In this document: piece after piece, positions 1 through 64,000 of the stretch
Position numbering within the stretch: position 1 is the stretch's first letter
Layout of the letters: each line of letters begins with the position of its first letter
Source of the DNA: Serratia grimesii NBRC 13537
GTDB taxonomy: Bacteria > Pseudomonadota > Gammaproteobacteria > Enterobacterales > Enterobacteriaceae
Direction of reading: 5' to 3'
Length of the DNA: 64,000 nucleotides
Assembly: GCF_001590905.1 (NCBI RefSeq)
Contig: NZ_BCTT01000003.1
Location: 248,001 to 312,000 of the forward strand
Notes under the pieces: model-generated
What the model was told of the DNA's origin: nothing
Seen by the model: only the letters and a program-made list of their open reading frames with translations
Databases searched by the model: none
Translations under genes and position numbers: made by a program

Positions 1-388
1 ATGCATCGTCGCCAGGATGGCTGACGATATTTTGCAGGTTGGTGAAGAAGTCCTGCATGTTGGTCGACAAGGTGTTGGTTTTGCTCGCCAGCAAGTTGTC
101 GATCTGTGAGATTTTATCGTAGTAAGTGCCCTGCGCTTCCGCATTGCTTTGCGCACTGCGCAGCTGATTAGTGATGAACTGGTTGTATTCGCGATTCACG
201 CTGGTGACGGTCACGCCGTTGCCGATAAAACCGTTCATGGTGCTTAAGCCACCGTTCTGCGCCAGGATGGCAGTCTGGCGGTTATAGCCAACCACGTTGT
301 AGTTGGAAATGTTGTTACTGACGGTACTGAGCGCCACCTGAGCCGCATTCAGCCCGCTCATCGCGGTATTGATTAAGCTATTGGACAT
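1..388 (-). CDS. flgK: Flagellar hook-filament junction protein FlgK, N-terminal part
   Basis: FlgK (HAP1) joins the hook to the filament outside the cell. Only the first 129 codons are inside the window; the gene runs off the left edge. The translation starts MSNSLINTAMSGLNAAQ and continues with the flagellar rod/hook N-terminal signature STVSNNISNYNVVGYNRQ, then VNREYNQFITNQLR, which agrees with enterobacterial FlgK. The ATG is at 388-386. It lies downstream (minus strand) of flgJ across a 314-bp gap that holds its own sigma-28 promoter, so it is probably a late flagellar gene heading flgKL. Confidence 0.97.
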   Translation of the reverse strand, partial: MSNSLINTAMSGLNAAQVALSTVSNNISNYNVVGYNRQTAILAQNGGLSTMNGFIGNGVTVTSVNREYNQFITNQLRSAQSNAEAQGTYYDKISQIDNLLASKTNTLSTNMQDFFTNLQNIVSHPGDDA

Positions 389-438
389 AAGAATTCCTTT
401 TGCTGCGGTGCCGGTGGCCCACAGGGTTCAATTAAGCT

Positions 439-458
439 GCTGAGCCTTTTCGCTCAGC
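439..458 (-). other. Hairpin in the flgK 5' leader
   Basis: Perfect 7-bp inverted repeat GCTGAGC/GCTCAGC around a 6-nt loop, between the predicted flgK promoter and its start codon. There is no adjoining T-run, so an RNA-stability or translation role is more likely than termination. Confidence 0.4.
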
Positions 459-467
459 CTGTCTCGG

Positions 468-494
468 TTATCGGCAAAAAACGGGGAAACTTGA
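468..494 (-). promoter_or_regulatory. Sigma-28 (FliA) promoter for flgK
   Basis: On the minus strand the -10 box GCCGATAA (475-468) is a perfect FliA match. It is preceded after exactly 15 nt by TCAA (494-491), three of four bases of the TAAA -35 box. The transcript would begin about 70-80 nt before the flgK ATG, which fits a class 3 flagellar promoter. Confidence 0.75.
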
Positions 495-581
495 TAGGGA
501 ATTGCTGGCCTTTATTCATGATTCATCACTTTCGCAAATTCCAAAATCATCAGCGTGCCAACAAAGCACTCCCCGGGAACT

Positions 582-625
582 GGGCCAGCTACATGACCGG
601 GGGTGACACCCCGGCCATGTGGCCC
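582..625 (-). terminator. Long palindrome downstream of flgJ
   Basis: Nested inverted repeats pair GGGCC (582-586) with GGCCC (621-625), ACATG (591-595) with CATGT (616-620) and CCGGGG (597-602) with CCCCGG (609-614), giving one long interrupted stem. It sits about 80 bp past the flgJ stop. No clean T-run follows on the minus strand, so it may be a factor-dependent terminator or an mRNA-stabilising element. Confidence 0.5.
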
Positions 626-702
626 GTAAGGGATCAGGCCCACAAAGGGGCCGAATAACAACAAACAGCTAACGGCGTAGTAACGTCAAGAATGAAAGGG
701 GT

Positions 703-1644
703 TTAGAACAGATCCTTCAAGTCATGGGTGTAGGCTTTTATTACCTGTTCGCCCGTGTTTTTCATCTGCTGAATGACACTGACCAACTTGTTGGCATATT
801 GTGGGTCAGTGGCGTACCCGGCCCGCTGCAACGCATGTGCCGCCTGTTCAGGACTGCGAGCGTTGGCCACATCGGCATAGCGCGGATTGTTGGTCAGCAG
901 TTTGACGTAGTCGGCCATCGCCTCAACGTAAGACCCGTAAACGCGGAATTTCGCCTTGATTTTCTTCGCCGCCCCCTGTTCAAACTCGGTGGTGGTGATC
1001 TCGGTAACCGGGCCGTCCCAGTTGCCGCCCGCCTTAATACCGAACAGGTTATAACTCGGCGTCCCTTCGGCAGTCGGGATCTCGCGTTGACCCCAACCTG
1101 ACTCCAACGCTGCCTGCGCGACAATCAGCTGATGCGGAATGCCGCTCTGCTGGCTGGCGACACGCGCCGGGATCGACAGACGGGCAACAAAGTTGCCGTT
1201 ATTTAGCGTCAATGGCGCCGCCGAGGGTGCTTTCGGCACCGCACGGCGGATCATCTGCTCCAGCGCCTGATTTGGCAGCGTTTGCAGCACCTCATTGTCC
1301 AACGCCATCGGCGACAAGCCCGCAGTTTCACTCGGCACAGTATTGGCATTGCCCATCTGTTTGACCATCATGTCGGCCAGCCCGAGTCCTTTCTGCGACA
1401 TCTGCTGGGCGATCTGCTGGTCATACATTGAGGTGTAAAGCCGCGTTTGATCGCTGCTCAACACCCCGTCCTGCGGTAGTGCGGCGCGCATGCTCTTTAG
1501 CATCATCTGCACGAACATGCCTTCAACCTGCTGGGCCACCTGTTTCAGGTTACCTTGCGGATCCGCGGCCGCGTCACGCTTCAACCCATTTAGCGCCTGG
1601 GCGTCATAGGCCGCGCCCGACATCGCCATCAAATCACCGGCCAT
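703..1644 (-). CDS. flgJ: Flagellar rod assembly protein / peptidoglycan hydrolase FlgJ
   Basis: FlgJ is exported to the periplasm, caps the growing rod and cuts peptidoglycan so the rod can pass. The 313-residue product has the usual two-part layout. The N-terminal half is the rod-binding domain (around residues 35-95, including VEGMFVQMMLKSMR), and from about residue 155 there is a glucosaminidase-type domain with the catalytic-glutamate motif AALESGWGQ (Glu near 181). Length equals that of the E. coli/Salmonella protein. Its start codon abuts the flgI stop, so it is the last gene of flgBCDEFGHIJ. Confidence 0.97.
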   Translation of the reverse strand: MAGDLMAMSGAAYDAQALNGLKRDAAADPQGNLKQVAQQVEGMFVQMMLKSMRAALPQDGVLSSDQTRLYTSMYDQQIAQQMSQKGLGLADMMVKQMGNANTVPSETAGLSPMALDNEVLQTLPNQALEQMIRRAVPKAPSAAPLTLNNGNFVARLSIPARVASQQSGIPHQLIVAQAALESGWGQREIPTAEGTPSYNLFGIKAGGNWDGPVTEITTTEFEQGAAKKIKAKFRVYGSYVEAMADYVKLLTNNPRYADVANARSPEQAAHALQRAGYATDPQYANKLVSVIQQMKNTGEQVIKAYTHDLKDLF

Positions 1645-2744
1645 CAGATAATTTCCAGCTTAGCGCGCAAGCAACCGGCACTTTGCATCGCCTGTAGGAT
1701 CGACATCAGATCGATCGGCGTGGCCCCCAGTGCATTCAGCGCACGGATCACGTTGTTCAGGTTGGCACTGGCATTAACCTTTTGCAGCGAGCCACCCTGC
1801 TGTTGTACGGAGATCTGGGTATTTGGCGTCACCACCGTCTGCCCGCCGCCAAACGGCGTCGTTGGCTGGCTGACGGTATTTTGTCGATCGACCACCACTG
1901 ACAAATTGCCCTGCGCTACAGCACAAGAATCCAGGATTACATCGCGATTCATCACGACCGAACCGGTTCGTGAATTGATTATCACCTTGGCGTCAATCGC
2001 CCCAACGCTGACGTTAATGTTCTGGATTTCCGCCAGGAAGCGTACTTGTGAGCTGTTGCCCTGTGGCACCAACACCTGAATGGTGCGGGCATCCAACGGT
2101 GAAGCGGTACCGCCCCCACGCTGGCGGTTGATAGCGTCACTGATCTGCTGCGCCAGCGTAAAATCTTCATCATTAAGCTGTAGGTTAATCACCCCGCCGG
2201 CACCGAAGGTCGTTGGCAGTTCTCGTTCAATGGTCGCGCCATTGCTGATACGGCCACCCGCCAGTTGGTTGACTTGCACGCTGCTACCACCGGCTGATGC
2301 GCCAGCGCCCCCGACCAGCACGTTGCCCTGCGCCAATGCATAGACCTGATTATCCACCCCCTTCAGCGGGGTCATCAGCAAAGTGCCGCCACGCAGGCTC
2401 TTGGCGTTACCCATTGAGGACACCACCACGTCAATATTCTGCCCGGTACGTGAAAACGGCGGCAACTTGGCGGTGACCATGACGGCCGCCACATTTTTCA
2501 GCTGCATATTGGTGCCCGGAGGCACGGTGATGCCCAGTTGCGACAGCATATTGCTCAGGCTCTGGGTGGTGAACGGTGTCTGCATGGTCTGGTCGCCAGA
2601 GCCGTCCAGCCCCACAACCAGCCCGTAACCAATCAGGGCGTTATCGCGAACCCCTTGCACCGTAACCAGATCGCGAATGCGCTCTGCCGCCACCGGCAGA
2701 CTCATTGCGCTAATCAGCAGCGCCATTAGAATTTTATTTAACAT
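1644..2744 (-). CDS. flgI: Flagellar P-ring protein FlgI
   Basis: FlgI assembles in the periplasm into the P-ring, the bushing of the rod in the peptidoglycan. I start at the ATG of [10 protein letters not shown] (2744), five codons inside the longest frame, because this gives a compact Sec signal peptide with a cleavage site after PVAA at about residue 20. Mature sequence begins [15 protein letters not shown], with the family signature [17 protein letters not shown]. The C-terminus shares one base with the flgJ start. Confidence 0.97.
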
Positions 2745-2889
2745 TGTGACCTCATTCACCCTACCTAACAGGCATTATTGACGCGGGGCAGTTTGGGGAC
2801 AGGCAGCGCGGTAGAATGATGCGTACACAGAGTACATCGCCCTTCCGAGCACTGCCCAACCTCAAAATGGCAAGTAAAATAGCCTGTAT

Positions 2890-3591
2890 TTAAAACGGCG
2901 AAACATTTAAGAAGAAGCGTTGTAACCAGCCCATGGTCTGCGCCTCATTGATATAGCCGTTACCGACGTATTCAATACGCGCATCCGCCACCTGAGTAGA
3001 GGTAACAGAGTTGCTGCCGCTGATGGTGCGCGGGTTGACCACCCCGGAGAAACGAATGAATTCAGTGCCCTGATTGATGGCGATCTGTTTTTCCCCCACC
3101 ACGTGCAGGTTGCCGTTGACCAAGACCTGGTTAACCGTCACGGTAATGGTGCCGCTGAAGGTATTGTTGGCGTTGGCCCCGCCCTTGCCACCGAAGGTGC
3201 TGTCGCCGGAAATGTCCATATCGGCACGTGCATTGCCCAATAAGCCGTCCAGATAACGCGGTGATGTGGCAACGCCGAATTTGCTGGCACCGTTGCGACT
3301 GGCGTTGGCGGATGAGCTCTTGCTGGCACTCACGTTTTCCTGTAGCACGATGGTCAGGGTGTCACCAACGTTGCGCGGACGACGATCTTCAAACAGCGGC
3401 TGATAGCCGTAGTTCATCGGCTGTACCGTCTGGAAAATAGAACCGTTCGGTACCGGCGCCCCCGCCGGCGCAGGCTGCGCCGTGGTAGTCCCATCCACCA
3501 AAGGTTTATGCGGAATGTAAGCGCAGCCGCTCAGCGTCAGCATCATCATTCCCGCCAGCCAGCGTTTTCCCTGCCGCGGCAGGGTTGCCAT
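2890..3591 (-). CDS. flgH: Flagellar L-ring lipoprotein FlgH
   Basis: FlgH forms the L-ring in the outer membrane around the rod. The start at [11 protein letters not shown] (3591) is preferred over an upstream in-frame codon at 3609 because it places a lipoprotein signal correctly: a hydrophobic stretch then the lipobox LSGC with Cys at residue 23. The remainder ([20 protein letters not shown] and [20 protein letters not shown]) is typical FlgH. A 145-bp spacer with no gene separates it from flgI. Confidence 0.97.
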
Positions 3592-3668
3592 TGAATATGT
3601 GGTTACCACGGGTATCGCCTTTGTTTCACGAAATTGGGGTTACGGGCGCAGCATGCTGCGCCCGTCAA

Positions 3669-4454
<786 letters not shown>

Positions 4455-4469
4455 TTATTTCCTTGCTAC

Positions 4470-5225
4470 TTAGCTCATTGATAACAATGAGTTGGCGCGC
4501 TGTTCGTTTTCATCCACGCTGTGGATGACCTTCATTTGCATTTCAAAACGACGGGCGTTGGCGATCATGTCGACCATGGTCTCCATCGGCTTGACGTTAC
4601 TGCCCTCAAGCACCCCCGGCATGACCCGCACCAGCGGATCGTTCTGCAGTTGGTTGCCACGCTGTTGCCGTGTTTCTGGCGTCAGATGGAACAGACCGTC
4701 GTCACCGCGCATCACTTCACGCGCATCAGCTTTCACCAATTTCAGGCGACCTATCTGCGCAATGGTATTAGGTGGGTCGCCAGCATTCAGCGCCGAGATT
4801 GTGCCGTCGGCGGCGATAGTGATCTCCGACGACGGAGGGACTTCAATCGGCCCGCCATCGCCCATCAGCGGCATCCCCTGTACCGTCAACTGCCCGGTGG
4901 AAGAAACCTGGATGTTACCGTTGCGGGTATAGGCTTCACTGCCGTCCGGCAGACTGACGGCCAGAAAACCGTCCTGTTGCAACGCGACGTCCAGCGGACG
5001 CGCGGTGTAGTTCAGCGCCCCCTGGCTCATGTCGGCACCCGGTGTCGAAGCCGTTACCAACGTACGCGTCGCCAGACTCGGGCCGTCTACCGGCACTGCG
5101 CGCAGCGCCGACAGCTGGGCACGAAAGCCCGGCGTCGAGGCGTTTGCCAGGTTATTGGCGGTCACCGCCTGCTGGTCCAGCGTCTGCCGTGCCGCACCCA
5201 TCGCGGTATAAATCGCGTGATCCAT
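4470..5225 (-). CDS. flgF: Flagellar proximal rod protein FlgF
   Basis: FlgF is a minor rod component between FlgB/C and FlgG. The 251-residue product carries the rod motif AVTANNLANASTPGFRAQ near its start and VKPMETMVDMIANARRFEMQMKV split over its C-terminal helix. It lies 12 bp after flgE and 18 bp before flgG within the rod-hook operon. Confidence 0.97.
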   Translation of the reverse strand: MDHAIYTAMGAARQTLDQQAVTANNLANASTPGFRAQLSALRAVPVDGPSLATRTLVTASTPGADMSQGALNYTARPLDVALQQDGFLAVSLPDGSEAYTRNGNIQVSSTGQLTVQGMPLMGDGGPIEVPPSSEITIAADGTISALNAGDPPNTIAQIGRLKLVKADAREVMRGDDGLFHLTPETRQQRGNQLQNDPLVRVMPGVLEGSNVKPMETMVDMIANARRFEMQMKVIHSVDENEQRANSLLSMS

Positions 5226-5237
5226 AGCTCAATCCTA

Positions 5238-6461
5238 TTAGCGCAGGCTAACCAGCGTTTGCAGGATGGAGTCCTGCGTTTTGATGGTCTGAGCGTTCGA
5301 CTGATAGTTGCGCTGGGCAACGATCATATTCACCAGCTCCTGGCTGAGATCGACGTTGGACGACTCCAGCGCACCACTGGCCAATTTGCCGAGGCCGCCG
5401 CTGCCTGCCAGACCAACACGTGGTTGGCCTGAGGCGCCAGTTTCTTGCCACACGTTATCGCCCTGAGAAGACAAGCCTTCTGGGTTGGAGAAGTTAGCCA
5501 TCACGATTTGGCCCAGCACCTGAGTCTGCTGGTTGGAGTAGATACCCACTACCGTACCGTCGTTGTTGATCTGGAAGTTGGTATATTCACCTGCCGCATA
5601 ACCGTCCTGCGAGATCTTACTTATGGAACTTTTGGATACGTTCTGCTGCATGCTGCCCGCGAAGTTAAGGGTGAAGGTTTGCTCCGGTGCACCGTCTTTG
5701 GCGACCATCGGAATTTCCATGCTGAATTCACCCGGCGCTCCGTTGGTACTTGTGGTATTAATCAGGTTACCACTGTTACTGAACTCCATGGTGCCAGCGT
5801 TGGCCGGTGTCGCGCTGCCGTCCTGGGTGTAAACCTGCCACTTGTTGTCGCCAGTTTTCACAAAGTAGGCGTTGATGTTGTGCGCATTGCCCAGCGAGTC
5901 ATAGGTGGTCATAGCTGAGACAAAGTTATATGAATCCTGATTGGTCGGATCGAAGGTTTTATGGGTGGGCAGCTCACTGGCAGATGCCAGGTTAGCCACC
6001 ATGGAACCCGCGGTGGAAGCCTTGGCGTTCATCATGCCTTCAGGAATGCTCAGCGGCACCGGGTTAGCGCCCTGCTGGATGGTCGGCGGCGTACCGGCAG
6101 CCGGGTAGCCGGTCAGTTGCAGACCTTGCATGTTGGTCAGGTTACGGTTTTCATCCAGTTTGAACTGGCCGTTACGGGTGTAAAAAATACCGCCGTCCTT
6201 GTCCTGCATGCGGAAGAAACCGTTGCCGGTGATGGCCACATCCAGCGCACGGCTCGTGCCGGTGGTGGTGCCGCCCTTAAAGTTCTGGGTGATACCAGAC
6301 ACCTTAACGCCCAGCCCAACCTGCGAACCGGCAAACATGTCGGCAAAAGAAACGCTGCCAGATTTAAAGCCGGAAGTGGCTGAGTTGGCGATGTTGTTAC
6401 CAATCACGTCCAGGTTGGTTGCTGCCGCGTTTAAGCCGCTTACTGCCTGAGAAAAGGCCAT
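5238..6461 (-). CDS. flgE: Flagellar hook protein FlgE
   Basis: FlgE polymerises into the hook, the universal joint outside the cell. The 407-residue protein begins MAFSQAVSGLNAAATNLDV with the INIANS-type rod/hook signature (NNIANSATSGFKSG) and ends with SSNVDLSQELVNMIVAQRNY, the conserved terminal helix. The central, less conserved part is the surface-exposed domain. The gap to flgD upstream (6462-6637) is unusually large because an interspersed repeat lies in it. Confidence 0.98.
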   Translation of the reverse strand: MAFSQAVSGLNAAATNLDVIGNNIANSATSGFKSGSVSFADMFAGSQVGLGVKVSGITQNFKGGTTTGTSRALDVAITGNGFFRMQDKDGGIFYTRNGQFKLDENRNLTNMQGLQLTGYPAAGTPPTIQQGANPVPLSIPEGMMNAKASTAGSMVANLASASELPTHKTFDPTNQDSYNFVSAMTTYDSLGNAHNINAYFVKTGDNKWQVYTQDGSATPANAGTMEFSNSGNLINTTSTNGAPGEFSMEIPMVAKDGAPEQTFTLNFAGSMQQNVSKSSISKISQDGYAAGEYTNFQINNDGTVVGIYSNQQTQVLGQIVMANFSNPEGLSSQGDNVWQETGASGQPRVGLAGSGGLGKLASGALESSNVDLSQELVNMIVAQRNYQSNAQTIKTQDSILQTLVSLR

Positions 6462-6490
6462 GTCATTCTCCGAATAATGTTTAGGCTTCC

Positions 6491-6613
6491 ATACCCGTCA
6501 TACTCCAAGCTGCAAGTGTGCAGACCGCTTTGACTCACCCGAATCGGCTACCTAAGTAAGCACATCGGGAATCGTTCAGTGGTCTCCCCTGCGACTCGAA
6601 TTATTTTGGATAT
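6491..6613 (-). repeat. Interspersed palindromic element, copy 1 (flgD-flgE gap)
   Basis: A 123-bp element with ends ATACCCGTCATACT and TTATTTTGGATAT on the plus strand. Inner parts are roughly self-complementary, for example CTCACCCGAATCGG against CATCGGGAAT. Its ends match another 123-bp segment at 8973-9095 (inverse orientation) and a 59-bp short form at 25910-25968. I recognise this style of element as a non-coding, MITE-like repeat of Serratia/Yersinia genomes. It would be transcribed within the flgB-J operon. Confidence 0.75.
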
Positions 6614-6637
6614 AACCGAGTGAAATACATTGTTGTG

Positions 6638-7315
6638 CTATAAGATTTGTCGAACTTCTTCCAGTGTGGCGCTACCCGCCAGACCGAGATCCAGCTTGGC
6701 ACCGTTGCCATCGCGGATGACGCCGTTGACCATGCCAAAATGCAGGCTGCGTGCCACCAGCTGTTCGCCATTGCCCTTGGCGTTGATCGCCACTTTGTAG
6801 GCGCCGTCAGGTGCTGCACTGCCGTCATCCACCGAGCCGTCCCATGTGAACGAATGTACGCCTGCGGTCAAACCGCCGATCTCGATGGTGCGTACCACTT
6901 GTCCGCTGGCATTGGTGATGGTTGCGGTGACCTGATCTGCGGCACGTTCCAACTCAACACCAAATGGCGTGGTGCTCACCTTGCCGTCTTTGCTGCCGGC
7001 CAGGATGTTGCTGCCGGGTACCATCACACCATGACCGATAAGCGCAGTGGCCTGCAGCGACTGATTGCTGTTGATCTGGCCGGAGATCGACCCCAGCGTG
7101 GTGTTGAGTTTCTCGATGCCCTGAACGGTATTGATCTGCGCCAATTGACTGGTCAGTTCATTGTTCTGCATCGGGTTGGTGGGATCCTGGTTCTTTAACT
7201 GCGCCACCAACAGCGTCAGGAAGCTGTTGTTCAGATCTTGGCTGTTGGTGGTTTTGCTGTTGGCACCGATGACGGTGTTATCCAGCGTTTCATTGGTAGT
7301 TGCGGCAATAGCCAT
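6638..7315 (-). CDS. flgD: Flagellar hook assembly scaffold FlgD
   Basis: FlgD caps the growing hook and is displaced when the hook is complete. The 225-residue protein has the conserved N-terminal export/assembly segment LNNSFLTLLVAQLKNQDPT and PMQNNELTSQLAQINTVQGI, followed by a FlgD Ig/tudor-like region (TNASGQVVRTIEIGGLTAG and HSFTWDGSVDDG). It follows flgC by 12 bp. Confidence 0.97.
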   Translation of the reverse strand: MAIAATTNETLDNTVIGANSKTTNSQDLNNSFLTLLVAQLKNQDPTNPMQNNELTSQLAQINTVQGIEKLNTTLGSISGQINSNQSLQATALIGHGVMVPGSNILAGSKDGKVSTTPFGVELERAADQVTATITNASGQVVRTIEIGGLTAGVHSFTWDGSVDDGSAAPDGAYKVAINAKGNGEQLVARSLHFGMVNGVIRDGNGAKLDLGLAGSATLEEVRQIL

Positions 7316-7327
7316 GGAAATCTCCGG

Positions 7328-7732
7328 TTATTGACCCAACGTCAGGGTTTTCATCATCATCGACTTGGTGGTGTTAAGCACCTCGACGTTGGCCTGATAG
7401 CTACGGGAGGCAGAAATGGTGTTAACCATCTCACCCACCACGTCAACGTTCGGCATGCGTACGTAACCCTTGGCGTCTGCCAGCGGGTTACCCGGCTGAT
7501 ACACCATGCGTTCCGGTGCCGGATCGTCCACCACCTGCGCCACGCGTACACCGCCTGTCGGTTGTCCTGGTGCAGCCGCCACTTCGAACACGACCTGTTT
7601 GGCGCGGTAGGGTTGACCGTCCGGGCCAGTCACGCTGTCGGCGTTGGCCATGTTGCTGGCACTGACGTTCATGCGTTGCGACTGCGCGGACAGCGCAGAG
7701 CCGGAGATATCAAATATATTCAGTAATGACAT
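7328..7732 (-). CDS. flgC: Flagellar proximal rod protein FlgC
   Basis: FlgC is a proximal rod subunit. The 134-residue product has the rod-family N-terminus ([19 protein letters not shown]) and ends with the C-terminal helix [20 protein letters not shown]. It lies 5 bp after flgB and 12 bp before flgD. Confidence 0.97.
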
Positions 7733-7737
7733 GAACC

Positions 7738-8151
7738 TTATCCTTGTTGCAGCACCGACATCATCCCTTTGATCTGGCCGTTAATTAACGTCAGATCGGT
7801 CTGATATTTCAGGCTGTTATCGGCGAAGTTGGTGCGTTCGCGATCCATGTCCACCGTATTGCCGTCCATCGACGGTTGATCCGGCACGCGGAACAGCAAG
7901 TCGAGCTGTGGTGGCTGCATGTTCTGCGCCGGAATGTGGCGTGCAGAAGTCATATTCAGCGCAATACCACTGCCGCTGACGCGGCCCTGTTCCAGCACCT
8001 TATTGAGTTGACTGGCGAAATCGATATCCCGCGCCTGATAGCCCGGTGTGTCTGCGTTGGCGATGTTGGCGGCCAGTATTTCCTGCCGCTGGGCGCGCAG
8101 GTTCAGCGCCTCTTGACCAAAGCGCAGAGCAGCGTCCAGTTTGTCGATCAT
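7738..8151 (-). CDS. flgB: Flagellar proximal rod protein FlgB
   Basis: FlgB is the first rod subunit, contacting the MS-ring/FliE. The 137-residue protein contains [19 protein letters not shown], the rod signature, and [21 protein letters not shown] split over the C-terminal helix. It heads the minus-strand flgB-J operon, divergent from flgA. Confidence 0.97.
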
Positions 8152-8308
8152 GCTCCCTCCGCGAGGTTAGAATTTGGAGCCGACAGCATAAACGCCCCTT
8201 CCGCCAGCCTATCGCAGGAATAAGAGCAAAATGCGTCGCTATTTATCTGCTTAGCCTACGCGCAGTACGGGTACACTTACGCGCACCCTGATGGCTATTG
8301 AGGAAGCA
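8152..8308. promoter_or_regulatory. Divergent flgB / flgA promoter region
   Basis: About 157 bp separate the divergent flgB and flgA starts. In enteric bacteria this gap carries FlhDC-activated class 2 promoters in both directions. I cannot point to a confident FlhDC box or -10/-35 pair by eye, so the assignment rests on gene arrangement alone. Confidence 0.45.
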
Positions 8309-8965
8309 ATGATGAAAGGTAAAATTCTGCTGTTTGCCATGCTGATGTTCAGCATGAGCGCACACGCCGAAGATTTGGCGATGCAGATAGATCGCTTCAT
8401 CAGCAGCCAGTTCAGTGGGAGTCAGGTACAGGTTAAGGTGCTGGTGCGTACACCGTCATCCCAGTGGCCACAGTGCGAATTTCCACAGCTTTCTCTGCCA
8501 CAGAGTGCGCGCCGTTGGGGTAATATCAGCGTCTCGGCGCGCTGTGGGCAGGAACGGCGATTTATCCAGACACAGGTCCAGGTGATAGGGAAATACCTGG
8601 TGTCGGCACGCAGTATCAGTGCCGGTAGCCAGCTAACGGCGGCGGACATCACACTGAAAAGTGGGCGGCTCGACACACTGCCCCCACGTACATTAAGTGA
8701 ACCCGGTAAGGCTCTCGGAGCCATCAGCCTGCGGAATATCAGCCCTGGTCAACCGCTGACCTTCTCGATGTTACGTCGGGCCTGGGTGATTAAGGCCGGT
8801 CAGTCAGTTCAGGTGACTGCACAAGGAACCGGATTTAATATCAGTGGTTCGGGCAAGGCGATGAACAATGCTGCCGCTGAAGACAGCATCCGTGTACGCA
8901 TGGCTTCCGGGCAAATTGTGAGTGGCATAGCCGGTGACGACGGTACGATTCGCATTACATTATAA
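8309..8965 (+). CDS. flgA: P-ring assembly chaperone FlgA
   Basis: FlgA is a periplasmic chaperone needed to polymerise FlgI into the P-ring. I use the ATG at 8309, which follows GAGGA at good spacing. The product begins MMKGKILLFAMLMFSMSAHA, a clean Sec signal peptide cleaved after about residue 20. A SAF-type domain follows (SARSISAGSQLTAADITL) and the C-terminal part contains AGQSVQVTAQGTGFNISGSG. An in-frame ATG at 8312 would be equally plausible. Confidence 0.96.
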   Translation: MMKGKILLFAMLMFSMSAHAEDLAMQIDRFISSQFSGSQVQVKVLVRTPSSQWPQCEFPQLSLPQSARRWGNISVSARCGQERRFIQTQVQVIGKYLVSARSISAGSQLTAADITLKSGRLDTLPPRTLSEPGKALGAISLRNISPGQPLTFSMLRRAWVIKAGQSVQVTAQGTGFNISGSGKAMNNAAAEDSIRVRMASGQIVSGIAGDDGTIRITL

Positions 8966-8972
8966 AAAAGGC

Positions 8973-9095
8973 ATACCCAAAATAATTGGCGTTACATCGC
9001 GGCACGTCCGTGAGCCACCCAGAACCATAGCAAACTGTGTTGCTGGGACGAGTAGATGCAGTCAACAAAGATGCAACTTCACGTATGGCGGGTAT
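8973..9095 (+). repeat. Interspersed palindromic element, copy 2 (flgA-flgM gap)
   Basis: A 123-bp element bounded by ATACCCAAAATAATT and ATGGCGGGTAT, matching the two ends of the copy at 6491-6613 read on the minus strand. The interior is strongly diverged. Its right end runs into the sigma-28 promoter of flgM: the TAAA -35 box starts on the last base of the element. Confidence 0.65.
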
Positions 9096-9121
9096 AAAGG
9101 TTTATAAAACCTTGCCGATAA
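9095..9121 (+). promoter_or_regulatory. Sigma-28 (FliA) promoter for flgMN
   Basis: TAAA (9095-9098), exactly 15 nt, then GCCGATAA (9114-9121): a perfect FliA consensus about 90 bp before flgM. FlgM is the FliA antagonist, so this gives the usual negative feedback loop. Confidence 0.9.
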
Positions 9122-9209
9122 GAAAACCATAAGCAGTATTTTATCGGCCACCAGGGCCGCAAAATGTCAGCCATGGCCTGTATGGCGATGGCATCGATGG
9201 AGATTAACC

Positions 9210-9536
9210 ATGAGTATCGATCGCACCCAGCGACTGCAACCCGTCCCAACGGTGCAACCGCGTGAGACACCAGCTGAAAACCAATTTCAGCCGCGCAAAG
9301 CCGTCCAGACAGAAAGCACTGTCAGCGGTACCCAGGTAAAATTGAGCGACGCGCAAGCGCGGTTAATGCAACCGGGCACACAAGATATTGATATGAACCG
9401 AGTGGATGCCATTAAACAGGCAATCCGTAACGGCGAGCTGAAAATGGATGCCGGCAAAATTGCCGATGCGCTGCTGCAAGACGTGCAAAATGACGCCCGG
9501 TGGATGTCAAACGGCAACCCAACGCCAGAGGCTTGA
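9210..9536 (+). CDS. flgM: Anti-sigma-28 factor FlgM
   Basis: FlgM binds FliA and keeps late flagellar genes off until it is secreted through the completed hook-basal body. The 108-residue protein has a low-complexity, presumably disordered N-terminal half and the conserved C-terminal sigma-binding helices (VDAIKQAIRNGELKMDAGKI). It is slightly longer than the 97-residue E. coli protein. It is transcribed with flgN, 56 bp downstream. Confidence 0.96.
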   Translation: MSIDRTQRLQPVPTVQPRETPAENQFQPRKAVQTESTVSGTQVKLSDAQARLMQPGTQDIDMNRVDAIKQAIRNGELKMDAGKIADALLQDVQNDARWMSNGNPTPEA

Positions 9537-9592
9537 TCGGGCACTGCCGCCAGGTTAAGACTAAGGGACTCTTTGAAAGGTGATTATTCGCA

Positions 9593-10027
9593 ATGGAAAA
9601 TCTGGCGCAATTGATTAATAAGCTGCTGGAAACCCTGAATGCGCTGGATACAGTGCTGACGGAAGAACATGACTTGCTCTGCTCAGGCCAATTACCGGGC
9701 GTCGCGCTGCAACGCGCTACCGACGAGAAGAGCCAGTTACTGGCCACGGTAAACTATTTGGAACAGCAACGGCTACGTCAGGAAAGTGCGCAAGGGCAAC
9801 AGGCCCCTTATTCCTCACATCCGCACCTGGCAGAGGCTTGGCAACGCGTACAGACGCTCAGCCAACAGCTGAGAGATAAAAACCAGCATAACGGCATGTT
9901 GCTCAATCAGCAGATCGATCATAACACTCAGGCGTTGGCGATCCTCAGCAAGCAAAATAAATCGCTTTACGGCCCGGATGGCCAGTCACGCAACACCAGC
10001 CTACTGGGGCGAAAGATCGGCGTTTAA
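9593..10027 (+). CDS. flgN: Flagellar export chaperone FlgN
   Basis: FlgN is the cytoplasmic chaperone for the hook-filament junction proteins FlgK and FlgL. The 144-residue product is almost entirely predicted helix, with the family features LNALDTVLTEEHDLLCSG and NKSLYGPDGQSRN near the C-terminus. It ends the flgMN operon and is followed by a terminator-like hairpin. Confidence 0.95.
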   Translation: MENLAQLINKLLETLNALDTVLTEEHDLLCSGQLPGVALQRATDEKSQLLATVNYLEQQRLRQESAQGQQAPYSSHPHLAEAWQRVQTLSQQLRDKNQHNGMLLNQQIDHNTQALAILSKQNKSLYGPDGQSRNTSLLGRKIGV

Positions 10028-10039
10028 TCAATGGAACCT

Positions 10040-10069
10040 CACCCGGTCACGCTACCGTTCAACCGGGTG
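10040..10069 (+). terminator. Terminator-like hairpin after flgN
   Basis: Perfect 8-bp inverted repeat CACCCGGT/ACCGGGTG starting 13 bp past the flgN stop. It is followed by a pyrimidine-rich tract (CCTCCCTTCCT) rather than a pure T-run. Confidence 0.6.
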
Positions 10070-10221
10070 CCTCCCTTCCTATTGCATAGCCTCTCGCACT
10101 TCCTGTGCCACTTTATCTAACCATCTGAATTTATTTTCGTAATACTGCGCATACCTGGCATTTCCGGCTGTTCTCTCCCTTCCCGCCCATCCACCCTGTG
10201 CTGGTTTTTAAACCACTTGAT

Positions 10222-10242
10222 CTATACCCTAAAAGGGGATAG
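10222..10242 (+). promoter_or_regulatory. Palindromic operator candidate of the toxin-antitoxin pair
   Basis: CTATACCC-TAAAA-GGGGATAG is a 7-of-8 inverted repeat ending 17 bp before the toxin start codon. Its position fits autoregulation by the XRE antitoxin encoded downstream, as is usual for such modules. Confidence 0.6.
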
Positions 10243-10259
10243 TTTTACAGGGAGTGTGA

Positions 10260-10646
10260 ATGACCGATATTTACCTCACCAAAACATTTCAGGCATTCGC
10301 TGCCCACGAACGCATTAGCGACGCCACGGTGATCCAAGCTGCGCGAGAAATACAAAACCAACTGTACGATGCCAATTTGGGCAGTTGCGTTTATAAGAAA
10401 CGAGTCGCCCGCGCGGGTGGCGGTAAACGCGGCGGTTACCGGGTGCTTATTGCCTTTCGAGATGAGGACCGGTTTTTTTTCATGCGGGGATTTGCCAAAA
10501 ATGAAATGGACAACATTGCCAGTGATGAATTAGTCGGGTTGAAACGCCTTGCTGCGCTCTATCTGGACTATTCCCCTTTCAGGCTTTATCAGTTGGTTAA
10601 TGACAAGAGGTTAAGGAGATTGACCTATGAGCAAGATTCTTGCTGA
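10260..10646 (+). CDS. RelE/HigB-type toxin of a type II toxin-antitoxin pair
   Basis: A 128-residue protein of the RelE-superfamily group with a basic core: VYKKRVARAGGGKRGGYRVL, then FFFMRGFAKNEMDNI. This pattern is typical of the chromosomal RelE-like family paired with NadS/HigA-type antitoxins, which as a class cleave mRNA on the ribosome. The start is preceded by GGGAG. It overlaps the antitoxin gene by 20 bp, so the toxin comes first, the HigBA order. The pair interrupts the otherwise continuous flagellar block between flgN and flhE. Confidence 0.88.
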   Translation: MTDIYLTKTFQAFAAHERISDATVIQAAREIQNQLYDANLGSCVYKKRVARAGGGKRGGYRVLIAFRDEDRFFFMRGFAKNEMDNIASDELVGLKRLAALYLDYSPFRLYQLVNDKRLRRLTYEQDSC

Positions 10647-10929
10647 AATCCACCAGGAAGTGCAGGAGCTGCATCAGGCAGGATTTGTCGACGATGTCAC
10701 TATGCGGACGTTTGACATGCTGTGCTTACGCCCGGTTAAACAGTACACCGCTGCGGACATTCGCGCCCTTCGTGAGCGCGAAAATGTCAGCCAGCCTGTA
10801 TTTGCTCTGTATCTGAACGTCAGCAAAAAAGCAGTACAAAAATGGGAACGTGGCGAAGCCGTTCCCAACTCCGCCGCGATGAAGCTTCTTTCACTGGTAG
10901 AACACAACGGCCTGGCAATTCTCGCCTAA
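10627..10929 (+). CDS. XRE-family antitoxin (NadS/HigA-like)
   Basis: A 100-residue protein with a Cro/C1-type helix-turn-helix in its C-terminal half (IRALRERENVSQPVFALYLN and SKKAVQKWERGEAVP). The N-terminal half would neutralise the toxin and the HTH would repress the pair by binding the palindrome at 10222-10242. Translation is coupled to the toxin by a 20-bp overlap and preceded by AAGGAG. It converges on flhE, with only 4 bp between the two stop codons and no terminator visible. Confidence 0.9.
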   Translation: MSKILAEIHQEVQELHQAGFVDDVTMRTFDMLCLRPVKQYTAADIRALRERENVSQPVFALYLNVSKKAVQKWERGEAVPNSAAMKLLSLVEHNGLAILA

Positions 10930-10933
10930 TCTA

Positions 10934-11338
10934 TTATTCGTAATTAACAATCACCTGATTGCTGATCACCCGCAGTGGCGGGTTTAGGCTACCGCGTGCC
11001 TGCACATAATAAACAAAACGTAGCTCGGCGTTGGCCGGCTCTCCCTGTAACCCGGTGCTGCTACCACTGCCGCCGCCCAGCGCAATACAGCGGGTTAAGG
11101 TGCAGAGCTGTGCTTGCATACCCGCGGGTTCGCCAGCCAGTAGTTGATAGCGCCAACTGACGCTGGTGATACGTGCATTGCCATCCGGTAACGCATTAGG
11201 CGCCCGCAGCCCTGGCGATTCACCCCGCTCGCCACCGTATTCCAGCGTGGCACCGACACTGTCGGCAACCCAGGAACCCGATATCGCCTGTGCGCTCAAC
11301 GGCGGCAACAGCAAAATCAACGCCAGAAGCCGTTTCAT
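10934..11338 (-). CDS. flhE: Flagellar protein FlhE
   Basis: FlhE is a small periplasmic protein of enterobacterial flagella, reported to affect proton leakage through the export apparatus and swarming. The 134-residue product begins with a signal peptide (MKRLLALILLLPPLSAQA, cleaved at about residue 18) and has two cysteines (QLCTLTRC) that could form a disulfide. Its start shares one base with the flhA stop, so the two are translationally linked. Confidence 0.93.
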   Translation of the reverse strand: MKRLLALILLLPPLSAQAISGSWVADSVGATLEYGGERGESPGLRAPNALPDGNARITSVSWRYQLLAGEPAGMQAQLCTLTRCIALGGGSGSSTGLQGEPANAELRFVYYVQARGSLNPPLRVISNQVIVNYE

Positions 11339-13416
11339 TAAGCTGCCCCTATCGTGGATGTCATGCGGATTTGTCGATCGTCGTTAATTTCCAGATTCGA
11401 CAGCACCACAATCTGCGGCAGACTGCGACGCAGGAAGCGTGCCAGCAACGCCCGCAGCGCGTGGTTCACCAACAGTACCGGCGGCGCACTGAGCATTTCC
11501 TGTCGCTGAAGTGCCTGCTTGGCCTGTTCCAGCAAACGATCCGCCAGCCCCGGTTCGAGACCACCCCCGCCCTGTAGTGCTTGCAATAACAAGCGTTCAA
11601 GTTGGGTGTCCAAACCAATAACCTGAATTTCACCGTTACCCGGGAACCACTGCTGGGTGATCGCCCGTCCCAATGCAACTCGCACCACAGTGGTCAGTTC
11701 ATAAGGATCGGTTTGTGACGGTGCGTGCTCCGCCAGGGTTTCAATAATCGTGCGCATATCACGGATCGAAACCCGTTCAGCTAGCAGGTTCTGCAATACC
11801 TTATGCAGCGTGGTCAACGTCACTACACCGGGCACGAAATCTTCGGTCAGCTTCGGTATATCCTGGGCAACACGATCCAACAGTTGCTGCGTTTCCTGTC
11901 GGCCAAACAGCTCGCTGGCGAATTGACCAATCAAATGATTAAGGTGAGTCGCTACCACGGTGCTGGCCTCAACCACGGTAAAGCCCTGGATCTGCGCCTG
12001 TTCACGCAATGCGCTGTCAATCCATACGGCTTCTAATCCAAAGGCAGGATCGGTGGTTTTGTCGCCGGCCAACTCACCCACGGCGTTACCTGGGTTGATC
12101 GCCAACCAACGTCCCGGTTGTGCTTCGCCACTGCCGATTTCTACGCCTTTCATCAAGATACGGTAGCTCGCAGGGGGCAATTCCAGGTTATCGCGGATAT
12201 GCACTACTGGTGGCAGGTATCCCATCTCCTGCGCAAACTTCTTGCGGATGCCACGGATACGGCCGAGTAGCTCGCCGTTCTGTTGGAAATCCACCATCGG
12301 GATCAAGCGGTAACCGACCTCCATACCCAAAGGATCTTCCAGCTGTACGTCAGACCAACTGGCTTCCACCGCCTGCGGATTATCCTGCGCTATCGGCGCT
12401 TCTTGCACCTTCGGTTCTTGCTGATCACGCCCGCGCAGCCACCACGCTAACCCTAACAGACCGGCGGTGAATAGCAGGAAGACCAGGTTCGGCATTCCCG
12501 GGACCAGACCCAGTAACCCCAACACAGCCGCACTGAGTAGCATGACGCGCGGGTTGTTGAACAGTTGGCCAACCATCTGTTCGCCAACGTCCTGATCGGT
12601 TGCCACGCGGGTTACGATAACACCCGCCGCAGTGGAGATAACCAACGCGGGGATCTGCGCAACCAGGCCGTCACCGATAGTCAGCAAGGTGTAAGTTTCC
12701 GCTGCTGTGCCGAGCGCCATCCCGTGCTGAAGTACGCCGACCAACAGGCCACCGACCACGTTCAACACCATGATCATTAAACCGGCTACCGCGTCACCAC
12801 GTACAAATTTACTGGCACCGTCCATCGAGCCGTAGAAATCAGCTTCCTGTGTGACTTCAGAACGCCGTTTTTTCGCGTCCTCTTCACCGATCAAACCCGC
12901 ATTGAGGTCGGCGTCGATCGCCATTTGCTTGCCCGGCATGCCGTCCAGCACGAAGCGTGCGCCGACTTCTGCAATACGTCCTGCACCCTTGGTGATAACC
13001 ATAAAGTTGATTAACACCAGAATGATAAACACCACAATACCGATGGCGAAGTTACCCCCCACCAGGAAGTGGCCAAAGGCCTCTACCACGCGACCGGCAG
13101 CCGCAGAACCCGTGTGCCCTTCCATCAGGATGATACGTGTCGATGCGACGTTGAGCGACAGGCGCAATAAGGTCGAGAACAGCAATATGGTAGGGAATGC
13201 GGCGAATTCCAGCGTACGCTGGGTGAACATCGCCACCAGCAACACCATGATCGACAAGGCAATATTGAAGGTGAACAACAGATCGAGGATAAATGCCGGC
13301 AACGGCAGCACCATCATCGACAGGATCATCAGAATCAGTATCGGGCCAGCCAGCACCTGCCACTGTGTATCTTTAAAACTGCCCGGCAAACGAAGCAGGG
13401 CGGCTAAATTAGCCAT
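11338..13416 (-). CDS. flhA: Flagellar type III export component FlhA
   Basis: FlhA is the large export-gate protein: about eight membrane segments in the first 330 residues and a cytoplasmic domain that docks chaperone-substrate complexes. I start at MANLAALLRLPGS (13416), which matches the E. coli start, rather than seven codons upstream. Signature stretches include LVLINFMVITKGAGRIAEVG, FVLDGMPGKQMAIDADLNAG and QLLDRVAQDIPKLTEDFVPG. The predicted 692 residues equal the family length. It overlaps the end of flhB by 8 bp. Confidence 0.98.
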   Translation of the reverse strand: MANLAALLRLPGSFKDTQWQVLAGPILILMILSMMVLPLPAFILDLLFTFNIALSIMVLLVAMFTQRTLEFAAFPTILLFSTLLRLSLNVASTRIILMEGHTGSAAAGRVVEAFGHFLVGGNFAIGIVVFIILVLINFMVITKGAGRIAEVGARFVLDGMPGKQMAIDADLNAGLIGEEDAKKRRSEVTQEADFYGSMDGASKFVRGDAVAGLMIMVLNVVGGLLVGVLQHGMALGTAAETYTLLTIGDGLVAQIPALVISTAAGVIVTRVATDQDVGEQMVGQLFNNPRVMLLSAAVLGLLGLVPGMPNLVFLLFTAGLLGLAWWLRGRDQQEPKVQEAPIAQDNPQAVEASWSDVQLEDPLGMEVGYRLIPMVDFQQNGELLGRIRGIRKKFAQEMGYLPPVVHIRDNLELPPASYRILMKGVEIGSGEAQPGRWLAINPGNAVGELAGDKTTDPAFGLEAVWIDSALREQAQIQGFTVVEASTVVATHLNHLIGQFASELFGRQETQQLLDRVAQDIPKLTEDFVPGVVTLTTLHKVLQNLLAERVSIRDMRTIIETLAEHAPSQTDPYELTTVVRVALGRAITQQWFPGNGEIQVIGLDTQLERLLLQALQGGGGLEPGLADRLLEQAKQALQRQEMLSAPPVLLVNHALRALLARFLRRSLPQIVVLSNLEINDDRQIRMTSTIGAA

Positions 13417-14560
13417 CAGAGTTACTTTCTCCAGCAAAATCCAGTGCTTCCGGCACCGGTAAACGTTCAGGTTTTTTCGGGATCAATCCCCCTTCACGCC
13501 GCCAGCGTCTTAGCTGGTAAACCCAGGCCAGAACTTCGGCCACGGCGGCATACAAGGTCGCGGGTATGTGTTGTCCAATCTCGCTGTGCCGATACAAGGC
13601 GCGCGCTAATGGCGGCGCTTCCAGCATCGGGATACGGTGTTCTGCACCCAGTTCACGGATACGCAGTGCAATTTCGCCGGCCCCCTTGGCCAGCACTTTC
13701 GGCGCACTCATTTTTTTATCGTTGTACTGCAGTGCGACAGCGTAATGCGTCGGGTTGGTGACGATAACGTCAGCCTTGGGTACGTCTGCCATCATGCGCC
13801 GGCGAGCAATGGCTCGCTGTTGCTGACGGATGCGCCCTTTTACGTGCGGATCACCCTCTTGTTCTTTGAATTCGTCGCGGATGTCCTGCTTGGTCATCTT
13901 CAGTTTTTTGAAGTGGCTCCACAGCTGATAGAACACGTCAAACGCCACCATCGGCGTCAGTCCGAGCACAACCAACAGACCGCAAAAGATGATCATGTGT
14001 AGCGCATTACCCAATGCATCGAGCGGCTGTTGCGTTACCAGATGCAGCATCGCTGCCCAGTTGTGCCACAGGAATAAACCGGTGATCCACCCGACCAACG
14101 TCGCCTTCAGGATGCCCTTCAATAGCTCGGCCAACACCTGGCTGGAAAAGATCCGTTTTAAACCCGACAGCGGGTTCATACGCTTTAAATCAAACTTGAG
14201 TGATTTACCGCTTAGCAGTAAGCCGCCCAGCAACATAGGGGCAGTGATCGCCACCAGCGTCAGTCCCGCCATGATCGGTAATAGTGCCCACACCGCCTGC
14301 CGTAATAGCATGCCCAACTGGTGCAACATCTGTTTGTCGTTGCTGACCATGCCATGATCGAAATTCAGACCCTGCGTCAACATTGCCGCCAGCTGTTGCG
14401 CCATGTTGCCGCCGGAGACCCAGATGATCGACAACCCAGCCACCAGCATCAGGACCGATGTCAGCTCACGCGAACGCGGGATCTGGCCATCTTCGCGCGC
14501 CTTTTCCACCCTATGGGGGGTGGGGGCCTCGCTCTTTTCCAGATCGCTGTCTTCAGCCAC
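13409..14560 (-). CDS. flhB: Flagellar type III export switch protein FlhB
   Basis: FlhB switches export from rod/hook to filament substrates by self-cleavage at an NPTH motif, seen here as IVTNPTHYAVAL. Four membrane segments precede the cytoplasmic domain. I choose a GTG start at 14560: it gives an N-terminus (AEDSDLEKSEAPTPHRVEKA after fMet) that matches homologues at 383 residues and is preceded by AGGA. The in-frame codon at 14608 would add 16 residues with no family similarity. Confidence 0.96.
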   Translation of the reverse strand: MAEDSDLEKSEAPTPHRVEKAREDGQIPRSRELTSVLMLVAGLSIIWVSGGNMAQQLAAMLTQGLNFDHGMVSNDKQMLHQLGMLLRQAVWALLPIMAGLTLVAITAPMLLGGLLLSGKSLKFDLKRMNPLSGLKRIFSSQVLAELLKGILKATLVGWITGLFLWHNWAAMLHLVTQQPLDALGNALHMIIFCGLLVVLGLTPMVAFDVFYQLWSHFKKLKMTKQDIRDEFKEQEGDPHVKGRIRQQQRAIARRRMMADVPKADVIVTNPTHYAVALQYNDKKMSAPKVLAKGAGEIALRIRELGAEHRIPMLEAPPLARALYRHSEIGQHIPATLYAAVAEVLAWVYQLRRWRREGGLIPKKPERLPVPEALDFAGESNSDG

Positions 14561-14703
14561 GGGCGCGCTTCCTGTGCGGGGGGAATAAAATTGCCGCCAG
14601 CATGCCAAAAAAATGCTGATTTCATTGATGGAACAACGGGGAAAAAGGCAGGTTATTTGCGGGATGACAGTAAGTGGGAGACACCCTGTTCGCTGTAGAC
14701 ATC

Positions 14704-14728
14704 AGGGACGCAGCCAAGCCGCGTCCCT
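14704..14728 (-). terminator. Hairpin between cheZ and flhB
   Basis: Perfect 8-bp inverted repeat AGGGACGC/GCGTCCCT with a 9-nt loop, starting 7 bp past the cheZ stop on the minus strand. It separates the chemotaxis operon from flhBAE. The following bases (GATGTC) are not T-rich, so termination is likely but unproven. Confidence 0.6.
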
Positions 14729-14735
14729 GAGAGCG

Positions 14736-15380
14736 TTAGAAACCGAGGCTATCGAGCAGGTCGTCGACTTGCGCCTGGTTGGCAATCACGCCGGCACCAT
14801 TTTGGTCGAGCTGCGGTCCATTGAGCAGGCTGTCGTTCGGCTTTTTCTCTTTCGCCGGCTGTTCCGGAATATTTTCCATCAGCACCATCAACAACTGCTT
14901 TTCAATCTCCTGCACCACGTCCATCATGCGTTTGATCACCTGACCGGTCAGATCCTGGAAATCCTGCGCCATCATAATTTCCAGCAACTGGGCGTTAGTG
15001 AACGCCGTGTGCTCTGGCACCTGCTCCAGATACTGACGGGTGTCGGTAACCAACTCGCGCGCGTCGTCCAACTCAATCGGATCGGCAAACCAGTCGTCCC
15101 AGCGGCCTTTCAAGGCTTTGGCTTCTGACTCCAGCTCCGCCTGACGCGGTTGAGCCGCCTCAACGCAGTTCAACGCCCGTTCCGCCGCCTGCGCCGTCAT
15201 GGTGACCACGTAATCAAGACGATCGCGTGCATCCGGGATTGCCTCTGCCGCCTGGGCGATCGCCTGATCGAGCCCCAGTTCGCGCATGCTGTCACGTAGC
15301 ATACGTGTCAGTTGGCCAATGCGGGAGATGATCTCCCCCGCGGTTGCCGCATCGCTGGCAGGCATTGGAATGTCTCTCAT
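14736..15380 (-). CDS. cheZ: Chemotaxis phosphatase CheZ
   Basis: CheZ dephosphorylates CheY-P and so ends tumble signals. I start at [15 protein letters not shown] (15380), giving 214 residues as in E. coli. The long helical body carries the catalytic region [17 protein letters not shown], with the conserved Asp and Gln that insert into the CheY active site. The extreme C-terminal helix [10 protein letters not shown] is the CheY-P docking peptide. It follows cheY by 10 bp. Confidence 0.97.
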
Positions 15381-15390
15381 CGCCCTCTCC

Positions 15391-15795
<405 letters not shown>

Positions 15796-15865
15796 TTAAA
15801 TTATTCCAAACAACGGCCACCTCGCGGCAGCCATTAGCGATAACCCTATCAATAAGGGCATAAAA

Positions 15866-16915
15866 TCAAATACGTAACGCTTGTCCGCCGGCAATTTGTG
15901 CCAACATGCGCTGACTCATGCGATCCAGCTCCACCACTTCATTGACACCACCAGTGGCGATCGCCTCACGTGGCATCCCGAAGACCACACAACTGGCTTC
16001 GTTCTGTGCCAACGTATAAGCACCTGCACGATGCATTTCCAACATGCCTGCCGCACCGTCATTACCCATACCTGTCAGGATCACCCCCACAGCATTGCGC
16101 CCGGCATATTGCGCGACCGAGCGGAATAACACGTCCACTGAGGGGCGATGGCGATTGACTGCCGGGCCGTCATGCAGCTTCACCTGATAGTTGGCCCCAC
16201 TGCGTGACAACTCCATATGCCGGTCACCCGGCGCAATGTAAGCATGACCCGGCAGCACGCGTTCGCCGTCTTCGGCCTCTTTCACCGTGATCTGACAAAG
16301 CTTGTTCAAACGTTCGGCAAATGAACGGGTAAAGCCCGGCGGCATATGCTGAGTGATCAGCAACGCAGGGCTGGTTGCCGGCAAGGGTTGCAGCACCTGA
16401 CGGATGGCTTCAGTGCCCCCGGTTGAGGCACCAATGGCGATCAACTTTTCACTGCTGAGCAAAGGTGCATGGCTGAGGATCGCCGGTGCCGGGCTGTTGG
16501 AACGCTGTGGTAAACGCGCTTTGGCCGCCGTGCGGATCTTCTCGGCAATCAGTTCGCTGTATGCCAGCATGCCTTCGCGAATACCCAACTGCGGTTTAGT
16601 CACGAAATCTACCGCCCCCAACTCCAGTGCACGCAGCGTAATCTCTGAACCTTTGCCCGTCAGTGATGACACCATCACCACTGGCATCGGCCGCAGACGC
16701 ATCAGTTTTTCAAGGAAATCGAGACCGTCCATACGCGGCATTTCGACGTCCAACGTCAGCACCTGTGGGTTAAACTTTTTGATCAGATCGCGAGCAACCA
16801 GTGGATCGGGTGCACTTGCTACCATCTCCATATCGGGATGGCCGTTGACAATCTCGGTCATCAATTGCCGCATAAGCGCCGAATCGTCTACGCACAGTAC
16901 TCTGATTTTATTCAT
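15866..16915 (-). CDS. cheB: Chemotaxis methylesterase CheB
   Basis: CheB removes methyl groups from, and deamidates, chemoreceptors. The 349-residue protein has an N-terminal receiver domain (phosphorylated Asp in [13 protein letters not shown]) and a C-terminal esterase with the catalytic Ser in [12 protein letters not shown], His in [10 protein letters not shown] and Asp in [13 protein letters not shown]. Its start overlaps the cheR stop by one base. An 85-bp gap separates it from cheY. Confidence 0.98.
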
Positions 16916-17787
16916 TACCTCTCCTTGGTCAGGCCATACACGGTCTGCCCACGCAAGTAGAAATCCCGGCTGATCTGGCTAAAGTTCTCGGAGTGACCGG
17001 CAAACATCAGGCCCCCCGGTTTAAGCAAGGGTACAAAGCGGCGCAGAATGCGCTCTTGTGTCGCCTTATCGAAATAGATCATCACGTTGCGGCAGAAAAT
17101 AGCGTCAAACTGACCCGGTAGCGCCCATTCAGGGGCCAGCAGGTTGAGTGACTGGAAGTTCACCCGCCCCGCCAACTCAGGCCGCACCCGTACCAGTCCC
17201 TGATGCGGGCCGGTGCCGCGCAAAAAGTAACGCTGCATCTGCGTCGGCGTCAGAGTGCGTAAATCTTCCTGTCGATAAACCCCAGCCTCGGCCTTTTCCA
17301 GCACTTGGGTATCAATGTCACTGGCCCATACCTGGCAGCCAGTGGCACGTTGCCCCAGCACGTCACTCAGGGTGATCGCAATCGAATAGGGTTCTTCCCC
17401 TGTCGATGCAGCAGTACTCCACACGCTATAACCGTTCGGTCGCTGACGCGCATGCTCCGCCAAAATGGGGAAGTGATGCGCTTCGCGGAAAAAGGCCGTC
17501 AGGTTGGTGGTCAGCGCATTGATAAATGCCTGCCATTCAGCACTGTTTGGATCGCTTTCCAGTAATGCCAGATAGTCGCCAAAGTCATTCAGGCCTAATA
17601 AACGCAGGCGACGCACCAAACGGTTGTAAACCATCTCTCGTTTGTGCTCCGCCAACACAATGCCGGCACGCTGATAAATCAGTTGGCTGATACGCCGAAA
17701 ATGCACGTCCAGCAACGGCAAGCGTTGCACCATCTGCGTCAATAATGTCGCAGGGTCACGATGAGGAATCGACGGCGCCGGTTTCAT
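16915..17787 (-). CDS. cheR: Chemoreceptor methyltransferase CheR
   Basis: CheR methylates receptor glutamates using S-adenosylmethionine. The 290-residue protein has the N-terminal helical CheR_N domain (around residues 20-75) and a Rossmann-type methyltransferase domain with [18 protein letters not shown] as the SAM-binding motif and [18 protein letters not shown]. In enterics it docks on the receptor C-terminal pentapeptide; only the tsr product of the two receptors here carries one. Confidence 0.98.
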
Positions 17788-17815
17788 ACCATCTCACTCA
17801 GAAAAAACGGGCTGC

Positions 17816-19441
17816 TTATGCGTTTTGACAATCTGGGGCTTCCTTTACCACGGGTGAAACTGCGTCTTTCGCGTTAACGGGGGCAGCGAAGTTATCGTCC
17901 GCCAGGCGGAATACCGATACTGCGTCAGCCAGAGTAATTGCTTGATCTTCCAGTGCAGTCGCCGCCGAAGCCGCTTCTTCCACCAATGCGGCGTTCTGCT
18001 GGGTTACCTGATCCATCTGGGTCACCGCCTGTGTCACCTGTTCGATGCCGCGGCTTTGTTCGTCTGACGCGGAGGCGATCTCACCCATAATGTCGGTAAC
18101 CCGAGTGACCGAACGTACGATGTCCTGCATGGTGGCGCCGGAGTTTTCCACCAGTACCGAGCCTTGCTTCACACGGCTGACTGACTCGTCGATCAAACCT
18201 TTAATTTCTTTCGCCGCCTGTGCACTACGCTGCGCCAGGTTGCGCACTTCACCAGCGACCACTGCAAAGCCACGGCCCTGCTCACCGGCACGTGCTGCCT
18301 CTACCGCTGCATTCAACGCCAGAATATTGGTTTGGAAGGCAATGCCGTCGATCACGCTGGTAATAGCACCAATCTTCTGAGAGCTGTTGGCAATGTCGTG
18401 CATAGTGGTCACCACGTCGCCCGCCAGCTCTCCCCCCTTGGCTGCGGTTGTTGAAGCATCCCGTGCCAATTGTGAGGCCTGACGTGCGTTATCGGCGTTT
18501 TGTTTCACCGTGGCGGTTAACTGCTCCATGCTGGCGGCAGTCTCTTCCAGTGAGGCAGCCTGCTGCTCAGTGCGTGAAGAGAGATCGTTGTTACCCTCAG
18601 AGATTTCCTGCAAACCAATCAGGATTGACTCAGCTCCGTCACGTACCGCACCCACAGTGCCAATCAGCGATTGTTGCATCCGTTGCAGGCTGGCGAATAA
18701 TTGACTGATCTCATTACGGCCATACACCTGGATCGGCGTGGCCAAATCGCCGGCGGCAATGCGATCAAAATGACTGCGCATAATATTCAGCGGCTGCACC
18801 AGCATGTTACGCAACCACCACATGGCGCTGCCGGTGACCACGATCAACATCAGCACTGCACCCGCTACAAACCAACCGGACAGGGTGAAAGATTGTTGAT
18901 TCGATGCATTGGCTTCGCTGACATTCGCGTTCACCAGTTGCAGATACTGAACAAAATCGGCTTCAAACAGATCCTGGGTTTTCTGCGTCGGCTGATCCAT
19001 AAACGCCTGCAGATTATCGTTCTCAAGGAAGGTAATAAGCTCACGCAGCGCACCGCGCAGTCGGTCATAGCTTGCCTTGGTGGTTTCTGTCAGTTGCTGT
19101 TCCTGTTCGCTATTACGCGGTACCGCCAGGAACTGGTTAAAATAGAGATCTGCTTTCTGCAACGAACTGCGCGCATTGCCCATCAGTGAGTTCACCTGAT
19201 CTTGCGGCAACTTGAGTGCTGAACGGGTACCGGCGCGGTTCAGTGTGTTGCGTGCCTGCAGCAACGACACCCAACTTAAGCTAAGAGCGTCACGCTGTTG
19301 GCTGCCGAGAGTGATCAGGTTCAGATTATGGTTATCGGAACGGAAAGCGGTATACGACAAGCCGCTGGTGGCCAACTGCATAACACAAAAAGTCATCAAC
19401 AACAGAAACAGACTGGTAGAGACGCGGATTCGGTTAAACAC
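17816..19441 (-). CDS. Methyl-accepting chemotaxis protein without a C-terminal tether
   Basis: A 541-residue transmembrane chemoreceptor: TM1 at about residues 9-29, a four-helix periplasmic sensor, TM2 at about 190-212, a HAMP domain and the cytoplasmic signalling hairpin with the invariant tip ([20 protein letters not shown]). The sensor has the amino-acid-receptor motif [12 protein letters not shown] seen in Tsr/Tar. It lies in the tar position between tsr and cheR, but its periplasmic sequence is too diverged for me to name the ligand. It ends KEAPDCQNA and lacks the NWETF CheR/CheB tether. Confidence 0.93.
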   Translation of the reverse strand: MFNRIRVSTSLFLLLMTFCVMQLATSGLSYTAFRSDNHNLNLITLGSQQRDALSLSWVSLLQARNTLNRAGTRSALKLPQDQVNSLMGNARSSLQKADLYFNQFLAVPRNSEQEQQLTETTKASYDRLRGALRELITFLENDNLQAFMDQPTQKTQDLFEADFVQYLQLVNANVSEANASNQQSFTLSGWFVAGAVLMLIVVTGSAMWWLRNMLVQPLNIMRSHFDRIAAGDLATPIQVYGRNEISQLFASLQRMQQSLIGTVGAVRDGAESILIGLQEISEGNNDLSSRTEQQAASLEETAASMEQLTATVKQNADNARQASQLARDASTTAAKGGELAGDVVTTMHDIANSSQKIGAITSVIDGIAFQTNILALNAAVEAARAGEQGRGFAVVAGEVRNLAQRSAQAAKEIKGLIDESVSRVKQGSVLVENSGATMQDIVRSVTRVTDIMGEIASASDEQSRGIEQVTQAVTQMDQVTQQNAALVEEAASAATALEDQAITLADAVSVFRLADDNFAAPVNAKDAVSPVVKEAPDCQNA

Positions 19442-19526
19442 TGTGAACCTCCTTGCAGCCGGCCGATGGCCAGCTTACGACGGGGAATCGGCCTCCCCCA
19501 GAGAAGGAAGGAGGCCCAAATACCGG

Positions 19527-21197
19527 TTAGAACGTTTCCCAGTTATCCTGTGGATCGCTGGCGTTCATTTTTTTATGATTGAGTACCGGTGCTACTGCTG
19601 CCTTGCTACTGACAGGCATTTTGAACTCGTCCTGGCCTGCCGCTTTAAGGCGGAATACCGCCACTGACTGCGTCAGCATGCTGGCCTGTTCTTCCAATGC
19701 CGCTGCCGCCGAGGCGGACTCTTCCACCAACGAGGCGTTCTGTTGCGTGACGCGATCCATTTCTGCCACGGCCTGGCCGACCTGATCGATACCACGGCTT
19801 TGTTCATCGGATGCCGATGCGATCTCACCCATGATGTCGGTAACACGGGTGACTGCATTGACGATGTCGCCCATGGTTTCACCGGCGCTTTCCACCAGTA
19901 CCGAGCCCATATCAACCCGGTTGACAGAGTCTTCGATCAGACCTTTGATTTCCTTCGCCGCCTGTGCGCTGCGTTGCGCCAGATTACGCACTTCACCAGC
20001 CACTACTGCAAAGCCACGCCCCTGTTCACCGGCACGTGCCGCTTCTACCGCTGCGTTCAATGCCAGGATGTTGGTTTGGAAGGCAATACCGTCGATCACA
20101 CCCGTAATATCAGCGATTTTCTGCGAACTGCCGGCGATGTCATGCATGGTCTGCACCACATTGGCCACCACTTTGCCGCCTTTCTGCGCGGTTTCAGAGG
20201 CGCTCAATGCCAGTTGGCTAGCCTGACGGGCGTTTTCGGCGTTCTGTTTCACTGTGGCGGTCAACTGCTCCATGCTGGCAGCGGTTTCTTCCAGTGAGGC
20301 AGCCTGCTGTTCGGTGCGTGAAGAGAGATCGTTGTTGCCGGCGGCAATTTCGGATGCGCCACTATAAATAGCGTCTGCGCCCTGACGTACACCGCTGACG
20401 GTCTCGATCAGTTCGCTTTGCATATGTTTGAGGCTGGCGGCCAACACGCCCATTTCATTACGGCTGGTCACTGCGATCGGCTGAGTCAGATCGCCGGCGG
20501 CAATCATCTTGATGTGTTCGATCATACGGTTAAGCGGACGCACCAGAATGTGGTGAATACCGCTCCACACCAGCACAATTACCGCCAACACTGCCGCCAG
20601 CACTACCACTAACGTCCAGATAGCGAAGCTGAAGGAATTATTGCTGTCTTCCACCGCGCTCTGGTAAAGCTTGTCGTTCTGAGCCAGGTAGGTGTTGTAG
20701 ATATCCTCAAAGGCGTCCTGATAGCTTTGCGTCGGCTGGTCAAAGAAGGCGTTGATCTTGCCCTCACCCAGCAATACGGTCAGTTCGGTCAGCGCACCGT
20801 GCAGAATGCCGTATTGCTGCTTGAGTTTTTCGGCCGCTTGCGCGTCCTGACGAGCATTGAGAGGAATTTTGTCATAGGCGGCATAATGTTGCTCCGCTAC
20901 CACCAGGTTGCTCTTGGCTCGCGCCAGCAACTCGGCAACGGTGGCGCCGCTACCAATGTTATTGGTATCCATCATGTGGCGGATACCGGCACGGTTCAGT
21001 GTGTTACGGGCCTGCAGCAGGTTGACCCAACTTTCGTTCAGCTCTGACTGTTGCTGACGAATGGTCTGCAATACCGTGAAGTTTTCTTTGTCATTCTTCA
21101 GTGAGGAGAAAAAGAGCCCGCCTGAAACCAACTGCAAGGCGCCAAATAACACCAGCACCAGTAACAGGCTGGTGACCACCTTCATACGATTAAACAT
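19527..21197 (-). CDS. tsr: Serine-type chemoreceptor Tsr
   Basis: A 556-residue chemoreceptor. The periplasmic domain closely follows E. coli Tsr: [18 protein letters not shown] with the ligand-binding Arg/Asn positions, [12 protein letters not shown] and [15 protein letters not shown]1 and TM2 flank it, then HAMP and the methylation helices. The protein ends NWETF, the high-affinity tether for CheR and CheB. A perfect sigma-28 promoter lies upstream (21254-21280), so it probably heads a tsr-mcp-cheRBYZ transcript. Confidence 0.95.
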
Positions 21198-21253
21198 GTT
21201 TTCCCTTGTTGAACGCCCGCGCGGACAGGCCCTGATTACGTTGATTGACAGAG

Positions 21254-21280
21254 TTATCGGCGCGGCAAGGAAGAACTTTA
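21254..21280 (-). promoter_or_regulatory. Sigma-28 (FliA) promoter for tsr
   Basis: On the minus strand TAAA (21280-21277), exactly 15 nt, then GCCGATAA (21261-21254). This is a perfect FliA consensus, placed about 57 nt before the tsr ATG. Confidence 0.9.
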
Positions 21281-21330
21281 TGCAGGGTGGTAACTATTTT
21301 TATGTAGGGGGTGTACACATAGGTTCCCAA

Positions 21331-21401
21331 TTCAGGGCGCGGCATGCGGCGCCCCTATGGGTGACATTGAGGTTCAGGGCGCAGCGTGCCACGCCCTTTT
21401 T
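21331..21401 (+). terminator. Tandem GC-rich hairpins between cheW and tsr
   Basis: Two related hairpins in a row: GGGCGC/GCGCCC (21335-21354) and GGGCG/CGCCC (21377-21396), each preceded by TTCAGGGCGC, like a short direct repeat. The second is followed by five T on the plus strand. They lie just past the cheW stop and probably end the motA-cheW transcript, although the T-run orientation is opposite to those genes. Confidence 0.5.
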
Positions 21402-21407
21402 GCTAAA

Positions 21408-21908
21408 TCAGGCGCTTTTTGCCACGCTGTCGACCAATGACATCTCTTCGCTGCTCAGCAGCTTTTCGATATCCACCAGAATCAGCATGCGATCACCCAG
21501 TGAACCCAGGCCAGTCAGGTATTCGGTAGCCAGTGTGACGGCAAACTCAGGGGCCGGACGGATCTGTTCGGTAGTTAACGACAGTACATCAGACACGCCG
21601 TCAACCACGATACCCACCACACGCTGACCAAAGTTCAGGACGATCACTACGGTGTTTTCATCATAGGACACGTCCTGCTGAGCAAACTTCACTCGCAGAT
21701 CGATAATCGGCACAATCACGCCACGCAAATTGGTCACGCCTTTGATAAAAGCCGGTGTATTGGCAATACGCGTAACCTGATCGTAACCGCGGATTTCCTG
21801 CACCTTGAGGATATCAATGCCATATTCCTCATTGCCCAAGGTAAAAATCAGGAACTCTTGCCCTACCGTTTCGCCAGCCAGTTTGCTGACGGTTGCCAGT
21901 CCTGCCAT
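21408..21908 (-). CDS. cheW: Chemotaxis coupling protein CheW
   Basis: CheW links receptors to the CheA kinase. The 166-residue protein is nearly identical to enteric CheW ([20 protein letters not shown] and [17 protein letters not shown]). I start at [13 protein letters not shown] (21908), which aligns with the E. coli start and has GGG at a better distance than the in-frame ATG three codons upstream. It follows cheA by 32 bp. Confidence 0.97.
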
Positions 21909-21940
21909 GTCATTCACCCTTTAAATCAATAGATTAATTA

Positions 21941-23917
21941 TTATGCAGCTGCGTCCGTCTGACGCTGTTCGCGGTTCAGCGTTTGCAACGCCGAGACATC
22001 GACGATCAACGCCACACTGCCGTCACCGAGAATAGTGGCGGCGGAGATCCCCGGCACTTTGCGATAGTTGCTTTCCAGATTCTTGACCACCACCTGGTGC
22101 TGACCGATCAGTTGATCCACCAACAGCGCATAGCGACGGCCGGCACTTTGCAGGATAACGACAATGCCTTGGGTCGCGTCAGTTTTAGCACCTTCAACGT
22201 CAAACACCCGGAACAGTTCTACCAACGGCAGGTATTCACCACGTACTTGCAGTACCCGTTCCCCCCCGGCCAGCGGATGCAGATCTTCGGCCTGTGGCTG
22301 TAGTGACTCCATCACGGCATTGAGGGGCAGAATAAACACTTCATTGTTAACTTTGACCGACATCCCATCGAGGATCGCCAGCGTTAGCGGCAGCAAAATA
22401 CGGATAGCGGTACCCTTGCCTGCCTGAGAGTGAATTTCTACATGGCCACCCATTTCCTGAATATTTCGCTTAACCACGTCCATGCCGACACCACGACCAG
22501 ATACGTCCGTCACTTGTTCGGCGGTCGAGAATCCCGGAGCGAAAATCAGCATACCGACGTCTTCGTCACTCATGCTGTCGCTGACCGCAATACCTTGCGA
22601 TGCTGCTTTGGCGAGAATTTTCTCACGGTTCAGACCGGCGCCATCATCGGTGACTTCAATACAAATATTGCCACCCTGATGTTCTGCTGACAGGATCAGG
22701 TTACCCACTGCCGACTTGCCCGCCGCAACACGCGTTTCCGGATCTTCGATACCGTGATCCAAACTGTTGCGCACCAGGTGTGTTAATGGGTCGATAATGC
22801 GTTCGATCAGACTTTTGTCCAGTTCGGTAGAGCTGCCCTGCAATTGCAGTTCGACCTGTTTGTTCAGCTTACTGGCCAGATCACGAACCAACCGTGGGAA
22901 ACGGCTAAATACGTACTCCATCGGCATCATGCGGATCGACATTACCGACTCTTGCAGATCGCGCGCATTGCGCTCTAACTGGCTCATGCTGTTCAGCAGG
23001 TCGCCGTGATTCACCGGATCCAGGCTGCCAGAACGCTGCGCCAACATCGACTGGGTGATCACCAGTTCGCCCACCAGATTGATCAACTGATCCACTTTTT
23101 CTACCGCTACGCGGATACTGGTAGATTCGCTGGCCTTGGCGCGCGGTTTAGGCGCATCAGCAACCACAGGGGCCGGTTTGGCGGCAGCTACTGGCAGGGC
23201 CTCAGCGACGACAGGCTCAGGTTGCGGTACAACAACAGGCGATGGCTCGGCCTGCGGCGGCGTGGAGAAGCTGATTTGCTCCGGTTCCAGCACAAAACAC
23301 AGCACCGCACTGATGTCGTCTTCACTGGCGGAAGTCAGTAGCGTCACTTCAAGGCTGCTGTCTGTTTGATGCGGGTTCTTCACCTCGCCCAAATTCCCCA
23401 GCTCTTCGAGCATCAGCGGGACTTCGTTCGGCTTCAGGCCGCACAAGCAAACGCGCATCCCGCCTTCGATCGCCTCAGGCGCAGCAACGGCATGTTCAGT
23501 CACGGGTTGTGCAGCGGGAGCATCCTGCTGCTGTGCGTCTAATGCAAGCTGCCGCAGCGCCTGACAGATATATTCAAAGCTGTCGGCATCCGGCTTTTGC
23601 GACGTTTTGTAGGCGTCCAGTTGCTCCTGCATAATGTCTTTGGTTTCCAGAAACAGGTTGATAATTTCGGTACTCAGGCTCATTTCCTGACGCCGCGCAC
23701 CGTCCAGCAAGTTCTCCAGCAGGTGGGTCGTTTCCTGCAGCACCGAGAAACCAAAGGTAGCCGCACCGCCCTTGATCGAGTGTGCTGCGCGAAAAATGGC
23801 ATTCAGTGGCTCAATGTCCGGAGCCAACGGATCCAGCTCCAGCAGATGTTGCTCCATGTCGGCCAGCAACTCGTCTGCTTCATCAAAAAAAGTCTGATAA
23901 AACGCACTAATATCCAT
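21941..23917 (-). CDS. cheA: Chemotaxis histidine kinase CheA
   Basis: CheA autophosphorylates in response to receptors and hands phosphate to CheY and CheB. I start at MDISAFYQTFFDEADEL (23917), giving 658 residues. Domains in order: HPt with the phosphorylated His in FRAAHSIKGGAATFGF (residue 46), a P2 CheY-binding domain, a Pro/Ala-rich linker, dimerisation, the ATP-binding domain (HLVRNSLDHGIEDP and TDDGAGLN), and a C-terminal CheW-like regulatory domain. It lies 10 bp after motB. Confidence 0.98.
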   Translation of the reverse strand: MDISAFYQTFFDEADELLADMEQHLLELDPLAPDIEPLNAIFRAAHSIKGGAATFGFSVLQETTHLLENLLDGARRQEMSLSTEIINLFLETKDIMQEQLDAYKTSQKPDADSFEYICQALRQLALDAQQQDAPAAQPVTEHAVAAPEAIEGGMRVCLCGLKPNEVPLMLEELGNLGEVKNPHQTDSSLEVTLLTSASEDDISAVLCFVLEPEQISFSTPPQAEPSPVVVPQPEPVVAEALPVAAAKPAPVVADAPKPRAKASESTSIRVAVEKVDQLINLVGELVITQSMLAQRSGSLDPVNHGDLLNSMSQLERNARDLQESVMSIRMMPMEYVFSRFPRLVRDLASKLNKQVELQLQGSSTELDKSLIERIIDPLTHLVRNSLDHGIEDPETRVAAGKSAVGNLILSAEHQGGNICIEVTDDGAGLNREKILAKAASQGIAVSDSMSDEDVGMLIFAPGFSTAEQVTDVSGRGVGMDVVKRNIQEMGGHVEIHSQAGKGTAIRILLPLTLAILDGMSVKVNNEVFILPLNAVMESLQPQAEDLHPLAGGERVLQVRGEYLPLVELFRVFDVEGAKTDATQGIVVILQSAGRRYALLVDQLIGQHQVVVKNLESNYRKVPGISAATILGDGSVALIVDVSALQTLNREQRQTDAAA

Positions 23918-23927
23918 GCTCACGGGG

Positions 23928-24893
23928 TCACCTCTGCTGTGAGTCGCTGTTAGTCGGTACTGGGACAGCCACCGGCTGCTCCGGTGCAATGAGGGTGGCC
24001 GGCGCTGTTGCCGATGGTGCCAGCGACTTTAGCTCGACCGGCTGAGCGACATCCATTGCGTTGCTTTCGCCATTTTCGTGTTCAATGCCCTGCTGAGTTT
24101 GCTTGTTCAGCACCAGCACGGTGATGCGACGGTTGATGGCGTCATCGGCACCGTGCTGTTTCAGACTCATGGTGGCAGCCATACCCACCACCCGCAGTAC
24201 CTTCCCTTCCGACAGCCCACCGGCGATCAGCTCACGCCGTGACGCATTGGCGCGATCGGCTGACAGTTCCCAGTTGCTGTAACCCCGTTCACCCGTGGCG
24301 TACGGAATGTCATCGGTATGGCCAGACAGGCTGATTTTGTTCGGCAAGTCGTTCAGAATGGGGGCAATGGCCCGCAGAATATCGCGCATGTAGCTTTCAA
24401 CTTGCGCACTGCCGGTTTTGAACATCGGGCGGTTCTGGCTATCGATGATCTGAATGCGTAGCCCCTCATCCATCATGTTGATCAGCAGATGCGGACGCAG
24501 CGCTTTCAAGCGCGGATCCGACTCAATCAGCTCATCAAGCTTTTCACGCAGTTTGTTCAGACGCAGTTCTTCGTCACGCTTTTCCAACGTGTCAATTTGC
24601 TTTCTCACCAACCCGTCCTGTTGGGTCGGATCATCCCCGCCACCTGGGATCGGGCTGCTTTCCGAACTGCTCTTATCGCCCGTGGTCAGCGCCACTTTTA
24701 GCGGTGTGCGGAAGTATTCGGCGATTTGTGTCAGCTCTTGCGGGCTGGCGATTGCCAGCAGCCACATCACCAGGAAAAATGCCATCATCGCCGTCATAAA
24801 GTCGGCATAGGCAATCTTCCACGAACCACCGTGATGGCTGGCATGATGCGACTTGCGTTTTCTGACCAGAACAACCGGGTGATTCTGCTTCAT
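23928..24893 (-). CDS. motB: Flagellar stator protein MotB
   Basis: MotB anchors the stator to peptidoglycan and forms the proton channel with MotA. The single N-terminal membrane segment holds the essential proton-binding aspartate ([20 protein letters not shown], Asp31). A plug/linker precedes the OmpA-like peptidoglycan-binding domain ([20 protein letters not shown]). The 321-residue protein ends in a Pro/Ala-rich tail. It overlaps the motA stop by 4 bp. Confidence 0.98.
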
Positions 24894-25786
24894 GCCTGTT
24901 CTTCTTCCGTCGCCTGCTGTGCCGGCGCTTTCACCCGACGCACATGCTCTTCCAGTTCAACGAAGGACGGGCGTTCAGTGGTGTATAACGTTTTACGACC
25001 GAATTCGACTGCAATCTGCGGGGCGTAACCGTTCAGGCTAGACAGCAAAGTGACCTTGATGCATTGCATCATCTTCACGTTTTCGGCACTTTTCTGTCGC
25101 AACAAAGTCGCCAATGGAGAGATAAAGCCGTAAGCCAGCAAAATACCGAGGAAGGTGCCGACCATCGCGTTGGCGATCAACGCACCCAGTTCCGCTGCCG
25201 GACGATCGGCAGAAGCCAGTGCGTGCACGACACCCATTACCGCCGCGACAATACCAAAGGCCGGCAACGAGTCACCGACCATCGCCAGGCTGCCTGCCGG
25301 CACCTCGCTTTCCTGTTCAAAGGTTTCGATCTCTTCGTCCATCAACGCTTCGATCTCAAACGCATTCATGTTGCCGCTCACCATCAGCCGTAAGTAATCG
25401 GTAATAAACTCTACGAGGGTGTTATCGGCAAGAATGCGCGGATAATTAGAGAAAATTTCACTTTCCTGCGGATTATCAATATCAAACTCGAGGGACAACA
25501 TGCCCTGTTGGCGGGATTTGGCCAATAGCCGGTACAGCAGCGCCATCAGATCCATGTACAAATCTTTGCTGTATTTCGAACGACGCATCAGCTTGGGAAT
25601 GGCACGCAGAGTGGACTTTATCGCCTTACCGTTGTTGCCCACGATAAAAGCGCCGATACCCGCACCACCGATGATCAAAAACTCTGCCGGCTGATAAAGC
25701 GCGCCCAGATGCCCCCCCACAATCAGGTAGCCCCCAAAGACCGCACCCAATACCACGAGATAACCCAAAATAACTAACACACGCAT
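24890..25786 (-). CDS. motA: Flagellar stator protein MotA
   Basis: MotA is the torque-generating stator subunit with four membrane segments. The 298-residue protein begins [20 protein letters not shown] and contains [20 protein letters not shown], the conserved proline in [18 protein letters not shown] and the large cytoplasmic loop between TM2 and TM3. It heads motAB-cheAW. I could not find a convincing sigma-28 promoter in the gap before it. Confidence 0.98.
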
Positions 25787-25909
25787 TCCTTAAATTAACA
25801 ATGTGGATGGAAGGTGGGATAAGCGCACTATTTGAGCCGTATCGGCGCAACGGGCTAGGCTGCGCCGATGGGTCCGTTCTGCCGAACCCTGTGTTTAACA
25901 ACTCTGTTT

Positions 25910-25968
25910 ATGCCCGTCTTACTTCAAGTTGCAGTGGTGTTGACTGCAACTTGAATCATTTAGGGTAT
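25910..25968 (-). repeat. Short form of the interspersed palindromic element, copy 3 (flhC-motA gap)
   Basis: A 59-bp segment keeping only the two ends of the element seen at 6491-6613: ATGCCCGTCTTACTTCAAG at one side and CAACTTGAATCATTTAGG then GTAT at the other. The ends form a perfect 13-bp inverted repeat TTCAAGTTGCAGT/ACTGCAACTTGAA with a 7-nt loop, consistent with an internal deletion. It could act as the flhDC terminator. Confidence 0.7.
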
Positions 25969-25998
25969 AGGTCTGGATAAGCCGGCGCTGTCGCCGGC

Positions 25999-26580
25999 TC
26001 AAATAGCGCGTTTAACCTGCTCGTCCAGCAGTTGAGGAATAATATCGGCCAGTTGCGGCGAAAGTTTACGTCTTTTTACTGCGCGGGATGGGGGTTGGCA
26101 TAAACTGCAAACAAAACTGTTCAACGGCTGGTGTGCGTGAGTAATAAAAGTACCGCCACAGCAGTTGCAAGCGGAAAGCTGTAGCATGCCACTGTCGACG
26201 AAACGCACCAGCGTCCAGGCACGGGTCAGTGCCAACAATGGCGCCTCACCCGGTTGATGAGGACACTGTTCCAGATAGAGACGGTAGGCTTTAATCACGG
26301 CCTCAACACCGGTACAGTGCCCACTCTTCATCAAGAAGCTATAGGCGTTATAAAACATCGATGAATGGATGTTCTGTTCCCAGGTCATAAACCAGTCAGT
26401 CGAGAACGGCAACATGCCTTTTGGCGGCGGACTGCCGCGCAATTCCTTATAGAGCTTGATCAAACGCCCGCGGCTGAGCTGTGTTTCACTTTCCAGCATC
26501 TGTAAGCGGGCGCCCAACGTAATCAGCTCCATTGCGAGCTGAATATCCTTGGCTTCCTGAACAATACTTTTTTCTGCCAT
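25999..26580 (-). CDS. flhC: Flagellar master regulator subunit FlhC
   Basis: FlhC joins FlhD in the FlhD4C2 activator of class 2 flagellar promoters. I start at [20 protein letters not shown] (26580), which matches E. coli; ATG 26583 and TTG 26586 are in-frame alternatives. The C-terminal part has the four zinc-binding cysteines, CNCCGGT and VCSLCQ. The gene directly follows flhD, with the stop and start regions touching. Confidence 0.98.
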
Positions 26581-26582
26581 CA

Positions 26583-26942
26583 TCAAGCTCTTTTCTTCGT
26601 CGCGCTACCGTCTTTACTCGATAGTTCTTGCAGTAAATGGCTTGATAGCAAAATGCCCGTATGGATTTGCTGAAGATCGTCCACGCGTGACTCTTTCGTC
26701 AGGCGTTCAATAGTATTGTGATCGTTAAAACGGAAGTGACAGACCAACTGGTTGGTCTCAGCCAGTTTGACCATTTGCGGTAACGTGAGTTGAGCAAGTG
26801 CGTCAGCCATGGTTTCATCAATACCCAGACGGAACATCGCCGATGCTTTTTCATCATTAATCAGACGCTGTGCTAAAAGTAAATATGACAGATTAATGTC
26901 ATAAATATGCTTAAGTAATTCAGACGTACCCATATTCCCCAT
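26583..26942 (-). CDS. flhD: Flagellar master regulator subunit FlhD
   Basis: FlhD is the partner of FlhC at the top of the flagellar cascade. The 119-residue product contains [40 protein letters not shown] and [14 protein letters not shown]. The ATG at 26933 (MGTSELLKH) is an equally likely start and aligns with the E. coli protein. Upstream is a long leader with CRP and Rcs control sites. Confidence 0.97.
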
Positions 26943-27178
26943 CCCGACAGACTATGTTTAAAAACATACGCTGGGTGATAATTTTTATCGCCCGTGACCT
27001 GGGTTTGTTCCCGAAGTTGGCAAATGAATCTCTGATAACAGTCGTTATAAATTTTTCAACATCACTAAATTCGGACCATCATTCAGTATTTGATACGTGC
27101 GTAAACCAACGTGTATGGATGTACAGCATTTTGCTTCAGCAGTGTTTAGCCACCGTGAAACTATTTTTACAAAATTAA

Positions 27179-27192
27179 TAAGATTATTCCTA
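27179..27192 (-). promoter_or_regulatory. RcsAB box in the flhDC leader
   Basis: TAAGATTATTCCTA matches the RcsAB consensus TAAGAATATTCCTA, as I recall it, at 13 of 14 positions. It lies just downstream of the predicted flhDC transcription start, the same place as in E. coli, where RcsB/RcsA represses motility. Confidence 0.8.
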
Positions 27193-27202
27193 ATGCAGCG
27201 CA

Positions 27203-27232
27203 ACTCTACCCCCGATCCATTAGCACACACAA
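27203..27232 (-). promoter_or_regulatory. flhDp: Predicted flhDC promoter
   Basis: Minus-strand TTGTGT (27232-27227), 18 nt, TAGAGT (27208-27203) predicts a start near 27196. The CRP site then centres at about -72, the classic class I position, and the RcsAB box at about +5 to +18. The 5' leader would be about 250 nt. Confidence 0.6.
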
Positions 27233-27260
27233 TGTAAGTAAGCGGCAATTTTAAATACAA

Positions 27261-27276
27261 TGTGATCTAGATCACA
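27261..27276 (-). promoter_or_regulatory. CRP-cAMP binding site for flhDC
   Basis: TGTGATCTAGATCACA is the ideal symmetrical CRP site (TGTGA-N6-TCACA with the preferred TCTAGA spacer). It lies about 320 bp before flhD, in line with cAMP-dependent control of motility known in enterics. Confidence 0.9.
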
Positions 27277-28396
27277 AAAATAAAAAATATTTAAGCCAAA
27301 TATCCTTTAACCAGTACGTTTTTTAACCTTGTTTTTGCTCACAAAATAGCCATAAGTAAAAAAACGTCTTAAAAACAATGTATATAAGCCAAAAAAATAT
27401 CTTTTTTAGATCAATTCGAACAAAAGCATTACCAAACTAAAATAACAGAACAAAAATCTGCTCGTAGGCGATAAACACAGTATAAATAACCGTTTAATAA
27501 ACAATAAACTATCCGCATTGAAAAATAACGCATGTAAACTATAAGGTTATTGGGTTTCGGATTTGACTTAAATTTTGCAGTATTAGCTGTTTTATTTTTC
27601 TACGAATGCTCACGTTCGGTTAACAAGGTCTCACCTACGTTGTGAACAAGAAAACAGACGTAACGATATGTTTCTGGACAAACGGAGCAAAAACGACAGG
27701 TTTTTGCTGTTTTTTGACTAAAGCATCCCAAGACGATTTATCGGCAGCATTAATTAAAACTTTAATAATTTTTCATTGCCGCTTAAAAATAGTTAAATCC
27801 CATCGAATGCCGATGAATCAATTAAAACCGCCCTACTTCATCCACCTCTCGTATAAAATAAAACACAGTTTCGTTTTATTTTATGAACTGGTTTCATTAT
27901 AGCTTGTGGGTTTCACGTTACGGTCAGCAGATCATTCGCCCAGGCTCAGCTATGCCAAGGGCGTCATATTGGTTGGGGAAAATATATTCACTCCCTACCA
28001 TCGCTGAAAGTGACGGATCTACCGACAGGTATAATGTACCCACCTGAATGGGGCAGGCTCCGTTGTCAGCCTAACTCGCGCCACCGTCATCCTTAAGACC
28101 TTGGCAGGCGCCCTGCCTGTGGGTACTGGCAGCACCTTCCAGCCTCACGGCCGGATTTCTGCACCTGAGACTTTCCTTATTTAGCAGTTTGATCAGCAGG
28201 ATGGCATTGCCGAGAGTGCACGGGCATATTATTATTCTCTGGCAGGAACACCTGCGCACAGCCGATTATTACCGTATTGCAATTTATTTATTTGAAATTA
28301 ATTTTTCAGGTCGCACATCACGTTTTTGCTGCTGTCATGATGACAGGGTGATGTTTCTTCGTCCGGCTACAACTATTAACAGGCTATATTTTAATC

Positions 28397-28612
28397 ATGA
28401 CTGATACCCTGGATTACCTGATGACATTCCGTAAATGCACCAGTTTGGACAGCGTAGAAAAAGTGTACGATAAACTTAACTATTCTATTGATAATGATAT
28501 TGAAATCAGCAACATGTACCGTGCAGCGGATCACCGTCGCGCCGAACTGGTTGCGGGTAAATTGTTCGATTTGGGTAAGGTACCAAAAACGCTGTGGGCA
28601 CAAGTGCTATAA
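28397..28612 (+). CDS. Hha/YmoA-family nucleoid modulator
   Basis: A 71-residue protein with the complete Hha/YmoA pattern: [20 protein letters not shown], then [19 protein letters not shown] and a C-terminal PKTLW (E. coli Hha has DYLMRLRRCQTIDTLE, YSAADHRLAELT and PSSVW). Hha proteins have no DNA-binding domain of their own. They bind H-NS and strengthen silencing of AT-rich, often acquired, genes. This one differs enough from canonical Hha to be a paralogue. It reads away from flhDC next to an AT-rich stretch. No strong ribosome-binding site is visible before the ATG. Confidence 0.9.
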
Positions 28613-28762
28613 TTGCCCTTAATTACTCACGCGTGTTCTTTATCTTTTATTGCTAAATAACGGCAATAACCCGGGATTTATTGACACGCGTGATACAAAA
28701 CACATTTATTAACCTCACCAGGCTCTACCCTTTGCCCTAAGAACAGGAAACAGGAGTGGAAG

Positions 28763-29182
28763 ATGGGATATCAAAACGTTTTGGTTACCGTCGCTGTGGC
28801 GGCAGACAGCCACCGCCTGGTTGAAAAAGCCGTCTCTATCGTGCGTCCCTACAATGGCAAAATCACCCTGCTTAGCATGATAGCCAATCCAGAAATGTAC
28901 AATAACTTCGCGGGGCCGATGCTGGGGGATTTGCGTGCATTAATGGAGGAAGAAACGCTGCTGTTTATGGAGGAGTTGCGCCTGCGAGCCGATTACCCGA
29001 TTGCCGATACGTTAATCGTACACGGCGAGTTGGGTGACAGCCTGAGTTACGCCAGTCGGCAACAGACGTTTGATCTGGTGGTTTGCGGCAACCACAGTGA
29101 CAGCATGATGAACAAAGTCTCTTGTTCTGCGGCGCGCTTTATCAATACCAGCCACATAGACGTGCTGATCATCCCTCTTTAA
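28763..29182 (+). CDS. uspC: Universal stress protein UspC-like
   Basis: A 139-residue Usp-fold protein: VLVTVAVAADSHRLVEKAVS at the N-terminus, LIVHGELGDSLSYASRQQ in the middle, and DLVVCGNHSDSMMNKVSCSA ahead of IDVLIIPL. The ATP-binding G-2x-G-9x-G(S/T) motif of the UspFG type is not evident, as in UspA/C/D proteins. The neighbouring flhDC locus supports uspC, which occupies this place in E. coli. A good AGGAG precedes the ATG. Confidence 0.88.
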   Translation: MGYQNVLVTVAVAADSHRLVEKAVSIVRPYNGKITLLSMIANPEMYNNFAGPMLGDLRALMEEETLLFMEELRLRADYPIADTLIVHGELGDSLSYASRQQTFDLVVCGNHSDSMMNKVSCSAARFINTSHIDVLIIPL

Positions 29183-29259
29183 TACTGAGCACGTAAGGCC
29201 ATTTCCCCTTTCCAATGATTGACTAGACTTAGGGGCTCAGTCCGCATAAGGAGCTCCTG

Positions 29260-30294
29260 ATGTCTCAGTCTATGCACCAAAACCGCCGTTTTCTGTTAGC
29301 CTCACGACCACACGGTGAACCTACCGCTGACAATTTCCGCCTGGAAACAGTCCCGACACCGCAACCCGCCGCGGGCCAGGTACTGCTGCGCACCGTTTAT
29401 CTGTCACTTGATCCCTATATGCGCGGTCGTATGAGCGATGCCCCCTCGTATGCACCACCTGTGCAGATCGGCGAAGTGATGGTTGGCGGCACGGTATCAC
29501 GCGTTGTCACATCACAGCATCCCGACTTCAAACCCGGCGACTGGGTATTAGGCTACGACGGCTGGCAGGATTATGCATTGTCTGACGGTAGCGGTTTACG
29601 CAACCTCGGTCCTCACCACGCTCACCCAACACGCCTGCTTGGCGTATTGGGTATGCCTGGCTTCACGGCTTATATGGGCTTGGCGGAGATTGGCCAGCCG
29701 AAACCTGGTGAAACCCTGGTAGTTGCAGCAGCCAGTGGCGCCGTCGGATCGGTGGTCGGGCAAGTCGCTAAACTGAAAGGCTGTCGTGTTGTCGGCGTCG
29801 CCGGTGGTAAAGATAAGTGCCGCTACGTGGTGGAAGAGCTGGGCTTCGATGCCTGTATTGATCACCGTGCACCTGATTTTGCTGCACAGTTGGCCGCAGC
29901 TTGCCCACAGGGCATCGATATTTATTATGAAAACGTCGGTGGTGCCGTGTTCGATGCCGTGATGCCACTGCTGAATACCCAGGCACGTATTCCTGTCTGC
30001 GGCATTATCGCTCACTATAACGCAACCAACTTACCTGCCGGACCGGATCGTCTGCCGATGCTACAAGGGCTGATTTTACGTAAGCGCATCCGCATGCAAG
30101 GTTTTATTATTTTCGATGACTTTGCAGAAGGTTTTGACGCATTCCTGCAGCAAATGAGTGAATGGGTTGAGCAAGGAAAAATCAAATTCCGCGAAGACCT
30201 GGTCGACGGACTTGAGAATGCGCCACAGGCATTTATGGGTCTGTTGCAAGGCAAGAACTTCGGCAAGTTAGTGATCCGCGTCGGCGAAGACTAA
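29260..30294 (+). CDS. NADPH-dependent MDR-family oxidoreductase (CurA/YncB-like)
   Basis: A 344-residue zinc-independent medium-chain dehydrogenase/reductase. It has the N-terminal substrate domain (YLSLDPYMRGRMSD, typical of prostaglandin reductase/CurA-type enzymes) and a nucleotide-binding domain with VAAASGAVGSVVGQVAKLKG and DIYYENVGG. Relatives reduce alpha,beta-unsaturated ketones with NADPH. Cys ligands for catalytic zinc are absent, as expected. It is monocistronic and converges on pcp. Confidence 0.9.
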   Translation: MSQSMHQNRRFLLASRPHGEPTADNFRLETVPTPQPAAGQVLLRTVYLSLDPYMRGRMSDAPSYAPPVQIGEVMVGGTVSRVVTSQHPDFKPGDWVLGYDGWQDYALSDGSGLRNLGPHHAHPTRLLGVLGMPGFTAYMGLAEIGQPKPGETLVVAAASGAVGSVVGQVAKLKGCRVVGVAGGKDKCRYVVEELGFDACIDHRAPDFAAQLAAACPQGIDIYYENVGGAVFDAVMPLLNTQARIPVCGIIAHYNATNLPAGPDRLPMLQGLILRKRIRMQGFIIFDDFAEGFDAFLQQMSEWVEQGKIKFREDLVDGLENAPQAFMGLLQGKNFGKLVIRVGED

Positions 30295-30303
30295 CTCCTG
30301 AAA

Positions 30304-30326
30304 GGGCGCAGTCATCGGCTGCGCCC
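30304..30326. terminator. Bidirectional terminator between the MDR gene and pcp
   Basis: Perfect 8-bp inverted repeat GGGCGCAG/CTGCGCCC with a 7-nt loop in the 42-bp gap between convergent genes. A short T-run follows on the minus strand (CCCTTTC), favouring use by pcp. Confidence 0.75.
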
Positions 30327-30336
30327 TCACAGTGAC

Positions 30337-30984
30337 TCAATGTAAAGCACCGCCAGTCATCGATAAATCCTCTCCGACTGTCAACGTAGTATGCACAATA
30401 CTGCGTACCGCCTCGATCATCGTCGCTAATGCCATACTCGGTTTGCCGGGATGATTAACCGCCAGCTCATGGCTATAAGGGATATGGACAAACCCACCTT
30501 TCATTGCCGGATTCTGCTGAGCGATGTGATGACTCAAACCATAAAAAAGCTGGTTACAGTTATAGGTGCCCGCTGTTTGCGACACCCCTGCCGGAATCCC
30601 CAACTGGCGCAGATGGTGCACAATCGCTTTTACCGGCAGCGTCGAAAAATACCCTACAGGCCCGCCATCCACTACGGGTATATCTATTGGCTGGTTACCG
30701 GCGTTATCAGGAATACGGGCATCGATCAGGTTAACGGCTACCCGCTCAACGGAAATCTCAGCACGCCCGCCGGCCAGCCCAAGACAGATCACCGCCTTTG
30801 GACGCAACGTGTCGATAGCCGTAATCAGCTGCTGGTTAGACAATCCCAGCACGCAGGCCAATTGGCAGACAACCACCTCAGCACCGGCGATCATTTCCCC
30901 CGCTAACGCCTGTGCAACCTGCCATGACGGATTAATCAGATCTCCATCAAATGGCTCAATGCCCGTCACCAATACCCTTTTCAT
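30337..30984 (-). CDS. pcp: Pyrrolidone-carboxylate peptidase (pyroglutamyl peptidase I)
   Basis: Pcp is a cytoplasmic cysteine peptidase of family C15 that removes N-terminal pyroglutamate from peptides. The 215-residue protein starts MKRVLVTGIEPFDGDLINPS (start at 30984, with AAGG at suitable spacing). The catalytic Cys is in AGTYNCNQLFYGL, the His in GFVHIPYSHEL, and the Glu is expected in the LAGGRAEISVERVAVN region. It is divergently arranged with a LysR regulator. Confidence 0.95.
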   Translation of the reverse strand: MKRVLVTGIEPFDGDLINPSWQVAQALAGEMIAGAEVVVCQLACVLGLSNQQLITAIDTLRPKAVICLGLAGGRAEISVERVAVNLIDARIPDNAGNQPIDIPVVDGGPVGYFSTLPVKAIVHHLRQLGIPAGVSQTAGTYNCNQLFYGLSHHIAQQNPAMKGGFVHIPYSHELAVNHPGKPSMALATMIEAVRSIVHTTLTVGEDLSMTGGALH

Positions 30985-31082
30985 CATCACACCTTATGTT
31001 GTTATTGAATCAGCGTGCTCTCAGCCTAAACAACGCGGTATGATTCTGGAAATGGATTATCTATATATAGAGTATTCATAAA

Positions 31083-32015
31083 ATGAATTTATCCAGCGTC
31101 GATCTCAATCTTCTGGTGGTGTTTGAAACCTTGTACCAAACACGCAATGTCACCGCCGCCGGCCGCAGTCTGAACCGCGCCCAGCCTTCGGTCAGTAATG
31201 CACTGACCCGACTGCGCACCCTGTTTGGCGACCCATTGTTTGTTCGCAGCGGCGGCAGCATGATGCCAACCGCACGCGCCCACCAGCTAATGCCGCAGAT
31301 ACACCCCGTACTGGAACAAATTCGACAGGCATTGACGCCGCCGACCCATTTCGATCCGGCTACGGCAAATCAACGCCGCTTTAGGTTAGCAGCCGGCGAC
31401 TATGCCGATATCACGCTGTTGCCTACCATCATGAACCGACTGCGCCAGGACGCACCCGGTATTGATATTCGCGTTTCGCGGCTGGATCGCCGCACGATAG
31501 TGCAACAACTTGAGCGAGGGGAAATCGACATTGCCCTGGGCGGCCATCTGGATGCAGCGGAAGGCATGCGGGTGCAACCGTTATTTAACGAGAGTTTCAT
31601 TTGCATCGCCAACCAACATCACCCGCAGTTTGCTGCCGGGAACTGGAGCTTGCAAGAATATATCAGCCTGCCCCACGCGCTTTACGCACCGTCTGATGAT
31701 GGATCTGCACGCGGGATCATCGATCGGCGTTTGGCTGAAATGGGGTTGGAACGACGGGTTGCCGCGACGTTCTCCCATATTATCGCACTGCCTGCTGTAG
31801 TCGCTGGTAGTGATCTGATCGCCACTCTTGCCTACAGCGTCGCCAAACAGTTTTCCGATCCGAAAAAGGTCTGTTTCCTGCCACTGCCCACGGAGCTGGC
31901 AGTGGCTACGTTTTCGATAGATTTGATCGCCGGTCGACAGGCCAAGCGAGATCCAGCGCTGGCCTGGCTGTGTGACACCATTGCCCAGTTAAACTTTGGC
32001 GAAATCGAGGTTTAA
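31083..32015 (+). CDS. LysR-family transcriptional regulator
   Basis: A 310-residue LysR protein. The N-terminal winged HTH (VDLNLLVVFETLYQTRNVTA and RAQPSVSNALTRLRTLFGDP) is of the NodD/LeuO-like type with PLFVRSGGSMMPTARA, and a periplasmic-binding-protein-like effector domain follows. It is transcribed divergently from pcp with a 98-bp gap, so pcp is one candidate target. Effector unknown. Confidence 0.93.
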   Translation: MNLSSVDLNLLVVFETLYQTRNVTAAGRSLNRAQPSVSNALTRLRTLFGDPLFVRSGGSMMPTARAHQLMPQIHPVLEQIRQALTPPTHFDPATANQRRFRLAAGDYADITLLPTIMNRLRQDAPGIDIRVSRLDRRTIVQQLERGEIDIALGGHLDAAEGMRVQPLFNESFICIANQHHPQFAAGNWSLQEYISLPHALYAPSDDGSARGIIDRRLAEMGLERRVAATFSHIIALPAVVAGSDLIATLAYSVAKQFSDPKKVCFLPLPTELAVATFSIDLIAGRQAKRDPALAWLCDTIAQLNFGEIEV

Positions 32016-32034
32016 TCCCAGCAGTTCGGGATTA
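32013..32034. terminator. Hairpin between LysR gene and sbmC
   Basis: Perfect 7-bp inverted repeat TAATCCC/GGGATTA overlapping the LysR stop codon, in the 23-bp gap between convergent genes. Probably terminates in both directions. Confidence 0.6.
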
Positions 32035-32038
32035 GGCC

Positions 32039-32509
32039 TTATATTTTCTGCACCGTCTGATAAATATCGAGGTCAAAATAACCGTCGGCTTCACAGTCGT
32101 TAAGGTAATGCTCGTAACTGACGCCTGCCGTTGGTTTATAGCCACTGGCTGGCAGTTCTCTCTGATAGAAATCCGTCCAGGCTTTGCCAAAATCGCCATC
32201 GGTGATCCGCACGTTATAGACGCCGTATAACCCGACAGGCAGCATTTGCACAGCAAAACCCTCACTGGCCGTCGTCGGCAGTACAAAGTCATCCGGCACG
32301 GTAAATACCACATCGGCCCGCAACTGTTCAGGTGCCACCTCCGACGGATCGTCCCAATACAGCACCAGCCATTTGCCTATCGGAACGCCCTGTTGTTGCT
32401 GCCAGGCCATCAGCCGTTGGCAGCCCAGAGGAATGGTTTGCGGGTAAGGCCCGACCACCCGCACACCCACCACTTTTTCCGCCGGCTTATCTTCTATTCT
32501 GATCGTCAT
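32039..32509 (-). CDS. sbmC: DNA gyrase inhibitor SbmC/GyrI-like protein
   Basis: A 156-residue stand-alone AraC-effector-binding (GyrI-like) domain protein. Sequence runs VVGVRVVGPYPQTIPLGCQR, WLVLYWDDPSEVAPEQLRAD and YLNDCEADGYFDLDIYQTVQ, and aligns along its length with E. coli SbmC, which protects gyrase from toxins such as microcin B17. The start at ATG 32509 follows GGAG. Some members of this fold instead bind small hydrophobic compounds or hydrolyse cyclopropanoids, so the gyrase role is inferred. Confidence 0.88.
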   Translation of the reverse strand: MTIRIEDKPAEKVVGVRVVGPYPQTIPLGCQRLMAWQQQQGVPIGKWLVLYWDDPSEVAPEQLRADVVFTVPDDFVLPTTASEGFAVQMLPVGLYGVYNVRITDGDFGKAWTDFYQRELPASGYKPTAGVSYEHYLNDCEADGYFDLDIYQTVQKI

Positions 32510-32541
32510 CACTCTCTCCTCACCGCATTAGGGGATGTCGC

Positions 32542-33384
32542 CTAAGCGCCAATTTCAGTGCGCACATCCAGTAGCTCAGGGAAGAAGGTCAACTCCAGCG
32601 CCTTTTTCAGGAAACTGACCCCACTTGAGCCGCCGGTACCCGTTTTAAAACCGATGATGCGTTCCACTGTCTTCATATGACGGAAACGCCAAAGGTGGAA
32701 GCTTTCTTCAATATCCACCAGCTTTTCAGCCATTTCATAGGCTTCCCAATACTTTTGCGGGTGGTCATAAATCTCTTTGAACGCGGGCAACAGGTTCGGA
32801 TTACGCTGATAAGGCTGCGTCCAATCACGTTCGATACACTCTTGAGGGATAGGCAAGCCATGGCGGGACAGATAGAGCAAGTATTCATCGTACAAGCTTG
32901 GCGCTTCGAGGATCGCTTTCAGCGCAGCGTGTTTTTCCGCATCGTTACTGAACACGGCCAGCATTGCCGCATTCTTGTTACCCAGTAAAAACTCGATGGA
33001 GCGGTATTGGTGAGACTGGAAACCTGAGGAGTTGCCCAGCACGTCACGGAACTCAACATATTCCGACGGCGTCAGGGTTTCCAACACCGCCCACTGTTCA
33101 AATAACAGACGTTGGATCTGTTTAACCCGCGCCAGGATCTTGAAGCAGTGGCTGAGTTTGTCTTGCTGTACCAAAGCCCGTGCCGCTTGCAGCTCATGCA
33201 GCATCAATTTCATCCACAGCTCAGACGTCTGGTGCTGCACCACAAAGAGCATCTCATCATGATGCTGCGGGTTAGACAGCGGGTGCTGACAGTCCAGCAG
33301 TTGGTCCAGGCACAGGTAATCACCGTAGCTCATGCGTTTGGAAAAATCGGTGACAATCGCGCTTTCTAATTCCCGTTTGTTCAT
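32542..33384 (-). CDS. kynA: Tryptophan 2,3-dioxygenase
   Basis: A haem enzyme that opens the indole ring of tryptophan to N-formylkynurenine. The 280-residue product starts [20 protein letters not shown] (33384). Family signatures are [40 protein letters not shown] and [19 protein letters not shown], which includes the haem-ligand histidine. No kynurenine formamidase or kynureninase is nearby, so it appears as a solitary first step. It lies 245 bp beyond the eight-gene operon on the same strand; membership is doubtful. Confidence 0.95.
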
Positions 33385-33563
33385 CTGTTCTCTCCGCTGC
33401 GCCCACGACCGGAAGCGGTGTGTAGCGTGCTGCAAACAGAAAACAATAGTACATAACCCCCCGTTCCGAATGACTATAAACGAGAGTTACCTCGCAGATT
33501 TTAGCCTTGAAGAGACGGCGCTCATGTCGGCGAGCGCTTTCTGTTCATCTCCTGCACAGGTTA

Positions 33564-33588
33564 TCCCCGTAGCGCTCATCCACGGGGA
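33564..33588 (-). terminator. Hairpin at the end of the eight-gene operon
   Basis: Perfect 7-bp inverted repeat TCCCCGT/ACGGGGA, 42 bp past the MaoC-like stop. No T-run follows on the minus strand, so it may terminate weakly and allow some read-through to kynA. Confidence 0.45.
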
Positions 33589-33629
33589 CTTCCTCAGCCA
33601 TTCCCACAAGTAAGCATCACCCTCTTTAC

Positions 33630-34145
33630 TCACTCCTGTGCGGGTGAAGATTGAGGTTGAATATAATCCCGGCGCAGCACCATGAAAGATCTTTCAAAGG
33701 TGATCACCGTTTCTCCCGTGGATTTGATCCCCAAGGTTTCCACCGTGATAATGCCTTTATTAGGTTGGGATTTTGAATGGCGTTTCGCCAGGATTTTGCT
33801 CGTTGCGTAGAGCGTATCTCCGACAAAAAGCGGATCTTTTAATCGCACTTTTTCCCACCCCAGGTTAGCGACTGCCCGGGCCGACAATGCCTGCACCGTC
33901 ATACCGCTGACCAGAGCCAACGTAATGCTACTGTTCACCAGAACACGACCATACTCGACCTGGGCACCGTATGCCTGATCGAAATGTAAGGGGTGTTGAT
34001 TCATCGTCAATAAGGTCAACCACGTGTTATCAGCCTCACTGAGCGTACGACCAGGCCAATGTTTAATCGTCATGCCAGGCTCGAAATCCTCGTAATCGCC
34101 ACCGTGCTCTTCAACATATTCGTTGTCGCCAATCCGCCTTAACAT
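33630..34145 (-). CDS. MaoC-type (R)-specific enoyl-CoA hydratase/dehydratase
   Basis: A 171-residue hot-dog-fold protein resembling mesaconyl-/itaconyl-CoA hydratases: FEPGMTIKHWPGRTLSEADN then LLTMNQHPLHFDQAYGAQVE. The latter segment has the catalytic-type Asn/His arrangement. FVGDTLYATSKILAKRHSKS continues the fold. Such enzymes add or remove water at an acyl-CoA double bond. It is the last gene of the operon, overlapping the previous one by 7 bp with AGGGAGA before its ATG. A CitE-like lyase in the same operon is the usual partner of this MaoC subtype. Confidence 0.88.
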   Translation of the reverse strand: MLRRIGDNEYVEEHGGDYEDFEPGMTIKHWPGRTLSEADNTWLTLLTMNQHPLHFDQAYGAQVEYGRVLVNSSITLALVSGMTVQALSARAVANLGWEKVRLKDPLFVGDTLYATSKILAKRHSKSQPNKGIITVETLGIKSTGETVITFERSFMVLRRDYIQPQSSPAQE

Positions 34146-35095
34146 GCCGTTTTCTCCCTGAATTCGTAAAGTGCGAGCGCAGCCGCCGTATCTTCAATAG
34201 CCAAACCTACGCTGCGAAATAGCGTGGTCTGCCCTTCATTAGCAGCAACCTCACCAAGAATAAGAGCGCCGAGTTCATGAAGATGTGCAGGCTGGATATA
34301 CCCTTTATTGAGGGCAGTGCGAACCTCCCCGGCATCTTCCTGAGCAGAAGGCCCTGTTTCCACCACGACAAACGCCGTTTTCAATAAAACGGGGTCCACT
34401 TCAATCGCGTCTTCGTGGGTACCACCGATAATATTCAGATGTGCTCCCGGCACGACCCAATCGGCTGCAATCAAAGGCTCGCAAGAAGACGTGGACGTGG
34501 TGGTACAGATAATCTCTGCACCTTGCACTGCGTCGAACAGGCTCTGACAGATGACAACCTGAGCCGCCGTCACCGTCCGCGCCCACTGCACGAACGCTTC
34601 GGTTCTGGCTATTGTGCGGGAATAAATCCGCACTCGGGCAATCTGACGTACGGCAAGCATCGCCAACAAGGTTGCCCGAGCCTGTACACCCGCCCCCAGA
34701 ATGGCAAGGTCAGCGGCCCCCGCAGGAGCACACAAATGGGTTGCCAAGCCTGCAACCGCGCTGGTTCTCACGGCGGTTAACGCAGCACCATCGAGTAACG
34801 CCATCATCTGACCCGTATTGATGTCCGTTAGCACCACCACGCCGTGAATCAGCGAAAGCCCCTTCGTGGAATTACCGGGCGTCAGCGTGGTTATCTTGAC
34901 ACTGGCAACACCGCGTTTCATCCACCCCGCCGGGCTGATTAACATTTCGGAAGGACCATGGTTCAATAACATTCGTGACGGTGACTGTTCTTTCCCACTA
35001 CGTAAATCCTGGAACACGTCACTCAGGCTGGCCATGACATGCCGAAGTGGGGTATTCCCCGACATTTCGGCTTCACTTATGATTCGCATCGTCAC
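34139..35095 (-). CDS. Ornithine cyclodeaminase / mu-crystallin-family enzyme
   Basis: A 318-residue NAD(P)-binding protein of the OCD/mu-crystallin family. The substrate-binding part contains [17 protein letters not shown] (conserved Lys) and [20 protein letters not shown] (conserved Arg). The Rossmann fold is [14 protein letters not shown], and [14 protein letters not shown] holds the family's acidic position. Family members cyclise ornithine, reduce cyclic imines, dehydrogenate alanine or form amino-acid conjugates in siderophore and antibiotic pathways. The substrate cannot be told from sequence. It probably starts at GTG 35095, overlapping the aldolase stop (GTGA); ATG 35089 is the alternative. 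Confidence 0.88.
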
Positions 35096-36093
35096 AAGGC
35101 GACCCTCTTCAATTCAGCCACCACCTCAACGATAAGGTCTTCTTGCCCGGCAACGACTTGTCGTTTTCCCAGTTCGAAAAATACATCACGTGGATCGACC
35201 CCTGCGGTACCTGCATGGTTGATGACCGGATTTTTGAAACCCGAAAATACGCCTGCCAGGCCGCTAACAATGCCCAGAGAGTCGATCATCGGTGGGGTAA
35301 CCATTAACTCGCGGGCCGCAAGCTCTGCGGCATCAAGGAAGCGATAAAGATCTATACCCGTTTTAAACGCCAGACGCTCTAACACTGGCACCAAAACTTC
35401 CAGTTGGGTATTCCCCGCTCCAGCGCCGAATCCTCGCGCGCAGCCATCAATAATGGTGGCCCCAGCTTGCGCAGCAGCCACCGAGTTAGCTACCGCCATC
35501 CCCAAATTGTTATGCCCGTGGAAAATCAGCGGCACATCAACCTGCATTCGCATCGCCGTGATGCGCGCAGTAACATCCTGAGGCAGGAGACTGCCGGCAG
35601 AATCCATGATGCCGACAGCCTGTGCGCCGTACCCCACTAACTGTTCGGCCTGCACAGCCAATTCCATAGGCGTTGCCATGTGGCTCATCATCAGCACCGC
35701 GTGCGCTTGCGCCCCCTGCTCACGCAACCATCCCACGTGGCGTTCGGCGAGGGTAGCTTCCGTACAATGCGTGCCAATGCGAACCACATCCGTGCCGTGG
35801 GCAAGCGCTTTTGACAAGTCAGCGATGGTTCCCCAACCGGGCAACATAAACACGCCCATCCTGGTGTTTACCAATGCCTCACGCACGATAGCCAGCATCT
35901 CATCATCGCTTAATGCGGCGCGCCCTACCTGGTAAGAGGACGCGCCAAGCCCGTTCCCGTGACCAACTTCAACAATTGATACGCCCGTTTGATCGACAGC
36001 GGTCGCGTAGTCTCGCAACTGAGCCGCGGTGAGTTGGTGTTTGACCGCATGCTGGCCATCACGCAGGGTTGAATCGTTAATTAGGATAGCCAT
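35092..36093 (-). CDS. 4-hydroxy-2-oxovalerate aldolase-type enzyme
   Basis: A 333-residue DRE-TIM metallolyase of the MhpE/DmpG type. Visible are the metal/catalytic motif [31 protein letters not shown], the metal-binding [18 protein letters not shown] and [19 protein letters not shown]. The family splits 4-hydroxy-2-oxoacids into pyruvate and an aldehyde, or joins them in reverse. Start at ATG 36093, after GGAGGG; it overlaps the dehydrogenase stop by 17 bp. Normally this pair ends a meta-cleavage pathway, but none of the preceding enzymes is present here. Confidence 0.93.
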
Positions 36094-36964
36094 TAGCGCC
36101 CTCCATTTTGTTTCGAAAAGCGGCATACTGTTCAGCAACCAAAATGGCGGCGGAATTGATCAGATCCAGGTTCCCCGCGTATTCAGGCATCACACTGCTA
36201 CTGGCGACAACCTCCAGAGAAATCGACACTCGCCCTTCCGTGACCTTGCACGCTGTCAACGTATAACCCGCTGAGAATTCACGCACCGCGGCAGCCGCAG
36301 CTGCAACAACAGGCGTTATCTGTTCCATTGTCGCGCCCGGGATATCGGCAAAAATCGTGACTCTGAACATGGCTGGCGGTGCTGCTGGACTGATGTTGAG
36401 GATTGCCTTGGTATTTGCCACACCGGTGAACGCGCTGAGTGCAATCTGCGTTGTTTCCACATATTCATCGATGTTGATTCGGGTCGCTCGCCCGAGAATG
36501 TCACTGGCGACCGTCGCTACCACTTCGATATCGTTAATGACAAAGTGCTGACTAAGCGCATGCAGGATAGGTATCGATGCCTGCCCGCCACAACTGATTA
36601 GACTGACATTGCGATCGGCCAACGCGTCTGTTCCCGTCACTGTTGGTACTATCATTTTCCCAACATGACTGGGTGTTAAGTCGATCAGTAACGTGCCTAG
36701 CGGGCGTAACAGTTCCCAATGTTTGACATGTGACATCGCGTTAGTGGCGTCGAACACCACATCGAAGGGTTTTGGCGCGGCCAAAATAGCGTCAATACCG
36801 CTAGCACTGGTCGGGCAGCCCAACTGGGCTGCGATTTCAAGACCGGCGGAATCCTTGTTACGCCCTGCGAGCAATTGGCAATTAAGTAAGGGTGAACGGT
36901 GTATTTTATTGACCAGATCCATGCCAATGGCACCAGTCCCGATAACGGCAACGGAAAGCGTCAT
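36077..36964 (-). CDS. Acylating aldehyde (acetaldehyde) dehydrogenase
   Basis: A 295-residue protein of the MhpF/DmpF family, which converts an aldehyde plus CoA and NAD to acyl-CoA and channels its substrate from the adjacent aldolase. The N-terminal Rossmann motif is [17 protein letters not shown], and the catalytic Cys is in [17 protein letters not shown]. The usual TSA-x-AH motif reads [14 protein letters not shown], a divergence near the NAD site. Start at ATG 36964 (AGGAG before it), with a 4-bp ATGA overlap with the CitE-like gene. Confidence 0.92.
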
Positions 36965-37824
36965 GGGTTGCTCCTGTCGAATCGCGCAGCCCACGCCTTG
37001 CCTAACCCCAGAGTCGTCCGGGCCATACGGGCAAAAGGTGGCCCCACCATGTGCCCATCCAGCAAGGCAATTCCCCCTTCGGCTGCCTGGACGGCATCGG
37101 TAATGCGACGTGCGATCAATAACGCTTCTTCATTCGGCCGCAGCGCTGTATTGATCAACTCAAGTTCGCTGGGATGCACGGTGGCTTTACCGTGGAAACC
37201 CAAATCTTTGGCGTTTTGAATTTCGTTTGCCAATACCTCGGGTTCGGAAAGACGGTAATTGGCGGTATCAATGCAACCAATGCCGTGTCTGGCACTCGCC
37301 AAAACCATGGCCTGACGAGCCGCCAACATCCCAGACCAGGTAATCTGTACACCAAGGGTGGCGGCCAAATCTGCGGAGCCAAAAATCAATCCGTCAGCCA
37401 CTGACGCCACATTATCAAGATCGGTAATGGCTTCTACAGTCTCTATGGTCAGATAAATTTCTGGGTACTTGCCTGCGGAAGCGAACGTTTCACGCAGAAA
37501 AATAACCTCGGCAGGCGACCTGACCATGGACATGACGATGAAACCCGGTGTGGCGCTGCCGCTGCAAAGCATGACTACATCATGTAACGCATCAATCGTA
37601 CCCAGTGCATTGATTCGCACGGCAATATTTGCAGACGCTGGAGCATTATCAAGAGCAGTACGGCAGATCACCCTTCCTTCGGCTTTGGCTGGGCCTGGAA
37701 CGGAATCTTCCAAATCAATCAAATGGACATCAGCATCATAAGACAGCGCCTTAACAACGCGGTTAAGTGATAAAGCCGGCGTGTACAGAATGCTACGGGG
37801 AATAGCGCGTGTGATATCCGTCAT
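36961..37824 (-). CDS. CitE-like lyase (HpcH/HpaI family)
   Basis: A 287-residue TIM-barrel protein of the citrate lyase beta/malyl-CoA lyase family: RSILYTPALSLNRVVKAL, the metal-binding LIDLEDSVPGPAKAEGR, LTIETVEAITDLDNV, IFGSADLAATLGV and GFHGKATVHPSELELIN. Such enzymes make or break a bond between a 2-oxoacid or glyoxylate and an acyl-CoA, such as citramalyl-CoA or malyl-CoA. It is coupled to the oxoamine synthase gene by a 4-bp overlap. Genuine citrate lyase is excluded, because CitD and CitF are absent. Confidence 0.9.
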   Translation of the reverse strand: MTDITRAIPRSILYTPALSLNRVVKALSYDADVHLIDLEDSVPGPAKAEGRVICRTALDNAPASANIAVRINALGTIDALHDVVMLCSGSATPGFIVMSMVRSPAEVIFLRETFASAGKYPEIYLTIETVEAITDLDNVASVADGLIFGSADLAATLGVQITWSGMLAARQAMVLASARHGIGCIDTANYRLSEPEVLANEIQNAKDLGFHGKATVHPSELELINTALRPNEEALLIARRITDAVQAAEGGIALLDGHMVGPPFARMARTTLGLGKAWAARFDRSNP

Positions 37825-39044
37825 TGAGGCGCCCTCACTTCAGCCAGAATCTTGCACAAACTTCGAATTTGCTCTTCTGTTTGCCCGGCACGCATCATGA
37901 CCCGCAAGCCAGCGGTGCCTTTAGCGACAATAGGGAAAAATACCGGGGAGACATAAAAACCGGCCTCGATTACCCGACGCCCTTCTTTGATCACCGTCTC
38001 ATCGCTCATCGGCACCAAACGGATCGGGTAAGTATTGCCGCTTTGCTCTGTTGGTATCAGTGAGTCGAAGAGTGAAATGTTGTCGTACAGTTTCTTCTGC
38101 AACAGCGGCAATTCAGCCGTTCGGTGAATGTCTGCGGAGGCCAGGCTCGCACCAATCGCAGCCGTGTTTAGATTTTGTGAATAGTTGAGCCCACCGCCAA
38201 AACGCTCGACCAGACGTAGCATCTTCTGCGAATAGCCGTTAAGCAATATTGCCGCACCGCTGGTACCGAAAGCTTTGTTGAGCGTGACCACCATTATGGT
38301 GTTCTCATTCAACGCCGGGCTGTGCGAGCGAACATAGCCGATCCCGCGCTCGCCATACGCGGAGATAGAGTGGGAATCATCGTAAAACACCATTAGGCCG
38401 TATTTGTCTTGTAGCTCGGCCAACTCTTTAACCGGCGCATATCCCCCCAGGCTATCGCTGCCATCAACCACGTAGCAGACCCGTTCGTATTTCTTGCAGC
38501 AGTCCTTGATGAAGTCGAGGTCATGGTAATTGCAGGTAACAACCTCGGTTTCATCGGCACAGGCAGGTTTAGCCGCAGCCAGCGACACATGAGCGTGCTT
38601 GTCGAAGATCATTAAAGGCCGCACACCGTTACCCAAATGCCCGGAGGCGATCAAAGGGAGCAGTCCCCCACTGATGCTGCTGGCCGACACGCCGCTGAGA
38701 ACATCGGCCTGGAACAGTTCGCCGAGCGACTCCTCCAGCGCTTTCAGCACCGGGAGCTGAACCCGGCTACGGGCGATGCAGTGATCCAGCACGCCATAAC
38801 GACGAATGGCATCGATGGCCCCCTCGATGACCTTCGGATGGGAATCCAGATTCAGGTAAGAACAACAGCTAAAGTTGATAAACTGATGGCCACTTTGGGT
38901 CGACAAAAGATCATTATCGAGCCCGGCAATAATCCCTGCGAGCCCATTCTGCTCTGACATATCCCAGAAAGGGTTACCAATACCGATAGCTTTGTCATTG
39001 TTGCGAAACTGGTTAGTTGGGACAATCCTCTTACGGCTGGTCAT
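37821..39044 (-). CDS. Alpha-oxoamine synthase (PLP-dependent)
   Basis: A 407-residue fold-type I aminotransferase-like enzyme. The alpha-oxoamine synthase pattern is clear: FSCCSYLNLDSHPKVIEGA, CYVVDGSDSLGGYAPVKELA, MVFYDDSHSISAYGERGIG and the PLP lysine in VVTLNKAFGTSGAAIL. The family condenses an amino acid with an acyl-CoA (or acyl carrier), losing CO2, to give an alpha-aminoketone. DDSHS is closer to serine palmitoyltransferase and CqsA than to KBL/BioF (DDSHA). I start at MTSRKRIVPTN (39044), whose ATG shares a base with the previous stop (TGATG) after AAGGAAGGAAC. The longer frame to 39173 lies inside the upstream gene. Confidence 0.93.
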   Translation of the reverse strand: MTSRKRIVPTNQFRNNDKAIGIGNPFWDMSEQNGLAGIIAGLDNDLLSTQSGHQFINFSCCSYLNLDSHPKVIEGAIDAIRRYGVLDHCIARSRVQLPVLKALEESLGELFQADVLSGVSASSISGGLLPLIASGHLGNGVRPLMIFDKHAHVSLAAAKPACADETEVVTCNYHDLDFIKDCCKKYERVCYVVDGSDSLGGYAPVKELAELQDKYGLMVFYDDSHSISAYGERGIGYVRSHSPALNENTIMVVTLNKAFGTSGAAILLNGYSQKMLRLVERFGGGLNYSQNLNTAAIGASLASADIHRTAELPLLQKKLYDNISLFDSLIPTEQSGNTYPIRLVPMSDETVIKEGRRVIEAGFYVSPVFFPIVAKGTAGLRVMMRAGQTEEQIRSLCKILAEVRAPQ

Positions 39045-39970
39045 CAAGTTCCTTCCTTCTTGGTAGGTTCTGGTTGATAGTTGTAGATGCCTTTGAACTT
39101 GCGGTAGGCGGCAGTGTAGAGTGCGGAATACAAGACATAGGGACGGCGCAGGATTTTTAGATCCCACAACCAAAAATTCACGTTGATGTTTAGATCGTCT
39201 AAAGATTCAGCCTGATGCCACCATCCCAGCGGCAAATAGAGCATCTCGCCGGGCTCTAAAATAAAATCACGCTTTTGTGATATTTTCGCCGCCAGGCGGG
39301 GAAAACGTTGGGGGTCAATATTATTAAAATCGAAGACCTGTGACTTATCGCCAAACCCCTTGAGAATAGAACGCGGGTAGTAATCCCGGCGGCCGGGTGG
39401 AAAAAGAACGAATCGCTTTCTTCCCTGCAGAGAAATATTAAAATTCTCCAATTCGTCAAAGTGGCTCTGTGTGAAAACTCCGTGATAACTGATCCACAAA
39501 TTAGCCGCATTCAACCCACGCCGAGAGGCTAACAACGAAAACGCGTCGAATCCGAGAATGGCATTAATATCTTCCGGACGGTGCATAATATTGGAAACCA
39601 CGCGATACCACGTATTATTGTCTTTCTGATATTCTTCATTCCCCAAAAAACCACGCAGCTGTATTTTCATGGTTTTCCAACGCTCAGTATTTTCCTTATT
39701 ACTGGCTTCCCGGAATAAGGTGACGTTATCATCACCCAAGCGCTGTGCGATAAGATCATTCGCGCTATGACTGATATCCAGGGGTAAATCTGTGATAATC
39801 ACCGGGACATCGGCTCGAAATATGGCCTCAACGCCCATGGCAACAAATTCATTAAAGGTAATACGGGGAACGGGAATACCCGTTGTTAACTGGTTCACGA
39901 TTGCCGTTTTCCTGTCTCGGTAATAATATTGAGATAGCCCATTAAATTGGGCTTGGCGTTGACTTCTCAC
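39044..39970 (-). CDS. JmjC/cupin_8-type Fe(II)- and 2-oxoglutarate-dependent oxygenase
   Basis: A 308-residue single-domain JmjC-like protein. The Fe(II) facial triad is visible: HxD in THSHFDELENF-type context (TQSHFDELENFNISL) and the distal His in LYLPLGWWHQAESLD. GRKRFVLFPPGRRDYYPRS matches the usual 2-oxoglutarate-binding region. Stand-alone bacterial members hydroxylate peptides, amino acids or metabolites. The start is uncertain: GTG 39970 has no clear ribosome-binding site and overlaps the MFS gene by 29 bp, while GTG 39898 follows AGGA and would remove the overlap. Confidence 0.87.
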   Translation of the reverse strand: MRSQRQAQFNGLSQYYYRDRKTAIVNQLTTGIPVPRITFNEFVAMGVEAIFRADVPVIITDLPLDISHSANDLIAQRLGDDNVTLFREASNKENTERWKTMKIQLRGFLGNEEYQKDNNTWYRVVSNIMHRPEDINAILGFDAFSLLASRRGLNAANLWISYHGVFTQSHFDELENFNISLQGRKRFVLFPPGRRDYYPRSILKGFGDKSQVFDFNNIDPQRFPRLAAKISQKRDFILEPGEMLYLPLGWWHQAESLDDLNINVNFWLWDLKILRRPYVLYSALYTAAYRKFKGIYNYQPEPTKKEGT

Positions 39971-41168
39971 TGAGTAATGACTGGCTGAACAGACTGGCTA
40001 ACAAGGCGAGTACGCCGGCAGCAACGGCGATCCAGGCGACGTGAGCGGCTCCTGCCTGATCAGACAGTTGCCCGCCTACCGATACCCCTAAGGAAAACCC
40101 CAGCCATCCGGCACTGGACAACCAGGAGAACCCTTCAGACAGGCACCCTTTCGGGGTTAGGGATTCCAAAAGGTTACTGCAAGTGATTAATAGCGGCGCC
40201 ACCGATATACCGGCTATAAACGCAGAGATGCCCATAATGATGGGGGCATTGGTGAACACGAGAGGAAGCGTCCCTGCACACAACGTAGCGGAAGTGATAA
40301 GCAGTAACCGTGGTTGCGGTATAGACCAGTTCATCGCACCATAACAGATGCCACCCACCAGACTACCCGCTGCACAAAGCGACAACAGCACGCCGGCCAG
40401 AGTGGGATTGCCCGCCTCTTTTGCAAAGGCAATCATCATGACGTCGATAGCACCGAGGAAGATGCCCACTGCGGCATAGGAAATCATCAGCCGACGAACC
40501 CACGCCATGCTAATGGCCTTGCGGGTATTTTTATCGGTTTTCTGCACAATAACGGGCTCTGAACGCCGATGCAGCACCAGTGCCATAGAACCACTGAACG
40601 TAAGTATGGCGCACAAGATCAAACCTGCGGCAGGGTGTAACACGGTTGCTAAAACAATGGCTATTAGCGGCCCCAATAAGAAAATAATTTCATCGAGAAC
40701 CGTCTCTAATGCATACGCCGTTCGTAATGCCTCATCGGTAACCATCGACGCCCAACGCGTCCGAATAAATCCATCAACCGGTACGGATGAACAACCAATA
40801 CAAATAGCCGCAGCCATGATCGCCCATAGATGTGCGTTGAATAGCACTAAGACGATAAGTAGCGCTATTGCAATGACATGACAGCAGCTGGTGGTAATAA
40901 GGACCTTTCGCTGACTTATTTGGTCAGCAAATCGACCCAAAACGGGACTGGCTAACGCTTGTGTAATCATTAGCGTTCCAGCGACAGTGCCTGCGATCCA
41001 CAGCGAGTTAGTGGTTGCAGAAATTAACATGATGCAGCTAATAGAGCGCATCGCCACAGGAAATCGAACGAGCAGACCAAATAATGAAAGCGTAGCATGT
41101 CCAGGTCCGGACAGTAATCTAGTATAGGAAGCAAAACTGAATGTAGACTCAAGGTCTTTTGTTTCCAT
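39942..41168 (-). CDS. MFS transporter, probable exporter of the operon product
   Basis: A 408-residue protein with about 12 hydrophobic segments. The MFS loop 2-3 motif is recognisable as ASPVLGRFADQISQRKVLIT. Other stretches (FVTNAPII-type loops and GFSLGVSVGGQLSDQ) fit MFS drug/metabolite exporters. It is the first gene of the operon, transcribed from the 598-bp gap shared with the M24 peptidase. An exporter encoded ahead of biosynthetic enzymes suggests the product leaves the cell or is toxic to it. Confidence 0.9.
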   Translation of the reverse strand: METKDLESTFSFASYTRLLSGPGHATLSLFGLLVRFPVAMRSISCIMLISATTNSLWIAGTVAGTLMITQALASPVLGRFADQISQRKVLITTSCCHVIAIALLIVLVLFNAHLWAIMAAAICIGCSSVPVDGFIRTRWASMVTDEALRTAYALETVLDEIIFLLGPLIAIVLATVLHPAAGLILCAILTFSGSMALVLHRRSEPVIVQKTDKNTRKAISMAWVRRLMISYAAVGIFLGAIDVMMIAFAKEAGNPTLAGVLLSLCAAGSLVGGICYGAMNWSIPQPRLLLITSATLCAGTLPLVFTNAPIIMGISAFIAGISVAPLLITCSNLLESLTPKGCLSEGFSWLSSAGWLGFSLGVSVGGQLSDQAGAAHVAWIAVAAGVLALLASLFSQSLLSEKSTPSPI

Positions 41169-41389
41169 AAAGGACTCTCGTTAATAAAATTAGGTATACG
41201 CCAGCGACCAGATATATCAATTAAAATATATCCAATCACTTATCATAAGATGCGTACAACGCGGAAAATCATTAATTTATAAGATTCACATTACCGCTGG
41301 CGTGTAATTAGCACTCAGAATTAACCCCACTTTACCTACAGCGTAGGCAGCTTAGTATTTTTAATATTCACAGCATCGTGATTGATAAT

Positions 41390-41406
41390 GATTCATGCCC
41401 CTCTTG
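41390..41406. promoter_or_regulatory. Fur-box-like sequence
   Basis: GATTGATAATGATTCAT contains GATAATGAT, the first half of the Fur consensus, then a partial match to the second half. Such AT-rich matches occur by chance, so this is only a candidate. Confidence 0.25.
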
Positions 41407-41624
41407 GAAAATTAGAAAATCAAATAAGAACATTTAATAAGATGGGCATTAAGAATTAGCAACGCTAATCAATATTTACAAGAGCATTTTTGCATCACAA
41501 TACTGCATTTATGCATTGTGATTAAAATACAATAGGTTACCTTATGATTCATGTGAAAATATAATTCCTGGTTAGCCTATAACACCATTTACTCCAAAAT
41601 CTGTTGGGTGGCCTCGTTTGCATC

Positions 41625-41663
41625 ACGGCACCGGAGAAAACTGTGCCGTAATCGACAGTTTTC
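41625..41663 (+). promoter_or_regulatory. Overlapping, mutually exclusive hairpins in the M24 peptidase leader
   Basis: Stem A pairs ACGGCAC (41625-41631) with GTGCCGT (41643-41649). Stem B pairs GAAAACTGT (41636-41644) with ACAGTTTTC (41655-41663) and is followed by TTATC. Both are perfect and they share bases, so only one can form at a time, which is the arrangement of an attenuator or riboswitch-like switch. A third stem CTGGG/CCCAG (41722-41738) precedes the ribosome-binding site AAGGAG. Confidence 0.45.
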
Positions 41664-41766
41664 TTATCTATTGAAGCCAAGTATTGGTACTGCGCTTTAC
41701 TTATGATGAAGGTTTAGCATGCTGGGACATTGACCCAGATATTTCACATTTCACAAGGAGAAAAGC

Positions 41767-42993
41767 ATGGCTACAGGCATTGGCGGTTGCACGCCGCAAG
41801 ACGCCCTGGAACAGTTGCAACCGTTAACGGACAATCCGCCTGACATTGCCGCCAGTGAGTACCGACAACGCATTCAACAAGCACAACACCTGATGCGCCA
41901 AAACGGCATTGACGCCTGCTACATCAATGCGGGTAGCAATTTGCTCTATTTTACCGGGACCCATTGGTCGCCCAGCGAGCGCATGGTGGGCGCAGTGATC
42001 CCAGCTGAAGGGGAAGTCGCCTATATTGTGCCCTGGTTTGAAATCGGTACGTTCAAAGACGCGCAAGTTGTTGAGGCCGAGATATTCAGTTGGCACGAAG
42101 AGGAAGACCCCTATCAGCTGTTCTTCACTGTTCTGGCTTCTCGTGGGCTGGCTGGCCACGGTCGTCAGTACAAAATAGCCATTTGCGAAACCGCGTCAGT
42201 GACACTGTTCCTTGGTTTGCAGCAGCATGCAGGCAACATGAGCTTGATCAGCTCACAGCCTATCACCGGGCACTGCCGTAGCCGTAAATCGGCAACGGAA
42301 ATCGCACTGATGCAGACGGCCAATAACATTACGTTGCGTGTACAGCAGGCCGCAGCAAGTATATTGCGTCCAGGTCTCACCGCCAGAGAGCTGGTCGATT
42401 TCGTCGATAAAGCCCATCGTAAAATGGGCACATCAGGGTCTTACTTTTGTATTGCGCTATTTGGATCGGATAGTGCGTTCCCGCACGGTGTGAAAGAGCC
42501 TAAGCCGTTGCAGCACAACGATGTCGTGCTGCTCGATACCGGTTGCCGCTACAAAGATTATTTGTCTGATATTACCCGCACCTATGTGTACGGTGACGCC
42601 AGCGAGCGGCAACGTTTCGCGTGGCAAGCCGAACATGAAGCGCAGGCCGCGGCGTTTGCGGTTATCGCACCGGGTGTGCCCTGCCATAAAGTGGATGATG
42701 CTGCGCGCGAAGTGCTGGTCTCTCATGGCTTCGGGCCAGATTATCAGTTGCCGGGCTTGCCACATCGTACCGGACACGGTATTGGGCTGGACATTCATGA
42801 AGCCCCCTATCTGATCCGTAAACACGCGCAGCCGCTCGATGTCGGCATGTGTGCCAGCATCGAACCCATGTTATGCCTGCCGGGTGAGTTCGGTATTCGC
42901 CTTGAGGACCATTTTTACGTCACTGAGAACGGAGCTCGCTGGTTTACCCCACCAGCAAAATCCATTGACGATCCTTTCGATATAGCCCCCTGA
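41767..42993 (+). CDS. M24-family metallopeptidase (Xaa-Pro peptidase-like)
   Basis: A 408-residue protein with an N-terminal creatinase-like domain (YRQRIQQAQHLMRQNGIDAC) and the C-terminal pita-bread catalytic domain. All five metal ligands are present: Asp in VVLLDTGCRYKD, Asp in LSDITRTYVYG, His in TGHGIGLDIHEAP, Glu in ASIEPMLCLPG and Glu in GIRLEDHFYV. Substrates of this family include Xaa-Pro peptides, creatine and other amide-bonded small molecules. It reads divergently from the eight-gene operon. A strong AAGGAG precedes the ATG. Confidence 0.92.
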   Translation: MATGIGGCTPQDALEQLQPLTDNPPDIAASEYRQRIQQAQHLMRQNGIDACYINAGSNLLYFTGTHWSPSERMVGAVIPAEGEVAYIVPWFEIGTFKDAQVVEAEIFSWHEEEDPYQLFFTVLASRGLAGHGRQYKIAICETASVTLFLGLQQHAGNMSLISSQPITGHCRSRKSATEIALMQTANNITLRVQQAAASILRPGLTARELVDFVDKAHRKMGTSGSYFCIALFGSDSAFPHGVKEPKPLQHNDVVLLDTGCRYKDYLSDITRTYVYGDASERQRFAWQAEHEAQAAAFAVIAPGVPCHKVDDAAREVLVSHGFGPDYQLPGLPHRTGHGIGLDIHEAPYLIRKHAQPLDVGMCASIEPMLCLPGEFGIRLEDHFYVTENGARWFTPPAKSIDDPFDIAP

Positions 42994-43198
42994 AAGCACA
43001 TCCGGGCGGTGCTACCGCTCGGATTTATACATCGAGGAAAACAACCGATAAACACCGAACGTGGATAAGAGGTCACACATCCCCCTGGGGCCTCATTGCA
43101 TCACCACAGATGCCCACGATCAAACTGCGGTTAATCGGTTGGCGTAAACGTGAAAATAGATTAGTTTTAAGCTCTGACTTTCTAATGCACCGGATGCT

Positions 43199-44167
43199 AT
43201 GACTACCCAAACGCAACAACCTCAGGCTGTTTTCAGCCCTGTTACTCGCCATGCGATCTTCCTGGTCGCAACATTATCGACACAGCCAGCACACCCCGCG
43301 ACAGTACGTGGTTGGTGCGCCGATATCAGTGGCGTGATCCGTTCCGTCGGTAAAAGATCCCCAGCAGGTAACTTAACCTGCGTCTGCGGATTTGGTTCTA
43401 CAGCCTGGGATCGGCTATTTGGTCAGCCACGTCCGTCACAACTCCATCCTTTTCGCGAAATAGGCTCCGGTGCCCGCATTGCCGTTTCCACACCCGGCGA
43501 TATTCTGTTGCATATCCGTGCCGATGAGATGGATCTGTGCTTTGAACTCGCAACCCAGTTAATGAACAAACTCGGCGATGCCGTAACGGTCATTGAGGAA
43601 GTTCACGGTTTCCGATATTTCGATCAACGGGCAATGATTGGCTTTGTCGACGGCACAGAAAACCCTGAGGGACATGAAGCCTTCGACTACACGGTGATTG
43701 GCAACGAAGACGCCGCGTTTTCTGGCGGTAGCTACGTGTTGGTACAAAAATACCTGCATGATATGAAGGGCTGGAATTCACTGACCGTTGAAACGCAAGA
43801 GAACATTATTGGTCGTCACAAACAATCCAATATTGAGCTGGATGAAGACGTCAAACCTTCATCATCTCACAGTTCGTTGACCACACTGGTGGATGAGAAT
43901 GGCGATGAAGTCAAAATCTTGCGTGACAATATGCCCTTTGGTAAACCCGGCATGGGCGAGTTTGGCACTTACTTTATTGGCTACGCGCGTTCCCCTCAAC
44001 CTATCGAACAAATGCTGGAAAACATGTTTGTTGGCCGCCCGGCAGGCAACTATGATCGCCTGCTTGATTTCAGCCACGCGGTCACCGGCAGCCTGTTCTT
44101 TGTACCCTCGGCGACCTTGCTAGAAGACTTGGCCGAACGCAATGCCCCAGAAGGAGTGCCTCAGTAA
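43199..44167 (+). CDS. DyP-type haem peroxidase (YfeX-like)
   Basis: A 322-residue dye-decolorising peroxidase. The family's catalytic distal motif GxxDG is present as MIGFVDGTENPEGHEAFDY, and SGGSYVLVQKYLHDMKGWNS and GRHKQSNIELDED are typical of the bacterial B-type/YfeX group. The proximal haem His is expected in KPSSSHSSLTTLVDE. No signal peptide is seen, so it is cytoplasmic, possibly encapsulin-independent. It follows the peptidase gene by 205 bp and converges on the IclR gene. Confidence 0.93.
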   Translation: MTTQTQQPQAVFSPVTRHAIFLVATLSTQPAHPATVRGWCADISGVIRSVGKRSPAGNLTCVCGFGSTAWDRLFGQPRPSQLHPFREIGSGARIAVSTPGDILLHIRADEMDLCFELATQLMNKLGDAVTVIEEVHGFRYFDQRAMIGFVDGTENPEGHEAFDYTVIGNEDAAFSGGSYVLVQKYLHDMKGWNSLTVETQENIIGRHKQSNIELDEDVKPSSSHSSLTTLVDENGDEVKILRDNMPFGKPGMGEFGTYFIGYARSPQPIEQMLENMFVGRPAGNYDRLLDFSHAVTGSLFFVPSATLLEDLAERNAPEGVPQ

Positions 44168-44189
44168 CCGCCCCACGGCCTTATTTTGT

Positions 44190-45023
44190 TTACAGCAGCA
44201 GCGCCAGTTCCATTGCCGTGCGCTGCAACTGTGGCAATACCCGCTCACGCAATTCAGCCGACGATATTTGCGAGGCGTTGACGCCCACGTTCATCGCCGC
44301 CACGACCCCACCTTTACGTGAATGCATGGGCACCGCGATCGAACGCAAGCCTATCTCCAATTGCTGATCATTGATGGCATAACCCTGTCGGCGCACTTTC
44401 GCCAACTGTTCACGCAGTTGCTGTGCATTGGTCACGGTGAACTCGGTCAGCGGTTCGAAGTTCACTCGCGACAGATAATCTTCCAATTGCTCTTCATTCA
44501 GCGCGCTAAGAAGCACCAACCCCATGGACGTCGCGTAGGCGGGCAAACGGCTGCCCCGACCCAGATCGATTGTCATGATGCGCTTAACCGATGCACGGGC
44601 GATATAGAGGATATTGTCACCGTCCAGCGTCGCTACCGAGCAAGATTCGTTTAGCAGTTTACTGAGGTAATCCAACGAATTTTGCGCGGCTTTCGCCAAT
44701 TCGGACGAGGAAAGATAGGCATGACCAATGGTCAGCACCCTTGGCAGCAGCCGGTAATGGCGGCCATCGGGGCAATGCACAAAACCCAAAGCACGCAGGG
44801 TGTACAGACATCGACGCACCGCTGCACGCGGAATACCGGTGATTTGACTGATTTGAGAAACAGACATTTGTGAATACTGTGGCTGAAAAGCCTGCAGTAC
44901 CTCCAACCCTCTGGCCAATGAGGCCATAAAATTAGGGTCCCCTTTGTATTGATCGTTGCTTAAATCACTGATTTCCTGCAAACGACGCAATTCTCCAGCG
45001 CCAAATTCCGACACGTCACTCAT
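44190..45023 (-). CDS. IclR-family regulator of the beta-ketoadipate genes (PcaR/PcaU-like)
   Basis: A 277-residue IclR protein. The N-terminal winged HTH (FMASLARGLEVLQAFQPQYS then ISQITGIPRAAVRRCLYTLR) and the C-terminal effector domain (ILYIARASVKRIMTIDLGRG and GSRLPAYATSMGLVLLSAL) have the pattern of PcaR/PcaU/PobR activators that sense beta-ketoadipate or related aromatics. I start at MSDVSEFGAGELRRL (45023), after GGGAG. It is divergent from pcaIJ and is the only regulator next to the 11-gene benzoate operon. Confidence 0.92.
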   Translation of the reverse strand: MSDVSEFGAGELRRLQEISDLSNDQYKGDPNFMASLARGLEVLQAFQPQYSQMSVSQISQITGIPRAAVRRCLYTLRALGFVHCPDGRHYRLLPRVLTIGHAYLSSSELAKAAQNSLDYLSKLLNESCSVATLDGDNILYIARASVKRIMTIDLGRGSRLPAYATSMGLVLLSALNEEQLEDYLSRVNFEPLTEFTVTNAQQLREQLAKVRRQGYAINDQQLEIGLRSIAVPMHSRKGGVVAAMNVGVNASQISSAELRERVLPQLQRTAMELALLL

Positions 45024-45190
45024 CCTGATCTCCCATTCAATCAACCTGCCTATTATATACCCGTCGCCTTTCACGTTGCAGCGCTGTTACCGGCGTTCGT
45101 TCACTCCAGCCACTGACGAAAACCCCGAGCCCGGTGTCAGTGAGTGATTTAGCTACCTGCATCACAAAATTCATCGCCAACTTATCAATG

Positions 45191-45224
45191 TTTCGATAAT
45201 CGCACAATGAACTGATATTCGCAC
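45191..45224 (+). promoter_or_regulatory. Operator-like repeats for the IclR regulator
   Basis: TTTCGATAATCGCAC (45191-45205) is almost the PcaR operator as I remember it, and a second half-match, CTGATATTCGCAC, ends at 45224, 19 bp or about two helical turns further on. Both lie in the divergent gap between the regulator and pcaI. Confidence 0.65.
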
Positions 45225-45309
45225 TTGCTGCTTAATTTTTCATCCCATAAATTGATTTCAGACCCCTTAATACGGCGCTGACAGATTCTCAGCATACCGA
45301 GGAGAGCAA

Positions 45310-45996
45310 ATGATCGATAAAAGTGTGGCATCCGCAGACGCCGCTGTCGCTGATATCCCTGACGGCACAACCATTATGGTCGGTGGTTTTGGCCCTGCCG
45401 GTCAGCCTTATGCGCTGTTGGATGCGCTGATTCGTCATCGTCCGCGCGATCTGACGTTGATCAGCAATAACGCCGGCAACGGGGATTTTGGCCTGGCAGC
45501 GCTGCTGAAGGCCGGCTGCGTCCGTAAGGTGATCTGCTCATTCCCACGTCAGTCCGACTCTTGGGTATTTGACGATTTATACCGCCGTGGCGAATTGGAG
45601 CTCGAGTTGATCCCTCAGGGTAATCTGGCGGCACGCATTCAGGCTGCCGGCGCTGGGCTCGGTGGTTTTTATACCCCAACAGGCTATGGCACCGAACTGG
45701 CACAGGGTAAGGAAACCCGCGAAATTGACGGTCGGCACTATGTATTTGAACTGCCGCTGAAGGCCGACTTTGCGCTGATCAAGGCTGACAGGGCCGATCG
45801 TTGGGGCAACCTGCTGTACTACAAAACCGGGCGAAACTTCGGGCCGATTATGGCGATGGCCGCCGCCTGCACAATTGCCGAGGTCAATCGGATGGTGCCA
45901 CTGGGTGAATTGGATCCCGAAAACATTATTACGCCAGGGATTTTCGTCCAGCGCCTGGTGACCACACCTGACCACTCTGCGCAGTTGTCGGCTTAA
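45310..45996 (+). CDS. pcaI: 3-oxoadipate CoA-transferase, alpha subunit
   Basis: With its partner it moves CoA from succinyl-CoA to 3-oxoadipate. The 228-residue subunit has the family I CoA-transferase features MVGGFGPAGQPYALLDALIR and LTLISNNAGNGDFGLAALL. AGGAG precedes the ATG. It is the first gene of an 11-gene plus-strand operon running from 3-oxoadipate breakdown back to benzoate oxidation, and is followed by its beta subunit after 11 bp. Confidence 0.95.
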   Translation: MIDKSVASADAAVADIPDGTTIMVGGFGPAGQPYALLDALIRHRPRDLTLISNNAGNGDFGLAALLKAGCVRKVICSFPRQSDSWVFDDLYRRGELELELIPQGNLAARIQAAGAGLGGFYTPTGYGTELAQGKETREIDGRHYVFELPLKADFALIKADRADRWGNLLYYKTGRNFGPIMAMAAACTIAEVNRMVPLGELDPENIITPGIFVQRLVTTPDHSAQLSA

Positions 45997-46007
45997 GGAA
46001 CACTCCC

Positions 46008-46665
46008 ATGAACAAACTCACTCATCAGCAATTGGCCGAACGCATTGCCCGTGACATTCCTGAAGGTGCCTATGTGAACCTTGGCATCGGTATTCCGACG
46101 CAAATCGCCAACTACCTGCCCGCAGACAAGGAGATCTTCCTGCACAGCGAAAACGGCATTCTCGGTATGGGTCCGGCCCCAGCGGAGGGCCAGGAGGATC
46201 CCGAGCTGATCAACGCCGGTAAACAACCCGTCACTCTTTTGAAAGGTGGCTGTTTTTTCCATCACGGTGATTCTTTCGCCATGATGCGTGGCGGTCATCT
46301 GGACATCTGCGTGCTAGGTGCTTATCAGGTTTCTGAACGTGGCGATTTGGCTAACTGGAGCACCGGCGCTCCGGGCGCTATCCCAGCGGTCGGCGGTGCG
46401 ATGGATTTGGCAATTGGCGCGCGTCAGGTGTTTGTGATGACCGAACACCTGACTAAAAAAGGCGAATGCAAAATTGTCCGTCATTGTACCTATCCCCTCA
46501 CCGGTGTCGGTTGCATCGATCGCATCTACAGCGATCTGGCGGTGATTGACGTCACGCCTCAGGGTCTGGTGGTGCGCGAAATTTTCGGCGGGTTAAGCCC
46601 GCGTCAATTACAGGACGTCACCCCGGTCGAATTGACCTTTGATTTGCAGCACGGAGAACAACCAC

Positions 46666-46688
<23 letters not shown>
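46008..46688 (+). CDS. pcaJ: 3-oxoadipate CoA-transferase, beta subunit
   Basis: The 226-residue beta subunit carries the glutamate that forms the CoA-thioester intermediate, in LHSENGILGMGP, and the conserved GIGIPTQIANYLPAD and HCTYPLTGVGCIDRIYSDLA. It overlaps the start of the thiolase gene by 23 bp, so the two are translationally linked. Confidence 0.95.
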
Positions 46689-47868
<1,180 letters not shown>

Positions 47869-47882
47869 AACGGGGAAAGAAC

Positions 47883-48644
47883 ATGGATATCGATTATCGC
47901 CTCGATGGCCGCGCCGATGCGCCGTTGTTAGTACTGTCCAACTCGCTCGGCACGACCTTTGACATGTGGCAGGCACAGTTGCCCGTGCTGAGCGAACATT
48001 TTCAGGTATTGCGCTATAACCAGCGCGGACACGGCGCCACACCGCTGCCGGCAACGTCGCTGCAACTTGCAACGCTGGGCCAGGATGTGATCGCTCTTCT
48101 CGACCATTTAGGGATCAAAAAAGCCCACTTTTGTGGCATTTCGATGGGTGGCCTGACCGGGTTATGGCTCAACCGTTATCACCCGCAACGCATCAACCGA
48201 TTAGTGGTTGCCAATACTGCCGCGCGTATTGGCAGCCCCGAAGGCTGGCAGCAGCGAGCACAGCAAGTGCGTAACGCAGGGCTCGCGCCGATCGCGGCGG
48301 CATCGCCGGCTCGCTGGTTCAGCGAGGCCTTTTTACAGCAACAGCCCGAACAGGTTGCCCCGCTGGTCGCCGGGCTAGCAGCCGGTAATGCCGAGGGTTA
48401 CACCGCCTGCTGTGATGCATTGGCGCTAGCAGATCTACGCACCGAAGTCGCCTTGATGACACGGCCAATGCGGGTGATTGCCGGCGAACAAGATCCGGTC
48501 ACTACGGTTGCGGACGCCGAATTTTTAGTGGTTAACGCCCCACGGGCTGAACTGCACTGTCTGCCAGCATCACACATTTCCAATATTGCCTGCCCGGACC
48601 TCTTCAACCGCAGCGTTGTCGAGTTCTTGACTGAGAAGGAATAG
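47883..48644 (+). CDS. pcaD: 3-oxoadipate enol-lactonase
   Basis: An alpha/beta hydrolase that opens 3-oxoadipate enol-lactone to 3-oxoadipate. The 253-residue protein has the oxyanion segment LVLSNSLGTTFDMWQAQLP, the nucleophile elbow FCGISMGGLTG (Ser), the acid in VIAGEQDPVT and the His in LPASHISNIA. Start at MDIDYRLDGRADAP (47883). catB follows after 3 bp. Confidence 0.95.
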   Translation: MDIDYRLDGRADAPLLVLSNSLGTTFDMWQAQLPVLSEHFQVLRYNQRGHGATPLPATSLQLATLGQDVIALLDHLGIKKAHFCGISMGGLTGLWLNRYHPQRINRLVVANTAARIGSPEGWQQRAQQVRNAGLAPIAAASPARWFSEAFLQQQPEQVAPLVAGLAAGNAEGYTACCDALALADLRTEVALMTRPMRVIAGEQDPVTTVADAEFLVVNAPRAELHCLPASHISNIACPDLFNRSVVEFLTEKE

Positions 48645-48647
48645 CGT

Positions 48648-49763
48648 ATGGAACTTCATATTGAACGCATCGACAGTTGGCTAGTCGATATCCCGACCAT
48701 CCGCCCACACAAGCTGTCCATGGCGACCATGGGTTGTCAGACGCTGACGCTACTGCGCCTCACCTGCGCCGATGGCCTGACCGGCTGGGGCGAAGCCACC
48801 ACCATCGGCGGACTGAGCTATGGCCCAGAAAGCCCAGAAGGGATCAAGTCGGCGATCGACAGCTATCTGGCACCGTTGTTGCGCGGAAAAAGCTTCAATG
48901 GGCTAGCGCCGCTGGTCGCACTGATGAATGCCCACGTCAAGGGCAACACCTTTGCCAAATCAGCGCTGGAAACCGCCTTTCTCGATGCGCAGGGTAAACG
49001 CCTTGGCTTGCCCATCAGCACCCTGCTCGGTGGTGCGCTGAGCAACACTTTGCCGGTGTTGTGGACGCTGGCGAGTGGCGATACACAAAAGGACATCGCC
49101 GAAGGGCAAAAGCTATTGGCGGAAGGACGGCATAACGCCTTCAAGCTGAAGATCGGTGCCCGATCACTGGCGGATGATCTGCGGCACACCCAAGCGATTA
49201 AACAAGCCATGGGGCCCGAGGTCAGCATTCGCGTGGACGTTAATCAAGCCTGGGACGCGGGTACTGCAGTACGTGGGATGGCAGCACTGCAAGACATGGG
49301 GATCGATCTGGTTGAACAACCTGTGGCGCTGTGGGACCGAACCGCACTCACTCAACTTAGCCAGCGCTTTACTCTGCCGATTTTGGCCGATGAGGCAGTC
49401 GCCGACGCTCACGACGGCTATGCCTTGGCGGCCGGTGGTTTTACCGGTGCCTATGCGCTGAAAATCGCGAAAGCGGGCGGACCGGCACAGGCATTGAAGT
49501 TGGCGCAAGTGGCGCAGGCTGCCGGCATTACACTTTACGGCGGTACCATGCTGGAAGGCACGTTGGGCACCGTAGCGTCACTGCATGCCTGGTCAACGCT
49601 GAACCTGGACTGGGGCAGTGAGATGTTCGGCCCACTGCTGCTGAAAGACGACGTCGTTTCTACACCGCTCACCTTCGCTAACGGCCAGGTCCGCTTGCCG
49701 TCCGGCCCTGGATTGGGGATAGACGTTGATGAAGACAAGCTGCAATTTTACCTGCGTAAATAA
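48648..49763 (+). CDS. catB: Muconate cycloisomerase
   Basis: Converts cis,cis-muconate to muconolactone. The 371-residue enolase-superfamily protein has the catalytic KxK as AFKLKIGARS, metal ligands in SIRVDVNQAWD, DLVEQPV and PILADEAVAD, and the second catalytic Lys in AYALKIAKAGG. The family signature FAKSALETAFLDAQGKRLG is also present. It precedes catC by 15 bp. Confidence 0.96.
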   Translation: MELHIERIDSWLVDIPTIRPHKLSMATMGCQTLTLLRLTCADGLTGWGEATTIGGLSYGPESPEGIKSAIDSYLAPLLRGKSFNGLAPLVALMNAHVKGNTFAKSALETAFLDAQGKRLGLPISTLLGGALSNTLPVLWTLASGDTQKDIAEGQKLLAEGRHNAFKLKIGARSLADDLRHTQAIKQAMGPEVSIRVDVNQAWDAGTAVRGMAALQDMGIDLVEQPVALWDRTALTQLSQRFTLPILADEAVADAHDGYALAAGGFTGAYALKIAKAGGPAQALKLAQVAQAAGITLYGGTMLEGTLGTVASLHAWSTLNLDWGSEMFGPLLLKDDVVSTPLTFANGQVRLPSGPGLGIDVDEDKLQFYLRK

Positions 49764-49778
49764 ACGGGGAACATCGCT

Positions 49779-50069
49779 ATGCTATTTAAAGTAGAAATGA
49801 TCGTGAAACTGCCCATCGATATGCCAAAAAGTGTTGCCGATGACATTAAGTCGCGTGAAAAAATATATTCTCAGGAATTACAGTTATCCGGTAAATGGCG
49901 GCATATTTGGCGCATAGCCGGCAGTTACGCCAACATCAGTATTTTCGATGTGGAAAGTAACGCTGAGCTGCACGATATATTATCCGCCCTACCACTCTAC
50001 CCTTATATGGATATTCGTGTTGATGCCTTGTGCAGGCATCCTTCATCTATTCGCGACAACGACAAATAA
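49779..50069 (+). CDS. catC: Muconolactone delta-isomerase
   Basis: Isomerises muconolactone to 3-oxoadipate enol-lactone. The 96-residue protein has the CatC pattern: MIVKLPIDMPKSVADDIKSR then LQLSGKWRHIWRIAGSYANI and LSALPLYPYMDIRV. These proteins form a decamer. An 82-bp gap precedes catA. Confidence 0.96.
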   Translation: MLFKVEMIVKLPIDMPKSVADDIKSREKIYSQELQLSGKWRHIWRIAGSYANISIFDVESNAELHDILSALPLYPYMDIRVDALCRHPSSIRDNDK

Positions 50070-50151
50070 AAAACGGGACAACACCCAAATAAATTATCCG
50101 TTAACGGTGGTTATTCTCATACCCTACATAATAAGCAATGAGGAATTCGCA

Positions 50152-51081
50152 ATGTCTATTTCCTTCGATCAGCATCAAGACGTCATTAAATTACTGGAAA
50201 TCAGCAGCGGCTTTACCAGCGAAGGCGGCGATCCGCGCTTCAAAAAAATCATCCATCAATTGCTGGGCGACATCTGCCGGTTGATTGAGCAGTACGACAT
50301 CACGCCAGAGGAGTTCTGGCAGGCGGTAAATTATCTGCATACGCTGGGTGGCCGTCAGGAAGCGGCGCTGCTGGCGGCAGGCTTGGGACTGGAACACTAT
50401 CTTGACCTGCGTGATGATCAGCGTGAACAGGCACAAGGGTTAACGGGTGGCACACCGCGCACCATTGAAGGGCCTTTATACGTCGCCAATGCGCCACTGA
50501 GCGAAGGCTTTGCACGTATGGATGACGGGGCCGATGCTGGTGAAGTGATGTGGTTGCATGGCCAAGTCAATGACGCCAACGGCAAGCCGCTGGCTGATGC
50601 GGTAGTGGATATCTGGCACGCCAATACGCTGGGGAATTATTCATTCTTCGACAAGTCACAAAGCACCTTTAACCTGCGCCGCCGGGTAAAAACCGACGCC
50701 AAAGGGCGTTATGCCGTGCGCAGTATTTTGCCTTCCGGTTACGGCTGCCCACCCGATGGCCCAACGCAGGCGTTACTTAACAGGCTAGGACGCCACGGTA
50801 ACCGCCCGGCGCATATTCACTTCTTCGTTTCTGCACCAGGTCACAAACACCTGACCACCCAAATCAACCTCAACGGCGACCGCTATCTGTGGGACGACTT
50901 TGCTTTCGCCACCCGTGATGAGTTGATTGCCGACCCTGTGAAGATCACCGATCCGGCAGTTGCGGCGCAACGTGATCTTCCCGGTGCACATACGGAAGTC
51001 AGTTTTAATTTTAGCCTGTACCCTAGCGCCGACGATGATAATCAACAGAAAATAAAGCGAGCCCGTGCGCTGCAAGATTAA
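50152..51081 (+). CDS. catA: Catechol 1,2-dioxygenase
   Basis: An intradiol, non-haem Fe(III) dioxygenase cleaving catechol to cis,cis-muconate. The 309-residue protein starts MSISFDQHQDVIKLLEISSG (50152). The N-terminal helical dimerisation domain is followed by the beta-sandwich catalytic domain. Iron ligands are the tyrosines around TLGNYSFFD and PSGYGCPPDGP and the two histidines in RPAHIHFFVSAPGHKHLTTQ. A 98-bp gap with a hairpin separates it from benA. Confidence 0.96.
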   Translation: MSISFDQHQDVIKLLEISSGFTSEGGDPRFKKIIHQLLGDICRLIEQYDITPEEFWQAVNYLHTLGGRQEAALLAAGLGLEHYLDLRDDQREQAQGLTGGTPRTIEGPLYVANAPLSEGFARMDDGADAGEVMWLHGQVNDANGKPLADAVVDIWHANTLGNYSFFDKSQSTFNLRRRVKTDAKGRYAVRSILPSGYGCPPDGPTQALLNRLGRHGNRPAHIHFFVSAPGHKHLTTQINLNGDRYLWDDFAFATRDELIADPVKITDPAVAAQRDLPGAHTEVSFNFSLYPSADDDNQQKIKRARALQD

Positions 51082-51119
51082 TTTATTAAGATAATAACAA
51101 TAATAAAAATATCAATAGC

Positions 51120-51141
51120 GGGTAATGGAACCACATTACCC
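51120..51141 (+). other. Intercistronic hairpin between catA and benA
   Basis: Perfect 8-bp inverted repeat GGGTAATG/CATTACCC with a 6-nt loop in the only sizeable gap late in the operon. There is no T-run, so it may set the relative stability of cat and ben messages or partly attenuate transcription. Confidence 0.5.
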
Positions 51142-51179
51142 TCTCATTAACTCTGCCCATCCTATACGAGGTCATTATT

Positions 51180-52550
51180 ATGAACTCACAAAGCAACACG
51201 CTTTTTTCAGACCTGAAAGCAAAAATAAATAATGCGCTGGTTATAGACAAAGAAAAAGGTATCTACCAATGCAATCGCGCGATTTTTACCGATGAGTCTC
51301 TGTTTGAGCTGGAAATCAAAGCGATATTCGAAGGCAACTGGGTCTATTTGGCCCATGAAAGTCAAATAGCTGAGCCAGGCGACTATTACACGCTAACTGT
51401 GGGCCGCCAGCCGATTATCATTACCCGCGATAAAGATAACCAGTTACACGCCATGATTAACAGTTGCTCCCACCGCGGCGCGATGCTGGCTAGCCGCAAG
51501 TCGGGCAACAAAACCTCCTTTACCTGTCCATTCCACGGCTGGACCTTCAATAACGCCGGCAATTTGCTGAAAGCCAAGGATGAAAAAACCGGCGCTTACC
51601 CGCCCTGCTTCAAGCAGGCAGGTTCGCACGATCTGAAGCAGATGCCACGCTTTGAATCTTACCGCGGCTTTCTGTTCGGTAGTCTGAGTGATGAGGTCTT
51701 GCCGCTGGCGGATTATCTGGGTGACACCCGACAGGTCATTGACCTTATCGTTGATCAGGCAGAGAACGGCCTGGAAGTGCTGAAAGGAGCATCCTCCTAT
51801 ACCTATGACGGTAACTGGAAACTGCAGATGGAAAACGGCGCTGATGGTTATCATGTCAGCGTCGTGCACTGGAACTACGCCTCAACTATGTCACGTCGCA
51901 ACTATGAGGCTAACTGCACCCAAACCGTCGATGCCAACGGTTGGTCAAAAAGCACGGGTGGCGTGTACGGTTTCGACAATGGACACATGCTGTTGTGGAC
52001 CCGGGCACTCAACCCCGAAGTCAGACCAGTGTTCAAGCATTTCAGCCGTCTGAATGATCGTTTTGGTGCAACCCGCGCCGACCTGATGGTGAATGAAACC
52101 CGTAACCTGTGTCTGTATCCCAATGTCTATTTGATGGATCAATTCTCTACACAAATCCGTGTGGTTCGCCCCCTTGCTGTCGACAAGACCGAAGTGACCA
52201 TCTTCTGCTTCGCGCCCAAAGGTGAAAGTGCAGAGGATCGAACGCTGCGTATCCGTCAGTACGAGGATTTCTTCAACGTCAGCGGTATGGGGACACCAGA
52301 CGATCTGGAGGAGTTCCGCGCCTGCCAGCAGGGTTATAACGCCGGTAACCTTCCCTGGAGCGATATGAGTCGTGGTGCCACCCGCTGGCTGGAGGGAGCC
52401 GACGAAAATGCCCGAGCCATGTCGATCAACCCGTTATTGAGCGGCCCGCGTTCCGAAGACGAAGCGCTCTACATCAGCCACCACCATCATTGGCAACAAG
52501 CACTTCTGCGCACACTGCAAAACAGCGAACAGGCCGAGGTACTGCCATGA
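51180..52550 (+). CDS. benA: Benzoate 1,2-dioxygenase, large (alpha) subunit
   Basis: The terminal oxygenase subunit that makes the benzoate cis-diol. The 456-residue protein has the Rieske [2Fe-2S] site as SCSHRGAMLASRKSGN then FTCPFHGWTFNNAGNLL (CxH and CxxH), and the mononuclear iron site ENGADGYHVSVVHWNYAST. It overlaps benB by 4 bp (ATGA). Confidence 0.95.
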   Translation: MNSQSNTLFSDLKAKINNALVIDKEKGIYQCNRAIFTDESLFELEIKAIFEGNWVYLAHESQIAEPGDYYTLTVGRQPIIITRDKDNQLHAMINSCSHRGAMLASRKSGNKTSFTCPFHGWTFNNAGNLLKAKDEKTGAYPPCFKQAGSHDLKQMPRFESYRGFLFGSLSDEVLPLADYLGDTRQVIDLIVDQAENGLEVLKGASSYTYDGNWKLQMENGADGYHVSVVHWNYASTMSRRNYEANCTQTVDANGWSKSTGGVYGFDNGHMLLWTRALNPEVRPVFKHFSRLNDRFGATRADLMVNETRNLCLYPNVYLMDQFSTQIRVVRPLAVDKTEVTIFCFAPKGESAEDRTLRIRQYEDFFNVSGMGTPDDLEEFRACQQGYNAGNLPWSDMSRGATRWLEGADENARAMSINPLLSGPRSEDEALYISHHHHWQQALLRTLQNSEQAEVLP

Positions 52551-53035
52551 ACAGCCTGCAACAGCGTATTGAACAGTTTTTATATCGCGAAGCGCGCCTG
52601 CTGGATGACCGGCAGTGGGAAGACTGGCTACATTGCTACAGCCCAACGGTGGAATACTGGATGCCTGCCTGGGGAGATGACGACCAACTGACGCAGGACC
52701 CACAAACGGAGATCTCACTGATTTACTACCCCAACCGTGAAGGGTTGGAAGACCGGGTCTATCGCATAAAAACCGAGCGCTCAGCCGCCAGTACGCCAGA
52801 GCCACGTACCATACATCAGATCAGCAACGTTGAACTGCTGGACGAAACACCGCAACGCGTTGCGGTACGTTACAACTGGGCGACATTTAGCCACCGTTAT
52901 CAGAAAACCGATGTGTTCTTCGGCACCAGCCGCTGCCTGATCGCCTTAGACGGTGAACAGCCGCAGATCTTGCGTAAAACCATACGGCTCAACAACGACT
53001 ATATCAGTCAGGTTATTGATATTTACCATATTTAG
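52547..53035 (+). CDS. benB: Benzoate 1,2-dioxygenase, small (beta) subunit
   Basis: The structural beta subunit of the alpha3-beta3 oxygenase. The 162-residue NTF2-like protein contains LYREARLLDDRQWEDWLHCY, VEYWMPAW and RTIHQISNVELLDE, all typical of aromatic-ring-hydroxylating dioxygenase beta subunits. Start at MNSLQQRIEQF (52547), coupled to the benA stop. Confidence 0.95.
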   Translation: MNSLQQRIEQFLYREARLLDDRQWEDWLHCYSPTVEYWMPAWGDDDQLTQDPQTEISLIYYPNREGLEDRVYRIKTERSAASTPEPRTIHQISNVELLDETPQRVAVRYNWATFSHRYQKTDVFFGTSRCLIALDGEQPQILRKTIRLNNDYISQVIDIYHI

Positions 53036-53053
53036 CTGTCCTGTGAGGTGAGT

Positions 53054-54070
53054 ATGTCTTTTACCCTAGCCCTTAACTTTGAAGATGGTGTCAGCCGTTT
53101 CATTCAATGTAACCCTAATGAAAAGGTGCTCGACGCCGCCTACCGGCAAAAAATCAACCTGCCGATGGACTGCTCAGACGGTGTGTGCGGTACATGTAAA
53201 TGCCGCTGTGAACAGGGGGATTACAGCCTGGGCGATGACTATCTGGACGAAGCGCTGTCCGAACAAGAGGCGGCCCAGCGTCTGGTGCTGACCTGCCAAA
53301 TGGTGCCGACTTCGGACTGTGTCATTGATGTCCCAATGGCATCAACACTGTGCAAAACCGGCAGTGAGGAATTCAATGCGACTGTCACCTCAGCCATTGC
53401 TTTATCAGACAGCGCCATCGAATTTTGCCTGACACTGAACGACGAGAACGGTATCGCTTTCCTACCTGGGCAGTACGTCAACATCGAGGTACCTGGCAGT
53501 GACGCCAGCCGTGCCTACTCATTCAGTTCACGCCCTGGCAGCCAGCAAATTTCCTTCCTCCTGCGTAACGTACCCGGCGGCATGATGAGTCGCTATCTGG
53601 CTGATAAAGCACAACCGGGTGATTCGATCCGCCTCCGCGGCCCACAGGGCAGTTTTTACCTGCGCACACCGGTCCGACCGATGCTGTTTTTGGCTGGCGG
53701 TACCGGATTAGCCCCCTTCCTATCAATGCTGGAACAGTTGGCAGCCAACGGCAACTCGCAACCTGTGCATCTGATCTACGGCGTCACCCATGATCATGAT
53801 TTGGTGAAACTGGAACAGTTGGAAAGCTATCGTCAACGTTTACCGAACTTCAGCTATTTGAGCTGCGTCGCCAGCACAACCTCGCAGTGGCCGCATAAAG
53901 GGTATGTCACCCAGCATCTCGACCAAAGCCAGCTCAACAATGGCGATCTGGATGTTTACCTGTGCGGTCCACCGCCCATGGTGGAAGCAGTACTCAGCGA
54001 CTTCCAACGTCGCGCCTTCACACCTGTCAGCTTTCACTATGAGAAGTTCGCCCCCAGCCAGGCCAGCTAA
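53054..54070 (+). CDS. benC: Benzoate 1,2-dioxygenase, reductase component
   Basis: Passes electrons from NADH through FAD and a [2Fe-2S] centre to BenAB. The 338-residue protein has a plant-type ferredoxin domain first (CSDGVCGTCKCRCEQG), then the FAD domain (SRAYSFSSRPGS) and the NAD domain (LFLAGGTGLAPFLSMLEQLA and VYLCGPPPMVEAV). I use ATG 53054, behind GAGG, rather than GTG 53048. Confidence 0.95.
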   Translation: MSFTLALNFEDGVSRFIQCNPNEKVLDAAYRQKINLPMDCSDGVCGTCKCRCEQGDYSLGDDYLDEALSEQEAAQRLVLTCQMVPTSDCVIDVPMASTLCKTGSEEFNATVTSAIALSDSAIEFCLTLNDENGIAFLPGQYVNIEVPGSDASRAYSFSSRPGSQQISFLLRNVPGGMMSRYLADKAQPGDSIRLRGPQGSFYLRTPVRPMLFLAGGTGLAPFLSMLEQLAANGNSQPVHLIYGVTHDHDLVKLEQLESYRQRLPNFSYLSCVASTTSQWPHKGYVTQHLDQSQLNNGDLDVYLCGPPPMVEAVLSDFQRRAFTPVSFHYEKFAPSQAS

Positions 54071-54081
54071 AGGAACTCAAT

Positions 54082-54864
54082 ATGCATAAATCACGTTTCA
54101 GCGGGAAGGTGATGGTCATCACCGGTGCCGCTCAGGGCATCGGAAAGGCTGTCGCGGAACGGGCCGCTCAGGAAGGTGCCAAGCTGGCGCTGATCGATCG
54201 TGCTCCTTACCTTACCGAGGTCGCCGCTACCCTGAGTGAACGCGGCACCGACGTCATCGCCTTACAGGCGGATCTGGAATGCTGGGAAGAAACCCGCGAT
54301 GCACTGGAGCAGGTTAAACAGCATTTTGGTCAACTGGATATTCTGGTGAATAACGTTGGCGGTACCATTTGGGCACGCCCCTTTGCCGAGTATGAGCCAC
54401 AGCAGATTACAGCGGAGATCCAGCGCTCGCTATTCCCGACGCTATGGGGATGCCGTGCGGCCTTGCCCCATATGTTGGCACAAGGGCATGGAGTCATTGT
54501 CAATGTCTCCTCGGTTGCAACCCGAGGCGTTAATCGCGTGCCTTACTCAGCAGCCAAAGGCGGTGTCAACGCCTTGACTCAATCGCTGGCGTTTGAATAT
54601 GCCGGTGCCGGCATCCGTATCAACGCCACCGCACCAGGCGGCACCGAAGCCCCACCACGTTTAACGCCGCGCAACCACGAACCGCCGACGCCACAGGAAG
54701 AAACCTGGTATCAACAGGTGGTTGATCAGACGCTAAGCAGTAGCCTGATGCATCGCTATGGCAATGTGAGCGAACAAGCCGACGCTATCTTGTTCCTCGC
54801 CAGTGAGGAAGCCAGCTATATCAACGGCACCGTGCTACCTGTGGCCGGCGGGGATTTAGGCTAG
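54082..54864 (+). CDS. benD: Benzoate cis-diol dehydrogenase
   Basis: A 260-residue short-chain dehydrogenase that converts 1,2-dihydroxycyclohexa-3,5-diene-1-carboxylate to catechol with loss of CO2. It has the NAD motif VITGAAQGIGKAVAERAA, LVNNVGGTIWARPFAEYEP and the catalytic Ser with YSAAKGGVNALTQSLAFEYA. Last gene of the operon; the next gene is convergent. Confidence 0.95.
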   Translation: MHKSRFSGKVMVITGAAQGIGKAVAERAAQEGAKLALIDRAPYLTEVAATLSERGTDVIALQADLECWEETRDALEQVKQHFGQLDILVNNVGGTIWARPFAEYEPQQITAEIQRSLFPTLWGCRAALPHMLAQGHGVIVNVSSVATRGVNRVPYSAAKGGVNALTQSLAFEYAGAGIRINATAPGGTEAPPRLTPRNHEPPTPQEETWYQQVVDQTLSSSLMHRYGNVSEQADAILFLASEEASYINGTVLPVAGGDLG

Positions 54865-54887
54865 GTATTGACTGCCCACCGGAACCG

Positions 54888-54919
54888 ACCACATGGCTCG
54901 TCGTTGCGAGCCATGTGGT
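54888..54919. terminator. Bidirectional terminator between benD and arsC
   Basis: Perfect 13-bp inverted repeat ACCACATGGCTCG/CGAGCCATGTGGT with a 6-nt loop. TATTTTG follows on the plus strand. It overlaps the arsC stop codon and ends both convergent operons. Confidence 0.9.
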
Positions 54920-55350
54920 TATTTTGCTGCGATTCGTTGTCCCTGCGCATCAATGACCGGTTCGCCATCTTCTTTACTGAATGGGCCTTGCTGCGCATCC
55001 GGCAGGATATCCAGGACCACTTCCGACGGGCGACACAGCCGGGTACCGAGAGGCGTTACCACGATCGGCCGGTTAATCAGCACCGGCTGCTGTAACATAA
55101 AGTCGATCAACTGATCATCGTTCCACCCCACATCTTCCAGCTTCAACGTGTCGTAGGGTTCGACATTTTTACGCAACAAGGCGCGTACAGAAATGCCCAT
55201 ATCAGCAATCAGTTCAACCAGCTGTTCACGGCTGGGCGGTGTTTCCAGATATAAAATGACAACCGGTTCCACCCCACTGTTGCGGATCAGCGCTAGTGTA
55301 TTGCGCGACGTGCCACAAGCCGGGTTGTGGTAAATCTTGATGTTGCTCAT
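54919..55350 (-). CDS. arsC: Arsenate reductase (glutaredoxin-dependent)
   Basis: Reduces arsenate to arsenite for export by ArsB. The 143-residue protein starts MSNIKIYHNPACGTSRNTLA (55350), with the catalytic Cys in NPACGTSR and PIVVTPLGTRLCRPSE containing the conserved arginines of the active site. It is separated from arsB by 16 bp. Confidence 0.96.
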   Translation of the reverse strand: MSNIKIYHNPACGTSRNTLALIRNSGVEPVVILYLETPPSREQLVELIADMGISVRALLRKNVEPYDTLKLEDVGWNDDQLIDFMLQQPVLINRPIVVTPLGTRLCRPSEVVLDILPDAQQGPFSKEDGEPVIDAQGQRIAAK

Positions 55351-55366
55351 AACGTTCTCTCTTGGA

Positions 55367-56656
55367 TTAAGACGAAAGCGACAGGCGCAGCGCCAAAGCG
55401 ACCAACGCGACAAACAGCACCGGGAGCGTCATCACGATGCCCACGCGGAAGTAATACCCCCAGGTGATAACGATGTTTTTCTGCGACAGCACGTGCAACC
55501 ACAGTAACGTAGCCAGGCTGCCAATCGGGGTGATTTTTGGCCCCAGATCGCTGCCTATCACGTTGGCATAAATCATCGCCTGTTTAATCACTCCCTCAGC
55601 GCTGCTGCCATCAATCGACAGTGCCCCCACCAACACCGTCGGCATGTTATTCATAATAGAAGACAGAAATGCGCTCAGGACACCCGTCCCCAACGTCGCT
55701 GCCCATATCCCTCGCTCTGCCAGCGCGTCAAGCACACTCGACAGCAAGTGGGTTAATCCTGCGTTGCGCAGACCGTAGACCACCAGATACATGCCCAGAG
55801 AAAAAACCACGATCTGCCAAGGAGCACCGCGCAAAACTTTTCCGGTGTCGATGACCTTCCCCCTTTTGGCTACAACCAACAGGATCAATGCGCCAATGGC
55901 GGCTACCGCGCTGACCGGCACGCCGAGCGGTTCCAGACCAAAGAAGCCAACCAACAACAATACCAATACACCCCAGCCGGCTTTAAAAGTTGGCAAATCG
56001 CGAATGGCCTCCCGCGGCCGCCTCAACAGCGCCAGGTCATAGTTCACGGGAATATCATGACGGAAGAACAGATGCAGCATCACCAACGTGGCCACGATAG
56101 CGGCAATGTTCACCGGCACCATTACAGCGGCATACTCAGTGAAACCCAGTTGGAAATAATCCGCAGAGACAATATTCACCAAATTGGATACCACCAGCGG
56201 CAAGCTTGCGGTATCGGCAATAAAGCCAGCGGCCATCACGAAGGCCAATGTGGCTCCCGGGCTGAACCCCAGCGCCAGCAGCATGGCAATCACAATCGGC
56301 GTCATAATCAGCGCCGCGCCGTCATTGGCGAACAACGCCGCCACCGCAGCCCCCAACAACACAATATAGGTGAATAACCACCGCCCTTTACCCTTACCCC
56401 AGCGTGCAACGTGCAGCGCCGCCCACTCGAAAAAACCGGATGCATCCAGCAGCAAACTGATCAGAATCACGGCGATAAAGGTAGCGGTCGCATTCCAGAC
56501 AATCTGCCAGACCAGTGGAATATCACCGAGATGCACCACGCCAGTCAGCAATGCCAACACCGCCCCGAGTGAGGCGCTCCAGCCAATGCCTAACCCTTTG
56601 GGTTGCCAGATCACCAAAATGAGAGTCAGGATGAATATTGCCCCGGCCAGCACCAT
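55367..56656 (-). CDS. arsB: Arsenite efflux membrane protein ArsB
   Basis: A 429-residue inner-membrane arsenite/antimonite exporter with about 12 membrane segments. Family features include [40 protein letters not shown] and [20 protein letters not shown], then [20 protein letters not shown]. Its own ArsR-type palindrome lies just upstream (56685-56704), so it may be separately controlled from arsR. Confidence 0.97.
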
Positions 56657-56684
56657 TACAACTCCTTAGTGGCTTACGCCAAAC

Positions 56685-56704
56685 ATATATGAAATTTCGT
56701 ATAT
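56685..56704 (-). promoter_or_regulatory. ArsR-type palindrome upstream of arsB
   Basis: ATATATGAAA-TTTCGTATAT is a 9-of-10 inverted repeat 29 bp before the arsB start, sharing the TATGAAwTTTCrTA core with the palindrome upstream of arsR. Confidence 0.6.
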
Positions 56705-56725
56705 ATAAAGTTAAAAAATTTTACG

Positions 56726-57061
56726 CTATCGACAAACAGCCCCATTCCCCGCCGCGCGTTGCACCCGTTCAGTCACCTGTTGCTGTTGGCTAAGATAAGC
56801 CTGTTCGATGATTGCTGCCGCCCATGCCGGCATATGCGGCGACAGTCGGTAATAAATCCATTTGCCTTCACGGCGATCAAGTAGCAAGCCACTTTCGCGC
56901 AACATAGCAAGGTGACGGGAAATTTTGGGTTGTGACTCAGCCAATGCACCAGACAACTCACACACGCACAGTTCACCTGCCTGGCGCAGCAAAAGCACCA
57001 CAGTAAGGCGGGTTTCTTCCGACAGGTTTTTGAACAATTTCAGCGGCGTCAGTGATGTCAT
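56726..57061 (-). CDS. arsR: Arsenite-responsive repressor ArsR
   Basis: A 111-residue ArsR/SmtB winged-helix repressor with the arsenite-binding motif ELCVCELSGALAESQPKISR in its DNA-recognition helix region, followed by HLAMLRESGLLLDRREGKWI. It releases DNA when arsenite binds the cysteines. It lies 69 bp upstream of arsB. A palindrome at 57121-57140 is its probable own operator. Confidence 0.96.
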   Translation of the reverse strand: MTSLTPLKLFKNLSEETRLTVVLLLRQAGELCVCELSGALAESQPKISRHLAMLRESGLLLDRREGKWIYYRLSPHMPAWAAAIIEQAYLSQQQQVTERVQRAAGNGAVCR

Positions 57062-57120
57062 AAATGGGCTCCCAGAATAAGGATAATCATCATAATCCGC
57101 AGAGAAAGGATGTCAACAAC

Positions 57121-57140
57121 ACATATGAATTTTCATATGT
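57121..57140 (-). promoter_or_regulatory. ArsR-type palindrome upstream of arsR
   Basis: ACATATGAAT-TTTCATATGT is a 9-of-10 inverted repeat about 60 bp before arsR with the same core as the site before arsB. Confidence 0.65.
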
Positions 57141-57290
57141 AACTATATAGATTATTCCCTCCTTCGTATCCAGCGACAAAGCCAGGTTAAGTTTTAGCTA
57201 TCGATTCTATACGCCAAAGCGACTGTTCATTATGTGCTATTCCCCTACAATCAACCTGTAACCAAAACACGTATTCTCAACGGAGGCACG

Positions 57291-57470
57291 ATGTACAACT
57301 TCTCACGTTATCAGGCAAAAGAACTGGCGTTGGCTTATATGAGCGGCAAGAAACACGATTTATCTCCGCAGGAATTTCTGCAGCAGCTGAAAAGCAGTGA
57401 AAAATCGTTCGATTATCTGTTGAAGCACGGCAGCGAGCAGCCGCGTGAAGTGCTGGTAAAAAGTTTCTGA
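57291..57470 (+). CDS. Small conserved-looking protein of unknown function
   Basis: A 59-residue, charged, soluble protein (MYNFSRYQAKELALAYMSGK, with LSPQEFLQQLKSSEKSFDYL in the second half). I choose ATG 57291 because GGAGG precedes it at ideal distance. The alternating hydrophobic/charged pattern predicts two or three helices. I do not recognise a named family. It is monocistronic between arsR (divergent) and a LysR gene (convergent). Confidence 0.7.
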   Translation: MYNFSRYQAKELALAYMSGKKHDLSPQEFLQQLKSSEKSFDYLLKHGSEQPREVLVKSF

Positions 57471-57554
57471 AAGCCAAGCCATAACCGTAATAACACGCTC
57501 CACGCCGGTGGCGAGCCATCAGGCCCGCGTATTCCCGGCTGAGCAGCAACTGGG

Positions 57555-58475
57555 TTATCGCTGAAGCGGGATATCCCAATAAGGTTGCTCTCCACCCAAT
57601 TGCGCCAGTAGGAAGTCGACAAACGCCAATACTTTGGCTGGCAGGTATTTGCGCTGTGGGTACACGGCATAAATGGCATGCTCTGGTAGCCGGTAAGCAG
57701 GCATTAGCTCAATCAGTCGACCCTGTGCGATATCATCCCCGACAATAAAGGTCGGCATCTGGCAAATCCCCAAACCGGCGATCAACGCTTCGCGTAATGC
57801 CTCACTGTTATTCACCTGATAATTACCGCGCGGTTGAAAACGCACTGCTCCCGCAGGCCCCTCAAACTGCCATTCACTCCCGCCACGGAAATAGCTGTAA
57901 AACAAGCAATTATGCTGAGCCAACTGCTCCAGATCGGTCGGTGTGCCGCTGCGTGCCAGATAGGCGGGGGCGGCGCATAATACACTGCGGCAGGGCGCAA
58001 TACGCCGGGCAATCAAGCTCGAATCAGCAAGTTGACCAATGCGAATAGCCAGATCAAATCCCCCATCGACCAGATCAACCACCTGATCATCCATCATCAT
58101 ATTGATCTCCATGTCCGGGCAAGCTGCCAGGAAATGGGGAATCAACGGCGCAACGTGCAAGCGGCCAAACACCATAGGCACACTGATCCGCAAACACCCT
58201 TGTGGCTGTCCTTGTAGACGGGTGACCACATCCTCTCCCTCCTGTGCCACAGCACAGGCATTACGGGCGTAGCCAAAATACTGCTCTCCCGCTTCGGTAA
58301 GGCTCAGGCTACGCGTGGTGCGCTGCAGCAATTGTACGCCCAGCGAACTCTCCAACTGGGCGATGCGTTTGCTGACCGCTGATTTTGTGATGCCTAACCG
58401 CCGGGCCGCCGCTGAAAAGCTTTCGCATTCGACAACCGCCACAAATATGGGGATCGCCGCAAAGTTATCATGCAT
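57555..58475 (-). CDS. LysR-family transcriptional regulator
   Basis: A 306-residue LysR protein of the CrgA/DmlR-like subgroup: HTH FSAAARRLGITKSAVSKRIA then LERTTRS-type wing (LLQRTTRSLSLTEAGEQYF), and an effector domain with FDLAIRIGQLADSSLIARRI. It is divergent from two small DMT membrane genes and is their likely regulator. Though near the ben operon, it does not resemble BenM/CatM in position or subgroup. Confidence 0.92.
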   Translation of the reverse strand: MHDNFAAIPIFVAVVECESFSAAARRLGITKSAVSKRIAQLESSLGVQLLQRTTRSLSLTEAGEQYFGYARNACAVAQEGEDVVTRLQGQPQGCLRISVPMVFGRLHVAPLIPHFLAACPDMEINMMMDDQVVDLVDGGFDLAIRIGQLADSSLIARRIAPCRSVLCAAPAYLARSGTPTDLEQLAQHNCLFYSYFRGGSEWQFEGPAGAVRFQPRGNYQVNNSEALREALIAGLGICQMPTFIVGDDIAQGRLIELMPAYRLPEHAIYAVYPQRKYLPAKVLAFVDFLLAQLGGEQPYWDIPLQR

Positions 58476-58578
58476 TTATCGTCAACTTTTACTCAACAAT
58501 GAGTTTCCATTTTAATAGATTATGCCAAAAACGAAAACAATATAGCCTATGTGTCAACCCAAGACAGGATTTGACACG

Positions 58579-59043
58579 ATGATACGCGAACGTTTTTCCC
58601 ACCCTCTGCTGGCACTGGCCGCTGGCGCATTATTGGCCCTAATGATTGGCATAAATAGCCTGTTAGCCAGCTATAACTCCCCACTGTTTGCTTCATGGGT
58701 GGCGCACGGCATTGGCGCGATCACCGCCTGGCTGCTATTGCTCCTGCTACGCCGTCGCACCCCGACATCTGCACCTTCAATGCTGCCTGCGAGTATTCCC
58801 CGTTGGGCTTATTTGGGGGGAATTCCCGGTGCCCTGACAGTGGTATTAGCCGCCATTACCGTCAATAGCCCTTTAGCACTCTCCGGCAGCCTTGCGCTTA
58901 TGCTCACCGGCCAGGTTTTATTTGGCATGGTGTCCGACAGCTGTGGCTGGTTTGGCGTGATTAAACGCCGACTCAGCATTAACGATATTATTGCCACGCT
59001 GCTGATCCTCTCCGGCTGCGCCCTCCTCATCTTCCTGAGATAA
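58579..59043 (+). CDS. DMT-superfamily membrane protein (DUF606/YdcZ type), first of a pair
   Basis: A 154-residue integral membrane protein with five hydrophobic segments (for example HPLLALAAGALLALMIGINS and YLGGIPGALTVVLAAITVNS). It belongs to the half-size, five-TM DMT family usually encoded in pairs. I take ATG 58579, after AGGA, rather than 58549. The substrate is unknown. The second member follows 5 bp later. Confidence 0.85.
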   Translation: MIRERFSHPLLALAAGALLALMIGINSLLASYNSPLFASWVAHGIGAITAWLLLLLLRRRTPTSAPSMLPASIPRWAYLGGIPGALTVVLAAITVNSPLALSGSLALMLTGQVLFGMVSDSCGWFGVIKRRLSINDIIATLLILSGCALLIFLR

Positions 59044-59048
59044 ATTTC

Positions 59049-59525
59049 ATGTTAACCCTGGTCCTACTCGCACTGTTTAACGGCATTTGCATCAGCATCA
59101 GCCGTGCAATCAATGGTCGTCTGTCGTTAAGTCGCGGTGCTTTCCACGCTTCGCTCTGCAATCACATTGTCGGTTTTCTGTTCCTCAGCCTGCTGCTGGC
59201 AGTCATCGGCGGGTTCACTGCCAGTCCCTTTGGTCACGCACCTTGGGGCGCTTATCTTGGTGGAGTCATTGGGGCGTTGTTTGTGGCATTGAATAGCTAC
59301 GTGCTACCTCGTCTCGGCACCCTACGTGCCGCATTACTGATCATTAGCGGCCAAATGCTAACGGGAGTGGTAATAGATCGTCTGCGCGACAACAGCGGCT
59401 CCGCCAGTGTGCAACTCCTTGCCATTAGCCTGATCATACTGGGCATCTATCTGGCACGAATGAAAAAACCTCTGACGACGTGGCTCTATGAATGTATGAG
59501 ACCAGGCGATAAATTTCGCACCTAG
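59049..59525 (+). CDS. DMT-superfamily membrane protein (DUF606/YdcZ type), second of a pair
   Basis: A 158-residue paralogue of the preceding protein: SRGAFHASLCNHIVGFLFLS, then AYLGGVIGALFVALNSYVLP and a C-terminal LLAISLIILGIYLARMK. The pair probably forms a heterodimeric transporter with inverted topologies, as is known for small DMT pairs. The 3' end overlaps the start of the 29-bp repeat array. Confidence 0.85.
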   Translation: MLTLVLLALFNGICISISRAINGRLSLSRGAFHASLCNHIVGFLFLSLLLAVIGGFTASPFGHAPWGAYLGGVIGALFVALNSYVLPRLGTLRAALLIISGQMLTGVVIDRLRDNSGSASVQLLAISLIILGIYLARMKKPLTTWLYECMRPGDKFRT

Positions 59526-59590
59526 GTACGAATAATTGCAATATTCGCATCTTGATACGAATTATTGACATATTCGTCTTTAGGTGCGAA
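59515..59590 (+). promoter_or_regulatory. 29-bp-periodic operator-like array upstream of satD
   Basis: TTCG occurs at 59515, 59544 and 59573 and CGAA at 59529, 59558 and 59587: both have an exact 29-bp period and alternate every 14-15 bp. The outermost arms TTCGCACCTA (59515-59524) and TAGGTGCGAA (59581-59590) are a perfect 10-bp inverted repeat, and CGAATA-ATTGCAA-TATTCG (59529-59547) is a perfect internal one. A TTGACA lies at 59565-59570. It overlaps the end of the second DMT gene and stops 35 bp before satD. Confidence 0.7.
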
Positions 59591-59625
59591 CTTTACTGAC
59601 ATCCTACCGCTTCCGAGCAAACTAC

Positions 59626-60222
59626 ATGCCCGCACAAATCAGCGTGATCACCGGCGATCTGGTCAACTCCCGGCAATTAGATACCACTAACTACATTACC
59701 GGCTTAAATGCCCTGCTTAGCCAACTGCAACAGGCTAAGCTTATTCAAGCGTTTGAAGTTTTCCGCGGTGATGCCTTTCAAGCCGTGGCTGAACCTCAGT
59801 CCGGTTTACTGCTGGCGGTCTATATCCGCATCGCACTCAAAGCAATGGATACCCGGCATTGGGACGCCCGTATCGCCGTAGGCTTGGGCGCGGGGCAGGC
59901 AAAAAATGCCGGCTATGGTAGCGCCTTTGTGAATTCGGGACAGGCGCTGGATGGCCTGATGAAAAATTGCCGGTTAGCTCTGAAAAATGACAATGACCAA
60001 ACAAATGCCATTGTCAGCGATCTATTGCCAATGTTAGATCATGTTGTTAGCCGCCTTTCCCAGACCGAAGCGCGGATAGTCCAAGCACGTATATTTGCTA
60101 CCACCAATCAGGAAGTGGCAGAAAAGCTGCAAAAAGCCGCCTCTACGGTCTCAGCAACGCTCAAACGCGCGGCCTACGAGGAAATCATGCGGTTTATTCA
60201 CGCGATTAACAGGATCACCTGA
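59626..60222 (+). CDS. SatD-family protein with a predicted C-terminal helix-turn-helix
   Basis: A 198-residue protein of the SatD family: it begins MPAQISVITGDLVNSRQLDT, continues with EVFRGDAFQAVAEPQSGLLL and IAVGLGAGQAKNAGYGSAFV, and ends with a segment that looks like a helix-turn-helix (ATTNQEVAEKLQKAASTVSA). The N-terminal part recalls nucleotide-cyclase-like folds, but the function is unproven. Start at ATG 59626. The DUF3307 gene follows 2 bp later, so the two form an operon. Confidence 0.82.
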   Translation: MPAQISVITGDLVNSRQLDTTNYITGLNALLSQLQQAKLIQAFEVFRGDAFQAVAEPQSGLLLAVYIRIALKAMDTRHWDARIAVGLGAGQAKNAGYGSAFVNSGQALDGLMKNCRLALKNDNDQTNAIVSDLLPMLDHVVSRLSQTEARIVQARIFATTNQEVAEKLQKAASTVSATLKRAAYEEIMRFIHAINRIT

Positions 60223-60224
60223 AT

Positions 60225-60998
60225 ATGGATTTGAGTTACGTACCCTTGCTGACCTGGTTGCTGATCGCCCACGTGCTTGCAGACTTTCCGCTGCAGCCAC
60301 ACAGTTGGGTTGAAGATAAAATCGTTCACCGTGGGCGTTCCCGTTTCCTGTTGCTACACGCCTTACTGCACGGCGTGCTCGCTGCTTGGGTGGTTGCCGG
60401 GTTTGCGCTGCTGCATGGTGGTTTGTCTTCCCTCCAGGTCCTCACTGCATTGTTGGTTGTCGCCACCAGTCACTGGCTCATTGACCTACTGAAAGTCACC
60501 TTATTGGCACGCCTCAGTCAGGCAAGTGGGTTCCTCCTCGACCAATGTCTGCATCTGACGGTAATTGTTCTGCTGTGGCTATTCTTGGCACCCAACACGT
60601 ACGGCCTGTTCACCGCACTCGGCTCTGCCCTTATCAGTTGGCAGTCTGGCCTGGTTGTATTGGCTTACCTCTTGATTTATATGCCGCTGGGTATTTTGAT
60701 TGGCCAATTGCTGGCGCACTGGACACCGCAAATGCCGTCTTCTGCCAAAGCCGATAATGACTCCCTTTTACGTGCAGGCAAACAAATCGGTTATCTGGAA
60801 AGAACGCTGATCCTGACCTTTGTATTGATTGGGCAGATTCCGGCAATCGGCTTTTTGTTGGCGGCCAAATCAATTTTTCGCTTTGGCGATTTGCGGCAAA
60901 GTGATGACAAAATGCGTACTGAGTATGTACTGCTCGGTACGCTGTTTTCCTTTACGCTGACCATTATGCTCGGCCTGCTGGTGAAAAAATTGTTTTAG
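60225..60998 (+). CDS. DUF3307 integral membrane protein
   Basis: A 257-residue protein with about six or seven hydrophobic segments. Polar residues recur in membrane helices: LLIAHVLADFPLQPHSWVED, LLLHALLHGVLAAW and SHWLIDLLKVTLL. The H-x3-D and HH arrangements could bind metal, as in related DUF457-type membrane proteins. Function unknown. It is paired with satD, an association I recall from other genomes. Confidence 0.85.
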   Translation: MDLSYVPLLTWLLIAHVLADFPLQPHSWVEDKIVHRGRSRFLLLHALLHGVLAAWVVAGFALLHGGLSSLQVLTALLVVATSHWLIDLLKVTLLARLSQASGFLLDQCLHLTVIVLLWLFLAPNTYGLFTALGSALISWQSGLVVLAYLLIYMPLGILIGQLLAHWTPQMPSSAKADNDSLLRAGKQIGYLERTLILTFVLIGQIPAIGFLLAAKSIFRFGDLRQSDDKMRTEYVLLGTLFSFTLTIMLGLLVKKLF

Positions 60999-61048
60999 GG
61001 GCGCAGTGGCTGCGCCCGCGTGAATCGCGGCGAATAACTTCGCCGCGA
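60999..61048. terminator. Two hairpins between DUF3307 gene and mgtA
   Basis: GGGCGCAG/CTGCGCCC (60999-61017) overlaps the end of the plus-strand operon, and TCGCGGCGA/TCGCCGCGA (61025-61048) follows. Both are perfect stems in the gap between convergent genes. Confidence 0.75.
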
Positions 61049-61067
61049 CAGAAACATCCGAGAAAAA

Positions 61068-63767
61068 TTACAACCACTCACCGAAGCGGCGAATATAGAA
61101 ACGCTTCATCATCTGCGCCACCACACAGTAGCTGATCAAGGTCCCCGCCAACCACGGGAAGTATTCCCACGGCAGTGGCTGCAATCCGACCAACGCGCCA
61201 AGTGGTGAGAATGGCAGATAGATACCCAACCCCATCACCAAAATCGTGGTCAACAGAACAGGCAATGCTGCGGTGCTTTGAATAAACGGAATCTTCTGGG
61301 TACGCAGCATATGCACGACCAGCGTTTGCGACAACAGCCCCTCGATAAACCAACCGGACTGGAACAAGGCCTGATGCTCTACGCTGTTGGCGGCGAAGAC
61401 AAACCACATCAATGCGTAAGTGGTGATGTCGAATATTGACGACGTTGGCCCTATCCACAGCATAAAACGACCAATGTTTTTCGCATCCCACTTCCGTGGT
61501 TTACGCAGAAACTCTTTGTCCATCTTGTCCCACGGCAGAGACAATTGAGAAATATCGTACATCAAGTTCTGGATTAACAAATGGATCGCCAGCATCGGCA
61601 GGAACGGGATAAATGCGCTGGCCACCAACACGGAAAATACGTTACCGAAGTTGGAACTGGCGGTCATGTTCAAGTACTTGATGATATTCCCGAAGGTTTC
61701 ACGTCCCTTGATCACGCCCTCTTCCAACACCATCAGGTTTTTTTCCAGCAAAATGATATCCGCCGACTCTTTGGCGATATCAGTACCGGTATCCACCGAG
61801 ATGCCCACGTCTGCATCGCGCAACGCTGGCGCATCATTGATGCCGTCACCGAGAAAACCGACAGTATGACCATTCGCCTGCAACATCTTCAGCACCCGTG
61901 ACTTCTGTAGTGGCGTCAGTTTCGTAAAGACGGTGCGCTGCTCCACTTCACGCGCTAACGTTGCATCATCCATTTCGGCAATTTGTGGACCGGAAAGCGG
62001 CTCACCCGGCTCCAACCCAACATCACGACAGATTTTGCAGGTGATCACCGGGTTATCACCGGTCAGTACTTTCACTGCCACGCCGTTTTCCTGCAGTGCG
62101 GCTATTGCTTCCTGCGCACTTTCTTTCGGTGGATCGAGGAAGGTCAAGAGTCCCTGGATCACCATATCGCGTTCATCGGCCACGCTCAGTGGCAAGGCGT
62201 TTTTCTGCTCACCCAGTTCCCGCGTGGCCAAGACCAGCACGCGGAACCCATCCTCGTTATATTGGGCCGCAAGCGCCTGCAACGCTTCACGTCGAGCCTG
62301 ATCCAGCGGTAAAATCTGCTGCCCTTCACGCACGTGGGTAGCGATTTCCAGCATTTCCTCCACTGCCCCTTTGCAAATCAGGCGCTGTTGGTGGTTTTCA
62401 TCCGCGACCACGATCGACAGGCGGCGACGCACAAAATCAAACGGCAGCTCGTCAACCTTGCTGAAACGCCCCAGAGCTTCAATACCCGGCTTGCCGCGGC
62501 CAAAGCGGATCACCGCTTGATCCATCAAGTTTTTCATTCCACTCTGGTGGAAGCTGTTCAGCCACGCCAGATGCAACACCTCATTATCTCTGGCCCCGCT
62601 AACGTCCAGATGATGTTCGAGGATGATGCGATCTTGGGTCAACGTGCCGGTTTTGTCGGTGCAGAGCACGTCCATCGCGCCAAAGTTCTGGATGGCGTTC
62701 AGGCGTTTGACCACCACTTTGCGGCGTGACATCGCTATGGCACCCTTCGCCAGGTTAGAACTGACGATCATCGGCAGCATTTCTGGCGTCAGCCCAACGG
62801 CCACCGCCAAGGCAAACAACGCCGCTTCGCTCCAGTCGCCTTTGGTGAAACCATTGATCAACAACACGATCGGTACCATCACCAGCATAAAGCGGATCAG
62901 CAACCAACTGACGCTGTTCACACCGCGGTCAAACGCCGTTTGCGAACGAGAGCCGACAATCGATTTGGCCAATGAACCAAAGTAGGTACGTCCCCCCGTC
63001 GCCACCACAACCGCCGTGGCCGTGCCGCTGGCGACGTTGGTACCCATCAGGCAAATATTCGACAGTTCCAACAACGCATGTTCACTGGAAACCTCATCCT
63101 CGCTCGATTTTTGGCTGACGTTACCCATCGCATCGTATTTCTCGATCGGGATTGCCTCTCCGGTCAGGATCGCCTGGCTGATAAACAGATCGCGTGAGGC
63201 CAACAGGCGCACATCAGCCGGAATCATATCCCCGGCGGACAGCTTAATAATATCGCCCGGTACCAGTTCACGGATGGGGACTTCCAGCGTCAATGGCTGC
63301 GCACTGTAACTGCTGCGACGCAGTACCGTTGCGGTAGTACGCACCATCGACTTCAACGTTTCCGCCGCCTTGTTGGTACGGTATTCCTGCCAGAAACGCA
63401 GCAATCCACTGAGTGAAACCATTACCAATATGATGATCACGCCAGTGAGATCGGTTTCTTCACCGCGCCGGGCAGGCAACCAGTAGTCGGTAAAGAAACT
63501 GATCGCAGCCAGCACCATCAGCACAAAGATAAACGGGTTATTGAACGCGGCGATTAACTGTACCAGCGCGTGCGGCGCCTTCTCATGGGCAACCTGGTTA
63601 ACGCCGAACTGCTCGAGACGTTCAACCGCATCGTCCTGAGTTAAGCCATTGCGGTTACATTTTAAATTAGCCAGCGTCTGCTCAACGCTGTTTTTCGCCT
63701 CTTGTGCGATGGCGTAAGGCGCCTTTATTTTATCGCGACGGCGAGCTGTTTCATTAATATAGGTCAT
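61068..63767 (-). CDS. mgtA: Magnesium-translocating P-type ATPase MgtA
   Basis: An 899-residue P-type ATPase that imports Mg2+ when it is scarce. It has the actuator motif ILTGEAIPIEKYDAMGNVS, the phosphorylated Asp in DVLCTDKTGTLTQDRIILEH, the nucleotide domain (LICKGAVEEMLEIATHVREG) and the hinge GFLGDGINDAPALRDADVGI. About ten membrane segments. Length matches enteric MgtA. Upstream is a leader peptide gene (63861-63923), typical of Mg2+-controlled elongation. Confidence 0.97.
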   Translation of the reverse strand: MTYINETARRRDKIKAPYAIAQEAKNSVEQTLANLKCNRNGLTQDDAVERLEQFGVNQVAHEKAPHALVQLIAAFNNPFIFVLMVLAAISFFTDYWLPARRGEETDLTGVIIILVMVSLSGLLRFWQEYRTNKAAETLKSMVRTTATVLRRSSYSAQPLTLEVPIRELVPGDIIKLSAGDMIPADVRLLASRDLFISQAILTGEAIPIEKYDAMGNVSQKSSEDEVSSEHALLELSNICLMGTNVASGTATAVVVATGGRTYFGSLAKSIVGSRSQTAFDRGVNSVSWLLIRFMLVMVPIVLLINGFTKGDWSEAALFALAVAVGLTPEMLPMIVSSNLAKGAIAMSRRKVVVKRLNAIQNFGAMDVLCTDKTGTLTQDRIILEHHLDVSGARDNEVLHLAWLNSFHQSGMKNLMDQAVIRFGRGKPGIEALGRFSKVDELPFDFVRRRLSIVVADENHQQRLICKGAVEEMLEIATHVREGQQILPLDQARREALQALAAQYNEDGFRVLVLATRELGEQKNALPLSVADERDMVIQGLLTFLDPPKESAQEAIAALQENGVAVKVLTGDNPVITCKICRDVGLEPGEPLSGPQIAEMDDATLAREVEQRTVFTKLTPLQKSRVLKMLQANGHTVGFLGDGINDAPALRDADVGISVDTGTDIAKESADIILLEKNLMVLEEGVIKGRETFGNIIKYLNMTASSNFGNVFSVLVASAFIPFLPMLAIHLLIQNLMYDISQLSLPWDKMDKEFLRKPRKWDAKNIGRFMLWIGPTSSIFDITTYALMWFVFAANSVEHQALFQSGWFIEGLLSQTLVVHMLRTQKIPFIQSTAALPVLLTTILVMGLGIYLPFSPLGALVGLQPLPWEYFPWLAGTLISYCVVAQMMKRFYIRRFGEWL

Positions 63768-63860
63768 AACACTATTCTCTTATTTTACTCTGCGCACAGG
63801 GATACCCCGCCCGATTAACAGGTGAATAAACACAGAGTGGAATTTATTTAGTTAGCGTAA

Positions 63861-63923
63861 TTAACGCGATTCATCACCGCGCCATACACGCTGAGCAATT
63901 AACGTTTCGGGGTCACCGTCCAT
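63861..63923 (-). CDS. mgtL: MgtL-like leader peptide upstream of mgtA
   Basis: A 20-codon reading frame with a perfect AAGGAGG before its ATG. The peptide begins MDGDPETLIA and continues with QRVWRGDESR. The acidic/proline start MxxDP resembles enteric MgtL (MEPDP), where acidic-proline codons destabilise the ribosome at low Mg2+ and so allow mgtA transcription to continue. It lies 93 bp before mgtA. A partial inverted repeat (GCGTAATTAACGC, 63855-63867) overlaps its stop codon. Confidence 0.75.
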   Translation of the reverse strand: MDGDPETLIAQRVWRGDESR

Positions 63924-64000
63924 GACGCCTCCTTATCACTGAGCACAGTGAATATTTATCAATAATTAAACAGGTAATTCAGATGCGATACGCCAGCGTA
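63924..64000. promoter_or_regulatory. Probable mgtA promoter region (partial)
   Basis: The last 77 bp lie upstream of the leader peptide and presumably hold the start of the mgtA leader and promoter. I see no clear PhoP box within the window. Confidence 0.35.

What the first reader, a model, noticed from the sequence alone, without database searches (positions are those of the whole stretch)
33630..41168. Eight-gene overlapping operon pairing an alpha-oxoamine synthase with a JmjC oxygenase, carbon-carbon lyases and an exporter
Transcription order is MFS, JmjC/cupin oxygenase, alpha-oxoamine synthase, CitE-like lyase, acylating aldehyde dehydrogenase, 4-hydroxy-2-oxoacid aldolase, OCD-like enzyme, MaoC hydratase. 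Six of seven junctions certainly overlap (1, 4, 4, 17, 4 and 7 bp) and the seventh depends on the JmjC start, so the proteins are probably made together. All enzymes keep their key catalytic residues. Aldolase plus dehydrogenase normally end a meta-cleavage pathway and MaoC plus CitE normally end a C5-dicarboxylate pathway, but the earlier steps of both are missing, and an oxoamine synthase belongs to neither. Inference: the two lyase pairs supply or modify an acyl-CoA, the oxoamine synthase joins it to an amino acid to give an aminoketone, the OCD-like enzyme reduces or cyclises an imine, the JmjC enzyme hydroxylates, and the MFS protein exports. I know no described pathway with this gene set.
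Basis: partly seen in the sequence, partly recalled or inferred. Interest (0 to 1): 0.9.

Follow-up and report, generated by a model that had tools for sequence, protein, structure and literature searches.

The report
Ketone-linked mock-dipeptide maker in Serratia
This operon of eight overlapping genes, shared between Serratia and many actinobacteria, is predicted to build a small molecule that mimics a dipeptide but would hold a ketone in place of the peptide bond, and a gene for a proline-bond peptidase that often sits beside it hints at what the molecule likely blocks.

Summary
In detail: eight tightly packed minus-strand genes with the stated overlaps. The set is no accident: 37 of 61 loci from one genome scan carry all eight families, and 49 of the 61 are Actinomycetota. 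Serratia and Xenorhabdus copies nest inside that group, so the operon was probably acquired from it.

The gene set has a partial precedent. CitE, the oxoamine synthase and MaoC are homologues of KtmA, KtmB and KtmC, which make the ketomethylene bond of ketomemicin pseudopeptides; I found a complete ktm locus to compare. The window type is a separate branch: an OCD-family reductase where ktm has an MDR dehydrogenase (65 versus 9 of 77 loci, none with both), plus JmjC oxygenase, DmpF/DmpG and an exporter.

DmpG here differs from ordinary relatives at two active-site positions (Leu to Phe, Tyr to Phe) where engineered changes in BphI alter or invert stereochemistry. An M24 Xaa-Pro peptidase gene lies near the cluster in 33 of 61 loci, in several arrangements.

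Best reading: a ktm-like biosynthetic operon for a ketomethylene pseudodipeptide, with DmpF/DmpG making the 2-oxo acid. Product, amino acid, and the OCD and JmjC steps are inferred. New variant of a known kind.

The parts
39942..41168 (-). MFS transporter, first gene of the operon; likely exporter
   Evidence: PF07690 78 bits; TIGR00900 'H+ antiporter' 70 bits, below its cut-off; in 40 of 61 loci
39044..39970 (-). Cupin_8/JmjC-type 2-oxoglutarate oxygenase; start GTG 39970, GTG 39898 or ATG 39838
   Evidence: PF13621 108 bits; nearest solved chains FIH and JMJD5; HxD, Lys and distal His motifs kept across 60 rows; in 55 of 61 loci
37821..39044 (-). alpha-oxoamine synthase, KtmB/Alb29 branch
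   Evidence: NF005697 551 bits, cut-off 342; S. tropica-type KtmB in L117 scores 540 in the same model; 43% identical to it; Alb29 structures 308 bits (name)
36961..37824 (-). CitE-like C-C lyase/ligase, KtmA-like
   Evidence: PF03328; RipC model 180 bits, cut-off 375; KtmA of L117 also below that cut-off (243); 36% identical to KtmA
36077..36964 (-). acylating aldehyde dehydrogenase DmpF type, start ATG 36964 (or GTG 36994)
   Evidence: TIGR03215 283.6 bits, cut-off 282.25; Cys motif kept
35092..36093 (-). 4-hydroxy-2-oxoacid aldolase DmpG type with communication domain, start ATG 36093 (or TTG 36138)
   Evidence: TIGR03217 360.5 bits, cut-off 286; PF07836; F/L/F at the positions of L86/Y285/Y289 of 4jn6
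34139..35095 (-). OCD/mu-crystallin-family reductase
   Evidence: PF02423 209 bits; best solved chain a pyrroline-2-carboxylate reductase 6t3e 142 bits, ornithine cyclodeaminase 1u7h 72 bits
33630..34145 (-). MaoC-type hydratase/dehydratase, KtmC-like
   Evidence: PF19315, PF01575; RipB model 198 bits, cut-off 340, KtmC of L117 184; 50% identical to KtmC
41767..42993 (+). M24 metallopeptidase (Xaa-Pro dipeptidase type), divergent neighbour, probable partner of the cluster
   Evidence: PF00557, PF01321; best solved chains 'Proline dipeptidase' 5cik/4r60, 396 bits; in 7 of 7 operon-bearing and 2 of 18 operon-free genomes of the genus; same subfamily 53-54% identical inside clusters L066 and L136
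41169..41766 (.). divergent intergenic region between MFS and M24, GC 0.36
   Evidence: no promoter assigned

Best explanation
The eight genes likely form a biosynthetic operon for a ketomethylene pseudodipeptide, a dipeptide look-alike in which CO-CH2 would replace the peptide bond, built by a ketomemicin-like (KtmA-KtmB-KtmC) core with its own feeder and tailoring enzymes. Proposed order, all steps inferred: DmpF would reduce a short acyl-CoA to an aldehyde and hand it to DmpG, which would add it to pyruvate to give a 4-hydroxy-2-oxo acid, probably of unusual (4R) or mixed configuration; the CitE-like enzyme (KtmA-like) would add an acetyl or malonyl unit from CoA to the 2-oxo group; MaoC (KtmC-like) would remove water to give a substituted enoyl-CoA; the OCD reductase would supply the reductive step that KtmF supplies in ketomemicin making, on the enoyl or a later imine; the oxoamine synthase (KtmB-like) would join the acyl-CoA to an amino acid with loss of CO2; the JmjC enzyme would hydroxylate; the MFS protein would export. 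The M24 Xaa-Pro peptidase beside the cluster would most simply be a spare copy of the product's target. Shown directly: the gene order, the families, their joint conservation, the homology to ktm, the DmpG substitutions and the M24 linkage.
For: 37 of 61 loci with all eight families, 60 of 61 with CitE and OCD beside the synthase. All 11 loci of the ktm-type synthase branch that I fetched carry CitE and MaoC within about 3 kb. Window and KtmB synthases pass the same NCBIfam subfamily cut-off. Window CitE and MaoC fall below the itaconate-degradation equivalog cut-offs, as KtmA and KtmC do. OCD and KtmF-type MDR are mutually exclusive: 65 OCD only, 9 MDR only, 0 both, 3 neither, of 77 loci. Non-NRPS amide ligases in the cluster neighbourhood: family C4 in 43 of 61 loci, with a glutathione-synthetase fold. 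DmpG carries F/L/F in 53, F/M/F in 1 and H/L/F in 3 of 57 readable cluster rows against L/Y/Y or I/Y/Y in five non-cluster DmpGs; BphI Y290F loses stereocontrol and L87N or L87W with Y290F is (4R)-specific (PMC3962088, passages). M24 within the locus in 33 of 61 loci, with five kinds of placement over 66 loci; in 15 of 19 genomes searched the linked M24 accompanies another copy elsewhere.
Against: No product, transcript or enzyme assay. The Serratia operon lacks a ligase, an amidinotransferase and the KtmF reductase at the locus, and C4 is absent from 7 of 7 operon-bearing Serratia genomes, from Xenorhabdus and from Rhodococcus, so its product would be simpler than ketomemicin. Lone synthases of 38-42% identity without CitE or MaoC nearby exist (L137-L140, 4 of 4), so this enzyme family is not confined to ketomethylene chemistry. 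OCD enzymes are known for C=N, not C=C, reduction (recalled). M24 is missing near 28 of 61 loci, and one genome (G083) has two copies with neither linked. CitE identity to KtmA is only 36%.
Confidence: 0.62

Rival explanations
1. A catabolic operon run the other way: the MFS protein imports a hydroxylated amino ketone, the oxoamine synthase cleaves it with CoA as glycine C-acetyltransferase partners do, and MaoC/CitE and DmpG/DmpF break the rest to acetyl-CoA and pyruvate.
For: DmpF and DmpG pass the cut-offs of the catabolic equivalogs; every lyase product would be a central metabolite; a PcaR-type IclR regulator lies at 44190-45074.
Against: Homology to the ktm biosynthetic trio; ATP-dependent ligases (43 of 61 loci; fold) and carbamoyltransferases linked to relatives; DmpG lacks the Tyr and Leu of the ordinary enzymes; oxoamine synthases are described as irreversible C-C-forming enzymes (PMC11906848, abstract start and passages).
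Confidence: 0.15
2. A biosynthetic operon for a different alpha-aminoketone: DmpF/DmpG and CitE/MaoC only supply or recycle acetyl-CoA and pyruvate, and the synthase joins an amino acid such as L-glutamate to a simple acyl-CoA, as Alb29 does.
For: Alb29 structures are about as close (308 bits) as KtmB; Alb29 uses L-glutamate with small acyl-CoAs (PMC11906848, passage); lone synthases occur (L137-L140).
Against: CitE and MaoC are beside the synthase in 60 and 58 of 61 loci, hard to explain if they only recycle acetyl-CoA; DmpF/DmpG are dispensable while CitE stays (L017, L023, L048).
Confidence: 0.15
3. For the M24 gene only: it is a maturation or housekeeping peptidase, or a chance neighbour, not a spare target.
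For: A peptidase that trims a protecting residue is known for blasticidin S (PMC4664946, listing and abstract start only); M24 occurs without the operon in 2 of 18 genus genomes and is absent near 28 of 61 loci.
Against: Two M24 subfamilies, both annotated as Xaa-Pro specific, sit upstream divergent, upstream co-directional, downstream co-directional or inside clusters; Serratia has M24 but no C4 ligase to make a peptide that would need trimming.
Confidence: 0.4

Closest known systems
Ketomemicin (ktm) cluster of Salinispora, Streptomyces mobaraensis and Micromonospora
   Same: CitE-type aldolase (KtmA), oxoamine synthase (KtmB) and MaoC-type dehydratase (KtmC) homologues side by side; compared here through locus L117
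   Different: No PGM1-type ligase, amidinotransferase or MDR dehydrogenase at the Serratia locus; instead OCD, JmjC, DmpF/DmpG and MFS; separate branch of the synthase tree
Arphamenines of Chromobacterium violaceum
   Same: Ketomethylene pseudopeptides from a Gram-negative host that inhibit aminopeptidase B (PMC11943689, introduction)
   Different: My paper search listed no arphamenine gene cluster, so genes could not be compared
Alb29 (albogrisin) and DynZ (dynaplanin) oxoamine synthases
   Same: Stand-alone natural-product synthases; Alb29 structures are the nearest solved relatives
   Different: PMC9239090 passages give dynZ and dynY as the only genes essential for dynaplanin in a heterologous host; no CitE/MaoC core
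Itaconate degradation genes ripB/ripC (ich/ccl)
   Same: Same MaoC and CitE superfamilies, best named models
   Different: Scores 198 of 340 and 180 of 375 needed; not met
DmpF/DmpG, BphJ/BphI of aromatic meta-cleavage
   Same: Both partners and the communication domain present; both pass equivalog cut-offs
   Different: Active-site Leu and Tyr replaced by Phe; no other meta-cleavage gene in the operon

Membership tests
Ketomemicin (ktm) cluster | KtmA-type CitE aldolase, KtmB-type oxoamine synthase and KtmC-type dehydratase adjacent | tested here: met
   36, 43 and 50% identical to the trio of L117; NF005697 cut-off passed by both synthases. The trio is split in the window by DmpF, DmpG and OCD
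Ketomemicin (ktm) cluster | ATP-grasp ligase KtmD, amidinotransferase KtmE, MDR dehydrogenase KtmF at the locus | tested here: not met
   No hits in Serratia loci L009-L014 except a weak MDR hit in L009 and L012 (28 and 36% identity, 57 and 50 bits), probably the CurA-type reductase seen at window 29260-30294. Not searched genome-wide
Ketomemicin (ktm) cluster | ketomethylene pseudopeptide as product | not testable with these tools
   needs chemistry
Itaconate degradation (Rip) | RipB and RipC equivalog scores | tested here: not met
   198 of 340 and 180 of 375 bits
Meta-cleavage lower pathway | DmpF and DmpG equivalog scores | tested here: met
   283.6 of 282.25 and 360.5 of 286 bits
Meta-cleavage lower pathway | Leu87 and Tyr290 (BphI numbering) stereocontrol pair | tested here: not met
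   Phe and Phe in the window; L/Y in 4 and I/Y in 1 of 5 non-cluster DmpGs readable at both sites; numbering transferred by alignment to 4jn6 plus one
Meta-cleavage lower pathway | upstream hydratase and ring-cleavage genes in the operon | tested here: not met
   none among the eight operon genes or the two tested flanking plus-/minus-strand neighbours
Xaa-Pro peptidase (M24) for 41767-42993 | M24 domain and close solved Xaa-Pro dipeptidase | tested here: met
   PF00557 188 bits; 396 bits to 5cik/4r60

The most novel reading that the evidence does not exclude
A third natural family of ketomethylene pseudopeptides, spread across Actinomycetota, Pseudomonadota and Cyanobacteriota, whose C-terminal half is built by a naturally stereo-inverted (4R) DmpF/DmpG pair and whose members are transition-state mimics of Xaa-Pro peptides that block proline-specific M24 peptidases, with a spare peptidase carried as immunity.
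Probability: 0.25. Interest if true: 0.88.

Novelty: new variant of a known kind. Interest (0 to 1): 0.72.

Why it matters
[quoted passage not shown] If the reading holds, Serratia, Xenorhabdus and dozens of actinobacteria carry a further, uncharacterised class made without NRPS enzymes. It also gives a natural test of engineered aldolase stereochemistry, a reductase swap (OCD for MDR) in one pathway logic, and a target forecast (Xaa-Pro peptidases) readable from the gene neighbourhood. My nine paper searches listed no description of this gene set; the library holds open-licence papers only.

Tried and rejected
Itaconate degradation and meta-cleavage catabolism were considered and set aside for the reasons in the membership table. 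The tryptophan 2,3-dioxygenase gene at 32542-33435 is a stable neighbour, not a part: it is in 21 of 25 genomes of the genus while the operon is in 7. The idea that every KtmB-like synthase comes with CitE and MaoC was tested and failed: 4 of 5 further Pseudomonadota hits lack both nearby (L137-L140; L137 and L140 are close to contig ends). The idea that the C4 ligase is needed everywhere failed for Serratia, Xenorhabdus and Rhodococcus, and in two Nocardia genomes it lies elsewhere. An empty-site comparison with operon-free genomes showed the dioxygenase side conserved (window 28165-33509) but no right-hand border in the fetched stretches, so no insertion point is claimed. Promoter and terminator scans were at chance level. 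The amino acid used by the synthase could not be predicted. An earlier count said 16 of 19 genomes have a linked M24; on recount it is 15 of 19, and the report uses 15.

Limits: the genome scan used two short peptide patterns and returned 61 loci, so it is not a census; the Micromonosporaceae and Pseudomonadota searches were samples (250 and 398 genomes). In the synthase tree (84 rows, long branches flagged) the join of the Serratia-Xenorhabdus clade with its nearest actinobacteria has 92/76 support and the surrounding 59-row fork 96/77, both below the starred level. The C4 model is the best of five with mean pLDDT 79.0, the others 54.8-71.9.
Full report
What is there. Eight minus-strand genes run from 41168 down to 33630. 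GC of the operon is 0.524 against 0.534 for the window.

How widespread. The synthase is present at 90% identity or more in 7 of 25 genomes of the genus, own included. In all 7 the tryptophan 2,3-dioxygenase gene lies about 5 kb to one side and an M24 peptidase gene 2.5-4 kb to the other; the block from about window 32542 to 43025 is collinear in 5 of 5 named Serratia loci. One scan of genome contigs with a 16-sequence alignment returned 61 loci: 5 Serratia, 1 Xenorhabdus, 2 Pseudomonas protegens, 1 Trinickia, 1 Burkholderia, 1 Rhizobium, 1 Nostoc and 49 Actinomycetota. Of these, 37 have all eight families, 13 lack only MFS, 4 lack MFS and JmjC, and 7 have other subsets; one, L050, has only JmjC and the synthase. 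In a sample of 398 Pseudomonadota genomes only 6, own included, have a synthase at E 1e-60 or better, so it is rare there.

Origin. In a maximum-likelihood tree of 84 synthases the window, Serratia and Xenorhabdus rows form one clade (7 rows, 100/100) inside a 60-row clade (100/99) whose other rows are all actinobacterial, which suggests transfer from Actinomycetota; the exact neighbour is less sure (92/76). The ktm-type rows form a separate group (11 rows, 94/92).

Link to ketomemicin. The ktm cluster is described as ktmA aldolase, ktmB PLP-dependent C-acyltransferase, ktmC dehydratase, ktmD ATP-grasp ligase, ktmE amidinotransferase and ktmF dehydrogenase (PMC11943689, passages and introduction). 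I had no access to the primary enzymology paper (Kawata 2017), so the exact order and substrates of the steps are recalled. A search of 250 Micromonosporaceae genomes gave 13 synthase matches in 12 genomes; I looked at all 13 loci. Five are window-type (67-70% identity) and eight are 40-45% relatives. One of the latter, L117, lies in a genome of 5,183,331 bases that I take, from memory of its size, for S. tropica CNB-440, and has amidinotransferase, PGM1-type ligase, MDR dehydrogenase, CitE, synthase and MaoC in order. All six ktm families were found by similarity in L117, L119, L121, L123 and L124. With three Actinokineospora loci the ktm-type branch has 11 fetched loci, and all 11 have CitE and MaoC near the synthase. 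The window trio is 36, 43 and 50% identical to that of L117. The same genome also holds a window-type cluster, L118, so the two are parallel systems.

What differs. Across 77 loci, OCD is found in 65, a KtmF-type MDR in 9, both in 0, neither in 3 (L050, L122, L136) (thresholds 60 and 100 bits; weak CurA-like MDR hits of 57 and 50 bits in L009 and L012 fell below). Most of this follows the two branches of the tree; only L125, at the base of the ktm group, has OCD within it. I infer that OCD fills the reductive place of KtmF. The nearest solved OCD relatives are imine reductases, not cyclodeaminases. JmjC occurs in 55 of 61 loci and its metal and cosubstrate motifs are kept.

The feeder. DmpF and DmpG keep catalytic motifs and the communication domain. 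At the positions of L86, Y285 and Y289 of the solved aldolase 4jn6 (taken as L87 and Y290 of BphI for the first and last, by alignment) the window has F, L, F. Of 59 cluster rows 53 read F/L/F, 1 F/M/F, 3 H/L/F (P. protegens and Trinickia) and 2 could not be read (L066, L069); five non-cluster DmpGs from other Gammaproteobacteria read L/Y/Y (4) or I/Y/Y (1), and a fragment reads -/Y/Y. In BphI, Y290F loses stereocontrol and L87N or L87W with Y290F prefers the (4R) substrate (PMC3962088, passages). Phe at 87 was not among the variants in those passages, so '(4R) or mixed' is a prediction. The window gene is the only DmpG found in its genome. DmpF and DmpG are missing from L017, L023, L048, L050, L060 and L066; L048 runs to a contig end downstream only.

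Ligases. Family C4, no Pfam match, is near the cluster in 43 of 61 loci. A model built from 19 sequences, three of them distant, has a glutathione-synthetase fold (mean pLDDT 79, pTM 0.82; best hit 8fbz, E 7e-13, TM 0.60). Carbamoyltransferases occur beside the P. protegens, Trinickia and Nostoc clusters. C4 is absent from the Serratia genomes.

The peptidase. An M24 gene is in 33 of 61 loci. Over 66 loci (61 plus L118, L136, L141-L143), 38 have one: 22 upstream and divergent, 11 downstream and co-directional, 5 upstream and co-directional. Two subfamilies are involved: an aminopeptidase-P type with AMP_N domain in actinobacteria and a proline-dipeptidase type in Serratia, Burkholderia and an unnamed gammaproteobacterium. 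Of 19 actinobacterial genomes searched, 15 have a linked copy and each of these has at least one more elsewhere; of the 4 without a linked copy three have one copy and one (G083) has two. In the genus, M24 is in 7 of 7 operon-bearing and 2 of 18 operon-free genomes. I read this as a spare target; a maturation role remains open.

Verdict. Core ketomethylene-type chemistry: about 0.7. DmpF/DmpG as 2-oxo-acid feeder: about 0.5. Xaa-Pro peptidase as target: about 0.3. The combined reading is scored 0.62 for the core plus biosynthetic direction.

Noticed in passing
L117 and L118: One genome carries both a complete ktm locus and a window-type cluster, so the two systems coexist and probably make different products.
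   Followed up: partly
L066:4720-11245 and L136: Burkholderia ubonensis cluster with two tandem oxoamine synthases, a homocitrate-synthase-like HMGL enzyme in place of DmpG and an embedded M24; L136 is a relative with a ligase. Could be an arphamenine-like branch.
   Followed up: no
L050: Streptomyces goshikiensis has a second, stripped locus with only JmjC, synthase, C4 and C4b-type ligases and an MFS-like gene.
   Followed up: no
L061, L063, L064, L069: Pseudomonas protegens, Trinickia and Nostoc versions add a carbamoyltransferase; the P. protegens and Trinickia versions also add an SDR and lack JmjC.
   Followed up: partly
G051 and G057: In two Nocardia genomes the C4 ligase lies far from the cluster.
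   Followed up: no
L137, L138, L139, L140: Lone KtmB-like synthases of 38-42% identity without CitE or MaoC nearby; other amino-ketone pathways may await there.
   Followed up: no
window 26001-29000: Low-GC stretch (0.41 against 0.53) beside flagellar-motor-like genes (names from sequence and memory, not scanned).
   Followed up: no
window 45310-45996: A gene that looks like a CoA-transferase subunit, near the PcaR-type regulator at 44190-45074; name from memory.
   Followed up: no
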